DNA from: Acidobacteriota bacterium
Lineage (GTDB): Bacteria > Acidobacteriota > Terriglobia > Acidiferrales > UBA7541
Assembly (NCBI GenBank): GCA_003223255.1
Contig: QHYJ01000284.1
Span: 1 to 46,570 of the forward strand
Direction: 5' to 3'
DNA length: 46,570 nt
Shown piece after piece: positions 1 through 46,570 of this stretch. Numbering within the stretch: the stretch's first letter is position 1; each line of letters starts with the position of its first letter. Made by a program: the position numbers and the translations under genes. The notes beneath the pieces are model-generated. The model saw nothing but the letters and a program-made list of their open reading frames with translations, was not told the origin of the DNA and ran no database searches.

Positions 1-22
1 CGCCGACGACCTTATACATGGG

Positions 23-461
23 CTAGCGGCCACGCGATACCGCGACGTATGCCAAGCGTCGATTGACGAGTTTTTCTCCTGCCCGCTCGCTGTCTACGTG
101 GATGAGCACACGGTCGGCGGTTTGCCCCTGGCTGCTGTGGCTCGTTACGGCATAGCCGTTCCGCCGGAAGATTCCCCCCGATGCGGGCCTGGGTATATCG
201 TTCCAATTCATCGAGCGCGATGCTGACGCTTTCTCGATGTGCTTCCCGCACTCGTTCATCTCCGCCTACAAGAGCGATCAGTGATACGCTCTTCGGTGCC
301 GAGAACGTCGCATCCCATCCCGCACGGTGCTCCATAGGACTTACCTTCTCACCGTGCCTGTTTACGTATTCCCGCGCTGCTTGATGGCGCACGAGTTGCT
401 CGCCAGTCATCGGGTGTTGGCCTTCCGAGAGCCGTAGGAAATATTCCTCGCCAACTTCTCC
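23..461 (-). pseudogene. MobF (TrwC/TraI-type) conjugative relaxase, internally deleted remnant
   Basis: Read on the minus strand from about 461, the DNA encodes part of a TrwC-type relaxase domain (EGQHPMTGEQLVRH, then GWDATFSAPKSVS, then ELERYTQARIGGN). At about 157-172 the frame changes and the sequence jumps to the far C-terminal helicase motifs of the same family (TSHSSQGQT and AYVAVSRGR), followed at once by a TAG stop. A complete MobF protein is roughly 900-1700 residues, so the middle (end of relaxase, most of helicase) is missing. The relaxase N-terminus with its catalytic tyrosine is also absent. Relaxases of this family nick and pilot plasmid or ICE DNA. This is a non-functional scar of such an element. 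The family call is strong; the exact junction is approximate. Confidence 0.8.
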
Positions 462-739
462 ACGCAATGGGTGTACGAGATAAAAGGGGGAGCTGCGGAG
501 TGCGAGAGGCCAAAAAGTCTTCAAATCGACCAGAGAGAATGCAACAGCGCTTATACCGATATCGGCATAACCGTTGCTGCCAGCTTAGCCGTCGCTGGGA
601 GGAATTCTGGGAGCAACGTGCCATTGGGTGACATCTGGCAGGTTTCCACCTACGAATTTGTCGCACACCGCACCTCCTCTCACACCTCCTTTGCTTCCTT
701 TACCTCTTGCCTTCGCAGGGCTATCCTGAAAGCTCACCC

Positions 740-2050
740 ATGCACCGCGTCTACCTCGATTACAACGCCACCACACCGGTCGAGCCCGAGGTGCTCGACG
801 CCATGCTGCCCTATTTCTCGGCCGAATTCGCCAACGCTTCCTCCATCCACACCTTCGGGCAAAACGCCCGCGCTGCCGTGGAAGCGGCGCGGGAGCAAGT
901 CGCCACACTCCTCGGCGCGCGTCCCCAGGAGATCTTTTTCACCAGCGGCGGCACCGAATCGGACAATCACGCCGTCTTCGGCATCGTTGGCTCTACCGCC
1001 ATCTCTCCGAAGTCCCACCCGCACGTCATCACCTCGTTTGTGGAACACGAAGCCGTACTCAACGCCTGCCAAGCCCTCGAAAAGCAAGGTGTCTCCGTCA
1101 CCTATCTTCCCGTGGATCAAGACGGTTTAATTGATCCCCAACATTTGCAGGCGGCGCTTCGTCCGGAAACTATGCTTATCACCATCATGCACGCCAACAA
1201 CGAGCTCGGTACGGTTCAGCCGCTCGAGGAAATTGGCCGGATCGCCAAAGAAGGCGACGTTTATTTCCACACCGACGCCGTGCAGTCCGCGGGGAAAATT
1301 CCAATTGATGTGAACCAGTTCCAGCTCGATTTGCTTTCTCTTTCCGGCCACAAACTGTACGGGCCTAAGGGCGTCGGCGCGCTTTACGTTCGCGGCGGAA
1401 CACGCTTGAGGCCGCTGCTTTACGGCGGCCACCACCAGCGCGGCGTTCGTCCCGGCACGGAAAACGTTGCCGGCATCGTCGGACTCGGCAAAGCCGCCGA
1501 GATCGCCCGCCACTCGCTCGCCAACGATGCGAAGCGCCTCAGCGCACTCCGTGACCAACTCGAGCACGGCCTGGTGAACTGCACTCCCCATTCCCGCATC
1601 AATGGCGGACGCGCTCCCCGCACTCCCAACACGGCCAATCTTGTTTTTCCCGGTGTTGAAGGCGAAGCGCTGCTCATCGCTCTCGACCTCAAGGGTCTCG
1701 CTTGCTCTACAGGTGCGGCTTGTTCGTCTGGCGCCGTCGAGCCTTCGCACGTGCTCACCGCCATCGGCTTGCCCGCGGAAGAAGCGCGCGCCAGCTTGCG
1801 TTTCAGCCTTGGCCGCCATACCACGCAAGCCGACATTGACTTCGCCATACAGATCGTTCCCGCCGCCGTTGCCCAACTTCGCCAACTTTCCCCGACCTAC
1901 CAGCGGGCCGTCACCTATGACTGCTTTTTTTTCTTCTTCTCTGCGTCGCTTCTGTGTACTCTGCGCCTCTGCGTTTTGTTTTTTTCTCTTTTCCTCTCTG
2001 TGCCTTCTGTCAACGCGGTGTTGAGAAAAGCCGCGTCACGCTCAAATTGA
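740..2050 (+). CDS. Cysteine desulfurase (NifS/IscS family)
   Basis: PLP enzyme that takes sulfur from L-cysteine as a protein persulfide. The ATG at 740 is chosen because the protein then begins MHRVYLDYNATTP, the usual family start. Visible motifs: GTESDN (71-76), HANNE (151-155), HTDAVQ (177-182), the PLP lysine in SGHKLYGPKG (K205), and the active-site cysteine in TGAACSSG (C328). The core ends near residue 390. The last ~45 residues are an unusual Phe/Leu/Ser-rich tail encoded by a pyrimidine-rich stretch that looks like read-through into a repeat. mnmA starts 24 bp downstream, so this enzyme probably supplies sulfur for tRNA 2-thiouridine synthesis, though a role in Fe-S assembly is also possible. 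Confidence 0.93.
   Translation: MHRVYLDYNATTPVEPEVLDAMLPYFSAEFANASSIHTFGQNARAAVEAAREQVATLLGARPQEIFFTSGGTESDNHAVFGIVGSTAISPKSHPHVITSFVEHEAVLNACQALEKQGVSVTYLPVDQDGLIDPQHLQAALRPETMLITIMHANNELGTVQPLEEIGRIAKEGDVYFHTDAVQSAGKIPIDVNQFQLDLLSLSGHKLYGPKGVGALYVRGGTRLRPLLYGGHHQRGVRPGTENVAGIVGLGKAAEIARHSLANDAKRLSALRDQLEHGLVNCTPHSRINGGRAPRTPNTANLVFPGVEGEALLIALDLKGLACSTGAACSSGAVEPSHVLTAIGLPAEEARASLRFSLGRHTTQADIDFAIQIVPAAVAQLRQLSPTYQRAVTYDCFFFFFSASLLCTLRLCVLFFSLFLSVPSVNAVLRKAASRSN
1921..2036 (+). repeat. CTCTGCG/CTCTGTG-type pyrimidine-rich repeat forming the desulfurase 3' end
   Basis: The strand is almost pure pyrimidine and contains repeated words such as CTCTGCG, CTGTGTACTCTGCG and CTCTGTGCC. The same word family flanks the GxxExxY gene at 23062-23090 and 23475-23506. 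Here it is read in frame as the C-terminal tail of the cysteine desulfurase. It may be a decayed copy of the same flanking repeat, which would have removed the original stop codon. Confidence 0.45.
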
Positions 2051-2074
2051 ATCCGTTACAATGAAATCATCGCT

Positions 2075-3226
2075 ATGAATGCCGCCTCCCAATTCGACAC
2101 TCTTCCGGAGCGAGCGGAAATCCAGCGCGGCCTGGTTGCCGTGGCCATGTCCGGCGGCGTCGATTCCTCGACCGTTGCCGCTCTCTTGCAGCAGCAAGGC
2201 CGCCCCGTCGTTGGCCTCACCATGCAACTGTGGAACCAGCGCCGCTTGCCCGAATTACAAGGCGACGGTCCCGCGCGGCATCGCTGCTGCTCGCTTGACG
2301 ATGTTTACGACGCAAAGGCCGTGGCGCGGCATCTGAATTTCCCGCATTACGTCGTGAACTTCGAGCAGCAGTTCGAGTCGCGCGTCGTGCGTCCTTTTGT
2401 GAATCAGTACCTGGCTGGCCGCACCCCGATCGCGTGCACCCATTGCAATACCGATGTGAAGTTCGAGCCGCTTCTGCGCATGGCGCGGCAAATCGGCGCG
2501 GAACGCCTCGCCACCGGCCACTACGCTCGCATTTGGAAGAACGAAGAGTCCGGCCGCTGGGAATTGTTGCGTGCGCGCGATGAAACCAAAGACCAGTCAT
2601 ATTTTTTGTGGGGACTCACGCAAGAGCAGCTTTCGCGCAGCGAGTTTCCCCTCGGCGAATTGACAAAAGAAGAGGTCCGCGCGCTGGCCCGCCGCGTGAA
2701 CCTTCCCGTCGCGGAAAAGCCGGACAGCATGGAGCTTTGCTTCGTACCGAATGGGAATTACGTGCAATTCATCCACGCGTACTCGCGCGAGCGCGGAACT
2801 CCTCTAAATGACGTGGAAGGCGAAATTGTGAACGACGACGGCGAAGTGATCGGCCGCCACACTGGCGTTCACAATTTCACCATTGGCCAGCGTAAGGGTC
2901 TGGGCTTTGCCGCCGGCAAGCCGCTCTACGTTCTCTCGATTGATCCGCAAAACAACCGCGTGGTTGTCGGCGAAGACGAAGCTCTGCGCAAGCAAGCCTT
3001 CGCAGTCGAAAACGTGAACTGGGTTTCGATCGCGCGGCCATCGGGAACGTTTCGTGCCACCGTCAAGATTCGCCATAAACACGAGCCCGCTCCCGCTACC
3101 ATCGAAGCCCTTGATGATCAACGCGCGCTCATCACCTTTGACACGCCACAGCGCGCCATCACTCCCGGTCAGGCCGCCATCTTCTACGACGGCGACCGCG
3201 TCCTCGCCGGCGCCTGGATCCGCTAA
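2075..3226 (+). CDS. mnmA: tRNA-specific 2-thiouridylase MnmA
   Basis: ATP-dependent enzyme that 2-thiolates U34 of the tRNAs for Lys, Glu and Gln. The 383-residue length fits the family. The PP-loop SGGVDSS lies at 26-32. The nucleophilic cysteine is in [10 protein letters not shown] (C124), and the second catalytic cysteine in [10 protein letters not shown] (C222). TGHYAR and the C-terminal beta-barrel region ([16 protein letters not shown] and following) are also present. The gene directly follows a cysteine desulfurase, the expected sulfur donor, and the pair probably forms a small operon. No lesion is seen. Confidence 0.96.
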
Positions 3227-3441
3227 AGCGAGTTGAGTTGTAGATTTTCAGTTCACCGTTTCAGAGTAAAAAAGAATCCTCCGAGACAGAGAACCGCAGC
3301 ATCTCACAGTTTTGAGAACGCCAAAGGAACGGCTTTTGTGTCTTTTTCCTTGAGCTCGAAACAAGCGCGGGCGAAGACCAACACACCACAAGCCATTTTG
3401 GCTTCAGCTCTTACATACATCTAAGAACCAACAACGGAGAA

Positions 3442-3975
3442 CTAAATGAAGAGTTCTTCTTCTTGGGGTTCGCGGGGTTCATCGCCGCGGCGGCGATCGC
3501 CGTGGCGGTCCGAGCCGCGGCGCCGCGAACGCAAAAGATCGAGGCCGACTTTAATTCCCTGTACCAGCGCCGAAGCTTTATGCATGGGCTGCCAGAGACT
3601 GTGTTTCACTTGCGAGCCTGCTTCTTCCACGGCTTCCAGCGCACCTGTCAAAATGCGATCCATATGCACCAATTGTCCGCGCAACCGATCCGCTGCTTCC
3701 GTGAACACGCGGTCCACTTTTTGCGCCTGCCCGCGCGCCAGATACACCATGTGCGAGGCGTCGTTCACCATGCTGGAAATTTTAGGTTGTGTGTCGTCGA
3801 GCAGGATCTGCACACGAGTAAGAATCGGGCCCATGCGTGACTGCATCTCGCCCACGAGGCGGTTTACGTTCTCTGTGGTGCGTCGCATCTGAAGCAGCAA
3901 CGCCGTGAGGATCACCACTTGCACAACCAGAGCCAGCGCCGCAACAATACTGAAGATTTCGAGCCACACCTGCAT
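3442..3975 (-). CDS. DUF948-like membrane-anchored protein
   Basis: 177 residues with one N-terminal transmembrane helix (about residues 5-28, IFSIVAALALVVQVVILTAL). A long amphipathic alpha-helical region follows, and the C-terminus is very Arg/Asp-rich (about 150-170). The topology resembles DUF948/YtxG proteins. It lies 52 bp downstream of a YtxH-type gene on the same strand, repeating the ytxG-ytxH association known in Firmicutes. The function is unknown; envelope-stress or structural roles are only inferred. Confidence 0.75.
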   Translation of the reverse strand: MQVWLEIFSIVAALALVVQVVILTALLLQMRRTTENVNRLVGEMQSRMGPILTRVQILLDDTQPKISSMVNDASHMVYLARGQAQKVDRVFTEAADRLRGQLVHMDRILTGALEAVEEAGSQVKHSLWQPMHKASALVQGIKVGLDLLRSRRRGSDRHGDRRRGDEPREPQEEELFI

Positions 3976-4027
3976 TTGTGCCCCGCACGCCCTTTAAGGG
4001 CCAACCTGCTTTCCCGCTATACGGTCC

Positions 4028-4318
4028 TTACGACTGCTTCGACTCCCGCAGATACGCTTCGCGCCCTGCTTCGACGGCAGCGGTAATCGAATCCTTCTTG
4101 CGCGTTGCTACTTCTTTTCCGCGCTCGATCAATTCATCGGCGCGCTCGCGCAGTTCGCGCGCCTTGCGTTGCGCATATTCCTTGCCTTCGTCAGCCTTCT
4201 TCGAAAGAAAGTCGCGCGTCTCTTCGCCGGCCTTCGGCGCAAAAAGCACGCCAACAAGGGCGCCAATGCCGAGACCCACCAGAAAGTACGTCACCTTGGA
4301 GCCTACACTGTCCGCCAT
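4028..4318 (-). CDS. YtxH domain-containing protein
   Basis: 96-residue small membrane protein. The start at 4318 is chosen because GGAGG lies 6 bases upstream and the product then begins MADSVGSKVTYFLVGLGIG. The YtxH hallmark is clear: a Gly-rich helix followed by GALVGVLFAPKAGEETRD. The rest (about 40-90) is a highly charged helix rich in Lys, Glu and Arg. The longer open frame upstream to 4477 has no ribosome site and overlaps the end of uvrC, so I reject it. The gene is probably co-transcribed with the DUF948-like gene downstream. The function of YtxH is not established. Confidence 0.85.
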   Translation of the reverse strand: MADSVGSKVTYFLVGLGIGALVGVLFAPKAGEETRDFLSKKADEGKEYAQRKARELRERADELIERGKEVATRKKDSITAAVEAGREAYLRESKQS

Positions 4319-4397
4319 GGCAACCTCCAAAAGACACGCTAACACAGCAAGGGTGAGGCTGCAATGGCACCTAACCGGCATGGGAGTTCCGAAACGG

Positions 4398-6248
4398 TTA
4401 TTGGTCGTTCGAATGCTCCGTGGGCTGAGCGAGCCCCGCCAGAATCTTTTCCGCGCTTTTCCGTGGAATAACCTCACTCAATTTTTCTAAGCCTGCTCTT
4501 TGAATATTCGCGACGCTGCCGAATTCCTGTAGCAACTTTTGCGCGGTCTTTGGCCCAACACCGGAAATGTCGCTAAGTGCGCTGTGCGTTTGCCGCTTGC
4601 CGCGGCGCTGGCGGTGAAAAGTCACGGCGAAGCGGTGCGTCTCGTCGCGAATTTGTTGAATTAGATGTAACACCGGCGAATGGCGTTCCAAGACGATGGG
4701 CTCGTCTTCCTGGCCAAGGACGAAGAGGATCTCTTCTTTCTTTGCGATGCTGGCGACGGGCTGATTGATGATTTGAAGTGATTCGAGGGCCTGCGCCGCA
4801 GCGTGCAATTGCCCAATGCCGCCGTCGATGAGGATCAGGCCCGGCAGTTCCTTTTTTTCTTCCTGCAAGCGGCGGTAGCGGCGCGTGACCGCTTCGCGCA
4901 TGTTGGAAAAATCATCGTTCAAGCGCGGCAGCGCGCCGTTGCCTGCGTCACGGCCTTCGCCCTGAATGATAAATTTGCGGTAGTCGGATTTCTTCATTCG
5001 CCCGCTCTCCCAAACCACCATGGACGCGACCGTGTCGGTTCCCTGAATGTGCGAAATGTCAAAGCTTTCGATGCGCTTTGGCTCGTCGAGCAAGTTCAGA
5101 GCATTTTGGAGCGCTTCGCCGATGGCTTTGGAAGTCGGCTTCAGCACGCGGAAACGCTGTTCGAAGGAATGCTTCGCGTTGTTCTCGACCAAATCCAGGA
5201 AGGCGCGCTTGGAGCCCCGCTGGGGTGTGAAGATTTCGACTTTGTGCCCGGAGCGCTCCGTGAGCGTTTCTTCAAGCAGAGGGCGTTCCTCAAAATCCTC
5301 CGAAACGTGAATCGCTTTCGGCAAATACTCGGCTTCGAGATAAAGCTGCTTCAGCAGCGACGGAACAAATTCCCGGGGCTCAAACTCCTCGAGGTCTTCC
5401 CAATAAAATTCGCGGCGGTCCACGACGCGCCCGCCACGCAGGTGAAAGAGATTGGCAGCCACCAGCGGCGGCTCGGCATAGTAGGCGATAACGTCGGTGT
5501 CGTCTCCTTGCGCTGCGGCAATGCGCTGGCGCTCTTCAATGTCTTCGAGTGTGCGCCGCAAGTCGCGGTAGGCCGCGGCTTGTTCGAACAGCTCTTTCTC
5601 TGCCGCGGCGTTCATGCGCTCTTCTAGGCTCTTCATCAAGTCATGCCGGCGCCCTTCCAGGAACATGCGCGCATCGTGCGCCGCCTCGACGTAACGCTCG
5701 TCGGTGGTAAACCCCGCCACGCAGGGGCCAAGACAACGCTTGATGTAATACTGCAGACAAGGCCGCGGATGGCTGCGCGTGAGGTCCACGGTGCACGACG
5801 GGACCATAAAACGTTTGTGAATGAAGTGCAGAATGCGGCGCGCGAGGCCCGCCGGAAAATACGGTCCAAAGTAGAGCGAGCCATCCTTCTTGATGCGGCG
5901 GGTGAAATAAACGCGCGGATACTTCTCTGCAGCAGTGAATTTGATGTAGGGATAGGTCTTGTCGTCGCGGAGCAGGACATTGAACTTTGGGCGGTATTTC
6001 TTGATGAGGTTGTGTTCGAGGGCCAGGGCTTCGCGCTCGTTGCCGACCACAATGGTTTCCAGGTCGGCGATCTCCCGCGCCAGCGAGCCGGTTTTGGCAT
6101 CGATCCAGCGCGATTCGGTGAAATAGGAACGCACACGGCTGCGCAAGTTGCGCGCTTTGCCGACATACAATACCGTTCCAGTGGCGTCTTTGAAGAGGTA
6201 CGCGCCGGGGCTTTCGGGAAGTTGGGCGGCTTTTTCGCGGGGTTCCAT
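4398..6248 (-). CDS. uvrC: Excinuclease ABC subunit C (UvrC)
   Basis: Nucleotide-excision-repair endonuclease that makes the two incisions around a UvrB-bound lesion. It is 616 residues, normal for the family. Domains in order: N-terminal GIY-YIG nuclease (GAYLFKDATG...LYVGKARNLRSR, about 14-95); a Cys cluster (PSCTV...PCLQYYIKRCLGPC); UVR domain for UvrB contact (about 205-240); the RNase H-like 5'-incision domain (ESFDISHIQGTDTVASMVVWE); and C-terminal helix-hairpin-helix (ISGVGPKTAQKLLQEFGS). No lesion is visible. It stands alone on the minus strand upstream of ytxH. Confidence 0.97.
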   Translation of the reverse strand: MEPREKAAQLPESPGAYLFKDATGTVLYVGKARNLRSRVRSYFTESRWIDAKTGSLAREIADLETIVVGNEREALALEHNLIKKYRPKFNVLLRDDKTYPYIKFTAAEKYPRVYFTRRIKKDGSLYFGPYFPAGLARRILHFIHKRFMVPSCTVDLTRSHPRPCLQYYIKRCLGPCVAGFTTDERYVEAAHDARMFLEGRRHDLMKSLEERMNAAAEKELFEQAAAYRDLRRTLEDIEERQRIAAAQGDDTDVIAYYAEPPLVAANLFHLRGGRVVDRREFYWEDLEEFEPREFVPSLLKQLYLEAEYLPKAIHVSEDFEERPLLEETLTERSGHKVEIFTPQRGSKRAFLDLVENNAKHSFEQRFRVLKPTSKAIGEALQNALNLLDEPKRIESFDISHIQGTDTVASMVVWESGRMKKSDYRKFIIQGEGRDAGNGALPRLNDDFSNMREAVTRRYRRLQEEKKELPGLILIDGGIGQLHAAAQALESLQIINQPVASIAKKEEILFVLGQEDEPIVLERHSPVLHLIQQIRDETHRFAVTFHRQRRGKRQTHSALSDISGVGPKTAQKLLQEFGSVANIQRAGLEKLSEVIPRKSAEKILAGLAQPTEHSNDQ

Positions 6249-6490
6249 GGGAAGAAGTTTTCGTTATCTGTCAGTTCTAAGTAAGGAAAGAACCGGCACA
6301 AGATGAATTCCGCCGACGTTTGCGAAAAGCAGATCCCTCGCTTCGCAAAAGGCACGCTTCGCTCGGGAGGACACGACGTTTGTCCTTTTTACAACAACAC
6401 TCAATGTGCGCGGTCTTTCTAACATGGTTCTGTTTTCGCGGTACAACTTCCATCATACTAAAGGGAATCGAAAGAGAGGGAGAGAGCCGC

Positions 6491-7030
6491 GTGTTTGGCG
6501 TGAGATCCGCAAGATTCATTCTTTGGTTTGGCGTTTTGGGCGTTGAGACGATGGCGTGCCCGGTCTATGCACAGGAGCCGCAGCAGGAGTCGTCGTCGAA
6601 ACCGCCGGATAGCGCGGCTCCCGCGCCGGCGAAGAAGCAGGACAAATCCGCCAAGGATTCTGCCAACAAGGATTCCGCGGCGAAGAACGCTCCCGACCAG
6701 CCCATGTGGGATCCATTGCGCGCCGAAAAAGACATCGAGGTCGGCGAGCATTATATGCACAAGGGCGATTACGATGCGGCGATCGACCGCTTCCAGGATG
6801 CCATCGAAGCCAAGCCGGGCTACGCGATTCCCTTCCGTTATCTCGGTGAAGCGCAGGAAAAAAAGGGGCTGAAGAAGCAGGCCATTAAGTCCTACCAGCG
6901 GTATCTCGATTTGTATCCACACGCCGAAGAGGCCGCAAAAATCAAAAAGAAAATCGAAAAATTCTACAAAGAAGTGGGACAAGAGAAGAAAGAATTAGCA
7001 ACTCCGCGAGCCCTTTCTCCAATCGAGTAA
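6491..7030 (+). CDS. Secreted TPR-repeat protein
   Basis: 179 residues if the GTG at 6491 is used. I prefer this start because a purine-rich GGGAGAGAG lies just upstream and the product then opens with a signal peptide (about 1-27, cleavage near PVYA|QEPQ). After a low-complexity Ala/Lys/Asp/Ser linker come two to three tetratricopeptide helices (EKDIEVGEHYMHKGDYDAAI, then YAIPFRYLGEAQEKKGLKKQ) and a Lys-rich C-terminus. It is probably a periplasmic or outer-membrane-associated scaffold. No specific partner can be named, and the upstream in-frame extension to 6320 looks non-coding. Confidence 0.75.
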   Translation: MFGVRSARFILWFGVLGVETMACPVYAQEPQQESSSKPPDSAAPAPAKKQDKSAKDSANKDSAAKNAPDQPMWDPLRAEKDIEVGEHYMHKGDYDAAIDRFQDAIEAKPGYAIPFRYLGEAQEKKGLKKQAIKSYQRYLDLYPHAEEAAKIKKKIEKFYKEVGQEKKELATPRALSPIE

Positions 7031-7198
7031 GAAGCTAGCAAAGCCGCTCTCAGGTTTAAAACCCCAAATTTCGAGAATATCTTCGGCACGGCAGTCGTGC
7101 CTGACGAGGCCACTTATTAAACGGACGGTTTCTAATTCTTTTGGAGAGAATTGTTTGCACCTGTGAGGGGAATGTGGCGTCTAGCCTGAGAGGTGTCC

Positions 7199-8090
7199 AT
7201 GCGTTTAGCGCTGGCCATCAATGCTGCTTACCGCTTTGGAGGCAGCCGCGCAGGGCGTCGTTTTTCAGACTTCGGTAGCGCCCAAGCCGGACGAAGACAT
7301 CCTCGACGCTTGCCACTATGAGATCACCATCCTCAATCCGGCAAAGCCTATCCGGGCGGTGTGGGTCATCTTCGACCAGGGCCGAGACATGCTTCGTTAT
7401 TACGGAGACCCTGACGTCCAGACTTTTGCGTATCGTGAGGATTTGGCTCTTCTGCTTCCCTTCCACTGCCGAGCGAAAGGCTACGAGGATATGGATGTTG
7501 ACCCCCCCCAAGGCATTGCACGGGCCTTATTTACAGCGCTCGAACAGCTCGCCGAGCCCTCGGGCCACCAAGAACTCGCCTCGGCGAGGCTGATCCTTAT
7601 GAGCTTCTCCGGTGGCGGTTCTCTTGTGGCACGGCTTGCGGGTTACGCGCCAGACCGCGTGATCGCTGCGATTCCTGCGGATCCGTCTCAGTTCGATCCG
7701 CTGGGAATGGACACCGTGAATCTTTCTCAAACCGCGTTGGCAATACCGCAATTGATTCTCACGGGTAGCGCCGCTCCAGTTTCGGGTACGAAGCGGCCGT
7801 AGGAATACTTCCGGAAGTATTTCGATCAGGGAGGACCATGGGCGTTCGTGACAAGCTAATCCTTCTGATACTAAGATGGTTGGAGCGCTTTTATTGCAAC
7901 CGAAGAAAGTGAGACAAAGGATGACTGGGGCGAGAAAACATGGCAGGTGCGTGACGCAAGAATACGACATTCGGGATCAGCACTCCCCGACGGCATGATT
8001 CCCGCTGGCTGGCCAGCTAATCGTCGAGTGGCCAAGGAATGGCTGTCGTTCGTCCAGCAGGCAAACCATCCAATAACATCTTTGCCATAA
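7199..8090 (+). pseudogene. Secreted alpha/beta-hydrolase-like protein, decayed
   Basis: The open part (from 7221) contains a hydrolase-like core with LILMSFSGGGSLVARLAGYAPDR. Homology-like sequence continues in the same frame past stops at 7800 (in RP*EYFRKYFDQGGPWAFV), 7857, 7866 and 7872. It ends with GMIPAGWPANRRVAKEWLSF and a natural-looking stop at 8088-8090. The best start, ATG at 7199 with GAGAGG upstream, gives MRLALAI. That needs a one-base shift at about 7220 to join MLLTALEAAAQG and complete a signal peptide. Several independent lesions mark it as a pseudogene. The family call is by general resemblance only, and the ISAzo13-like element sits 8 bp beyond its stop. Confidence 0.6.
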
Positions 8091-8098
8091 CGCTTGTG

Positions 8099-8103
8099 CT
8101 TAG
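8099..8103. repeat. Target-site duplication (left) of the ISAzo13-type element
   Basis: CTTAG occurs immediately outside the left terminal repeat and again at 10005-10009 immediately outside the right one. This fits a 5-bp duplication made on insertion. Confidence 0.65.
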
Positions 8104-8266
8104 CGGCTGCGCATAAATAATTCGGTATCCTTTATACACTACAGTATCATTACGGAAGCTCCTCTTCTCGCCGAATAGTTGCTTTTAGCCCAATAAACAA
8201 GCACTCTCACGAGCACTGAGGATTTACAGTGTGTTATGATACTTTCAGGCATGTTGTCCGCTTTAC

Positions 8267-9037
8267 ATGCCCCAAGGTGTCATAATGCGCCCAGAAAAAT
8301 ACCGTACCTCTCGACTCGTTCGCTGGTTCGAAAAAATGCGTATCTTGACTTGGGAGCGCGTCGCCCAGGCCTTGGGAAACCCCTCCCGCATCACGGTTTT
8401 TCGCAAGCTGGCCCAATTGGAGGCGCGGTCGTGTTACTCCCATCGGGGCCACTATCACACCCTGGACCGGCTCGCGGCCTACGACAAAAACGGCCTGTGG
8501 AGCTTCCGTGGCGTTCGCTTTTCTCGACACGGAACCCTGGAGGAGACGATCGCCTATTTGGTGGAACATTCCCAGCAAGGGTACTTTGCCTCGGAACTGG
8601 AGGCCCTGCTTCAAGTCCGTGTCCACAACGCGCTGGCTCGCCTCTCGGCCGCCCAGCGGTTGGACCGCGAGCAGCTGGTGGACCAATATCTCTACCTCTC
8701 CCAGACGACGGGGAAGGAGCAATTGGAGAGGCGTTATGAAGCGATCCGACAGGCCCACGAACGGGGAGCAGTCGGCCGTCCAGAGGTGCCCCAGGAACTG
8801 CACGAAAGCATCCATGTCTTGCTCTCGGTTCTCAACGAAAAGCAGCGGCGTCTCTATTTGGGACTCGAGTCGATTCGACTCGGGCATGGAGGGGACTTCG
8901 AGGTCGCGCGGATGGCCGGAGTCAATGTGAAGACGGTTGCCCAGGGACGTCGACAGTTGCTCGCGCGCAACGTTACTGCCGAGCGGATCCGGGAGGCGGG
9001 AGTCGGCCGCCCGGCGCTAAAAAAAAAACCGAAGTGA
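8267..9037 (+). CDS. ISAzo13-type transposase, upstream frame (extra HTH domain plus transposase N-terminus)
   Basis: 256 residues. Residues about 1-165 look like a winged or helix-turn-helix DNA-binding region (ILTWERVAQALGNPSRITVFRKLAQLE, LEETIAYLVEHSQQGYFASELEALL). Residues about 170-250 match the N-terminal part of ISAzo13-type transposases (LNEKQRRLYLGLESIRLGHGG, KTVAQGRRQLL, GVGRPALKKK). The frame stops just after an A10 run at 9019-9028. The catalytic half lies in the -1 frame, so this is best read as the first part of one frameshifted protein. Start alternatives are ATG 8267 and ATG 8285. Confidence 0.8.
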   Translation: MPQGVIMRPEKYRTSRLVRWFEKMRILTWERVAQALGNPSRITVFRKLAQLEARSCYSHRGHYHTLDRLAAYDKNGLWSFRGVRFSRHGTLEETIAYLVEHSQQGYFASELEALLQVRVHNALARLSAAQRLDREQLVDQYLYLSQTTGKEQLERRYEAIRQAHERGAVGRPEVPQELHESIHVLLSVLNEKQRRLYLGLESIRLGHGGDFEVARMAGVNVKTVAQGRRQLLARNVTAERIREAGVGRPALKKKPK

Positions 9038-9969
9038 TCGCCCTGCTCGAGGAACTGATGCAAGAAGACACGGCGGGCGACCCCACAAGTGACAAGAAGT
9101 GGAGCCGGAAAGACACGCGATCGATCAGTCAGGAAATGACTGCCCGGGGAGTGCCCCTCTGCCCCAATACGGCGGGCCAGCTGCTGAAGCACTGTCAGTA
9201 CTCCCTTCGCGTCAACCGCAAAAGCATCGCTGAGACCCAGCATCCCGACCGCAACCGACAATTCGAACTGATCGCCGACTTCCGCAAGCGATTCGAAGAT
9301 GCCAGCCGTCCGATTGTCAGCCTGGATACGAAGAAAAAGGAACTCATCGGCAACTTTAAGAATGCGGGACAAACCTGGAAGAAAGAGCCCGAGCAGGTCA
9401 ACCAGCACGATTTCCGGAGCCAAGCATCGGCCCTGGTTTCGCCCTATGGACTCTATGAGCCGGTTGGGAATCGCGGAACGATCGTGATCGGCACTTCCGC
9501 CGACACTCCGGAATTCGCCGTGGACTGCCTGGACCGATGGATCGCGGAATTCGGCTGGACCACCTATCCCCGCATGCAGGAAATCCTGTTGCTCTGTGAC
9601 AGCGGAGGCAGCAATGGCTACCGACCACGCCTTTGGAAATACAGTCTCTACCAAACCATTGCCCGAGCCCACGGCCTCACCGTTACGGTGTGCCACTACC
9701 CTCCTGGTGCTTCGAAATGGAACCCGGTCGAGCATCGCCTATTCAGTTTCATCAGCTTGGAGTGGGCCGGCCACCAGCTCCGCTCGCTGGAGGCCATGAT
9801 GAGCTACATTGAAAGCACAACCACCAAGACCGGCCTCAAAGTGAAAGCTCTTCTCAATAAACGGGAGTACGCCAAAGGCAAGGCAGTGCCCGATCACATG
9901 TTCAAAACGATTCCCTTATCGAACCACTCAGAACTGCCGGCATGGAACTACACAATTCGCCCCAACTGA
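9034..9969 (+). CDS. ISAzo13-type transposase, downstream frame (DDE catalytic domain)
   Basis: 312 codons in the -1 frame relative to the preceding gene, overlapping it by 4 bases. It has the Rhodopirellula/ISAzo13-type DDE domain: first Asp in IVSLDTKKKELIGNFKNAG, second Asp in LLLCDSGGSNGYR, Glu in GASKWNPVEHRLFSF. The frame is open upstream through the A10 run (Ala-Lys-Lys-Lys-Thr-Glu-Val). A -1 slip there would give a continuous transposase of about 567 residues. A GTG at 9034 could start the domain alone, but without its DNA-binding part. Confidence 0.88.
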   Translation: MIALLEELMQEDTAGDPTSDKKWSRKDTRSISQEMTARGVPLCPNTAGQLLKHCQYSLRVNRKSIAETQHPDRNRQFELIADFRKRFEDASRPIVSLDTKKKELIGNFKNAGQTWKKEPEQVNQHDFRSQASALVSPYGLYEPVGNRGTIVIGTSADTPEFAVDCLDRWIAEFGWTTYPRMQEILLLCDSGGSNGYRPRLWKYSLYQTIARAHGLTVTVCHYPPGASKWNPVEHRLFSFISLEWAGHQLRSLEAMMSYIESTTTKTGLKVKALLNKREYAKGKAVPDHMFKTIPLSNHSELPAWNYTIRPN

Positions 9970-10004
9970 GGATGACAAAATGCCAAATTATTTATGCGCA
10001 GCCC

Positions 10005-10009
10005 CTTAG
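10005..10009. repeat. Target-site duplication (right) of the ISAzo13-type element
   Basis: Second copy of CTTAG, matching 8099-8103. Confidence 0.65.
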
Positions 10010-10047
10010 ACGGGCAAAACCGCAAGTCGTTTCAGGGATGTTTGCGG

Positions 10048-10857
10048 CTAGCTCGGGGTCCAGTGAGGGTGGCCGGTGAAGAGGCCGTCGACGAAACCGA
10101 CGTCGTAGCAAACAAAGAGCCCGAAACAGAGGCTAATTAAACCGGAGCCCAGAACGAGGCCGTGGTTGAGCCAGGCAAAGCGATGGCCGGCAAAGGAAAA
10201 AGGCAGAGCCAACGCGGCGGTGATGAGCATCATGCCGGCAATCGTGCCGACACCAAAGATGAGCAAGTAGAGCAGCGCCCATTTCGGTTGGCGAATTGTG
10301 CCTAGGACAAGCAAAGCGACCGCGGCGGAGCCGGCCAGGCCGTGTACGATGCCGACGAGCAGGGGGCGCAAAGCGTGAAAGAGGCCGAGGCGAGCAAACG
10401 GCCAGCGCAGCCATTTCGGTGCGGATAGGCTATCGCCGTGGTGTTCCGCGATTCCAGAGTGGGAATGCCAATGAAAGTGCAGGTGGTGGTCATGCTCATG
10501 GATGTGAGCGTGCGTTCCCGTCACCTTCGGATGGCTGGGAGAAAACTTTTCGCTGAGCCATTTCATCATCCCGGTGAGATTGAGCACGCCGAGCAAAATC
10601 AGCATCAGGCCCACGGAGAATTCCATGGTGAGGCCGGCACGGGGCGGGATGACCACGCCGAAGAGAATGATGGCGCTGCCGACAATGGCAATCGTGAGCG
10701 TGTGGCCGCAGCCCCAGAGGACACCAATGAAGCCAGCTTTCAGGATGGAACGCTCGCGGCTGACGACGGTGGAAACGGCAATGACGTGATCGGGATCAGT
10801 GGCGTGGCGCATGCCAAGGAAGAAACCGATTACAAGAATGGCGAGACCACTGGTCAA
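10048..10857 (-). CDS. High-affinity nickel/cobalt transporter (NiCoT/UreH-like)
   Basis: 269-residue polytopic inner-membrane protein. The family signature HATDPDH lies in the first membrane helix (residues 18-24), close to the HxxxDH-type metal motif of NiCoT permeases. A second half-motif is in GIVHGLAGSAAV. Between them is a long His-rich loop (THAHIHEHDHHLHFHWHSHS), a likely metal-binding region. At least six hydrophobic segments are visible. The start is TTG at 10857, and a TATAAT on the minus strand at 10884-10889 would place transcription about 20 bases upstream. No urease or hydrogenase gene is in the window, so the enzyme served is unknown. Confidence 0.85.
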   Translation of the reverse strand: MTSGLAILVIGFFLGMRHATDPDHVIAVSTVVSRERSILKAGFIGVLWGCGHTLTIAIVGSAIILFGVVIPPRAGLTMEFSVGLMLILLGVLNLTGMMKWLSEKFSPSHPKVTGTHAHIHEHDHHLHFHWHSHSGIAEHHGDSLSAPKWLRWPFARLGLFHALRPLLVGIVHGLAGSAAVALLVLGTIRQPKWALLYLLIFGVGTIAGMMLITAALALPFSFAGHRFAWLNHGLVLGSGLISLCFGLFVCYDVGFVDGLFTGHPHWTPS

Positions 10858-11174
10858 GGGTGCGCACCTATCGAGAATCGAAAATTATAGCGGCGTTGCT
10901 GCGTGTTCTCATCGGTCCGAGTCGTGTTCCGATCCAGCCAGGAATGACCGTGCGCCCTATTATGCAACAGTCAGAGGGAATTAGAAATGAATGGGGGGCC
11001 CATGAGCCTATGAGGAGGACCTGCGCGAGGAAGAATCTGTGCCCATAAGAAGAGGACCAGCGGTGGGATCGCGCGCTACGCTCCCTGCTGCGGGCAGGCT
11101 CAGGGTAAAAAGAAACGCCTTGGCGTAGGAAACCGGCGATAATCGACCCCACACACGGCGAGGCAAAAACGCCG
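10858..11174. other. Intergenic region between LysR gene and NiCoT gene (317 bp)
   Basis: No convincing gene. On the minus strand a TATAAT-like -10 element (10884-10889) precedes the transporter, but no good -35 is visible. I looked for a cobalamin or NiCo riboswitch core here and did not recognise one. Confidence 0.35.
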
Positions 11175-12050
11175 CTACTCGCCGCGGAGGATGCGCATGA
11201 GCTCAGCGGCAGCGTGCGGAAGACGGGCGCCACGGCGGGAAACGAGATAGACGTGACGGGGAATATTGAGCTGGCGAACCTTCACTTCTTTCATCCAGCC
11301 ATGCTCGATTTCCCACTGCACACACATGCGCGGCACGATGGCCACGCCCATGCCCATCTGCACGAAGCGCTTGATGCTTTCGATGGTGGGCATTTCGATG
11401 GGCATGTTAAGCGCAGCGCGATGGCGCGCGAACAGCTCGATGACGCGACGCCGAAAAGGCGATTCGACAATGTGGGCGATGAAGTTTTCCTGGGCGAGAT
11501 CGGCGACATCAACTTCCTTTTTCTTTGCGACCGGATGCTTCGGGGGCACGACCAGGGTTAGCTCGTCCTTGAGAATTTCCGTGGCCTGGAGTTGGGGGTC
11601 GCGCGGCACATAAGAAACCGCGCCGAGATCGAGCCGGTAGTTCAGGACTTCGTGGGGAATGTCGCGGGAAAACATGCGGTGAACGCGCACCTGGACGCCG
11701 GGGTGCAATTCGCGGAATTTGGCGAGCGCGGGAAGAAGAGCGTGAATGGAGCTTTCATTCACGCCGAGAGAGAGTTCACCGCGCCTGAGGCCTTCCAGCT
11801 CGGTCAGCCCTTTCTTGACTTCATCGCGAAGATTGATGAGGCGTTCGGCGTAGTCCCGGAGGAGGGTTCCCGCATCGGTCAGGCGAACGGGACGGGCGCC
11901 GCGGACAAAAAGGGGCTGGCCGAGGGAGTCCTCAAGCTTGCGAATGGCGAGACTGATGGCGGGTTGGGTGCGATAGAGACGCTCCGCCGCACGAGAGAAG
12001 CTGCCCTCCTTGGCAACTGTCAGAAATACTTGCAGTTCTGCAAGATCCAC
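11175..12050 (-). CDS. LysR-family transcriptional regulator
   Basis: 291 residues from the GTG at 12050. I prefer this start because VDLAELQVFLTVAKEGSFSRAA aligns with the usual LysR N-terminus; the longer frame to a TTG at 12155 would add 35 unusual residues across the promoter. The winged HTH lies at about 1-60 (FSRAAERLYRTQPAISLAIRKLE). A typical substrate-binding domain follows (LSLGVNESSIHALLPAL..., LTLVVPPKHPVA, MPTIESIKRFVQMGMGVAIVP). It is divergent from the leuA-like gene, so by the usual LysR rule it probably controls that gene and itself. The inducer cannot be read from sequence. Confidence 0.9.
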   Translation of the reverse strand: MDLAELQVFLTVAKEGSFSRAAERLYRTQPAISLAIRKLEDSLGQPLFVRGARPVRLTDAGTLLRDYAERLINLRDEVKKGLTELEGLRRGELSLGVNESSIHALLPALAKFRELHPGVQVRVHRMFSRDIPHEVLNYRLDLGAVSYVPRDPQLQATEILKDELTLVVPPKHPVAKKKEVDVADLAQENFIAHIVESPFRRRVIELFARHRAALNMPIEMPTIESIKRFVQMGMGVAIVPRMCVQWEIEHGWMKEVKVRQLNIPRHVYLVSRRGARLPHAAAELMRILRGE

Positions 12051-12134
12051 GAGTTGGCCAGACTCCCCGGCAAGCGAAAAACGCTCGCCCAATGGACGCG
12101 CTAAGTCGCACACCGACAAGGAGCGAACCGTGGT

Positions 12135-12172
12135 AGTATAAAACAAAATTATCAAATGTAGAAAAAAGATAA
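12135..12172. promoter_or_regulatory. Divergent LysR/leuA control region with LysR-type inverted repeat
   Basis: In the AT-rich gap between the divergent genes there is a perfect inverted repeat TTATC-N14-GATAA (12149-12153 and 12168-12172), in the style of LysR operators. On the minus strand a TATACT (12140-12135) could be the -10 of the regulator gene. leuA on the other side has a GGAGG about 16 bases before its ATG. The operator assignment is inference. Confidence 0.45.
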
Positions 12173-12221
12173 ATTAGACCGCAAGGGGGGCGGCATGCGT
12201 TAATGGAGGCTGGGGGGTTGT

Positions 12222-13415
12222 ATGGAAACCGTCCGTATCTTTGACACTACGCTCCGCGGCGGCGAGCAATCGCCGGGCTTTTCGATGAATACGAGCGAAA
12301 AGCTGAGGATGGCGCGGCAGCTTGCCGCGTTGCATGTGGACGTGATCGAAGCAGGCTTCCCGATCGCGTCGCGAGGGGACCTGGAAGCGGTGAAGATGGT
12401 GGCGGAGGAGATCCGCGATGTGCCGGTCGCGGCGTTGGCGCGCGCGAAGAAGGAAGACGTGAGCGCGGCTCTGGAAGCCCTGGAGCCAGCGGCGGCGCCA
12501 AGACTTCACGTCTTTCTGGCGACTTCGGATTTGCACCTGCGCGTAAAGCTGAACATGACGCGCGAGCAGGCCCTGGAAGCGATCCAGGCGATGATCCGGT
12601 ACGGGCGCCAGCACGTGGAAGAAGTGGAATTCTCGGCCGAAGACGCCGGACGCACGGATATCGATTTTCTGTGCGAGGTTTGCCGCGCGGCGATCGAGGC
12701 GGGCGCGACGGTTCTGAACCTCCCGGACACCGTAGGGTACGCGGTGCCGGAAGAGTACGGCGCGATGTTTACGAAAGTGCGCGAGCACTTGGGCGACCCA
12801 GAGGGCGTCACGCTGAGCGCGCACTGTCACGACGACTTGGGACTGGCGGTGGCCAATTCGCTGGCTGCGGTGCGGGCAGGTGTGCGGCAAATTGAGTGCA
12901 CGGTCAACGGCATCGGCGAGCGGGCGGGAAACGCCTCGCTGGAAGAAGTGGTGGTGGCGCTGGCGGTACGGAAAGAGAGCTTCGGCGTAACTACAGGAAT
13001 TCGCCTCGATCAACTTTTCCCCGCGAGCCGGATGCTCACAGAGATTACGGGAGCGCAGGTGGCGCCGAACAAAGCCGTGGTGGGGGCCAACGCGTTTGCG
13101 CATGAAGCGGGCATTCACCAGGATGGCATCATTAAGAACCCGCAGACGTACGAAATCATTTCACCGCAGACGGTAGGCGTGCCGAATCGCTCGCTTGTCG
13201 TGGGTAAGCATTCGGGCCGCCATGCCTTGCGCTTGACGCTGAAGGATTTGGGTTATGAGGCGAGTGACACGGAACTCGCGGAAATCTACCGGCGTGTGAC
13301 CACGCTAGCTGACCAGTCCAAGCAAGTACGGGCGCGCGACATTGTGGGCATCGCGCACCAAGTGATCCGCCGGCGCCCGGCGGCCATAGCCGCGGAATCG
13401 TCCTCCGTTGCCTGA
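12222..13415 (+). CDS. leuA: 2-Isopropylmalate synthase-like protein, short form with altered metal motif
   Basis: DRE-TIM-type aldol-acyl transferase, expected to condense acetyl-CoA with 2-oxoisovalerate in leucine synthesis. It is 397 residues, against about 500-550 for regulated LeuA: the C-terminal leucine-binding domain is absent. HCHDDLGLA (H201, H203), NGIGERAGN (N229) and FAHEAGIHQDG are intact. The N-terminal signature, however, reads DTTLRGGEQSPG instead of DTTLRDGEQ. Residue 13 is Gly (codon GGC) where the family has a metal-ligand Asp (GAC). Unless compensated, this should cripple catalysis. A broken leuB follows. Homocitrate or citramalate synthase are alternatives, because short forms occur there too. 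Confidence 0.85.
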   Translation: METVRIFDTTLRGGEQSPGFSMNTSEKLRMARQLAALHVDVIEAGFPIASRGDLEAVKMVAEEIRDVPVAALARAKKEDVSAALEALEPAAAPRLHVFLATSDLHLRVKLNMTREQALEAIQAMIRYGRQHVEEVEFSAEDAGRTDIDFLCEVCRAAIEAGATVLNLPDTVGYAVPEEYGAMFTKVREHLGDPEGVTLSAHCHDDLGLAVANSLAAVRAGVRQIECTVNGIGERAGNASLEEVVVALAVRKESFGVTTGIRLDQLFPASRMLTEITGAQVAPNKAVVGANAFAHEAGIHQDGIIKNPQTYEIISPQTVGVPNRSLVVGKHSGRHALRLTLKDLGYEASDTELAEIYRRVTTLADQSKQVRARDIVGIAHQVIRRRPAAIAAESSSVA

Positions 13416-13522
13416 TTCACTCGCTGTATCAGAGATTGCGTAGCCACAAGCTGGAAACTGCTAGATTTAGGTTGGTTGAAAAGCTTGCGGCGGCACAGCA
13501 TTGTACCAGTTCGGGGATTACC

Positions 13523-14574
13523 ATGAAAAAGAAGATCGTTTTGCTCCCAGGAGACGGCATCGGTCCGGAGGTTACGCGGGCTGCGGCGGGCATTCTGCGG
13601 GAGACAGCACACGAGTTCAGTCACGAATTTGAGTTCGTGGAACTTCCATTAGGCGGAGCGGCGATTGAGGGTGCAGGGACTCCCCTTCCCAACGAAACGC
13701 TGGATGCTTGCCGAAAAGCCGACGCGGTGTTCTTGGGCGCGGTGGGCGGGCCAAAGTGGGATGCGCTACCGGTTGGGAAGCGGCCGGAGAGCGGGTTGCT
13801 CGGTCTGCGCAAGGGCATGGGACTGTTCGTCAATGTGCGCCCAGTGAAATTGATCGAGCCGCTGCGGGGACTTTCACCGCTGAAGCAAGAGCGGCTGGGC
13901 GATTTGGACCTGGAGATTGTGCGCGAACTTTCGGGGGGGATGTACTTCGGAGAACGCGGGAACGTGGCAGAAAATGGCGTGGAGCGGGCGTGGGACACCG
14001 AGTCCTATGCGACGCCGGAAATCGAGCGAATTGCGGCCTTTGCATATACGCGGGCGGAGAATCGCACGCGGCGGCTGTGCTCGGTGGACAAGGCCAATGT
14101 GCTTACCAGTTCCCAGCTTTGGCGGCGAACGGTGACGGCGATGAATACGGTCTATCCTTCCAGTCGCAGTTTGACGTGATGCTTTGCAGCAATATGTTCG
14201 GAGACATTTTGAGCGACGCGGCCGCAGCATTGGTCGGCTCGATTGGACTGATTCCTTCGGCTAGCTTTGGAGACGCGGCGCCGCTGTTTGAGCCGATTCA
14301 TGGTTCCGCGCCTTCGCTGGCAGGAACGGATACAGCCAATCCCATCGGCTCGATTCTCAGCGCAACAATGATGCTGCGAGATGCGTTCGGGCTAACGCTC
14401 GAAGCGGATTGGGTGGAGCAATCGCTGACGCGAGTGCTTTCCGGGGGCTATCGCACGCCAGACATCGCCGAGCCCAAGGCCCGCGTCGTCGGCGGATCGG
14501 TCTTCACGGAAGTCCTTAAGGAAGAAATGCAGCTGACGTTTGAACACGCCGAACGATACGGCTGGGGCGTGTAG
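13523..14574 (+). pseudogene. leuB: 3-Isopropylmalate dehydrogenase, disrupted by an internal deletion
   Basis: The N-terminal part is normal ([38 protein letters not shown], the SVDKANVL lysine motif, SSQLWRRTV). At about 14155-14167 the frame breaks: this frame ends at 14179. The C-terminal part ([20 protein letters not shown] to ERYGWGV) continues in another frame to 14574. Compared with the family, about 20 residues between the YP and QFDV segments are missing, including the YVDN metal-binding Asp. I estimate a net loss near 55 bases, which accounts for the frameshift. This is larger than a sequencing slip. The enzyme should be inactive, leaving the leu pair here non-functional as read. 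Confidence 0.85.
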
Positions 14575-14618
14575 GCCTCCTCCTCCACGAGTTTCTACAA
14601 TTCAGGAAGCCAGTCCAG

Positions 14619-14643
14619 AAACCCGCCCGAAAGGGGGCGGTTT
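14619..14643 (+). terminator. GC-rich hairpin downstream of leuB
   Basis: AAACCCGCCC, a GAAA loop and GGGGGCGGTTT can form a strong, slightly bulged hairpin 45 bp after the leuB stop. There is no T tract, so intrinsic termination is uncertain. Confidence 0.3.
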
Positions 14644-14868
14644 GCAGCCCCAAGGCCCAGCGCGAATCCTGCGAGAGTAACAAATCCTTACCTAACCTTG
14701 CGGGAAGGCCTTGAGAATGCTAATTTTACAATTCCCAAGTAGCCCGCCGCCGGCTGAATAGCCGGACAACATGATCTTGTAGAGGGGGCGCGGGCTGCGA
14801 TTCCGTCCCTGAACTGATTGATTGGAAAATGAGAACCGTCCTCATGGGTCACGCTTTCAAAGAAACTT

Positions 14869-17271
14869 GTGCCGGGGGAATCCATCCGCGCTAATCCCGT
14901 AAGAACGATGACAAATCCCGTCCCCAAAATGGAGCACCCCGCCTTATCTCAAGGAGCCAAAAGAACCTATTGGCGCGTGGAAGGCTCCCTGCTCGAAATT
15001 GGCGCTTTGCGACCAGTGGGCTTCTTCACCTGGAACGCACGAAGCTTTTCCGAGCGCTGGGCCCGGCGCGCCGGGATGGCCGGGATGGCGCTGACTCGGC
15101 CTGTTGCGTACGCAGCAAGCCGCACTTTTGCCACTCGGTTCCTGCACTCGCTACTGAGGGGAGTCAGCCGCGACCGGCTGGACCTGCTCGGCGAAGAGTA
15201 TTTTCATTACGTCCTGAAGCCACAACTCCGCCGCGAGGCAGTGGAAAAGGTCGTGGCGGCCGTTCGTCAGGGCGACCAGGTCGTGCTGGTTGGGCAACTG
15301 CTGGAAAACATTCTTCGCCCGCTGGCGCACCATCTTGGCGTGGAAGCATTTCTCGCGAACCGCTTGGAATATCGCGACGGCAAGGCCACGGGTCGCTTGC
15401 TGGATCCTGTGGTGCGCCCGCGAGGACCTTTCGCGTGGTTGGCGAGTAGTTCCGTCGACGGACGAATTTCTAGAGGAAAGCTGATGAACCAGCTTGGCTT
15501 GCCAGAAAAGGTTGAGCTTCTGGAAAAGGGGATTCAGGCGACGGCTCGGCCACGAACGTACATTCGGGGACCGGTGGCCATTTTTGGAGGCGCGCCCCGG
15601 TTGGTGAACTTTTCGGTGCGGGAAACGCTGGCGAAGCGGGACATTTTGCTGATCGGTGTGACGGGTTTTATCGGGAAGGTTTGGCTCGTGGATTTGCTCG
15701 AAAAGATTCCGAACATCGGCAAGATCACCCTGCTGATTCGGCGGAATCGCACCACCTCGGCGCAACGGCGATTAGAGAAAATCGTGGAAGAATCACCGGC
15801 ATTCGACACGCTGCACGAGCGGCACGGACGAAAGCTTGGCGCCTTTTTGAGTGAGAAGGTGGAAGTGGTCGAAGGGGACGTGAGCCTGCCAGGCCTGGGC
15901 CTGGACGAGGCGACGCAGGGGCGGCTGCAAAAATCGCTGGACTTGATCGTGAATAGCGCGGGTCTGACGGATTTCAACCCAGATTTGCGCGACGCCCTTT
16001 CCTCGAATGTGGATTCGACGCTTCATCTGCTCGATTTCCTTCGGAAATGCCAGCGCGCCGGCCTGATCCATCTTTCCACCTGCTACGTGGTGGGCATGCG
16101 CAATGGCCGCGTCAGCGAGCAACTGGAAGACAATTACAATCCCACGAGGGATCCGCGGTTCGATGCGGAAAATGAGATTGCTTCCCTGCGCGAGAGGGTT
16201 CGGCGCATTGAGGCGCGCGCTGAGAGTCCCGAACTGAGCAAGGCGTTACGCAGGCAGGCTCTGGGACGTGGCGGTGACGAGACTTCAGCACCCGCGGGAG
16301 AGCTGGAAGGAGTGTTGCGGCGCAACCGCGCGCGCTGGGTACGTAACCGGCTAACGCACGTGGGCATGCGTCGCGCGCAACACCTGGGCTGGCCCAATAC
16401 GTACACGTTTACGAAGAGTCTGGGCGAATCGATTTTGGCGCGGCACGGCAAAGATCTTCCCATTGCCATCGTGCGGCCGTCGATTGTCGAGAGCTCGGAG
16501 CGTTCGCCGTTTGCCGGCTGGAACGAAGGAATCAACACCTCGGGGCCCCTGTCGTATTTGCTGGGCACCAATTTCCGCCAGCTTCCGTCGAACGAGCGGA
16601 AATGCTTGGACGTAATCCCAGTGGATATGGTGTGCCGTGGGATGACACTAATTGCCGCCGCGCTGGTCGCTCGGCGACATGCAAGGCTGTACCAGCTCGC
16701 GACCTCGGCCATCAATCCCGTCAACATGGGACGCAGCATCGAGTTGACCGGACTGGCGCACCGCAAGTATTACAGAAGTTCGCAATCCATCGAGAACTGG
16801 CTGAAGGTGAAGTTCGAGTCGATTCCGGTCTCCAAGCAGCGCTACGAGGTGCTCTCGATCCCCATGCAAAAGGCGGTAGTCTCTGGAATCAACCGAGCGG
16901 CCGCCAGCCTGCGCCTGAAGAAAGCGCCGTTCGCCAAAGCCGAGCGTGACCTGATTCGCGCGGAAAAGCTGATCGAGCTTTACGAGCCGTTCATTCTCCA
17001 CAATGAGCAGGTCTTCGAGTGCGAAAACGCGCGCTTGCTTTCGGCAGCCTTGCCGCCTGAAGAACGCGCGCTTTTCGATTTCACGCCGGAAGCCGTGGAT
17101 TGGTGGGATTACTGGATCAATGTGCACATCCCGGCGTTGCGCCGCTGGTGCTATCCGCTGATGGAAGGCCGGCCGCTGAAAGCGCGCGAGCCGCGCGCGC
17201 TTGACTGGAATGGGAACGGTGCGCCCGCGGAGCATGAGGCTCTTTCCAAAGCGGCGCCGTCATCCGATTGA
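14869..17271 (+). CDS. Fatty acyl-CoA/ACP reductase with N-terminal degenerate HAD domain
   Basis: 800 residues from the GTG at 14869 (ATG 14908 and 14929 are alternatives; none has a clear ribosome site). Residues about 30-235 have the shape of a HAD-IB phosphatase (SerB-like), but the nucleophile motif expected as DxDGT reads WRVEGSL (35-41), and the motif-II Ser is Gly in VVLVGQLLEN. Residues about 255-600 form a Rossmann reductase of the FAR 'male-sterility' type: TGFIGK (265-270), GLTDFNPDLRDAL, LSTCYVVG, catalytic YTFTK (512-516), AIVRPSIVESS. A FAR C-terminal region follows to about 760. It should reduce fatty acyl thioesters to aldehyde or alcohol with NAD(P)H. It is the first gene of the lipid cluster. 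Confidence 0.85.
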   Translation: MPGESIRANPVRTMTNPVPKMEHPALSQGAKRTYWRVEGSLLEIGALRPVGFFTWNARSFSERWARRAGMAGMALTRPVAYAASRTFATRFLHSLLRGVSRDRLDLLGEEYFHYVLKPQLRREAVEKVVAAVRQGDQVVLVGQLLENILRPLAHHLGVEAFLANRLEYRDGKATGRLLDPVVRPRGPFAWLASSSVDGRISRGKLMNQLGLPEKVELLEKGIQATARPRTYIRGPVAIFGGAPRLVNFSVRETLAKRDILLIGVTGFIGKVWLVDLLEKIPNIGKITLLIRRNRTTSAQRRLEKIVEESPAFDTLHERHGRKLGAFLSEKVEVVEGDVSLPGLGLDEATQGRLQKSLDLIVNSAGLTDFNPDLRDALSSNVDSTLHLLDFLRKCQRAGLIHLSTCYVVGMRNGRVSEQLEDNYNPTRDPRFDAENEIASLRERVRRIEARAESPELSKALRRQALGRGGDETSAPAGELEGVLRRNRARWVRNRLTHVGMRRAQHLGWPNTYTFTKSLGESILARHGKDLPIAIVRPSIVESSERSPFAGWNEGINTSGPLSYLLGTNFRQLPSNERKCLDVIPVDMVCRGMTLIAAALVARRHARLYQLATSAINPVNMGRSIELTGLAHRKYYRSSQSIENWLKVKFESIPVSKQRYEVLSIPMQKAVVSGINRAAASLRLKKAPFAKAERDLIRAEKLIELYEPFILHNEQVFECENARLLSAALPPEERALFDFTPEAVDWWDYWINVHIPALRRWCYPLMEGRPLKAREPRALDWNGNGAPAEHEALSKAAPSSD

Positions 17272-17274
17272 TTT

Positions 17275-18425
17275 ATGGCGATCTTGGTCACCGGTTCGAC
17301 CGGCTATTTGGGCAGTTACGTGGTCGCGGGGCTCCTCGCAGGGCATCGCGACAAGCTGAATTTGCTGGTGCGAGCGAAAACCGAACAGGAAGCGCGCGAA
17401 CGGCTTTGGACTTCCCTGCAATTGCATTTTGAGTTTCCGGAATTCCTAGAATACCTAGACACGCGGATGCGCATTTTCCGCGGCGATTTGACCAGCGAGT
17501 GGTTTGGTCTGGCGGACGACGAATACCATGCGCTGGTAGACACTACGGATTCGCTGATTCATTGTGCGGCTTCGCTAAACCGCAAATCGGAGAAGCAATG
17601 CCTGAACGTGAACCTGCGCGGCACGCTGGAAGTGATTCAACTGGCGCGTCGGGCGCAGGACCGTCATGGGCTGCGCCGGTATTCGCAGATTTCGACCGTG
17701 GCCGTCGCGGGAAAACGAAAAGATGAAGTGGTAACCGAAGATGGCGCCATCGATTGGGAACGCTCGGACTACGATCCTTATGCCCGCACAAAAAAGTTTT
17801 GCGAACACATGGCCAACCGATGGCTGCCGGATGTGCAGAAGACGATCTTCCGCCCCGCGATCGTGCTAGGAGACAGCCGGCGACCGGAGACTTCGCAATT
17901 CGACATGGTGCGGGCGGTCCATTTCCTGGCGCGCATGCCCGTGCTTCCGCTGCGTCCGCACGATAGAATCGACGTCGTGCCCGCGAACTATGTCGGCAAA
18001 GCGGTGGTGACCATTCACCAGAAAGAAGCGCCCGCACATGGCATCTATCATCTGTCTTCCGGACGGGGGTCGCAGACCTACGTGGAACTAACGGAGGCGA
18101 TTGCCCAGGCAGGCGGAATGCGCAGACCATTATTCTGGCCTTCGCTGGATGGGCCGTTTTCGCGAACGGTAAATTGGGCGGCGAAACGCGGAGGCGCGGT
18201 GGGACACGCGGCTTCCCTGCTCAAAGTGTTCTGGCCGTATCTGGACTGGAATACGGTGTTCGATAATTCGCGGGTGGTCGCGGAACTTGGCGAAGCGCCG
18301 GCAAAATTCTCGACGTATGCGGCCGGCCTTCTGAAATTCAGCCGAGATAATCATTTTCGCTACCCAGCCAAACCTTGGCCGGCCAACGCAAGTGCTGAGA
18401 GGGCCGCAGTGGGGCGAGCGAGCGC

Positions 18426-18429
<4 letters not shown>
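17275..18429 (+). CDS. Thioester-reductase-like SDR family oxidoreductase
   Basis: 384-residue extended short-chain dehydrogenase. The NAD(P)-binding TGSTGYLG is at 6-13, the LLVRAK strand typical of thioester reductase domains at 30-35, and the catalytic YARTK at 169-173. [10 protein letters not shown] and a substrate domain follow. It starts 3 bases after the acyl reductase stop and overlaps the next gene by 4 bases, so translation is probably coupled. It may be a second acyl-thioester or lipid-aldehyde reductase. An epimerase-type role on a sugar headgroup cannot be excluded. Confidence 0.85.
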
Positions 18430-19865
<1,436 letters not shown>

Positions 19866-19871
19866 TTCTTC

Positions 19872-21563
19872 ATGCAGAATTTTCTTGAAAATATCTTCGC
19901 GCAGTTAAAAAAGGCAGATGTGCGCGCCGTACTGCGGGAGATCCACGGCGAACAGTTTTTGAGCGTGACCGGGAGTGAATTGCTCCAGCAGGTTGAGCAA
20001 GTGCGGGCATTCCTCCGTAGTTCCGCGGTTCAGCCGGGAGATCGCTGCGCGCTGCTTGCGGCTAATTCCATCCGGTGGGTGGCGGTTGATCTGGCAATGA
20101 TGGCCGAGGGCCTGATTGTGGTGCCGCTTTATTCACGGCAGGCGCCCAGCGAACTGGCGGCAATGATGAAGGATTGCCAGCCGCGCCTGCTTTTTGTGGG
20201 TGATGCTGCCCTCGGTGAAGCCGTCGCGCAGGTTTGGTGCGATGCCCCGCCGCGAGTTCTTCTGGATCAAGCGCTCAGAGAAAACAGACCCACAGCTGTC
20301 GGTTCCGATTTGCCGATTTCGCGCACGGACTCTGACATTGTCACGATTATTTACACGTCTGGAACTTCAGGCCAACCAAAAGGCGTGTGCCTCCACGCTA
20401 GCAACCTGAACTATATGCTCGCGCGCACGACCGAGCGGCTTGAGCAGCTGATGGCTGCTACGCACGCGCAAGGTCCCGACCATGTCTTTCATTATTTGCC
20501 TTTCAACTTTGCAGCGTCATGGCTCCTTTTGCTTTCCTGCCTCACGCGAGAAACCACATTGACGCTTTCAACGGATTTGAACAAACTCGCGGATGAAATT
20601 CGGCTTTCCTCGCCGAATTACTTCCTGAATGTGCCTGCGCTGCTCGAGCGCGTGCGGCGTGGAGTCGAAGAAGCCTTGGTCAAACGCGCTGCGCCGATCC
20701 GGTCGTTATTCGAAAAATCGCGCGCCGCGTGGCAGCGGCAAAACGCTGGAAGTGCTGGTGCGGCGGACAGATTTTGGTTCTGGCTGGCAAACAAAATCAT
20801 CTTCAGCAAAATCAAGGAACGCTTTGGCCGTGATCTGCGCGCGCTCATTTGCGGTTCCGCACCACTCGCTCCGGAGACACAGCAGTTTTTCCGCATGCTG
20901 GGCATTCCAGTCCTGCAAGCCTACGGCCTCACGGAAACCACCGGCATCTGCACGATGGATGACCCGCGAGAATCCGCGGAGCCTGGTTACGTCGGATTGC
21001 CAATTGCCGGAATCGAGATGAAAATTGGCGAAAACGACGAAATTCTGACGCGAGGACCGCACATTTTTCCCGGCTACTGGAATCGCCCCGAAGAAACGGC
21101 GCACGTGTTGCGAGGTGGCTGGTTCCACACCGGCGATCAAGGTGAAGTGAATGCGCGCGGCAAATGGCGCATCAGCGGCCGGATTAAGAATCTGATCGTG
21201 CTGAATTCCGGACACAAGATTGCGGCGGAGCCCATGGAAGAGAAAATCGCGCGTCTGCTGCCTGCTGCGCAGCAAGTTGTGATTGTCGGCAATGGCCGGG
21301 GCTATCTTTGCGCCTTGATCGCCGGAACCGTGGAAGCCAGCGCCGTTGAGGCAGCATTCGAAGTCGTGAATCGCGAACTGCCGCACTACCGGCAGATCCG
21401 AAATTTCAAATTGATTGGTAATGCCTTCACGGCGGAAAGCGGGCTGCTGACGGCCAATGGCAAGCTTCGCCGTGATGCCGTCAACGCGCGCTTCGCTGCG
21501 GAAATCAACGCCATGTACGAAGAAAGAAAAGAACGCGAAGCGCTCAGCAGGCAGCACGCATGA
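19872..21563 (+). CDS. AMP-dependent acyl-activating enzyme 1 (acyl-CoA/acyl-ACP synthetase)
   Basis: 563 residues of the ANL superfamily. The P-loop YTSGTSGQPKG is at 161-171. Further motifs are AYGLTETTG, WFHTGDQG and GRIKNLIVLNSGHKI. The C-terminal lysine region is TANGKLRRDAV. The reaction is fatty acid + ATP to acyl-AMP, then transfer to CoA or ACP. It starts 6 bases after the pyruvyl transferase and overlaps the enoyl-CoA hydratase by 4 bases. The ACP gene downstream makes ACP a plausible acceptor. Substrate chain length cannot be told from the sequence. Confidence 0.92.
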   Translation: MQNFLENIFAQLKKADVRAVLREIHGEQFLSVTGSELLQQVEQVRAFLRSSAVQPGDRCALLAANSIRWVAVDLAMMAEGLIVVPLYSRQAPSELAAMMKDCQPRLLFVGDAALGEAVAQVWCDAPPRVLLDQALRENRPTAVGSDLPISRTDSDIVTIIYTSGTSGQPKGVCLHASNLNYMLARTTERLEQLMAATHAQGPDHVFHYLPFNFAASWLLLLSCLTRETTLTLSTDLNKLADEIRLSSPNYFLNVPALLERVRRGVEEALVKRAAPIRSLFEKSRAAWQRQNAGSAGAADRFWFWLANKIIFSKIKERFGRDLRALICGSAPLAPETQQFFRMLGIPVLQAYGLTETTGICTMDDPRESAEPGYVGLPIAGIEMKIGENDEILTRGPHIFPGYWNRPEETAHVLRGGWFHTGDQGEVNARGKWRISGRIKNLIVLNSGHKIAAEPMEEKIARLLPAAQQVVIVGNGRGYLCALIAGTVEASAVEAAFEVVNRELPHYRQIRNFKLIGNAFTAESGLLTANGKLRRDAVNARFAAEINAMYEERKEREALSRQHA

Positions 21564-22363
21564 AGAACTTCAAGGGTAAAACGCTGCGCTGGGAATGGCG
21601 CGAAGGATGCATCGAGTTAACGCTTGATCATGAGCCCGCCAATGAAATTGGCACGGCGATGCTGGAGGAGTTGGAGCTCTTTGTTGGCGCTTTTGACGCG
21701 CTTGTGCCCGAAACTTCCTCGTGCATTATTTCCAGCGCGCGAAAATCCGTTTTTTCGGCGGGCGGAGATCTGCGCGAACTGTACCGTCAAGCGGCGTCAG
21801 TTCCTGAAAAAGAACGCCTAGAGGGAATTTACAGCTTCTTGGGGCGCATCCATGCCGTCATGAACACGATTGATGCGGCTCCGTTTGTCACCATTGCGGC
21901 GGTTCACGGCGCGTGCCTGGGCGGTGGGCTCGAGCTCGCACTTGCCTGCGACATCATTATTGCTGACAAAATGGCGCGCTTTGCGTTTCCAGAACTGCGG
22001 CTCGGGTTTATCCCCGGTTTTGGTGGCATTCCTCGCTTGAAACGCGACTTGGGAAATGCGGTCGTTCGCGATTTGCTGTTTACCGGCCGCACATTAAATG
22101 CGACACGCGCGCATGCCGTTGGACTCGTGGCGCAGCTGGCAGGCGAGGGGGAAGCACTTCGCGTCGCGCGATCCACTTCCGCACAGGTGGTAAAGTACGA
22201 CCCCGTGGCACGCGCCGCCGCTAAGGAATTCATGAAGCCAATTCCCCACGAGGAACTGCAGCGCGAGATCGATGTTTTCTGCGAACTATTTACGCGCCCC
22301 GAGGTCATGGCCGCCCTGAAGAAATTCGTGGAAGACTCCGGTCCGATGCCTTATTTGCCTTAA
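21560..22363 (+). CDS. Enoyl-CoA hydratase/isomerase family protein
   Basis: 267-residue crotonase-fold protein. The oxyanion-hole segment is FSAGGDL (65-71) and the second is GACLGGGLELALACD. Both acidic residues of true hydratases are present, E125 (GGLELALACD) and E145 (FPELRLGFIPGFGG), so hydratase activity is plausible. It starts in an ATGA overlap with the acyl-activating enzyme, which implies tight co-expression. In this cluster it could hydrate or isomerise an unsaturated acyl chain before or after reduction. The actual step is unknown. Confidence 0.88.
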   Translation: MKNFKGKTLRWEWREGCIELTLDHEPANEIGTAMLEELELFVGAFDALVPETSSCIISSARKSVFSAGGDLRELYRQAASVPEKERLEGIYSFLGRIHAVMNTIDAAPFVTIAAVHGACLGGGLELALACDIIIADKMARFAFPELRLGFIPGFGGIPRLKRDLGNAVVRDLLFTGRTLNATRAHAVGLVAQLAGEGEALRVARSTSAQVVKYDPVARAAAKEFMKPIPHEELQREIDVFCELFTRPEVMAALKKFVEDSGPMPYLP

Positions 22364-22697
22364 GAGGAACGAGACTCACAATTGTCTTTTTCCCAGGGAG
22401 CGGAAGCCTTCCTTAGCTGAAATCTCTCGACGAACAACGCACCCACAAGCAATCCGCCTCCCATTAGGCCAAAAACAAGTATGGTCAAACGCGTGAGCCT
22501 AGTGTTCTCTTCCTTTGTTAGGTAGACGACGTGTCGTGTGTATTTTGTCGGAAGACCCTGCCAGCAGACACAACAGCTTGTGTTGGCCGTGTCTCGTCCT
22601 AAAGGTACCAGACGTAAAAATGGAAAAGCCAGATCGCAAGCGCTGTAAGGCAAAGAAGCGCCGCAAGTACGCGTCCTCGCTTGCGATATTTGCTCAT
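22360..22697 (-). pseudogene. Small two-TM membrane protein, antisense to the lipid operon, frameshifted
   Basis: On the minus strand an ATG at 22697 opens MSKYRKRGRVLAALLCLTAL, a positively charged start followed by a transmembrane helix, and stops at 22599. From about 22605 a different frame continues (LGRDTANTSCCVCWQGLPTK, TKEENTRLTRL, then a second hydrophobic helix TILVFGLMGGGLLVGALF and a charged tail) to 22360. The two pieces together make a sensible protein of about 110 residues with two membrane helices, so a one-base frameshift is likely. I do not recognise the family. It occupies the only large gap of the lipid cluster. Confidence 0.45.
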
Positions 22698-22790
22698 GGC
22701 TAGCGCCAAGGTCATGCGAGATTATTCTAGCTCCCTGGTATTGGCTGGACTCAATCAACTAGTTCCTAGAGTTCGTTTCCTCTGGTAGAG

Positions 22791-23051
22791 ATGATAAATT
22801 GGGGCTCTGTGCGCACATTGGAGCAAACTACGCAGGAAATCCTCGACTTGGCGGCAAAGCATTTTCAATTGCCGGCGGGATCGCTCGCACCGGAAGACGA
22901 TTTTTTCAAGAAACTCGGGATTGACAGCCTGCAAACGCTGGAAATGCTCTCCCGCCTGGAAAATCATTTCGGTATCGAGCTGCCGGACTACGAAGTCCAG
23001 GGCGTAAGCGATTTCAAGACCCTGGCCAAGCGCATCCAGTCCCGCCTGTGA
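22791..23051 (+). CDS. Acyl carrier protein
   Basis: 86-residue stand-alone carrier protein, acidic and helical. The phosphopantetheine attachment serine is S46 in KLGIDSLQTLEML, followed by the usual helix III region (FGIELPDYEVQGVSDFKTLAKRI). The ATG at 22791 is used; a GTG at 22809 is a possible alternative. A dedicated ACP next to two acyl-activating enzymes and acyl reductases suggests that chains are processed on ACP rather than only on CoA. It is separated from the second acyl-activating enzyme by an inserted GxxExxY cassette. Confidence 0.93.
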   Translation: MINWGSVRTLEQTTQEILDLAAKHFQLPAGSLAPEDDFFKKLGIDSLQTLEMLSRLENHFGIELPDYEVQGVSDFKTLAKRIQSRL

Positions 23052-23506
23052 GCAAGCCACTTCAGCCACAGAGTCGCAGAGACACGGAGATCGACAGAAG
23101 ACCCGTGCTCGGATCCGCAACGCGCAACGACGACTTGACCGGCAAAATCATTGGCTGCGCCATTGAGATTCACCGACATCTCGGCCCTGTCCTTCTTGAA
23201 TCCATTTACGAATCAGCGTTGGCTGCCCAATTAGAGTTACAGGGAATCCGCTATAAGCGTCAGATCGAGATTCGCATAAATTACCGTGGACGGGTTATTG
23301 GTGCGCACAAACTAGACTTTATCGTGGAGAACGCCGTGGTATTGGAACTGAAAAGCGTGGAGCGGTTTGACCCGGTCTTCGAAGCTCAGGTCCTCACCTA
23401 CATGAGAATTGCAAAGCTTACTTCAATTCCCCTTTATTGCATGAAGGCATCAAGAGATTTATTCTTTGAAATTTGTTTCTCTGTGCCTCTGTGGCTCAGT
23501 GGCTGA
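23048..23506 (+). CDS. GxxExxY family protein, C-terminus frameshifted
   Basis: The core matches GxxExxY proteins: KIIGCAIEIHRHLGPVLLESIYE with the name motif, a PD-(D/E)XK-like region (HKLDFIVENAVVLELKSVE) and FEAQVLTYMRIA. The expected ending (LxYFNxPLLxEGIKRFIL then stop) is readable in another frame, ending at the TGA at 23467-23469. A frameshift near 23420 has therefore replaced the tail, and the current frame runs on into the right flanking repeat. The GTG at 23048 overlaps the ACP stop, but the original start was probably inside (for example GTG 23105), after the left flanking repeat. The family's function is unknown. It behaves as an inserted cassette here. Confidence 0.8.
   Translation: MSKPLQPQSRRDTEIDRRPVLGSATRNDDLTGKIIGCAIEIHRHLGPVLLESIYESALAAQLELQGIRYKRQIEIRINYRGRVIGAHKLDFIVENAVVLELKSVERFDPVFEAQVLTYMRIAKLTSIPLYCMKASRDLFFEICFSVPLWLSG
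23062..23090 (+). repeat. Left inverted repeat flanking the GxxExxY cassette
   Basis: CAGCCACAGAGTCGCAGAGA, continuing CACGGAGA, is an imperfect inverted copy of the right flank at 23475-23506, whose complement reads CAGCCACTGAGCCACAGAGG and then CACAGAGA. The CACAGAG-type words recur at the desulfurase 3' end (1921-2036). Confidence 0.7.
23475..23506 (-). repeat. Right inverted repeat flanking the GxxExxY cassette
   Basis: TTTCTCTGTGCCTCTGTGGC, continuing into TCAGTGGCTGA, mirrors the left flank at 23062-23090 with a few mismatches and a small insertion. The two define a cassette of about 445 bp between the ACP and the second acyl-activating enzyme. Confidence 0.7.
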
Positions 23507-23518
23507 TTCTTCTTCAAA

Positions 23519-25228
23519 ATGCTGGATCTGAACAAATACCAATCCTTAGGTGCTGCGCTGAAAGATGCGCTGGACCGCTTCGCAGACAAAGTGTGCTTGA
23601 TCGAAGCCGACCGCGAACGCGAGAAAGAGCGCCTGACGTATCGCGATTTCAAGGAGCGCGCGCATCCCCTCGCGAGTGCTTTGCGGGATGCAGGCTTCTC
23701 TGCGGGAGACCGGGCCAGCATCATCATGACCAATCAGTCGAAGTGGCTGATTTCCGCTTATGCTGTTCTCTACGCGGGTGGCGTGCTGGTTCCACTCGAT
23801 TACAAGCTCACTCCCGAAGAACAGTGGCAACTCCTCAAGCATTCGGGCGCAACCGTGCTTATCACCGAGCATGCGATCTGGCGGCAGCTCAGCGCCGCGA
23901 CCGGACGCGCATCGGCAACTGTGCAAAATGTTTTTGTGAGCGAAGCACCGCCCAACGCCGAGCTTGCGGGCGCGAAGCGCTGGGAAGAATTTCGGGGAGC
24001 CGCTGAACCTGCCTTCGTCCCGCGCACGCGCAAAGATGTCGCCTGCATCGTGTACTCCTCCGGGACCGGCGGCCGTGCCAAGGGCTGCATGATGACCCAC
24101 GAAAACTATCTGGAACAGTGCGTTGCGTTGACCTCGATTTACCCCTTCTGGCCGGGCGTACGCTATCTCAGCATTCTTCCGACGAATCATGCCATCGATT
24201 TCATGGTCGGATTCATCGGGCCGTTAACGTGCGGCGCCGCGGTCGTGCATCTGCGCACGCTGCGACCGGAATATGTGCGCGAAGCATTTCCGAAGTACGA
24301 CATCACTTATGTCAGCCTTGTTCCGCTGGTGCTGAAGAATTTGCAGAAAGGTCTGCAAACGCGCTTCGACGCTCTGGCCACGGGCAAACGTAAAATTTTT
24401 AATTCGCTTGTTGCCGTCAACAAAGTTTTGACAAAGGACCGGCCGCGATTAGGCATCAGCCGCTTGCTGCTCAAGCAGGTCCACGAGGCATTTGGCGGAG
24501 AACTGCGAGCCATCATTGTTGGTGGCGCGTTCACTGAACCGCAGACGCTGCAGTTCTTCTACGATTTGGGAATCCCCGTCGCCAACGGCTACGGCCTCAC
24601 CGAAGCGGGCACGGCGATTACGGTCAATGACCTAAAGCCGTTTCGCGCGGATACCGTCGGCAAGCCGTTACGGGGGATGGAAGTACGCATCCTAAATGCA
24701 GACCGCGACGGCGTCGGAGAAATTGCAGTGCGCAGCAAAACCGTCATGGCTGGTTATCTCAATGATCCGGAACTCACCGCCGAGACGATTGTGGATGGTT
24801 GGTTGATGACCGGCGACCTCGGAAATTTCGACGAGCACGGTCACTTGCAGCTGCGCGGGCGCAAGAAAAACATGATCGTAACCGAGGAGGGCAAGAACAT
24901 TTACCCGGAGGACATTGAAAGCGTCTTCGAAGGGCTTCCGGTGAAGGAATTTTGCGTTTTTGCCGCTAACTACATTTGGGCCAAGCGCTCGATGACGGGA
25001 GAGCAGCTCGTGCTCGCGCTGCATCTCGAGCCAAGTCAGCAATTCAGTGACGAACTTCGCCGCGAAATCAACGCGCGCAACCAGCGCCTGCTAAACTATA
25101 AGCGGGTTCAAGGGGTCGTTCTGCTGGACGAGGATTTTCCTCGGACGGCTTCTTTGAAGATCAAGAGGAATCTGCTGGCCGAGCGGCTAGCCAAGCTGGA
25201 CAGGGCTTCTGCGATTCTGCCCTTGTGA
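23519..25228 (+). CDS. AMP-dependent acyl-activating enzyme 2
   Basis: 569-residue ANL-superfamily enzyme. The P-loop is [11 protein letters not shown] (179-189). Further motifs are [18 protein letters not shown] and [21 protein letters not shown]; the C-terminal lysine is in [10 protein letters not shown]. It is clearly divergent from the first acyl-activating enzyme of this cluster, so the two probably have different substrates or acceptors (CoA versus ACP). It is followed at 70 bp by a lipid kinase gene. Its 5' end lies just beyond the right repeat of the GxxExxY cassette, so it was presumably next to the ACP before that insertion. Confidence 0.92.
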
Positions 25229-25297
25229 GTTGCTTTCTTATTCTCAGTGCAAGCAATTTTTCTAATGGCCGGGGTCCCAGGTTCAGGCGCGTTCCAA

Positions 25298-26197
25298 ATG
25301 CAACGATTTTTCGCCATTGTCAACCCCGCCGCAGGTGGCGGCCGCTCTGCGAAGCTCGCCGGACCCGCGCTGGCCCGTTTGCGCCAGCACAAGTTGGAGG
25401 TGGACAGCGTGGCCTCGAGGGAGCCAAGGCATGCCGTCGAGCTTGCGCATGAAGCCTACGATCAAGGCTACCGCCAGTTTCTCGCCGTCGGCGGAGATGG
25501 AACAGCCCACGAAATTTTGAATGGCATCTTTACCGGCCGCAAATCCGTGGACCGCGTTACCCTCGGATTCCTTCCTCTGGGAACGGGCAACTCCTTTCTC
25601 AAGGATTTCACAAAGAACGGCGCGGAAGCCTCAACACAAGCTATTCTGCAAAACCGGAAACGCGCCATCGATCTGATTCGCCTAAACCACGCCACGGGCG
25701 AAATCTATTCTTTCAACCTGCTGAGCGTCGGCTTCACCGCGGATGTTGCGGCTCTGACGAATCGCGCCTTCAAGCCCTTCGGCCCTCTCGGATACTTGCT
25801 CGGCGTGTTTGTCCGCGTCGTGCAATTGCACCGGCGCTCCTTCGCCTTGCGTTGCGATGACGATCAGGAATGGGACGAGCGGCGCTCGCTGTTTCTCACC
25901 TTCAACAACAGCAAATATACGGGCGGCAAAATGCTGATTGCTCCGCAAGCCGATCCCGCCGATGGCTTGATCGAATTTGTTCGCTGGGGACCCATCGGAC
26001 GGTTGGGCTTGCTGCGCAACCTGCCGAGGCTCTATGACGGCTCGCACATCGAGCATCCGCTGGCTTCGCGGCGAGCGGTGCGCCACGTCGAATTCAACGT
26101 CTCCGAGCCGCTGGACATCATGATTGATGGCGAAGTCGCGACGCTGGAATGTCGTTCGCTCGACGTTATTCCCTCTGCCGTCGACGTGTTTCTATGA
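25298..26197 (+). CDS. Diacylglycerol kinase-like lipid kinase (YegS/DagK/LCB5 family)
   Basis: 299 residues from the ATG at 25298, chosen because MQRFFAIVNPAAGGGRS is the classical family start; GTG 25247 and ATG 25265 give longer versions. The ATP-binding GGDGT is at 65-69, followed by LGFLPLGTGNSFLKDF. The C-terminal beta-sandwich has the GGKMLIAPQADPADGLIEFV motif. It phosphorylates a lipid hydroxyl, such as that of diacylglycerol or another long-chain alcohol. It ends in an ATGA overlap with the acyltransferase gene, so the two are translationally coupled and probably act in sequence on one lipid. Confidence 0.9.
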   Translation: MQRFFAIVNPAAGGGRSAKLAGPALARLRQHKLEVDSVASREPRHAVELAHEAYDQGYRQFLAVGGDGTAHEILNGIFTGRKSVDRVTLGFLPLGTGNSFLKDFTKNGAEASTQAILQNRKRAIDLIRLNHATGEIYSFNLLSVGFTADVAALTNRAFKPFGPLGYLLGVFVRVVQLHRRSFALRCDDDQEWDERRSLFLTFNNSKYTGGKMLIAPQADPADGLIEFVRWGPIGRLGLLRNLPRLYDGSHIEHPLASRRAVRHVEFNVSEPLDIMIDGEVATLECRSLDVIPSAVDVFL

Positions 26198-26943
26198 AAA
26201 AAGCGTGGTTCGTCTTGCGCAGCGCGCTTCTCTGGATGGTCAGCGGCTTGCATTTTTTCCTGGTCGTCCCTGTGCTGTTGTTCTTAGGGATCTTTCTCGA
26301 CGCCCGCAGGCATGATTGGCTCCAGCGAAGTTTATGCCGGCGCATTGCTTTTCTTTCGGGAGCGAAGGTCGAGGTGCGCCGTCCGCCCGGCTTCGATCCC
26401 CAGCGTACCTCGTTCTTTTTCTCGAACCATGTCAATCTCTTCGATCCCTTTATGCTGTACTGCGCCATTCCGCAGTTTGTCCGCGGATGGGAATTAGAAT
26501 CGCACTTCAAAATTCCCGCGTACGGTTGGCTGATGAAACGTTTCGGGAACGTTCCCGTGCCGGATGTGCGGCGCCCGTCGGATTTGAAACGCATGTGGCG
26601 CTTGACGCAGGAAGCCATCGATTCCGGCACAAGCCTCGTTATTTTCCCCGAAGCCAGACGCACGCGCGATGGTCATGTAAACGAATTCCAGGAAGGCGGC
26701 TTCCGGGTCGCGCAACAGCTTGGCGTTCCTATCGTGCCGGTCAGCCTGGTGGGCTCGTTCCAGCATCATCGCACCGGGCACTGGATGCTCTGGCCGGGAA
26801 AAATCACCGTCTATCTACACGACACAATCGAAACGAAAGTTCTGCACAAGGAAGAGGTGCCCGCCCTCCGGGACCGCGTGCGGGCGATTATTGCCGGACC
26901 GGTCGAAGCCCCTCTAAGAGCACAGGAGCGAGAGCTACTTTGA
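26194..26943 (+). CDS. 1-Acyl-sn-glycerol-3-phosphate acyltransferase-like (PlsC family)
   Basis: 249-residue membrane acyltransferase. An N-terminal hydrophobic anchor (about 11-33) is followed by the HX4D catalytic motif HVNLFD (H79 to D84). The third block reads FPEARRTRDG, where most family members have FPEGTRSR, and the last is VPIVPVSLVGS. It transfers an acyl group from CoA or ACP to a lysophosphatidate-like acceptor at the inner membrane. It is the last gene of the lipid cluster. Its 3' end overlaps, on the other strand, the end of a decayed vapC gene. The altered block III may indicate an unusual acceptor. Confidence 0.9.
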   Translation: MKKAWFVLRSALLWMVSGLHFFLVVPVLLFLGIFLDARRHDWLQRSLCRRIAFLSGAKVEVRRPPGFDPQRTSFFFSNHVNLFDPFMLYCAIPQFVRGWELESHFKIPAYGWLMKRFGNVPVPDVRRPSDLKRMWRLTQEAIDSGTSLVIFPEARRTRDGHVNEFQEGGFRVAQQLGVPIVPVSLVGSFQHHRTGHWMLWPGKITVYLHDTIETKVLHKEEVPALRDRVRAIIAGPVEAPLRAQERELL

Positions 26944-27417
26944 CGCCTGTGGATTGAAGACTTCCAGACCGAATTTTCGCGCCGCGATGCACAGCTGACG
27001 GTCAGATGAGGAGAATTCAAATTCTCGATCCTGTTTTGCAGGGCCTGCCCGCTAATCTTGCTGCGTCTTTCAACCAAATTGCCGAACCTAGGTGAATCAC
27101 ATCCGCGCCCCGTAAAAGGATGAGCCCTCACAATGCCAGGAACAGAACTCAGGACTCCTGCCGCGAGTTCGACTGGACTCAGCTCGAATGCCCAATCTTC
27201 ATCGAAGCGATCACGGACCTCTTCGGCCTCTTTCGTGCTCAGTGACCGCTCCCGTTCTCCGGCGCTCAATCACTGCGTGAACCTCGGCGTAGGTATGAAC
27301 TGAAGTAAAGACAACGCGAGAGTTTTCTCTTTCGGTTTGTAGCCTTCGCTCTAAGGGCTCGGAGCCGTCCTCCTGCTGATAATGCTTGATCAGCACCGAA
27401 GAATCGAGATAGAGCAC
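26935..27417 (-). pseudogene. VapC-type PIN-domain toxin, multiple frameshifts
   Basis: Minus-strand pieces in order: LYLDSSVLIKHYQQEDGSEP (PIN start, first acidic residue); then after a shift STKEAEEVRDRFDEDW and ELAAGVLSSVPGIVRAHP; then after another shift ADVIHLGSAIWLKDAARLAG; and finally SSSDRQLCIAARKFGLEVFN ending at a TAG (26935-26937). Together they make a full-length toxin of about 160 residues with at least three frame changes. It starts one base into the stop of the decayed antitoxin, as in active modules. It is a dead RNase toxin. Confidence 0.8.
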
Positions 27418-27695
27418 TATTCACGATCCGCTAGAATCATCCGGGAGGCAGGTTTTGCTCTTGAAGGTATTGCCCGGAATTTACCTAATGGACGGTTTGC
27501 CAGCCGAATCTTGCCTTCGGCCTCCCAGTCTTTTCAAGACATCCGTCAAAGTGAGTTCGGCGCCCGGGTCCGGATCTGGCCAACTTTAGCCACGGGCTTT
27601 CCGCGCTCGGTTAGCAGAAGGCTCTGGCCTCGGCGGACAGCTTTCATGTAGCGGCCCCTGCGGTTCTTGAATTCGCGGCTGCCCACGCTTTTCAT
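27417..27695 (-). pseudogene. Phd/YefM-type antitoxin, frameshifted
   Basis: From the ATG at 27695 the frame reads MKSVGSREFKNRRGRYMKAV and RRGQSLLLTERGKPVAKVGQ, a Phd/YefM-like DNA-binding start. It then stops early. The rest of the protein is readable in other frames (PGAELTLTDVLKRLG, then EAEGKIRLANRPLGKFRAIP and ASRMILADRE-stop), so two frameshifts are present. The last codons overlap the toxin start, keeping the normal antitoxin-toxin order. Confidence 0.78.
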
Positions 27696-27724
27696 GTAGC
27701 TATGTCACGCACTATTGTAGCTAC
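27696..27724. promoter_or_regulatory. Repeated GTAGCTA sites upstream of the decayed antitoxin
   Basis: GTAGCTA (27696-27702) and GTAGCTAC (27717-27724, a perfect palindrome) lie 21 bp apart start to start, two helical turns, directly before the antitoxin ATG. This is the position expected for an autoregulatory operator. The role is inferred. Confidence 0.4.
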
Positions 27725-27741
27725 ATCGGAAACGGCCGCAA

Positions 27742-28359
27742 CTATAGGGAAAGTTTGATTCCGGGCAGCGTCCGCCCGGCCTTGGTCTCCTGCCAGGTGA
27801 AGACGATGCGGTGAATCACGGTGATGGTGGACACAACGGCGATGACCCACAACACCGGCCCCATGCGATTGAAAAGCCCGCCGATGATGAGCAGCACCAG
27901 CCGCTCTGGCCGTTCCATGAATCCGACTTTGCACAGAGGAATCAGCGATTCGGCGCGAGCTCGCGCGTAGCTGACCATTACCGATCCGGCTGTCGCGACC
28001 GCTGCCAGAATAACGTACGGCGTACGCCCGCTCACGGAGTAGTACACCAACAGCCCCATGTACAACGCCATGTCCGCGTAACGGTCCAGCGTCGAATCGT
28101 AGAACGCGCCAAAGGCCGTCACGCGGTTCTGCTTGCGCGCCACTTGCCCGTCCAGCATATCCAAAAATCCGGCGCAAAAAATAATGATGGCTCCGGTGCG
28201 AAATCCGCCGACGGCCAAAAAAGCGGCGGCGCCGAAGTTCACCACGAGGCCCAAAAACGTAAGAAAGTTGGGATTGATCCCGGTTGCGGCGATGGCTCCG
28301 ACAATTTTGTCGAGCAACCACTTACCTCCGGTGCCGATCGCCCCCGTGAAAGTCGCCAT
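27742..28359 (-). CDS. CDP-alcohol phosphatidyltransferase family protein
   Basis: 205-residue integral membrane enzyme. The family motif is complete: DMLDGQVARKQNRVTAFGAF then YDSTLDR, giving D67, D70, G71, A74, R75, G84, D88 and D92. The enzyme displaces CMP from CDP-diacylglycerol with an alcohol such as inositol phosphate or glycerol phosphate to make a phospholipid. Several hydrophobic segments surround the motif. It lies convergent to the lipid cluster, across the decayed vapBC module, and may act on its product; the acceptor alcohol cannot be assigned. Confidence 0.9.
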   Translation of the reverse strand: MATFTGAIGTGGKWLLDKIVGAIAATGINPNFLTFLGLVVNFGAAAFLAVGGFRTGAIIIFCAGFLDMLDGQVARKQNRVTAFGAFYDSTLDRYADMALYMGLLVYYSVSGRTPYVILAAVATAGSVMVSYARARAESLIPLCKVGFMERPERLVLLIIGGLFNRMGPVLWVIAVVSTITVIHRIVFTWQETKAGRTLPGIKLSL

Positions 28360-28507
28360 ATGCAGGAAATAGTTTCTCAGAACAAGCAGTCTTTTACGTA
28401 ATCCAGAGTCCGTTCCGGATTCTGCGGCATCCTACACCAGCCTTGCGGGTCACGGCAATTTGTGCGCACCGGGAATGGTATAGTGCTTACTTCCGCCAGG
28501 AAACAGG

Positions 28508-30229
28508 ATGCCCGAACCGAGGTATAAAACAACCGACGAAGTCGACTTTGTCATCATTGGCAGCGGCGCCTCAGGCGGCGTCCTCGCCAAAGAGCTTTCC
28601 ACGAATGGCTTTCGCGTGGTCGTCCTGGAGCAGGGGCCTTACCTGACCGAAGCGGACTTCACCCACAACGAAGTGGAAGTCTTGAAGCGAAACCAGCTCA
28701 CGAATCATCCGGACCTTCAGTCCACGACCTTTCGCAAAGCCCCCCAGGAAAAGGCGAAGCGGCAACGCGGGCTCGTCTACGGCCGGATGGTCGGCGGGTC
28801 CGGCGTCCATTTCACCGCCAATTACTGGCGCTTCCACGAAATTGACTTCGTCGAGCGCAGCAAAGTCGGGCCGGTTCCCGGCGCTGCTCTGGCCGATTGG
28901 CCCATCACGTATGCAGACCTTGAGCCCTATTACACAAAAGTCGAATGGGAAATCGGCGTTTCCGGTCTGGCGGGCGCGAGCCCGTTTGATCCGCCGCGAT
29001 CTAAGCCCTACCCCATGCCGCCGCTGCCGGTGAAATCCGGCGGCGTCATCTTCGAACGCGCTGCCCGCAAGCTGGGGTGGCATCCCTTCCCCGCCCCGAT
29101 GGCCATTCTCTCTCAGCCTCGCCCTGGGCGCAGCGCCTGCGTTCAGTGCGGTTTCTGCGAGAGCTTCGGCTGTGAAGTCGGCGCGAAGTCCAGCACCCTC
29201 GCGACCGTCATTCGCATCGCCGAAAAAACGGGCCGGTGCGAGATTCGCCCCAACTGTTACGTCTATCGCATTGAAACCAATGCAAACGGCCGTGTCATCG
29301 GCGCTGCGTATTTCGACAAAAAGCGGACGACGCGTTTACAACGAGCCAAAGCGGTTGTCGTCTGCGCGAACGGTGCGGAGACTCCGCGGCTGCTGCTCCT
29401 GTCGGCCAGCAAGCAATTCCCCGACGGCCTCGCGAATTCCAGTGGCCTCGTCGGCAAATACCTGATGTTAAATTCCGGTCCCTCCGCCATGGCCGTCTTT
29501 GAACATCCTTTGAATGACTACAAAGGCGTTGCGGTCAGCCGCATCCTGCACGACTTCTACGAACTCGATCCCCAAAAACTCGGATTTTATGGCGGTGGTG
29601 GTCTTGACGCGCGCTTGGATCTCACTCCCATTAGTTTTGCCATCAGTGGCTACGACATGGGCGGCTTGCCGCCGGGAACCCCGCGATGGGGAAAAGAATT
29701 CAAGGTCGCCCTGGCGCACAATTACACGCGCACTCTGGAAATCTTGTCGCACGGAACTTCCCTGCCTGTGGAGAGCAACAGTTTTTCGCTGGATCCCGAT
29801 CTGAAAGAATCCCGGGGCTTGCCGGCCTTGCGAATGACCTACAAGGATCATCCCGACGATCTCAAGCTCGGCGCTTTTCTGCGCGACCGCATCCTGGAGC
29901 TGCTCGATGCTACCGACGCCGTGCAAAAGTGGGCCTCTTCGATCGAAGAGCAAGATTTTGCTTACCACCTGCTGGGCACCTGCCGTATGGGCAACGACCC
30001 AAAATCCTCGGTCATCAATGCCGACCATCGCGCCCACGATATGAAGAACCTGCAGCCTGGTCACTTCGGGCCGCGGGCAGCCGACGGAAACGATCAGCGC
30101 GCTTGCTTATCGGGCGGCCGACCGCATCACCGCTCTGACGCGCCGCGGCGAGATTTAATGACAGTCAAATTGGCTGCTGAACATGTTTCGAATGGCTTGA
30201 CGCTCCGGGCCATGCAGCTTACAGTCTGA
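28508..30229 (+). CDS. GMC oxidoreductase 1 (gluconate/glucose dehydrogenase-type), C-terminus frameshifted
   Basis: FAD-dependent dehydrogenase catalytic subunit. GSGASGGVLAKEL forms the FAD-binding loop near the N-terminus. A Cys cluster CVQCGFCESFGCEVGAKSS is present, and the active-site region YHLLGTCRMGND is intact. After DMKNL a short deletion (I estimate about 17 bases near 30056) shifts the frame. The normal ending SLVTSGRGQPTETISALAYR is readable in another frame up to a TAA at 30156-30158, while the current frame runs on to 30229 with unrelated residues. The C-terminal active-site and FAD-contact segment is thus lost. It is a tandem paralogue of GMC oxidoreductase 2 at 30922, nearly identical over long blocks. 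Ribosome site AGGAAACAGG precedes the ATG. Confidence 0.85.
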   Translation: MPEPRYKTTDEVDFVIIGSGASGGVLAKELSTNGFRVVVLEQGPYLTEADFTHNEVEVLKRNQLTNHPDLQSTTFRKAPQEKAKRQRGLVYGRMVGGSGVHFTANYWRFHEIDFVERSKVGPVPGAALADWPITYADLEPYYTKVEWEIGVSGLAGASPFDPPRSKPYPMPPLPVKSGGVIFERAARKLGWHPFPAPMAILSQPRPGRSACVQCGFCESFGCEVGAKSSTLATVIRIAEKTGRCEIRPNCYVYRIETNANGRVIGAAYFDKKRTTRLQRAKAVVVCANGAETPRLLLLSASKQFPDGLANSSGLVGKYLMLNSGPSAMAVFEHPLNDYKGVAVSRILHDFYELDPQKLGFYGGGGLDARLDLTPISFAISGYDMGGLPPGTPRWGKEFKVALAHNYTRTLEILSHGTSLPVESNSFSLDPDLKESRGLPALRMTYKDHPDDLKLGAFLRDRILELLDATDAVQKWASSIEEQDFAYHLLGTCRMGNDPKSSVINADHRAHDMKNLQPGHFGPRAADGNDQRACLSGGRPHHRSDAPRRDLMTVKLAAEHVSNGLTLRAMQLTV

Positions 30230-30253
30230 AAAGTTATCCAAAGGACTTCCGAA

Positions 30254-30925
30254 ATGAATGAATCCGTCAGCCGCCGTCATTTTTTGTCGCGAGGCATCAC
30301 GGGGGTCTCCGCGGTTTGGGCCACCGCCCATTGGCCTGCCCTTCTGGCTGCTGCCACGCACGCGCACCAAGCCGCCAAATCGGCAACGCCTCCCAAATTT
30401 GCATTTTTCACCACGGACGAAGCCAAGGAGATTGACGCCATCACGTCGTGTATCATCCCCAGCGATGACACACCCGGGGCGCACGAAGCTGGCGTGGTTT
30501 ATTTTATCGACCGCGGACTTACCACGTTTGGCGTCGACGATCAAAAAACCTATCGCGAAGGTCTGCCGGAACTGCAATCCAGAGTCGCGGAAATGTTTCA
30601 GGGCAAATCCAGATTCTCCGAACTGACGCCTGAGCAGCAAGACGAATTTCTCCATTCGTTCGACGACCAGAGCCAACCCGGTCGCCAGCGCCGGTTCCGC
30701 ACGAGTCCCGGAGCACAAAACTTCTTCGAAACGCTCCGCCAGCACACCATCGCGGGCTTTTTAATCGATCCTGATTACGGCGGCAATCGTGATGGCGTAG
30801 GGTGGAAAGTGATTGGCCGGGAACGCGAACACATGTTTCAGCCGCCGTTCGGCTATTACGACAAGGGCTATCCCGGATGGGAAGCGGCAGCGAAGGAAGA
30901 GACGAAGGAAGCGGAGAAGAAATGA
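30254..30925 (+). CDS. Gluconate 2-dehydrogenase subunit 3 family protein (Tat-exported small subunit)
   Basis: 223 residues. The N-terminus has a twin-arginine signal (SRRHFLSRG, residues 6-14, then a hydrophobic stretch). The mature part matches Gluconate_2-dh3 proteins: FFTTDEAKEIDAITSCIIPS, then DDTPGAHEAGVVYFIDRGL, and near the end GWKVIGRE...PPFGYYD. In known FAD-glucose/gluconate dehydrogenases this small subunit carries the Tat signal and takes the GMC subunit to the periplasm. It overlaps GMC oxidoreductase 2 in an ATGA, which marks that paralogue as its main partner. Confidence 0.9.
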   Translation: MNESVSRRHFLSRGITGVSAVWATAHWPALLAAATHAHQAAKSATPPKFAFFTTDEAKEIDAITSCIIPSDDTPGAHEAGVVYFIDRGLTTFGVDDQKTYREGLPELQSRVAEMFQGKSRFSELTPEQQDEFLHSFDDQSQPGRQRRFRTSPGAQNFFETLRQHTIAGFLIDPDYGGNRDGVGWKVIGREREHMFQPPFGYYDKGYPGWEAAAKEETKEAEKK

Positions 30926-32586
30926 CCGCAGACCAGCCCAAATACAAAACTTCCGACGTAGTGGACTTCGTCATCGTCGGCTCCGGCGCCGCGGGTGGTG
31001 TTCTGGCCAAGGAACTCTCCACAAACGGCTTTCGTGTCGTTGTCCTTGAGCAAGGTCCTTACCTGACCGAAGCGGATTTTACCCACAACGAAATCGAAAT
31101 CCTGGCGTTGGACAAGCTCACCAACCATCCTAAGCTGCAACCGACAACCGTTCGCAAAACCCCCGACGAAAAGGCCAAGCCCCAACGCGCGCTTGTCTAC
31201 GGTCGGTGCGTCGGTGGAACCAGCGTCCATTTCACCGCAAACTTCTGGCGGTTCCATGAAATTGATTTCATCGAGCGCAGCAAAGTCGGCGCGGTTCCCG
31301 GCTCTACTCTCGTCAACTGGCCCATCACCTACGCCGATCTCGAGCCCTATTACACGAAAGTCGAATGGGAGATTGGCGTTTCTGGGCTTGCAGGCGCGAG
31401 CCCGTTCGATCCTCCGCGCTCGAAGCCCTATCCCATGCCGCCGCTTCCGGTGAAATCGTCGGGCGTGCTCTTTGAGCGTGCCACGCGAAGGCTCGGCTGG
31501 CACCCGTTTCCAGCGCCGATGGCGATCCTTTCGCAGCCCCGTCCCGGACGCAGCGCCTGCATCCAGTGCGGCTACTGTCTGGGCTTCGGCTGCGAAGTCG
31601 GCGCGAAATCGAGTTCGCTAGTGGCTGCGATTCGCGTGGCCGAGCGCACTGGCCGCTGCGAAATCCGCCCCAATTCTTATGTTCATCGCATCGAACTGAA
31701 TGCCAATGGCCGTGCCATCGGTGCAGTTTATTTCGACGAGAAACGCAACACGCATCTCCAAAAAGCCAAAGCCGTGGTCGTCTGCGCCAATGGCGCTGAA
31801 ACACCGCGTCTGCTTTTGCTTTCCGCAAACAAGCAGTTCCCCGATGGCCTCGCGAACTCGAGCGGCCTGGTTGGCAAGAACTTGATGTTCAATAGCGGCG
31901 GCACAGTTACCGGCGTCTACGACAAGCCGCTCAACGATTACAAAGGTTACTGTGTCAGCCGCGTGCTCCATGATTTTTACGAACTCGACCACGAGAAAGT
32001 GGGTTTCTACGGCGGCGGTGGTCTCGATGCGCGCTACGACTTCACCCCCATTTCCTTTGCTTTCGGCGGAATCCCGCCGGAGACTCCTCGCTGGGGCAAA
32101 GATTTCAAGGCCGCGCTAGCGCACAACTTTACGCGGACCATGGAAATTTTCTGTCATGGCACTTCCCTGCCGGTCGAAAACAATTCCTTTTCGCTCGATC
32201 CCGACCTCAAAGACGCCTGGGGATTGCCCGCGCTTCGCTTAACCTACAAAGATCATGCCGATGACCTGAAGCTCGCAAGCTGGCTTTTCGATCGCGCGCA
32301 TGCCATCCACGAAGCTGCCGGCGCGGTAAAGAAATGGAGCTTGCCGCCGCAGGAACAGCAGTTTGGCGTGCACCTGCTCGGCACCTGCCGCATGGGCAAC
32401 GATCCAAAGACCTCGGTGATTAACCCGGACCATCGCACGCACGATGTGAAAAATCTTTTTCTCTGCGACGGCAGCAGCCTGGTGACTTCCGGCCGCGGCC
32501 AGCCCACCATGACCATCATGGCCCTCGCTTTCCGCGCAGCAGACCGCATCACCGCGCTTGCCAAACGAGGCGAAATCGGCGCCTAA
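30922..32586 (+). CDS. GMC oxidoreductase 2 (intact catalytic subunit)
   Basis: 554 residues from the ATG at 30922, which overlaps the small-subunit stop; a longer frame to 30802 lies inside that gene and is rejected. The FAD loop is VGSGAAGGVLAKEL. A Cys cluster reads CIQCGYCLGFGCEVGAKSS. The active-site His segment is VHLLGTCRMGND, and the C-terminal SGRGQPTMTIMALAFRAADR is intact. It should oxidise a sugar, sugar acid or alcohol in the periplasm and pass electrons to the cytochrome c encoded next. There is no signal peptide, consistent with hitch-hiker Tat export on the small subunit. Confidence 0.93.
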   Translation: MTADQPKYKTSDVVDFVIVGSGAAGGVLAKELSTNGFRVVVLEQGPYLTEADFTHNEIEILALDKLTNHPKLQPTTVRKTPDEKAKPQRALVYGRCVGGTSVHFTANFWRFHEIDFIERSKVGAVPGSTLVNWPITYADLEPYYTKVEWEIGVSGLAGASPFDPPRSKPYPMPPLPVKSSGVLFERATRRLGWHPFPAPMAILSQPRPGRSACIQCGYCLGFGCEVGAKSSSLVAAIRVAERTGRCEIRPNSYVHRIELNANGRAIGAVYFDEKRNTHLQKAKAVVVCANGAETPRLLLLSANKQFPDGLANSSGLVGKNLMFNSGGTVTGVYDKPLNDYKGYCVSRVLHDFYELDHEKVGFYGGGGLDARYDFTPISFAFGGIPPETPRWGKDFKAALAHNFTRTMEIFCHGTSLPVENNSFSLDPDLKDAWGLPALRLTYKDHADDLKLASWLFDRAHAIHEAAGAVKKWSLPPQEQQFGVHLLGTCRMGNDPKTSVINPDHRTHDVKNLFLCDGSSLVTSGRGQPTMTIMALAFRAADRITALAKRGEIGA

Positions 32587-32662
32587 GTTCCGTGGAATCT
32601 CACTGGAACTGCTGCAACGACTTCTCGAGCGCTTTCGTCACAGAATCTGCGAGGTCAAATCC

Positions 32663-33820
32663 ATGAATGCACATCGTTGGAAGGTGTGGGTTTCTGTCTG
32701 CGGAACTTCGTTGCTCCTGCTGGTAGTCGCCGGAGCACGCGGGCAGTCCACCCCGGCAAAAGCGTCATCAGAAGACGCAGCGGCAAAGCCCCCCAAGCTC
32801 GCCGAAGAAGAATACAAAAACATCCAGGCGCTCAAAGGAATTCCCGCCGAGCAGGTCGTCCCGTCGATGCAGTTCATCGCCGCTTCGCTGGGCGTCGAGT
32901 GCGAATATTGCCATGTGCCTCACCGGATGGAAAAAGACGACAAAAAGCCCAAACTGACCGCGCGCAAAATGATTGGCATGATGATGGCCATCAACAAGGA
33001 GAACTTCGAGGGCCACCGCGAAGTTACTTGCTATTCCTGCCATCGGGGCTCGCCGGATCCTGTTGCCACGCCGGTTATCACGGCGGAAGAACCGAGGCGC
33101 GAAGCCCCTGAAGGCGCCAAGCCTGGGGAACCCAAACCCGTTTTTCCGCCGGCCGAGCAACTCCTCGAGAAGTACATCAGCGCCATCGGCGGAGCGGCAG
33201 CTCTCCAAAAAGTCACCAGCCGCGTCGAAAAAGGAACCCTCACCGCCTTTGGCGGCCAGCATTTCCCGGTCGACGTCTATTCCAAGGCCCCCGACAAACG
33301 CCTCTCGATCATGCATCTCCCGAATGGCGACAGCGTCACGGCCTTCGACGGTCAGCGGGGCTGGCTCAGCGTGCCGGGACGCGTGCACAGGATGTCCGCA
33401 GCCGAAAATGCCGCGGCGCGCATCGACGCTGACTTATATTTTCCTTTGCACGTAAAAACGCTTTACGAGAAATTCCGTGTTAACTCGGGCGAAAAAATCG
33501 ACGGCCACGACACCTATCTCGTCGTCGGCCTCAAGGAAGGACAACCCCCGCTTCGTCTCTACTTCGACGAGGAGTCCGGCCTTTTGTTGCGCCTCATCCG
33601 CTACGCCGAAACGCCGCTTGGCCGCAATCCCACGCAAATCGATTATGCGGATTATCGCGAAGCGAACGGTCTGAACGTTCCCTTTCGCTGGACGCTCTCG
33701 CGGCCTGGCAATCAGTTCACCATCCAGGTGGGCCAGCTTCAGCAGAATGTTCCTATAGACGACGCCAAGTTTGTTGCTCCGCCTCCCGCGCCCACGACGG
33801 AAAAGCCCGCGGCGCCTTAG
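32663..33820 (+). CDS. Dihaem c-type cytochrome, reaction-centre cytochrome-like, with C-terminal lipoprotein-like domain
   Basis: 385 residues from the ATG at 32663, giving a clean signal peptide (about 1-27). Two haem-binding motifs are present: CEYCH (80-84) and CYSCH (123-127). The intervening MIGMMMAINKENF and the preceding QFIAASLGVEC pattern resemble reaction-centre cytochrome c subunit (CytoC_RC) domains found in non-phototrophic Acidobacteriota. Residues about 170-370 form a beta-rich region (KYISAIGGAAALQKV, FDGQRGWLSVPG) like periplasmic lipoprotein-sorting-type folds. It follows GMC 2 by 76 bp on the same strand and is the likely electron acceptor. Confidence 0.87.
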   Translation: MNAHRWKVWVSVCGTSLLLLVVAGARGQSTPAKASSEDAAAKPPKLAEEEYKNIQALKGIPAEQVVPSMQFIAASLGVECEYCHVPHRMEKDDKKPKLTARKMIGMMMAINKENFEGHREVTCYSCHRGSPDPVATPVITAEEPRREAPEGAKPGEPKPVFPPAEQLLEKYISAIGGAAALQKVTSRVEKGTLTAFGGQHFPVDVYSKAPDKRLSIMHLPNGDSVTAFDGQRGWLSVPGRVHRMSAAENAAARIDADLYFPLHVKTLYEKFRVNSGEKIDGHDTYLVVGLKEGQPPLRLYFDEESGLLLRLIRYAETPLGRNPTQIDYADYREANGLNVPFRWTLSRPGNQFTIQVGQLQQNVPIDDAKFVAPPPAPTTEKPAAP

Positions 33821-34056
33821 GAGCTATCTCAGAAACTAGGGCAAGGGGAAGGAAGCCGGAGCTTTAGCTCGACCACAAAGAACCAGAGGAGACGGGGCTT
33901 AAGCCTCCCTGCCTCAGAGAGGGCCCCTGAGGAAATATTTCTCTTCTCTGCCGCAGACATCTATGAAACGAGTGCTAGTGCCGTTTCCTCAGCATTAGAG
34001 AATCCGTCCAAAGGGGCTGTGGGTGAACGGGGCGCGCAGCGCTCCTCACACGACGC

Positions 34057-34719
34057 CTAGAAGTGGAAGGCCAACCCCGCCAGGAAATTCCCACGATGCT
34101 GGTACTGTGACACCTTCGCGGTATAGCAGCCATAGAAAGGATCGCAGTAGGTCGCCAGACCGGAATTCGCATAGGTTGGCATGTAACGGGCGTCGCCCCG
34201 GAAAGAAACGTGGCGCGCCAGGGTGTATTTCACGCCGCCGCCAATGCCGTAGGAAAAATCCAACCGCGTGGGGTTGCCATTGCTGTTGAATTCGTGCGTG
34301 AAGCCCAAACCTCCCGCGAAGTAGGGCCGCCACTTGTGCTCATCTCCAAAAAACATATAAAGCCCGCCAAATTGATATTGGTCCACGCTCGAATCATAGG
34401 CTTTCATGTAGGGTGCACGCGGCGTCTGCTGCACGCTGTAGGAAGTCAGGTTCCGGTCCCACAGGAACTCAAATTGTGAGTTGGAAGTGAGCGAATAGCC
34501 GATGAAGGTGCCAAAACTCGCCGCCCTGTTAATCCGCACGTCGTTGGCCATCACTGTGGTTGACGTCGGACTCAGCGGATAGGAGCCACTCGTTTCATAG
34601 CCGACGAACGGCGTAAATTCCCACTTTTCCAGCCGGCTGCCCCCGTATTGCGCCCGGGCCGGCGCGCTTGCCCCCAGACCAATCAATGCTCCCAACAAAC
34701 AGATCATCCCGACTCGCAT
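34057..34719 (-). CDS. Outer-membrane beta-barrel protein
   Basis: 220 residues with a signal peptide (about 1-23, ending APARA|QY). Alternating hydrophobic/aromatic strands follow: FTPFVGYETSGSY, SFGTFIGYSLTSNSQFEFLW, YQFGGLYMFFGD, RPYFAGGLGFTHEF, FSYGIGGGVKYTL. The protein ends in aromatic Phe (GLAFHF), the usual barrel-insertion signal. It resembles OmpA/OmpW-type small barrels of unknown function. It stands alone on the minus strand, convergent to the cytochrome gene. Confidence 0.82.
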   Translation of the reverse strand: MRVGMICLLGALIGLGASAPARAQYGGSRLEKWEFTPFVGYETSGSYPLSPTSTTVMANDVRINRAASFGTFIGYSLTSNSQFEFLWDRNLTSYSVQQTPRAPYMKAYDSSVDQYQFGGLYMFFGDEHKWRPYFAGGLGFTHEFNSNGNPTRLDFSYGIGGGVKYTLARHVSFRGDARYMPTYANSGLATYCDPFYGCYTAKVSQYQHRGNFLAGLAFHF

Positions 34720-35019
34720 CTCTTCTCCTGTTCTTCCGTCTCAGCAAATTTACGATCGAGGATGCATGCCAACTCACTCTTTGTAGGATGCATCCGACAT
34801 CGCTCGCGTTTCTCTGCCTCACTCGGAGACAAAACTGCAAAACCAAATCGAATAGGGAGCGCCTAGCGAACTAATGAAAGGGACTTGTAGGTCGCTAACC
34901 GGGAAGCCACAACTCACAACGAAGCCCAAGTTAAGTTACACAGCGTTTTTGCCGTTTGAAACTTAAAACTTAGAACTTAGAACTAGGAGCTTTGAGCGAC
35001 CTGAGACATGGGTGATTTA
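34720..35019. other. Intergenic region upstream of the barrel gene (300 bp)
   Basis: No gene supported. A short AT-rich stretch near 34958-34986 repeats ACTTAGA/ACTTAAA words in tandem. Nothing else is recognised before the tRNA fragment at 35020. Confidence 0.4.
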
Positions 35020-35073
35020 TGGTGGGCCTGCGTGGACTTGAACCACCGACCTCGCCCTTATCAGGAGCGGGAC
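35020..35073 (-). tRNA. tRNA-Ile(GAU) 3' fragment, probable integration-site remnant
   Basis: On the minus strand the DNA reads CGCTCCTGATAAGGGCGAGG and then TCGGTGGTTCAAGTCC, ending CAGGCCCACCA. This is an anticodon arm with a GAU anticodon (5-bp stem CGCTC/GGGCG), a TTCAAGT T-loop, the 3' acceptor strand and encoded CCA. The 5' half (acceptor GGGCCTG and D-arm) is absent: unrelated sequence follows. The T-stem has one base changed (CCACG for CCACC). It is not a functional tRNA. Such 3' halves are left where an integrative element used the tRNA gene as its att site, and toxin-antitoxin genes follow immediately. Confidence 0.7.
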
Positions 35074-35205
35074 CTTGGCAAAATGTTTGCCGCCCGCGGG
35101 TTCGATCGCCTGACGTCATCGGCCTATGTATTTGATGCGGCTGTTGTCTTTCTGCGTCCGTTCAAAGCAGCCCCACGACCAAGATTGAGAGATTGAGCCG
35201 AAGAG

Positions 35206-35234
35206 TTGACATAGCCATCGAAGATAGCTAGAAT
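35206..35234 (+). promoter_or_regulatory. Sigma70-type promoter of the phd-vapC pair, leaderless
   Basis: TTGACA (35206-35211), a 17-bp spacer and TAGAAT (35229-35234). Transcription should begin about 7 bases later, at or next to the ATG at 35242, so the mRNA would be essentially leaderless. The word ATAGC occurs twice in the spacer (35212 region and 35224 region) and could be an operator. Confidence 0.65.
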
Positions 35235-35241
35235 CAAGACG

Positions 35242-35487
35242 ATGAAGATAAGCGTCGCCGAAGCCAAAAACAACCTGCCGAAACTCATCAAGAAAGCCGA
35301 GAACGGTGAACGCGTCACAATCTGTCGTCGCGGCAAGCCCGTGGCGGACCTGGTGCGCACGACCAAGCCGACTGGGAAGAAGCCCGAGTTGGGCTTCCTG
35401 AAAGGCAAGAAGATCGTGCTCGACCCGGACTGGTGGAAACCGATGACGGACGAGGAAGTGGACGCCTTCCTGGAGGGCCGCTACTGA
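35242..35487 (+). CDS. Phd/YefM-type antitoxin
   Basis: 81 residues. MKISVAEAKNNLPKLIKKAE, then NGERVTICRRGKPVADLV, is a typical Phd/YefM DNA-binding fold. The C-terminus (TDEEVDAFLEGRY) would bind and neutralise the toxin. The stop overlaps the vapC start by one base (TGATG), the usual coupling. A strong promoter ends 7 bases before the ATG and no ribosome site is visible, so leaderless translation is likely. The antitoxin presumably represses this promoter. Confidence 0.92.
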   Translation: MKISVAEAKNNLPKLIKKAENGERVTICRRGKPVADLVRTTKPTGKKPELGFLKGKKIVLDPDWWKPMTDEEVDAFLEGRY

Positions 35488-35867
35488 TGCGTGTCCTGCT
35501 GGACACGGTGGCCTTCCTCTTTGCCATCGAAGATCCGGACAGGTTGTCGCGGAAGGCGCGGACCGTGATGGGAGACCCGGCTAACCAGCGCGAACTGAGC
35601 GTCATTTCGCTGGCGGAGATCGCCATGAAGAATGCTGCAGGAAAGCTGAATCTCAGCCGCGAGGACACGATGGACGCGCTAAGGCGGCTGCAGGTGAGCC
35701 TGGTGCCGTACGCGGAAGCACACGTGTTAGAGCTGATGCGGCTGCCCGCGCACCATCGCGACCCGTTCGACCGCATGCTGATTGCGCAGGCGCTGGCCGA
35801 AGACGTGCCTGTGACGACCTGCGACAAGGAATTCCGGAAGTATAAGGGGCTAGAGGTGATTTGGTGA
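35487..35867 (+). CDS. vapC: VapC-type PIN-domain ribonuclease toxin
   Basis: 126 residues from the ATG at 35487. The PIN-domain acidic residues are in place: D6 (MRVLLDTVAF), E44 (SLAEIAMKNA), D92 and D95 (RDPFDRMLIAQA) and D113 (TCDKEF). It should be a Mg-dependent endoribonuclease held inactive by the upstream antitoxin. A longer open frame from 35433 lies within the antitoxin gene and is rejected. Unlike the decayed vapBC at 26935-27695, this pair is intact, suggesting recent acquisition or active maintenance. Confidence 0.92.
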   Translation: MRVLLDTVAFLFAIEDPDRLSRKARTVMGDPANQRELSVISLAEIAMKNAAGKLNLSREDTMDALRRLQVSLVPYAEAHVLELMRLPAHHRDPFDRMLIAQALAEDVPVTTCDKEFRKYKGLEVIW

Positions 35868-36039
35868 TGACCAGGAAGCTCAGGAGGGAGGCAGAAGTCG
35901 ACACTCTCCTCGCGAAAGTAATCAAGCGAACCGCCGAGCGGGTTCGATGCCCACCGCCCCTTACCAAAAGTCCCGTTGAATCCGTTGGCCTTATCAGCGT
36001 AGCGTGGTTAGGTTTTAGAACAACTTACAAGACCGCGGG

Positions 36040-36188
36040 GACTGCCAAACTACGCGGAAGTCGAAATGCTTGATGGCCGCTACGATGACATTAAGAGCGG
36101 TAGAGTGAAGCCTATCGGCGGCGAGGCTTTCTTTGACGGCCTGCGTCAGCGTGAGGATGAACTGCTCAAGCAGCGCAATCCCAAATGA
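36040..36188 (+). pseudogene. Addiction-module antitoxin C-terminal remnant
   Basis: A short frame reads RPRGLPNYAEVEMLDGRYDD, then IKSGRVKPIGGEAFFDGLRQ, then REDELLKQRNPK and a stop at 36186-36188. The RYDDIKSGRVKPI...G..FF..LR pattern resembles the C-terminal half of small addiction-module antitoxins that pair with RelE/ParE toxins. No N-terminal half or convincing toxin gene is seen on either side. An ATG at 36066 could start a 40-residue peptide. Confidence 0.45.
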
Positions 36189-36251
36189 ATGCCGAATTCC
36201 GCGACGATCAGAACGCTTGGCCCTGTGGGTTGAGCCCTGGGCTGGGTGATG

Positions 36252-36305
36252 CCTACTATATTAGGCAATGAGCTTCCCAAAGCCAAGATTGCCTAATATA
36301 CTAGG
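36252..36305 (+). promoter_or_regulatory. HipB operator pair overlapping a leaderless hipBA promoter
   Basis: Two 14-bp palindromes CCTA-N6-TAGG: CCTACTATATTAGG (36252-36265) and CCTAATATACTAGG (36292-36305), 40 bp apart start to start and mutually inverted. The second contains TATACT (36297-36302), a good -10, whose predicted start point falls on the ATG at 36309. HipB binding here would directly block transcription, as known for HipB-type autorepression. Confidence 0.7.
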
Positions 36306-36308
36306 CGA

Positions 36309-36587
36309 ATGTTGGACCTGACCTCTATAGGGCAACAGATCGCCGAGCGCCGAAAGGAACTCAAGCTCAGCCAAGCCGCACTCGCGCATAAAGCGGGCAT
36401 CAGCCGCGCCACGCTTGAGGCACTTGAAAACGGACGCGCTGGCGAACTGGGCTTCTCGAAACTCACCAAACTGCTCGCCGCTCTCGGGCTTGAGCTGAAG
36501 CTACAGGCGGCCGGCTCGCGCCGCCCCACGCTGGACGAACTCCTGAGCGAGGATCGCGATGATCAAAGTCTGGACCGACGCCGCTGA
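36309..36587 (+). CDS. hipB: HipB-like HTH antitoxin/repressor
   Basis: 92 residues with an Xre-type helix-turn-helix (about 7-62: IGQQIAERRKELKLSQAALA, HKAGISRATLEALENG) and a short charged tail. It overlaps the hipA start by 29 bases, so translation is coupled. The ATG lies four bases after the second palindrome of the operator pair, so it probably represses its own operon alone or with HipA. No ribosome site precedes the start, consistent with a leaderless transcript. Confidence 0.9.
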   Translation: MLDLTSIGQQIAERRKELKLSQAALAHKAGISRATLEALENGRAGELGFSKLTKLLAALGLELKLQAAGSRRPTLDELLSEDRDDQSLDRRR

Positions 36588-37779
36588 GGCGGGACGGCTC
36601 GATCGCCATGGCGAACGCGGCAGCACGTTCGCTTACCAGCCGGGCGCCCCGCCCGCGCGCGCGGTTTCAGTGACGATGCCGGTAAGACTTGAATCATGGA
36701 GCGCGCCCTTCGGCCTGCTTCCGATTTTCGAGATGAACCTGCCCGAAGGCGTCCTCCGCGAGCGGCTCCGCCTCGCCTTTGCGAAAGCCACTGGCACATT
36801 CGATGAATTCGACTTGCTGTCCATTGTCGGCCGTTCGCAGGTCGGACGCATCCGCTATACCGGCGACAAAGAACAGTTGCACGAGGACGTGCCCTTCCAG
36901 TCGGTGGACGAAATCTTGGAGCGCAGGCGCGGTGGCGACTTGTTCCGTTACCTGCTTGAGAAATTTGCGTCCTTCTCCGGAATCAGCGGCGTGCAGCCCA
37001 AAATCCTCGTGCGCGACGATAAGGCCTTCGCCGAGATGGAACATACGAAACACCGCCTCTCGCAAAGCTACAAGGGCGCGACCCACATCGTGAAGCTGTG
37101 GGAGCCCAACGAATATCCGCAGCTGGCGGCCAATGAGTATTTCTGCCTTGGGGTCGCGCGCAAATGCGGGCTCGACGTGCCCCCGCACCGGCTGGCCGAA
37201 GACGGCATGGCTATGGTCATTGACCGCTTCGATCTGCGCATGGAGGGGACTTACCGCGGATTTGAGGATTTCTGCGTGCTCAACGGGCGCAGGACGGATC
37301 AAAAATATCGCGGCAGCTACGAAACCTCGGTCATGAAACGATTCGGGCAGTTCGCAAACTCAACGCATGTCAACGAGGACATGGAAAAGCTGTTCACCCT
37401 GATCGCCCTTAACTGTGCACTACGCAATGGCGACGCGCATCTGAAGAATTTCGGGATTGTTTACGACGACGTTCAAGGCGAAGCCCGGCTCGCGCCCGTC
37501 TACGACCTCGTGACCACCTCTGTCTATCTGCCCAAGGACAGCATGGCGCTTACTCTCAACGGTACGACGAAATGGGCAAGCGCTAAGGAGCTGCAGCGGC
37601 TAGGCGAGACGCGCCTGGGAGCCTCTCCTGCCCGCGTCCGGGAGGTACTCGAACGCATTGACGCGGGGATTGCAACCACAACTACGGAGCTGCGCGCCTA
37701 TCTGAAAGAGCACGCGGAATTTGAGGAAATCGGCAACCGAATGCTCCATGAATGGGAGCAAGGGTCGCGCTTTCGCTGA
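36559..37779 (+). CDS. hipA: HipA-like serine/threonine kinase toxin
   Basis: 406 residues. An N-terminal HipA_N-like region (about 1-110) is followed by the kinase core: Gly-rich loop FSGISGVQPKILV with candidate autophosphorylated serines (S140, S143), catalytic loop RNGDAHLKNFG (N290, D292, N297) and metal-binding APVYDLV (D316). Known HipA toxins phosphorylate aminoacyl-tRNA synthetases and induce dormancy. All catalytic residues are present, so it should be active unless neutralised by HipB. The target of this variant cannot be predicted. Confidence 0.92.
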   Translation: MIKVWTDAAEAGRLDRHGERGSTFAYQPGAPPARAVSVTMPVRLESWSAPFGLLPIFEMNLPEGVLRERLRLAFAKATGTFDEFDLLSIVGRSQVGRIRYTGDKEQLHEDVPFQSVDEILERRRGGDLFRYLLEKFASFSGISGVQPKILVRDDKAFAEMEHTKHRLSQSYKGATHIVKLWEPNEYPQLAANEYFCLGVARKCGLDVPPHRLAEDGMAMVIDRFDLRMEGTYRGFEDFCVLNGRRTDQKYRGSYETSVMKRFGQFANSTHVNEDMEKLFTLIALNCALRNGDAHLKNFGIVYDDVQGEARLAPVYDLVTTSVYLPKDSMALTLNGTTKWASAKELQRLGETRLGASPARVREVLERIDAGIATTTTELRAYLKEHAEFEEIGNRMLHEWEQGSRFR

Positions 37780-38154
37780 AGACGGCCTGTGATTACCGAA
37801 AATTCCGTCCGTGTCTCAATCAGGATCTTTGTGGCACGCTGATCACAGATCTCTTCGAGGCAGCACCTCGGAGTCGAAGGACTTGGAGTCTCTTGCCTTG
37901 CCCAGTCGACGAGTGCATCCTAGCGCAGGGAGTTCGTGTCGCGAAACAATCCGGCTTTGGATCAGCATACTTTGGCGGAATAGATCAGGGAGAAGCGGCA
38001 TTTCCGCTTGAGGAAGGCAAACGTCGGCGCCGCCGGCTTGCTCCGGCTAAGCGGCGCGTCGCAGGTATCGGTGGTGGAGTCCCCCCACCTGCGGAATCGA
38101 AAGGACGTGGCCTTGTTCCGGCTGCTCCACCGCTCGGTGCTCCGGCGTGTCCTT

Positions 38155-38209
38155 GGGTTTGCGGGGCCGAGGCAAATATCTGGCCACCGTGGATTGCGCC
38201 ACTGCAATC
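38155..38209. repeat. 55-bp direct repeat, copy A (patch inside the transposase pseudogene)
   Basis: Identical to 38576-38630 in the same orientation. Copy B sits at its natural place in the transposase (GIAVAQSTVARYLPRPRKP). Copy A replaces the segment that should follow SIRRDC. The left junction shares the word GATTGC with both neighbours. Confidence 0.85.
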
Positions 38210-38575
38210 TCGCCGAATGGAACCCACTAGTCGTTCCACATACGGATTTTGTCAGGGGGATCGCGGCGCAGTAAGCACTTCCTCCATTCCCATGGCTCGG
38301 GTCAGGGCGGCGAAATCTCTTCCGTAGATGGCATCGCGATCGCGCAGCACAAATCGCGGCGCCTGGTCCCAGGGAAACGCTTCCCGCATCTGCTGCATGG
38401 TCCACTCCTCTGTGGGGTATTCCGTCACCCCGAAGTGCACCACCCGGCGTCGCTCATGCGATAGCACGACGAAGACGAACAGGACCCGGATGGTTGCCGT
38501 CGGCACGGTGAAAAAATCGATGGCCGCGGTCTGCACCAGATGATTTGTCAGGAAGGTTCGCCAAGTCTGGGAAGG

Positions 38576-38630
38576 GGGTTTGCGGGGCCGAGGCAAATAT
38601 CTGGCCACCGTGGATTGCGCCACTGCAATC
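38576..38630. repeat. 55-bp direct repeat, copy B (native position)
   Basis: Encodes IAVAQSTVARYLPRPRKP on the minus strand in the correct transposase context. It is the presumed donor of copy A at 38155-38209. Confidence 0.85.
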
Positions 38631-39056
38631 CCCAACTTGAGCAGTTCTCCGTGAATGCGGGGTGCACCCCACAAGGGGTTGGCTTGGCGCATGCGCCGAA
38701 TTAGATCTCGAATGTTCGCCGCAACTTCTGGCCTTCCGGGAAAGGCGACGGAGGACCGTGTCGGGCTGAACCATCTCGAGACATCGCCGCCAACCGGACC
38801 AGAATCGGTACAACACAACCCACAAGAGCCGGTCGCAGCGGTGGAGGCGCAAGCGACGCGGCGCGTTCTTTGGAAGACCGCAAGTTGGTGACGAAGCGCG
38901 AGGATCTCCGCCTGCAGGGCAGCACGGGTTCGAAAACTGGAGGCTAGCAAAGCGAAAAGGGCGACGAAAAGAGAGCTCATCGTGGTAGCCACCATGATCT
39001 CACGAATGATCAGAACCTCTGTGTTTTCAGACCGGATGGGGTTTTCGGTAGCCACA

Positions 39057-39426
39057 GCGTGGAATTCGTCTGTCGCCAAGATTCTGTCGAGGAACTCCTG
39101 CTGCGGCTCGCGGTATCGGAGAAAGGTCAACTCAAGCCCTTCGAGTCCGTCATTCGTGTTAAGGTCACCCGAGGCGTTCCCGTTGGTACAGAACTGGTAG
39201 CCTTGCGCAGCAGTGAGTCTTAATCGCAGTTTGTCGGTCAAGCGGCTCGAAACGCGCTAATTCTCACCAGCGTTAAATTCGCCAAGTGGATATCGTTTTT
39301 GGAACACTTCCCGATTTCCAGGAAATCAAACTTTTTGCTTGACAAGATTTGCGCCGAGGTATTTAAGTATCACCAAAACGGGGTGAGGGCTCCGACCAGA
39401 TCGATATTTCTCGCTGGGGTGGCCTT
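39057..39426. other. Region between IS copy 1 and the TonB receptor (370 bp)
   Basis: Bases 39057-39241 are open on the minus strand and read into the IS in frame, but I recognise no family there. It may be the broken end of a gene hit by the IS. The rest holds the receptor promoter. Confidence 0.35.
39339..39365 (+). promoter_or_regulatory. Probable promoter of the TonB-dependent receptor
   Basis: A consensus TTGACA (39339-39344) is followed after 15 bp by TATTTA (39360-39365), about 60 bp before the ATG. The spacer is short by 1-2 bases, so the -10 could lie slightly further downstream in the AT-rich run. Confidence 0.5.
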
Positions 39427-42400
39427 ATGGCAAAACGAATGGCTCTGTCTTTTCTTTTCTGCTCGTGTGTGGCTCTCCTGCTTCTGGTGACTGGCGTCTC
39501 TCTTCAAGCTCAAGGAATTTTCGCGACTCTGACCGGTGTTGTCTCCGATCCCTCAGGTTCCGTGGTGGCCAATGCGAAAATTGTGCTGCGCGACGCCGTA
39601 TCCGGCTCGGCGCGCGACACGGTAACGAACGGCGAGGGTTACTACACCTTTGCTTCTGTTCCTGTAGGGACATATACGCTGACCGCGGAAGCACCGGGCT
39701 TTCAAGCCTACAAAGCCGATCATATCCGCCTCGGCGGCGGCGAGAAGCGCAACGTCAACATCTCGCTAGCCGTCGGCGCCACCACCGCAACCGTCGAAGT
39801 CAACGCCCAAGAACTTGCCCTTGTGACCACGGACTCCGGTGAGAAGTCATTTACGCTGGAATCAAAGGATCTGCAGAACTTGACTCAAGTAGGGAGCGAT
39901 GCGGCGGAATACATCAAGATCATGCCGGGCTTTGCGGTCCAGAACGACACGTCAAATAAAGCGAACTACACGGGCGAGGTCATCGGCATCAATGCCAACG
40001 GGGACGCCGGCAGCCAGAGTCCGTTAAACAACGCCTATACCTATAACGGCCTGCCCAGCAACTCGCTGGACATCACCGCCGACGGCGCCCACGTATCCGA
40101 TCCAGGCTGCAACTGCGACACGCCGGTCAATCCTAACTCGGATTTCATTCAAGAGTTCCAGGTTAAGACCTCGAACTTCAGCGCCGAAAACCAGAAAGGG
40201 CCGATCCTCATCACCTCCGTGACCAAGGCCGGTGGCCAGGAGTTCCACGGCAGCGCCTTCTTTTCTGCCCGCAACTACGTGCTGAACGCCAATGATGCCC
40301 TAAATAACGCTGACAAAGCCCCCAAACCCCAAAATAAGTATTATTATCCAGGCGGCAGCTTTGGCGGTCCGTTGATCATCCCGGGAACCAACTTCAACAA
40401 GAACCGCGACAAGTTGTTCTTCTTCACTGGCTTCGAGTACTTCTACCAGGTGCTGGATACCGGCTTGCTCCGTGCCACGGTTCCCACGCCGGGCATGCTC
40501 CAGGGAAATTTCTCCACCTCCGAGTTGGAGAAAATCGGCGACGCAACCCACAATTTCAACACAGCTGCCGGCGCTCCTGTGGCTACGGCCTGTGCGGGAA
40601 CGAGCGTAGCCCAGGGCAACTACACGCCGTGTCTTAACTCCGCGGCCTTAAATCAGTTTCCAAGCGGCATCATTCCGCAGTCGGACCTTAATTCGAACGC
40701 GCTCGCCTTGATGAAGCTGTATCCCGCCCCCAACGCTGATCCCAACGTGACCGGTGGCTACAATTACGTTCAGGCGGAAATCTTCAACCAGAACAACACG
40801 CAGTGGACCACCCGAGTGGACTATAACATCAGCGACAGTACCAAGCTGTTCGTGCGTTATAACCTGCAACGAGAAACTCAGTTGTTCCCTGTCGGCCTCT
40901 GGTGGCGTAACGGTTCCCAGGTTCCTTATCCCTCCTCGATAGAGGGCAAGAACCGCTCGGACTCAGTATCGGCTTCGCTGACTCACGTCTTCAACCCCAC
41001 CATGACCAACGAGGTCGTATTCGCGTACACTTTCGTTGGTTTCCCGAACGTCTTTAGCGATCCCTCAAAGGTAGACCGGGCAAAGGTAGGGTACGGCGTC
41101 GCAGGCCTGTTCAAGAACGGTGTCAGCCAGATTTCATCCTTTGGAAGCTTCGGGAATGAAGCGGCTCTGATCTTCAACCCTGGTGGGTTCGAAGCCGGCG
41201 GGCCGTCATCGGGTCTTTATGCCAACAAGTACATGCCCAGCGTGAGTGATACGCTCACCAAGGTTGTGCGCACCCATACGATCAAGGCGGGTTTTTTCTG
41301 GGAACGTATCCGCAATGCGCAGCCCGCGAACAATGACACGAACGGCCAGCTGCAGTTTGTGTCTTCTAATAATTCACTCTATACCAGCGGAGACTCCTAC
41401 GCTGACCAGGTCCTCGGTATCGCGAGTCACTATGATGAAGCTTCGTTCAATCGTATCAACAACATTGCCTACAATACCTACGAGTTCTTCGCCCAGGATG
41501 ACTGGAAGATGACTAAGCGGTTGACCCTCAACTTCGGCCTCCGTTTCACGCACTTCCAGCCCTGGATTGACCAACTCCCGTTTGGCTATTCCATTTTCGA
41601 TCCTGCGGCCTACACCGCTGGCGGCGGTCAAGCGTGTACCGCTGCCCCGACCTTCTGCGGATTCGAATGGCACGCGAAAAACAGCTCCGTTCCGTTGGGT
41701 GGCTTCCCGACGCGGGCCTTGTTCTACCAGCCGCGCCTGGGCGCCGCCTATGACCTCTTCGGCAACGGCAAGACCGTGCTCCGCGGAGGATGGGGCCGCT
41801 ACTACTTCCACGCTGGTCAGTTTACCAACGGCTTGGATGCGTCCGCGGGGGTCAAGTCGATCGGTTTCGATGGGAAGGTTCCCACGGGTGGGAACACCAG
41901 CCAGCCAATCCTAGTCAATCCGTTACCCGCCAGTTTGGCGTCCGCATCGCCGTGGTCCTCGGCCTCTGGGAATGCCGGGCTCGACACCGTTAATTTCAGC
42001 GCGGTGGCTTCAGGTCCCTCCGCCGTCGACCGCAAGGATGACAAGCAAGCGTATACGGATAACTGGAACTTCACCGTTTCCCGCCGCTTACCGTGGTCTA
42101 GTGTCCTGGAGGTCTCCTACATCGGCAACAGGTCAAGGGATCTTCCCGGCAGCGGCAACGGCGGCAGTGAGGGCTTCAACACTCTGAACATCAACTTAGT
42201 GCCAATTGGCGTCATGCTGTCATCGAAGAACGGCGGTGTGGATCCGGCCACGCTCAACGCCGATAGTTTCCGTCCTCTGTTAGGTTACTCGGACCTGTAC
42301 CTGGCCACGAACAACGGTCATTCCAACTACAATGCCTTGCAGGCCGTGTGGGCGCGCTCAAGGGGGCGTTACACCATCAATCTGAATTACACGTTTAGCA

Positions 42401-43080
42401 AGGCCATGGGTATCGTCGGCTTCTACGACCAATTCAACGTAAACAACAACTACGGCGTGCTACCGAATAGCCGCAAGCATCTCTTCAACGCTGCTTACTC
42501 CGTTGAATTGCCAAAGGCCACCACGAACAAGCTGGTGGGCGGCTTCGTCAATGGCTGGCAGGTCTCCGGCATCTTGCAGTTGGAGAGCGGCCCCAATCTG
42601 ACGGGTTACCAAGGCCAGAACTTTGGCATGAACCTCAACAACGCGAAGATTCCCGGTACCAACTTCGCCATCAGCAATATCTCGCTGTTGGGTACCCCAG
42701 ACATTCAGCTCAACCCGATCTTGACGTGCAATCCAACGTCGAACTTGGGCCCCCATCAATACATCAACGGGAATTGCTTCGGCGTGCCGACGACCATCGG
42801 CCAGAACGGCCCGACCATGCTGCCGCCCATCTACGGACCAGGTTTCTTCAGTTGGGACATGGGCGTGTTCAAAAGCTTTGCGATCACCGAGCACAAGAGT
42901 GTGCAGTTCCGGTTTAACGGCTACAACTGGTTGAACCATCCGTTGTGGTCCTTTAACAGGAACAATCTCAACCTTAGCTTCGATCCAAACACTCTCAAAC
43001 AGAACAACTCAACCTTCGGCATAACTCCGAATAAACAAGGTCATCGAACCGTGGAGATGGCTGTCAAGTTCTTCTTCTAG
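39427..43080 (+). CDS. Oar-type TonB-dependent receptor with carboxypeptidase-regulatory-like domain
   Basis: 1217 residues. The signal peptide is about 1-28 (from ATG 39427; ATG 39439 is possible). Next is a Cna_B/carboxypeptidase-regulatory-like domain (about 33-115: GVVSDPSGSVVANAKIVLRD, GEGYYTFASVPVGTYTLTAE), a plug-like region (SKDLQNLTQVGSDAAEYIKI...), and a very long series of barrel strands. It ends in aromatic FFF (TVEMAVKFFF), the outer-membrane insertion signal. This architecture is greatly expanded in Acidobacteriota and is thought to import glycans or other large substrates with TonB energy. Its own promoter and a strong terminator flank it. The substrate is unknown. Confidence 0.92.
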   Translation: MAKRMALSFLFCSCVALLLLVTGVSLQAQGIFATLTGVVSDPSGSVVANAKIVLRDAVSGSARDTVTNGEGYYTFASVPVGTYTLTAEAPGFQAYKADHIRLGGGEKRNVNISLAVGATTATVEVNAQELALVTTDSGEKSFTLESKDLQNLTQVGSDAAEYIKIMPGFAVQNDTSNKANYTGEVIGINANGDAGSQSPLNNAYTYNGLPSNSLDITADGAHVSDPGCNCDTPVNPNSDFIQEFQVKTSNFSAENQKGPILITSVTKAGGQEFHGSAFFSARNYVLNANDALNNADKAPKPQNKYYYPGGSFGGPLIIPGTNFNKNRDKLFFFTGFEYFYQVLDTGLLRATVPTPGMLQGNFSTSELEKIGDATHNFNTAAGAPVATACAGTSVAQGNYTPCLNSAALNQFPSGIIPQSDLNSNALALMKLYPAPNADPNVTGGYNYVQAEIFNQNNTQWTTRVDYNISDSTKLFVRYNLQRETQLFPVGLWWRNGSQVPYPSSIEGKNRSDSVSASLTHVFNPTMTNEVVFAYTFVGFPNVFSDPSKVDRAKVGYGVAGLFKNGVSQISSFGSFGNEAALIFNPGGFEAGGPSSGLYANKYMPSVSDTLTKVVRTHTIKAGFFWERIRNAQPANNDTNGQLQFVSSNNSLYTSGDSYADQVLGIASHYDEASFNRINNIAYNTYEFFAQDDWKMTKRLTLNFGLRFTHFQPWIDQLPFGYSIFDPAAYTAGGGQACTAAPTFCGFEWHAKNSSVPLGGFPTRALFYQPRLGAAYDLFGNGKTVLRGGWGRYYFHAGQFTNGLDASAGVKSIGFDGKVPTGGNTSQPILVNPLPASLASASPWSSASGNAGLDTVNFSAVASGPSAVDRKDDKQAYTDNWNFTVSRRLPWSSVLEVSYIGNRSRDLPGSGNGGSEGFNTLNINLVPIGVMLSSKNGGVDPATLNADSFRPLLGYSDLYLATNNGHSNYNALQAVWARSRGRYTINLNYTFSKAMGIVGFYDQFNVNNNYGVLPNSRKHLFNAAYSVELPKATTNKLVGGFVNGWQVSGILQLESGPNLTGYQGQNFGMNLNNAKIPGTNFAISNISLLGTPDIQLNPILTCNPTSNLGPHQYINGNCFGVPTTIGQNGPTMLPPIYGPGFFSWDMGVFKSFAITEHKSVQFRFNGYNWLNHPLWSFNRNNLNLSFDPNTLKQNNSTFGITPNKQGHRTVEMAVKFFF

Positions 43081-43110
43081 TCCGGAAGGAGAACGCAACA
43101 ATTTAGGGCC

Positions 43111-43150
43111 AAAAATGGGGGGTTGGCTTTGGCCATCCCATTTTTTCTTT
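43111..43150 (+). terminator. Intrinsic terminator after the TonB receptor
   Basis: AAAAATGGG (43111-43119) pairs with CCCATTTTT (43137-43145), with a smaller TGGC/GCCA helix inside the loop. A T-rich tract (TTTTTTCTTTTC) follows. It lies 30 bp after the receptor stop. Confidence 0.8.
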
Positions 43151-43183
43151 TCTTGTTACACTAGCCTGGGATTTTTTGCCGTT

Positions 43184-44329
43184 ATGAGGAACTGGATTTT
43201 CGTTTTACTTTTGGGCCTTGGCACTACTTCGCACGCACAGCCGCAAGCTCAGACGCAGGCCCAAGCGCAGACACAGACTCCCCAGGAACTCGTCCAGAAC
43301 GCCATCCAGAAGCAACGAGCCGGCGATTTGCAAGGCGCCGCCGCCGAGTACAAGGAATTTCTCAAGCTCCACCCCGAAGCCACCGCGATTCACTCCAATC
43401 TCGGCGCCGCTTTAGCCGGGCTGGGCCGTTTTGAAGAGGCCGTCCGCGAATACAAGATCGCGCTCCAGCAATCTCCCACGCTCAATGACGCCAGGCTCAA
43501 TCTTGCTCTCGCCTATTACAAAATGGGAGGCATCCCGGAAGCCTCCGCACAACTCGCGCGAGTCCACGCCGCGGCCCCCGCAAACTCTCAGGCCGTGCTC
43601 CTCCTCGCCGACTGCTACCTCCGCATGGCCCGCGACAAAGACGTCCTCCGCCTCCTCGAACCCGAAGAGAAAAAGCGCCCCGAGGACCTCGCCATCGCCT
43701 ACATACTCGGCCTCGCGCTCATTCACGAAAACCGCGCCGACGAAGGTCAGCGCCGCATTGACCGCATCTTCCGCAACGGCGACTCCGCTGAAGCTCACTT
43801 AATGCTCGGCAGTGCCAAAATGAACGTCTCCGATTTTGCCGGTGCGCGCGACGAATTCGCCAAAGCCGAAGCGCTCAATCCCAATCTCCCGGACGTGCAC
43901 GTCCTATACGCCAAAGCCCTGCAGTTCACCGGAGACTCCGACTTGTCAGTCAAACAGTTCAAGGCCGAACTCGAACTCGATCCGTACAACTTCGACGCCA
44001 ACTTGCAACTCGGCGCCATCGCCCGCCAAGAACAGAATCACGAGCAAGCCCACCAATGTCTCGCCCGCGCGCTAAGAACGAGACCCGGCGATCCCGGCGT
44101 CCGCTACCAACTCGCCGTCATCGCCGTCGACGAAGGCAAGCCCGAAGAGGCGCGTCAGATCCTCGAGTCCCTCGTGAAAGAATCACCTCAATTTACTGAA
44201 GCGCACGTTTCGCTCTCCCTCGTCTACTACCGGCTCAAGCGCCCCGCCGACGGCAAGCACGAACAGGAAATCGCCCAAAAACTCACCGACGCAGAACAAG
44301 CCAAGCAGCCCGGCGTCAAGGCACGATAG
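43184..44329 (+). CDS. Secreted TPR-repeat protein (multi-TPR)
   Basis: 381 residues from the ATG at 43184, which gives a signal peptide (about 1-19, ending TSHA|QP). A low-complexity Gln/Ala/Thr stretch (about 20-37) follows, then at least seven to eight tetratricopeptide units covering the rest (for example AGDLQGAAAEYKEFLKLHPE, GRFEEAVREYKIALQQSPTL, DARLNLALAYYKMGGIPEAS). It is probably a periplasmic protein-protein interaction scaffold. It lies between the TonB receptor and a CRTAC1 protein, a frequent grouping in acidobacterial genomes, and ends 33 bp before the latter. Confidence 0.88.
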   Translation: MRNWIFVLLLGLGTTSHAQPQAQTQAQAQTQTPQELVQNAIQKQRAGDLQGAAAEYKEFLKLHPEATAIHSNLGAALAGLGRFEEAVREYKIALQQSPTLNDARLNLALAYYKMGGIPEASAQLARVHAAAPANSQAVLLLADCYLRMARDKDVLRLLEPEEKKRPEDLAIAYILGLALIHENRADEGQRRIDRIFRNGDSAEAHLMLGSAKMNVSDFAGARDEFAKAEALNPNLPDVHVLYAKALQFTGDSDLSVKQFKAELELDPYNFDANLQLGAIARQEQNHEQAHQCLARALRTRPGDPGVRYQLAVIAVDEGKPEEARQILESLVKESPQFTEAHVSLSLVYYRLKRPADGKHEQEIAQKLTDAEQAKQPGVKAR

Positions 44330-44362
44330 CGTGCAGCCCTCGCGTCCCATGGCAGCCGCCGA

Positions 44363-46096
<1,734 letters not shown>

Positions 46097-46253
46097 TTCC
46101 CTCTCCCCCAATCGAAATCGCCGGTCCTCTTCCCGCCACCGTGAACGCTTCGTTTCGGGCGTGCGCCAAATTTATGGGTAAGAATTGACGGTTTCTCTTT
46201 TCTCTCCATAATCTGAATGCTTGTTAGACATTCAGAAACAGAGGAGGAAACCC

Positions 46254-46315
46254 ATGCCTATTGCCCTCGGACGGCTCGAGCAAAGAAGAAACGCCTTATA
46301 CCAACGACTGCAGGT
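46254..46315 (+). pseudogene. 5' end of an unidentified gene interrupted by IS copy 2
   Basis: A strong ribosome site (GAGGAGG) lies 7 bases before an ATG that opens MPIALGRLEQRRNALYQRLQ. The reading then enters the IS copy at 46316. Only about 20 residues remain, too few to identify the family. The rest of the gene is beyond the window or lost. Confidence 0.45.
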
Positions 46316-46570
46316 TGTGGCTACCGAAAACCCCATCCGGTCTGAAAACACAGAGGTTCTGATCATTCGTGAGATCATGGTGGCTACCACGATGAGCTCT
46401 CTTTTCGTCGCCCTTTTCGCTTTGCTAGGAGCCTGTCGGGAATAGATTTTGTCGTACGTGAAATCAATAAGTTACGGACAGACGTACGTCTGCAAGTTAT
46501 TGATTCTTCGTCGAAGATTTGTTCTCTCCGACACCCTCCTAGCCTCCAGTTTTCGAACCCGTGCTGCCCT
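46316..46570 (+). mobile_element. IS copy 2 (5' end; runs off the window), interrupted by a MITE
   Basis: From TGTGGCTACC onward this is base-for-base the same, as far as I can compare, as the complement of 38906-39056 (IS copy 1), including the transposase start MSSLFVALFALLA. At 46429 the IS is split by a 110-bp element and resumes at 46539 with SSFRTRAAL. The near-perfect identity of the two copies suggests recent transposition or gene conversion. Confidence 0.82.
46429..46538. mobile_element. 110-bp MITE-like hairpin element with CTAG duplication
   Basis: The uninterrupted IS copy 1 reads TTTGCTAGCCTCC at this point. Here CTAG is present on both sides (46425-46428 and 46539-46542) with 110 bp between. 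The ends are inverted repeats, GAGCCTGTCGG and the complement GAGGGTGTCGG. The interior is a long imperfect hairpin (AATCAATAAGTTACGGACAG against AATCAATAACTTGCAG, around ACGTACGT). It has no coding capacity and presumably moves with a transposase encoded elsewhere. Confidence 0.82.

What the first reader, a model, noticed from the sequence alone, without database searches (positions are those of the whole stretch)
14869..26943. Uncharacterised lipid-biosynthesis operon combining acyl reductases, pyruvyl transferase, ACP, two acyl ligases, lipid kinase and PlsC
Nine co-directional genes, several joined by ATGA overlaps, encode a HAD-like/acyl reductase fusion, a second thioester-reductase-like SDR, a polysaccharide pyruvyl transferase, two divergent acyl-activating enzymes, an enoyl-CoA hydratase, an ACP, a DagK/YegS-type kinase and a PlsC-type acyltransferase. 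A CDP-alcohol phosphatidyltransferase lies just beyond. I know of no named pathway with this set. Activation, reduction to aldehyde or alcohol, phosphorylation, acylation and ketal addition would suit a new ether, wax-like or pyruvylated glycerolipid. Acidobacteriota are known for unusual membrane-spanning and ether lipids. No alkylglycerone-phosphate-synthase-like gene is present, so the known plasmalogen-type route is not an obvious match.
Basis: partly seen in the sequence, partly recalled or inferred. Interest (0 to 1): 0.8.

Follow-up and report, generated by a model that had tools for sequence, protein, structure and literature searches.

The report
Split ether-lipid-type operon with pyruvyl transferase
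Most sampled genomes of one order of Acidobacteriota carry this lipid-making operon; it resembles a taken-apart relative of the myxobacterial ether-lipid operon with a pyruvate-attaching enzyme added, so it may make an acidic membrane lipid not yet described.

Summary
They form two runs: HAD-FAR / SDR / pyruvyl transferase (PPT) / ligase 1 / crotonase, and ACP / ligase 2 / DAGK / PlsC. The set is strongly conserved: the order FAR to DAGK is complete in 43 of 51 long-enough named loci; HAD-FAR and PPT occur in the same 9 of 297 phylum genomes; in the window's order 80 (FAR) and 77 (PPT) of 95 genomes have them, in the genus 36 of 36. 'No named pathway' is only partly right: FAR + acyl ligase + ACP + PlsC is the domain set of ElbD, the multidomain enzyme of the myxobacterial ether-lipid (elb) operon, and the FAR groups with ElbD FARs. 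But it is not elb proper: the activities are separate genes, the ElbB-like HAD has lost its nucleophile (79 of 79), the ElbC homologue is absent, PPT, ligase 1 and crotonase are added, and a ligase tree does not place either ligase as sister of ElbD's. No AGPS-like or DUF2229 protein was found in the draft genome. Best reading: an elb-like pathway making a fatty-alcohol-derived, probably ether, phospholipid with a PEP-derived pyruvate group. The product is not shown.

The parts
14869..17271 (+). HAD-like domain without nucleophile fused to an alcohol-forming-type fatty acyl reductase (FAR; NAD_binding_4 + Sterile)
   Evidence: best fold match rice DPW 7eoz; YTFTK active site kept; motif I reads WRVEGSL in place of the D-x-[DE]-G-T of free HADs near ElbD
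17275..18429 (+). SDR of the thioester-reductase-like NAD_binding_4 family
   Evidence: TGSTGYLG and YARTK present
18426..19865 (+). PS_pyruv_trans protein (PPT), GT-B fold, probable PEP-dependent pyruvyl transferase
   Evidence: R176, R346, H348, R368 invariant in the 40 rows chosen for alignment A2
19872..21563 (+). acyl-activating enzyme 1 (LIG1, AMP-binding + AMP-binding_C_3)
21560..22363 (+). crotonase/enoyl-CoA hydratase family; both motif glutamates present (that these are the hydratase pair is recalled)
   Evidence: GGGLE and PELRLG; both motifs in 54 of 54 full-length relatives
22791..23051 (+). acyl carrier protein with the DSL phosphopantetheine site
23048..23506 (+). GxxExxY (PDDEXK_3) gene between ACP and ligase 2, probably an intruder, flanked by 22-nt inverted arms 23064-23085 / 23475-23496
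   Evidence: not found in L069 (87% FAR identity), found in 3 of 80 named loci
23519..25228 (+). acyl-activating enzyme 2 (LIG2), next to the ACP
   Evidence: best own-genome BLAST match of 7 of 9 ElbD ligase domains (one tie, one against); tree does not make it their sister
25247..26197 (+). DAGK/YegS-type lipid kinase
   Evidence: GGDGT present; DAGK-like genes lie within about 3 kb of ElbD or FAR in 7 of 11 elb-type loci, in two of them on the opposite strand
26149..26943 (+). PlsC-type acyltransferase (first-ATG ORF overlaps the kinase ORF by 49 bases; true start may be later)
   Evidence: HVNLFD (HX4D); not in the operon of every lineage
27742..28359 (-). converging CDP-alcohol phosphatidyltransferase, phosphatidylinositol-phosphate-synthase-like; a neighbour, perhaps headgroup enzyme
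   Evidence: found in 14 of 80 named loci, many of them too short to tell

Best explanation
A conserved lipid-biosynthesis operon of Acidobacteriota related, through its reductase and its set of activities, to the elb ether-lipid operon, with the ElbD activities on separate proteins. Likely working: ligase 2 activates a fatty acid and loads it on the ACP; the FAR reduces the acyl-ACP to a fatty alcohol (or aldehyde); the chain is joined to glycerol, probably by an ether link through an unknown step; the kinase and PlsC turn the alkylglycerol into an alkyl-acyl phosphatidic acid; the pyruvyl transferase adds a pyruvate ketal from PEP to a diol of the lipid or its headgroup; ligase 1 and the crotonase supply a 3-hydroxy or otherwise changed acyl group. 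Shown by sequence: gene identities, active-site motifs, linkage, kinship of the FAR with ElbD FARs. Inferred: every reaction, the ether bond, the ketal and the order of steps.
For: Same domain set as ElbD. Window FAR is 29-38% identical to FARs of ElbD-type genomes (up to 338 BLAST bits), against 167 HMMER bits for the best solved FAR, rice DPW (different programs). In a midpoint-rooted tree of 17 FARs the 9 HAD-FARs (99/100) lie beside one group of ElbD and standalone FARs, other ElbD FARs outside. A HAD gene was found by BLAST in 9 of 11 elb-type loci, a DAGK-like gene in 7. The two runs stay in one genome even on different contigs (G132, G062). HAD-FAR and PPT in the same 9 of 297 genomes; in the order 75 both, 5 FAR only, 2 PPT only, 13 neither, of 95. 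PEP-binding positions of PPT kept. M. xanthus elbD mutants lose most ether lipid; its ligase and ACP domains are active in vitro (PMC9131029 passages).
Against: No lipid data. No gene here is known to make an ether bond; how ElbD does so is unknown. ElbC homologue absent from the 9 HAD-FAR genomes. The corrected ligase tree groups LIG2 with another own-genome ligase (L168) and LIG1 with L159, apart from the ElbD ligases (98/96), so the ElbD-like set may have been assembled in part independently. The gene-2 SDR resembles FAR domains more than ElbE-position epimerases. PlsC was found in the window and 3 of the 8 other phylum genomes only, and no DAGK was found after LIG2 in G291. PMC11868695 notes Pontiella with elbD homologues and no ether lipids detected. 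M. xanthus proteins were not compared.
Confidence: 0.42

Rival explanations
1. The ether bond is not made: the operon makes a fatty-alcohol-based glycolipid or wax-like envelope lipid, and PPT pyruvylates a sugar as CsaB and WcaK do.
For: PPT relatives of known function mostly act on saccharides (the CsaB model matches 40 of 40 members at E 0.001 or better); FAR folds like an alcohol-forming plant enzyme; no ether-forming enzyme recognised.
Against: No glycosyltransferase or wax synthase among the ten genes; lipid kinase and PlsC point to a glycerophospholipid; PPT scores far under the CsaB equivalog cut-off (58.6 against 213.1 bits).
Confidence: 0.27
2. Ligase 1 and the crotonase make a 3-hydroxyacyl thioester, the FAR reduces it to a 1,3-alkanediol end, and PPT closes a pyruvate ketal on it (a 1,3-dioxane). 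The product is a new acidic alkanediol lipid.
For: Crotonase keeps both motif glutamates in 54 of 54 relatives; PPT, ligase 1, crotonase and FAR stay together in G062 where the ACP run is on another contig (in G132 the same for FAR, PPT and ligase 1); DxpH shows that a pyruvyl transferase can ketalise a diol on a lipid tail with PEP in vitro (PMC12964715 passages).
Against: Chemistry inferred only; the crotonase may run any crotonase reaction; in G132 the only crotonase hit near is a weak one (27%) and none was found near in L112 and L114; DxpH acts on a lipopeptide and its sequence was not compared here.
Confidence: 0.17
3. A specialised metabolite unrelated to membrane lipids.
For: Ligase/ACP/reductase sets resemble NRPS-like clusters; elbD-type clusters of sponge symbionts are classed as NRPS-like (PMC9426513 passages).
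Against: Present in 36 of 36 genomes of the genus and 80 of 95 of the order; no NRPS or PKS core among the ten genes; lipid kinase and PlsC present.
Confidence: 0.09

Closest known systems
elb ether-lipid operon of Myxococcus xanthus (MIBiG BGC0000871), reported also from Acidobacteriota subdivision 4
   Same: FAR, acyl ligase, ACP and PlsC-type acyltransferase; a HAD domain; an SDR; in unnamed Acidobacteriota a DAGK-like gene is often near ElbD
   Different: activities on separate genes; HAD nucleophile lost; no ElbC (LarA-like) homologue; PPT, second ligase and crotonase added; ligases not sisters of ElbD's
Alcohol-forming fatty acyl reductases (rice DPW, 7eoz)
   Same: NAD_binding_4 + Sterile domains, closest solved fold, E 2e-26
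   Different: N-terminal HAD-like domain; higher scores with FARs of ElbD-type genomes
Ketal-pyruvyl transferases CsaB, WcaK, Pvg1, DxpH
   Same: PS_pyruv_trans family (for DxpH the family is not checked here), GT-B fold; an Arg, RxH and a basic residue 20 positions on are kept
   Different: below the CsaB equivalog cut-off; linked to lipid genes
AGPS plasmalogen route and PlsA/Ger ester-reduction route
   Same: would make ether lipids
   Different: no AGPS-like protein recognised and no DUF2229 protein found in this draft genome

Membership tests
elb ether-lipid operon | one multidomain ElbD protein, FAR-ligase-ACP-acyltransferase | tested here: not met
   the four activities are separate genes; the fused form has 1457 aa in L052
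elb ether-lipid operon | all four ElbD domain types present together and linked | tested here: met
   met in the window; PlsC lacking nearby in several relatives
elb ether-lipid operon | FAR related to the ElbD FAR | tested here: met
   against ElbD-type proteins of unnamed Acidobacteriota; no M. xanthus sequence was available
elb ether-lipid operon | acyl ligase sister to the ElbD ligase domain | tested here: inconclusive
   LIG2 best BLAST match in 7 of 9, one tie, one against; tree places it elsewhere with 85/83 to 98/96 support on the forks concerned
elb ether-lipid operon | active HAD phosphatase (ElbB) | tested here: not met
   WR[VIA]EG in place of D-x-[DE]-G-T in 79 of 79 named relatives whose N-terminus is held (80 loci, L086 cut), against 9 of 9 free HADs found near ElbD
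elb ether-lipid operon | ElbC, here taken as the Lar_N protein in the ElbC position | tested here: not met
   homologue in 0 of 9 HAD-FAR genomes, 27 of 35 others with a FAR match, 3 without one
elb ether-lipid operon | ElbE epimerase-type SDR | tested here: inconclusive
   gene 2 is an SDR but nearer to FAR domains
elb ether-lipid operon | alkyl ether lipid as product | not testable with these tools
   needs lipid analysis
AGPS ether-lipid route | alkylglycerone-phosphate synthase | tested here: not met
   two full FAD-oxidase_C matches in the genome plus a partial one beside the first; L154 best matches glycolate oxidase, 275 bits against 84 for AGPS; L153 (477 aa) not searched against PDB
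PlsA/Ger ester reductases | DUF2229 (PF09989) protein | tested here: not met
   none in the genome; 4 of 14 control genomes ring. That this domain marks PlsA/Ger is recalled
PS_pyruv_trans pyruvyl transferases | Pfam score over cut-off | tested here: met
   31.5 bits, cut-off 25.3
PS_pyruv_trans pyruvyl transferases | PEP-binding Arg, RxH and Lys/Arg | tested here: met
   R176, R346, H348, R368 invariant in 40 of 40 chosen rows; RxH[GA] in 65 of 65 full-length named relatives; mapped to CsaB R148, R306, H308, K328 by motif and spacing, not by a computed alignment
CsaB equivalog | TIGR03609 cut-off 213.1 bits | tested here: not met
   58.6 bits
alcohol-forming FAR | NAD_binding_4 + Sterile with YxxxK | tested here: met
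   (Y[TS].TK pattern in 77 of 79 full-length named relatives)

The most novel reading that the evidence does not exclude
An undescribed class of acidic membrane lipids in Acidobacteriota: alkyl (ether or 1,3-alkanediol) phospholipids capped with a PEP-derived pyruvate ketal, made by a split, ElbC-free elb-like pathway with a pseudophosphatase-reductase, and carried as a core trait by most of an order.
Probability: 0.25. Interest if true: 0.85.

Novelty: new variant of a known kind. Interest (0 to 1): 0.6.

Why it matters
The operon is in 80 of 95 sampled genomes of the window's order and in many other metagenome-assembled Acidobacteriota, a phylum studied as a source of the ether lipids used as soil temperature and pH proxies (PMC10087280, abstract and passages). 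How such ether lipids arise without AGPS or Ger is open. Here each ElbD-type activity is a separate protein that could be assayed singly, whereas FAR and acyltransferase activity of fused ElbD went undetected in vitro (PMC9131029 passages). A pyruvylated lipid would add a new kind of anionic membrane lipid.

Tried and rejected
Rejected or unsupported: canonical plasmalogen route (no AGPS recognised). PlsA/Ger route. PPT as ElbC: a profile of the PPTs finds no ElbC-position protein; the three of those scanned are Lar_N proteins, one of the LarAH14/15/16 model. Tes-type tetraether synthase for the radical SAM gene inside L139: the three solved-structure hits name none. PPT against PDB sequences gave nothing, alone or as a profile; Foldseek and VIA-align gave GT-B proteins in the main, and none of the 50 rows shown by each is labelled a pyruvyl transferase.

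Corrected on checking: some own-genome ligases (L162, L164, L165) were read in a wrong frame and L166, L170 and L171 were left out. One search repeated both with right frames (12 own-genome ligases beside LIG1 and LIG2; L171 gave no hit; some LIG1/LIG2 rows dropped for speed). The BLAST ranking held; the tree does not support LIG2 as sister of the ElbD ligase, so the confidence of the best explanation was lowered from 0.45 to 0.42.

Literature: searches of the open-licence library listed no paper that I recognised as describing this cluster (one search returned none); preprints and most subscription papers are not held. Lorenzen 2014 and Sinninghe Damste 2018 were not read; they are quoted through PMC9131029, PMC10087280 and PMC11868695 passages. 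The unnamed G genomes carry no taxonomy beyond kinship, so that the ElbD-type ones are subdivision 4 is not shown.
Full report
What is there. The window lies in a 6.66 Mb draft genome of 428 contigs, 97.3% complete. They fall into two tight runs: FAR-SDR-PPT-LIG1-ECH (gaps or overlaps of 3 to 6 bases) and ACP-(GxxExxY)-LIG2-DAGK-PlsC, with 427 bases between. The CDP-alcohol phosphatidyltransferase is on the other strand, 27742-28359, nearest to inositol-phosphate lipid synthases but under their cut-off.

Conservation. Of 297 Acidobacteriota genomes drawn across the phylum, 44 match the window HAD-FAR at 1e-30 or better: 9, the window's included, over nearly the full 800 residues (E 1e-269 or better), and 35 over the reductase part. 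A PPT homologue at 1e-20 or better occurs in exactly the same 9 genomes. In the window's order, 80 of 95 genomes have HAD-FAR (1e-150) and 77 PPT (1e-100); comparing the lists, 75 have both, 5 FAR only, 2 PPT only and 13 neither; in the genus 36 of 36 have each. Many are drafts, so misses may be gaps.

Named relatives. Their titles name Acidobacteriota or groups in it, except L076 (titled Betaproteobacteria) and L103 (Bacterium HR10), which carry the same cluster type. Of loci long enough to tell, the genes found downstream on the same strand were: SDR 72 of 73, PPT 63 of 63, LIG1 56 of 56, ECH 53 of 55, ACP 49 of 55, LIG2 49 of 53, DAGK 44 of 51, PlsC 18 of 49; the order FAR to DAGK was complete in 43 of 51. 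Some misses are rearrangements: in L103, L112 and L114 the ACP-LIG2-DAGK run is on the other strand. Some PlsC misses are probably loci that end early. Upstream, the IDH gene of the window is found in 14 loci, of 57 with 3 kb or more upstream, so the operon boundary is real.

Two runs. In the 8 other phylum genomes LIG2 is present in 8 of 8. In G132 and G062 it is on another contig than the FAR and there forms ACP-LIG2-DAGK-PlsC. The runs can be parted on the chromosome yet are kept in one genome, which argues for one pathway. Against a fixed set: PlsC was found in the window, G132, G062 and G235 only; in G084, G210 and G023 an esterase gene stands near instead; G291 shows no DAGK after LIG2 in the stretch read; G132 has only a weak crotonase match.

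Link to elb. In M. xanthus the elb operon has elbB (HAD), elbC (unknown), elbD (FAR, ligase, ACP, acyltransferase) and elbE (epimerase family); elbD mutants lose most ether lipid, and the ligase and ACP domains are active in vitro (PMC9131029, passages). Subdivision-4 Acidobacteriota are reported to hold it (PMC10087280 and PMC11868695, passages). In the phylum sample, 32 of the other 35 FAR-matching genomes have open frames of 1442 residues or more; the one scanned has FAR-ligase-ACP-acyltransferase (L052). In 11 such loci read, a HAD gene was found by BLAST in 9 and a DAGK-like gene in 7; the protein in the ElbC place is Lar_N in the three scanned, and the ElbE place an epimerase-type SDR in the two scanned. 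Thus the window's FAR, LIG2, ACP and PlsC together match the parts of ElbD. In a tree of 17 FARs, rooted at the midpoint, the 9 HAD-FARs form one group (99/100) beside five ElbD or standalone FARs (95/93), while three other ElbD FARs lie outside (100/100). The root is arbitrary and no FARs from other phyla were included.

The ligases are weaker evidence. LIG2 is the best own-genome match of 7 of 9 ElbD ligase domains, ties once and loses once. But in the corrected tree the ElbD ligases form their own group (98/96), and LIG2 and LIG1 each join another ligase of this genome. So common descent with ElbD is supported for the FAR, not for the ligases.

Differences from elb. (a) The activities are on separate proteins. 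(b) The HAD part has lost its nucleophile: WR[VIA]EG in 79 of 79 named relatives whose N-terminus is held (78 by pattern; L069 read by eye) and in the 9, while 9 of 9 separate HADs near ElbD keep D-x-[DE]-G-T. Such strict keeping of a dead motif suggests a structural or regulatory role (inference). (c) A homologue of the ElbC-position protein occurs in 27 of the 35, in 0 of the 9, and in 3 with no FAR match. (d) PPT, LIG1 and ECH are added.

The pyruvyl transferase. AlphaFold gives a confident model (mean pLDDT 88.9) of GT-B fold. R176, R346, H348 and R368 are invariant in 40 chosen rows, and RxH[GA] is present in 65 of 65 full-length named relatives. By motif and spacing they answer to CsaB R148, R306, H308 and K328, tested or proposed as PEP-binding (PMC10435577, passages). 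It is outside the CsaB equivalog (58.6 of 213.1 bits). A pyruvyl transferase, DxpH, puts a pyruvate ketal on a lipid-tail diol with PEP (PMC12964715, passages), so a lipid acceptor has a precedent.

Other parts. The FAR folds like the rice fatty acyl reductase DPW. The ACP serine is kept in 52 of 52 hits, as DSL in 43 and as DSM or NSL in 9. The crotonase keeps two motif glutamates in 54 of 54. The genome has no DUF2229 protein, and of its two full FAD-oxidase_C proteins the one tested is of glycolate-oxidase type.

Reading. The best-supported account is an elb-like pathway making a fatty-alcohol-derived, probably ether, phospholipid with a PEP-derived group. The gene set, linkage and FAR kinship are shown; the reactions and product are inferred. 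Presence in most genomes of an order argues for a main envelope lipid rather than a dispensable metabolite (inference).

Noticed in passing
window 23048-23506: GxxExxY gene flanked by 22-nt inverted arms (86% complementary) between ACP and ligase 2; not found in the close relative L069, found at the same place in L070, L090 and L117; a like arm pair occurs in L090. It looks like an inserted unit.
   Followed up: partly
L052 5504-7099: The protein in the ElbC position (unknown function in the M. xanthus review) is LarA-like: 841.8 bits to the NPN-dependent LarAH14/15/16 model, cut-off 740. Homologues in 27 of 35 ElbD-type genomes. M. xanthus ElbC itself was not compared.
   Followed up: partly
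L139 7084-8769; L145 10777-12486: A gene of 561 or 569 aa lies between ligase 1 and the crotonase in two loci; in L139 it is a radical SAM protein nearest to B12-binding radical SAM models; L145 was not scanned.
   Followed up: partly
L056, L057: Other layout: HAD, Lar_N protein, standalone FAR (580 and 499 aa) and DAGK without an ElbD fusion.
   Followed up: partly
L073 18096-20558: Two trypsin/PDZ protease genes and a LuxR-type regulator between crotonase and ACP; L074 has ORFs of like length there.
   Followed up: no
window 9034-9969 and 12-524: ISAZ013-type transposase and a TrwC relaxase match upstream.
   Followed up: no
window 28508-33820: Two GMC oxidoreductases, a gluconate dehydrogenase subunit 3 and a reaction-centre-type cytochrome c in a row.
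   Followed up: no
L059 8484-10073: Second PPT-like protein (34-35% identity) in G062, near an MFS transporter, on another contig than the lipid operon.
   Followed up: partly
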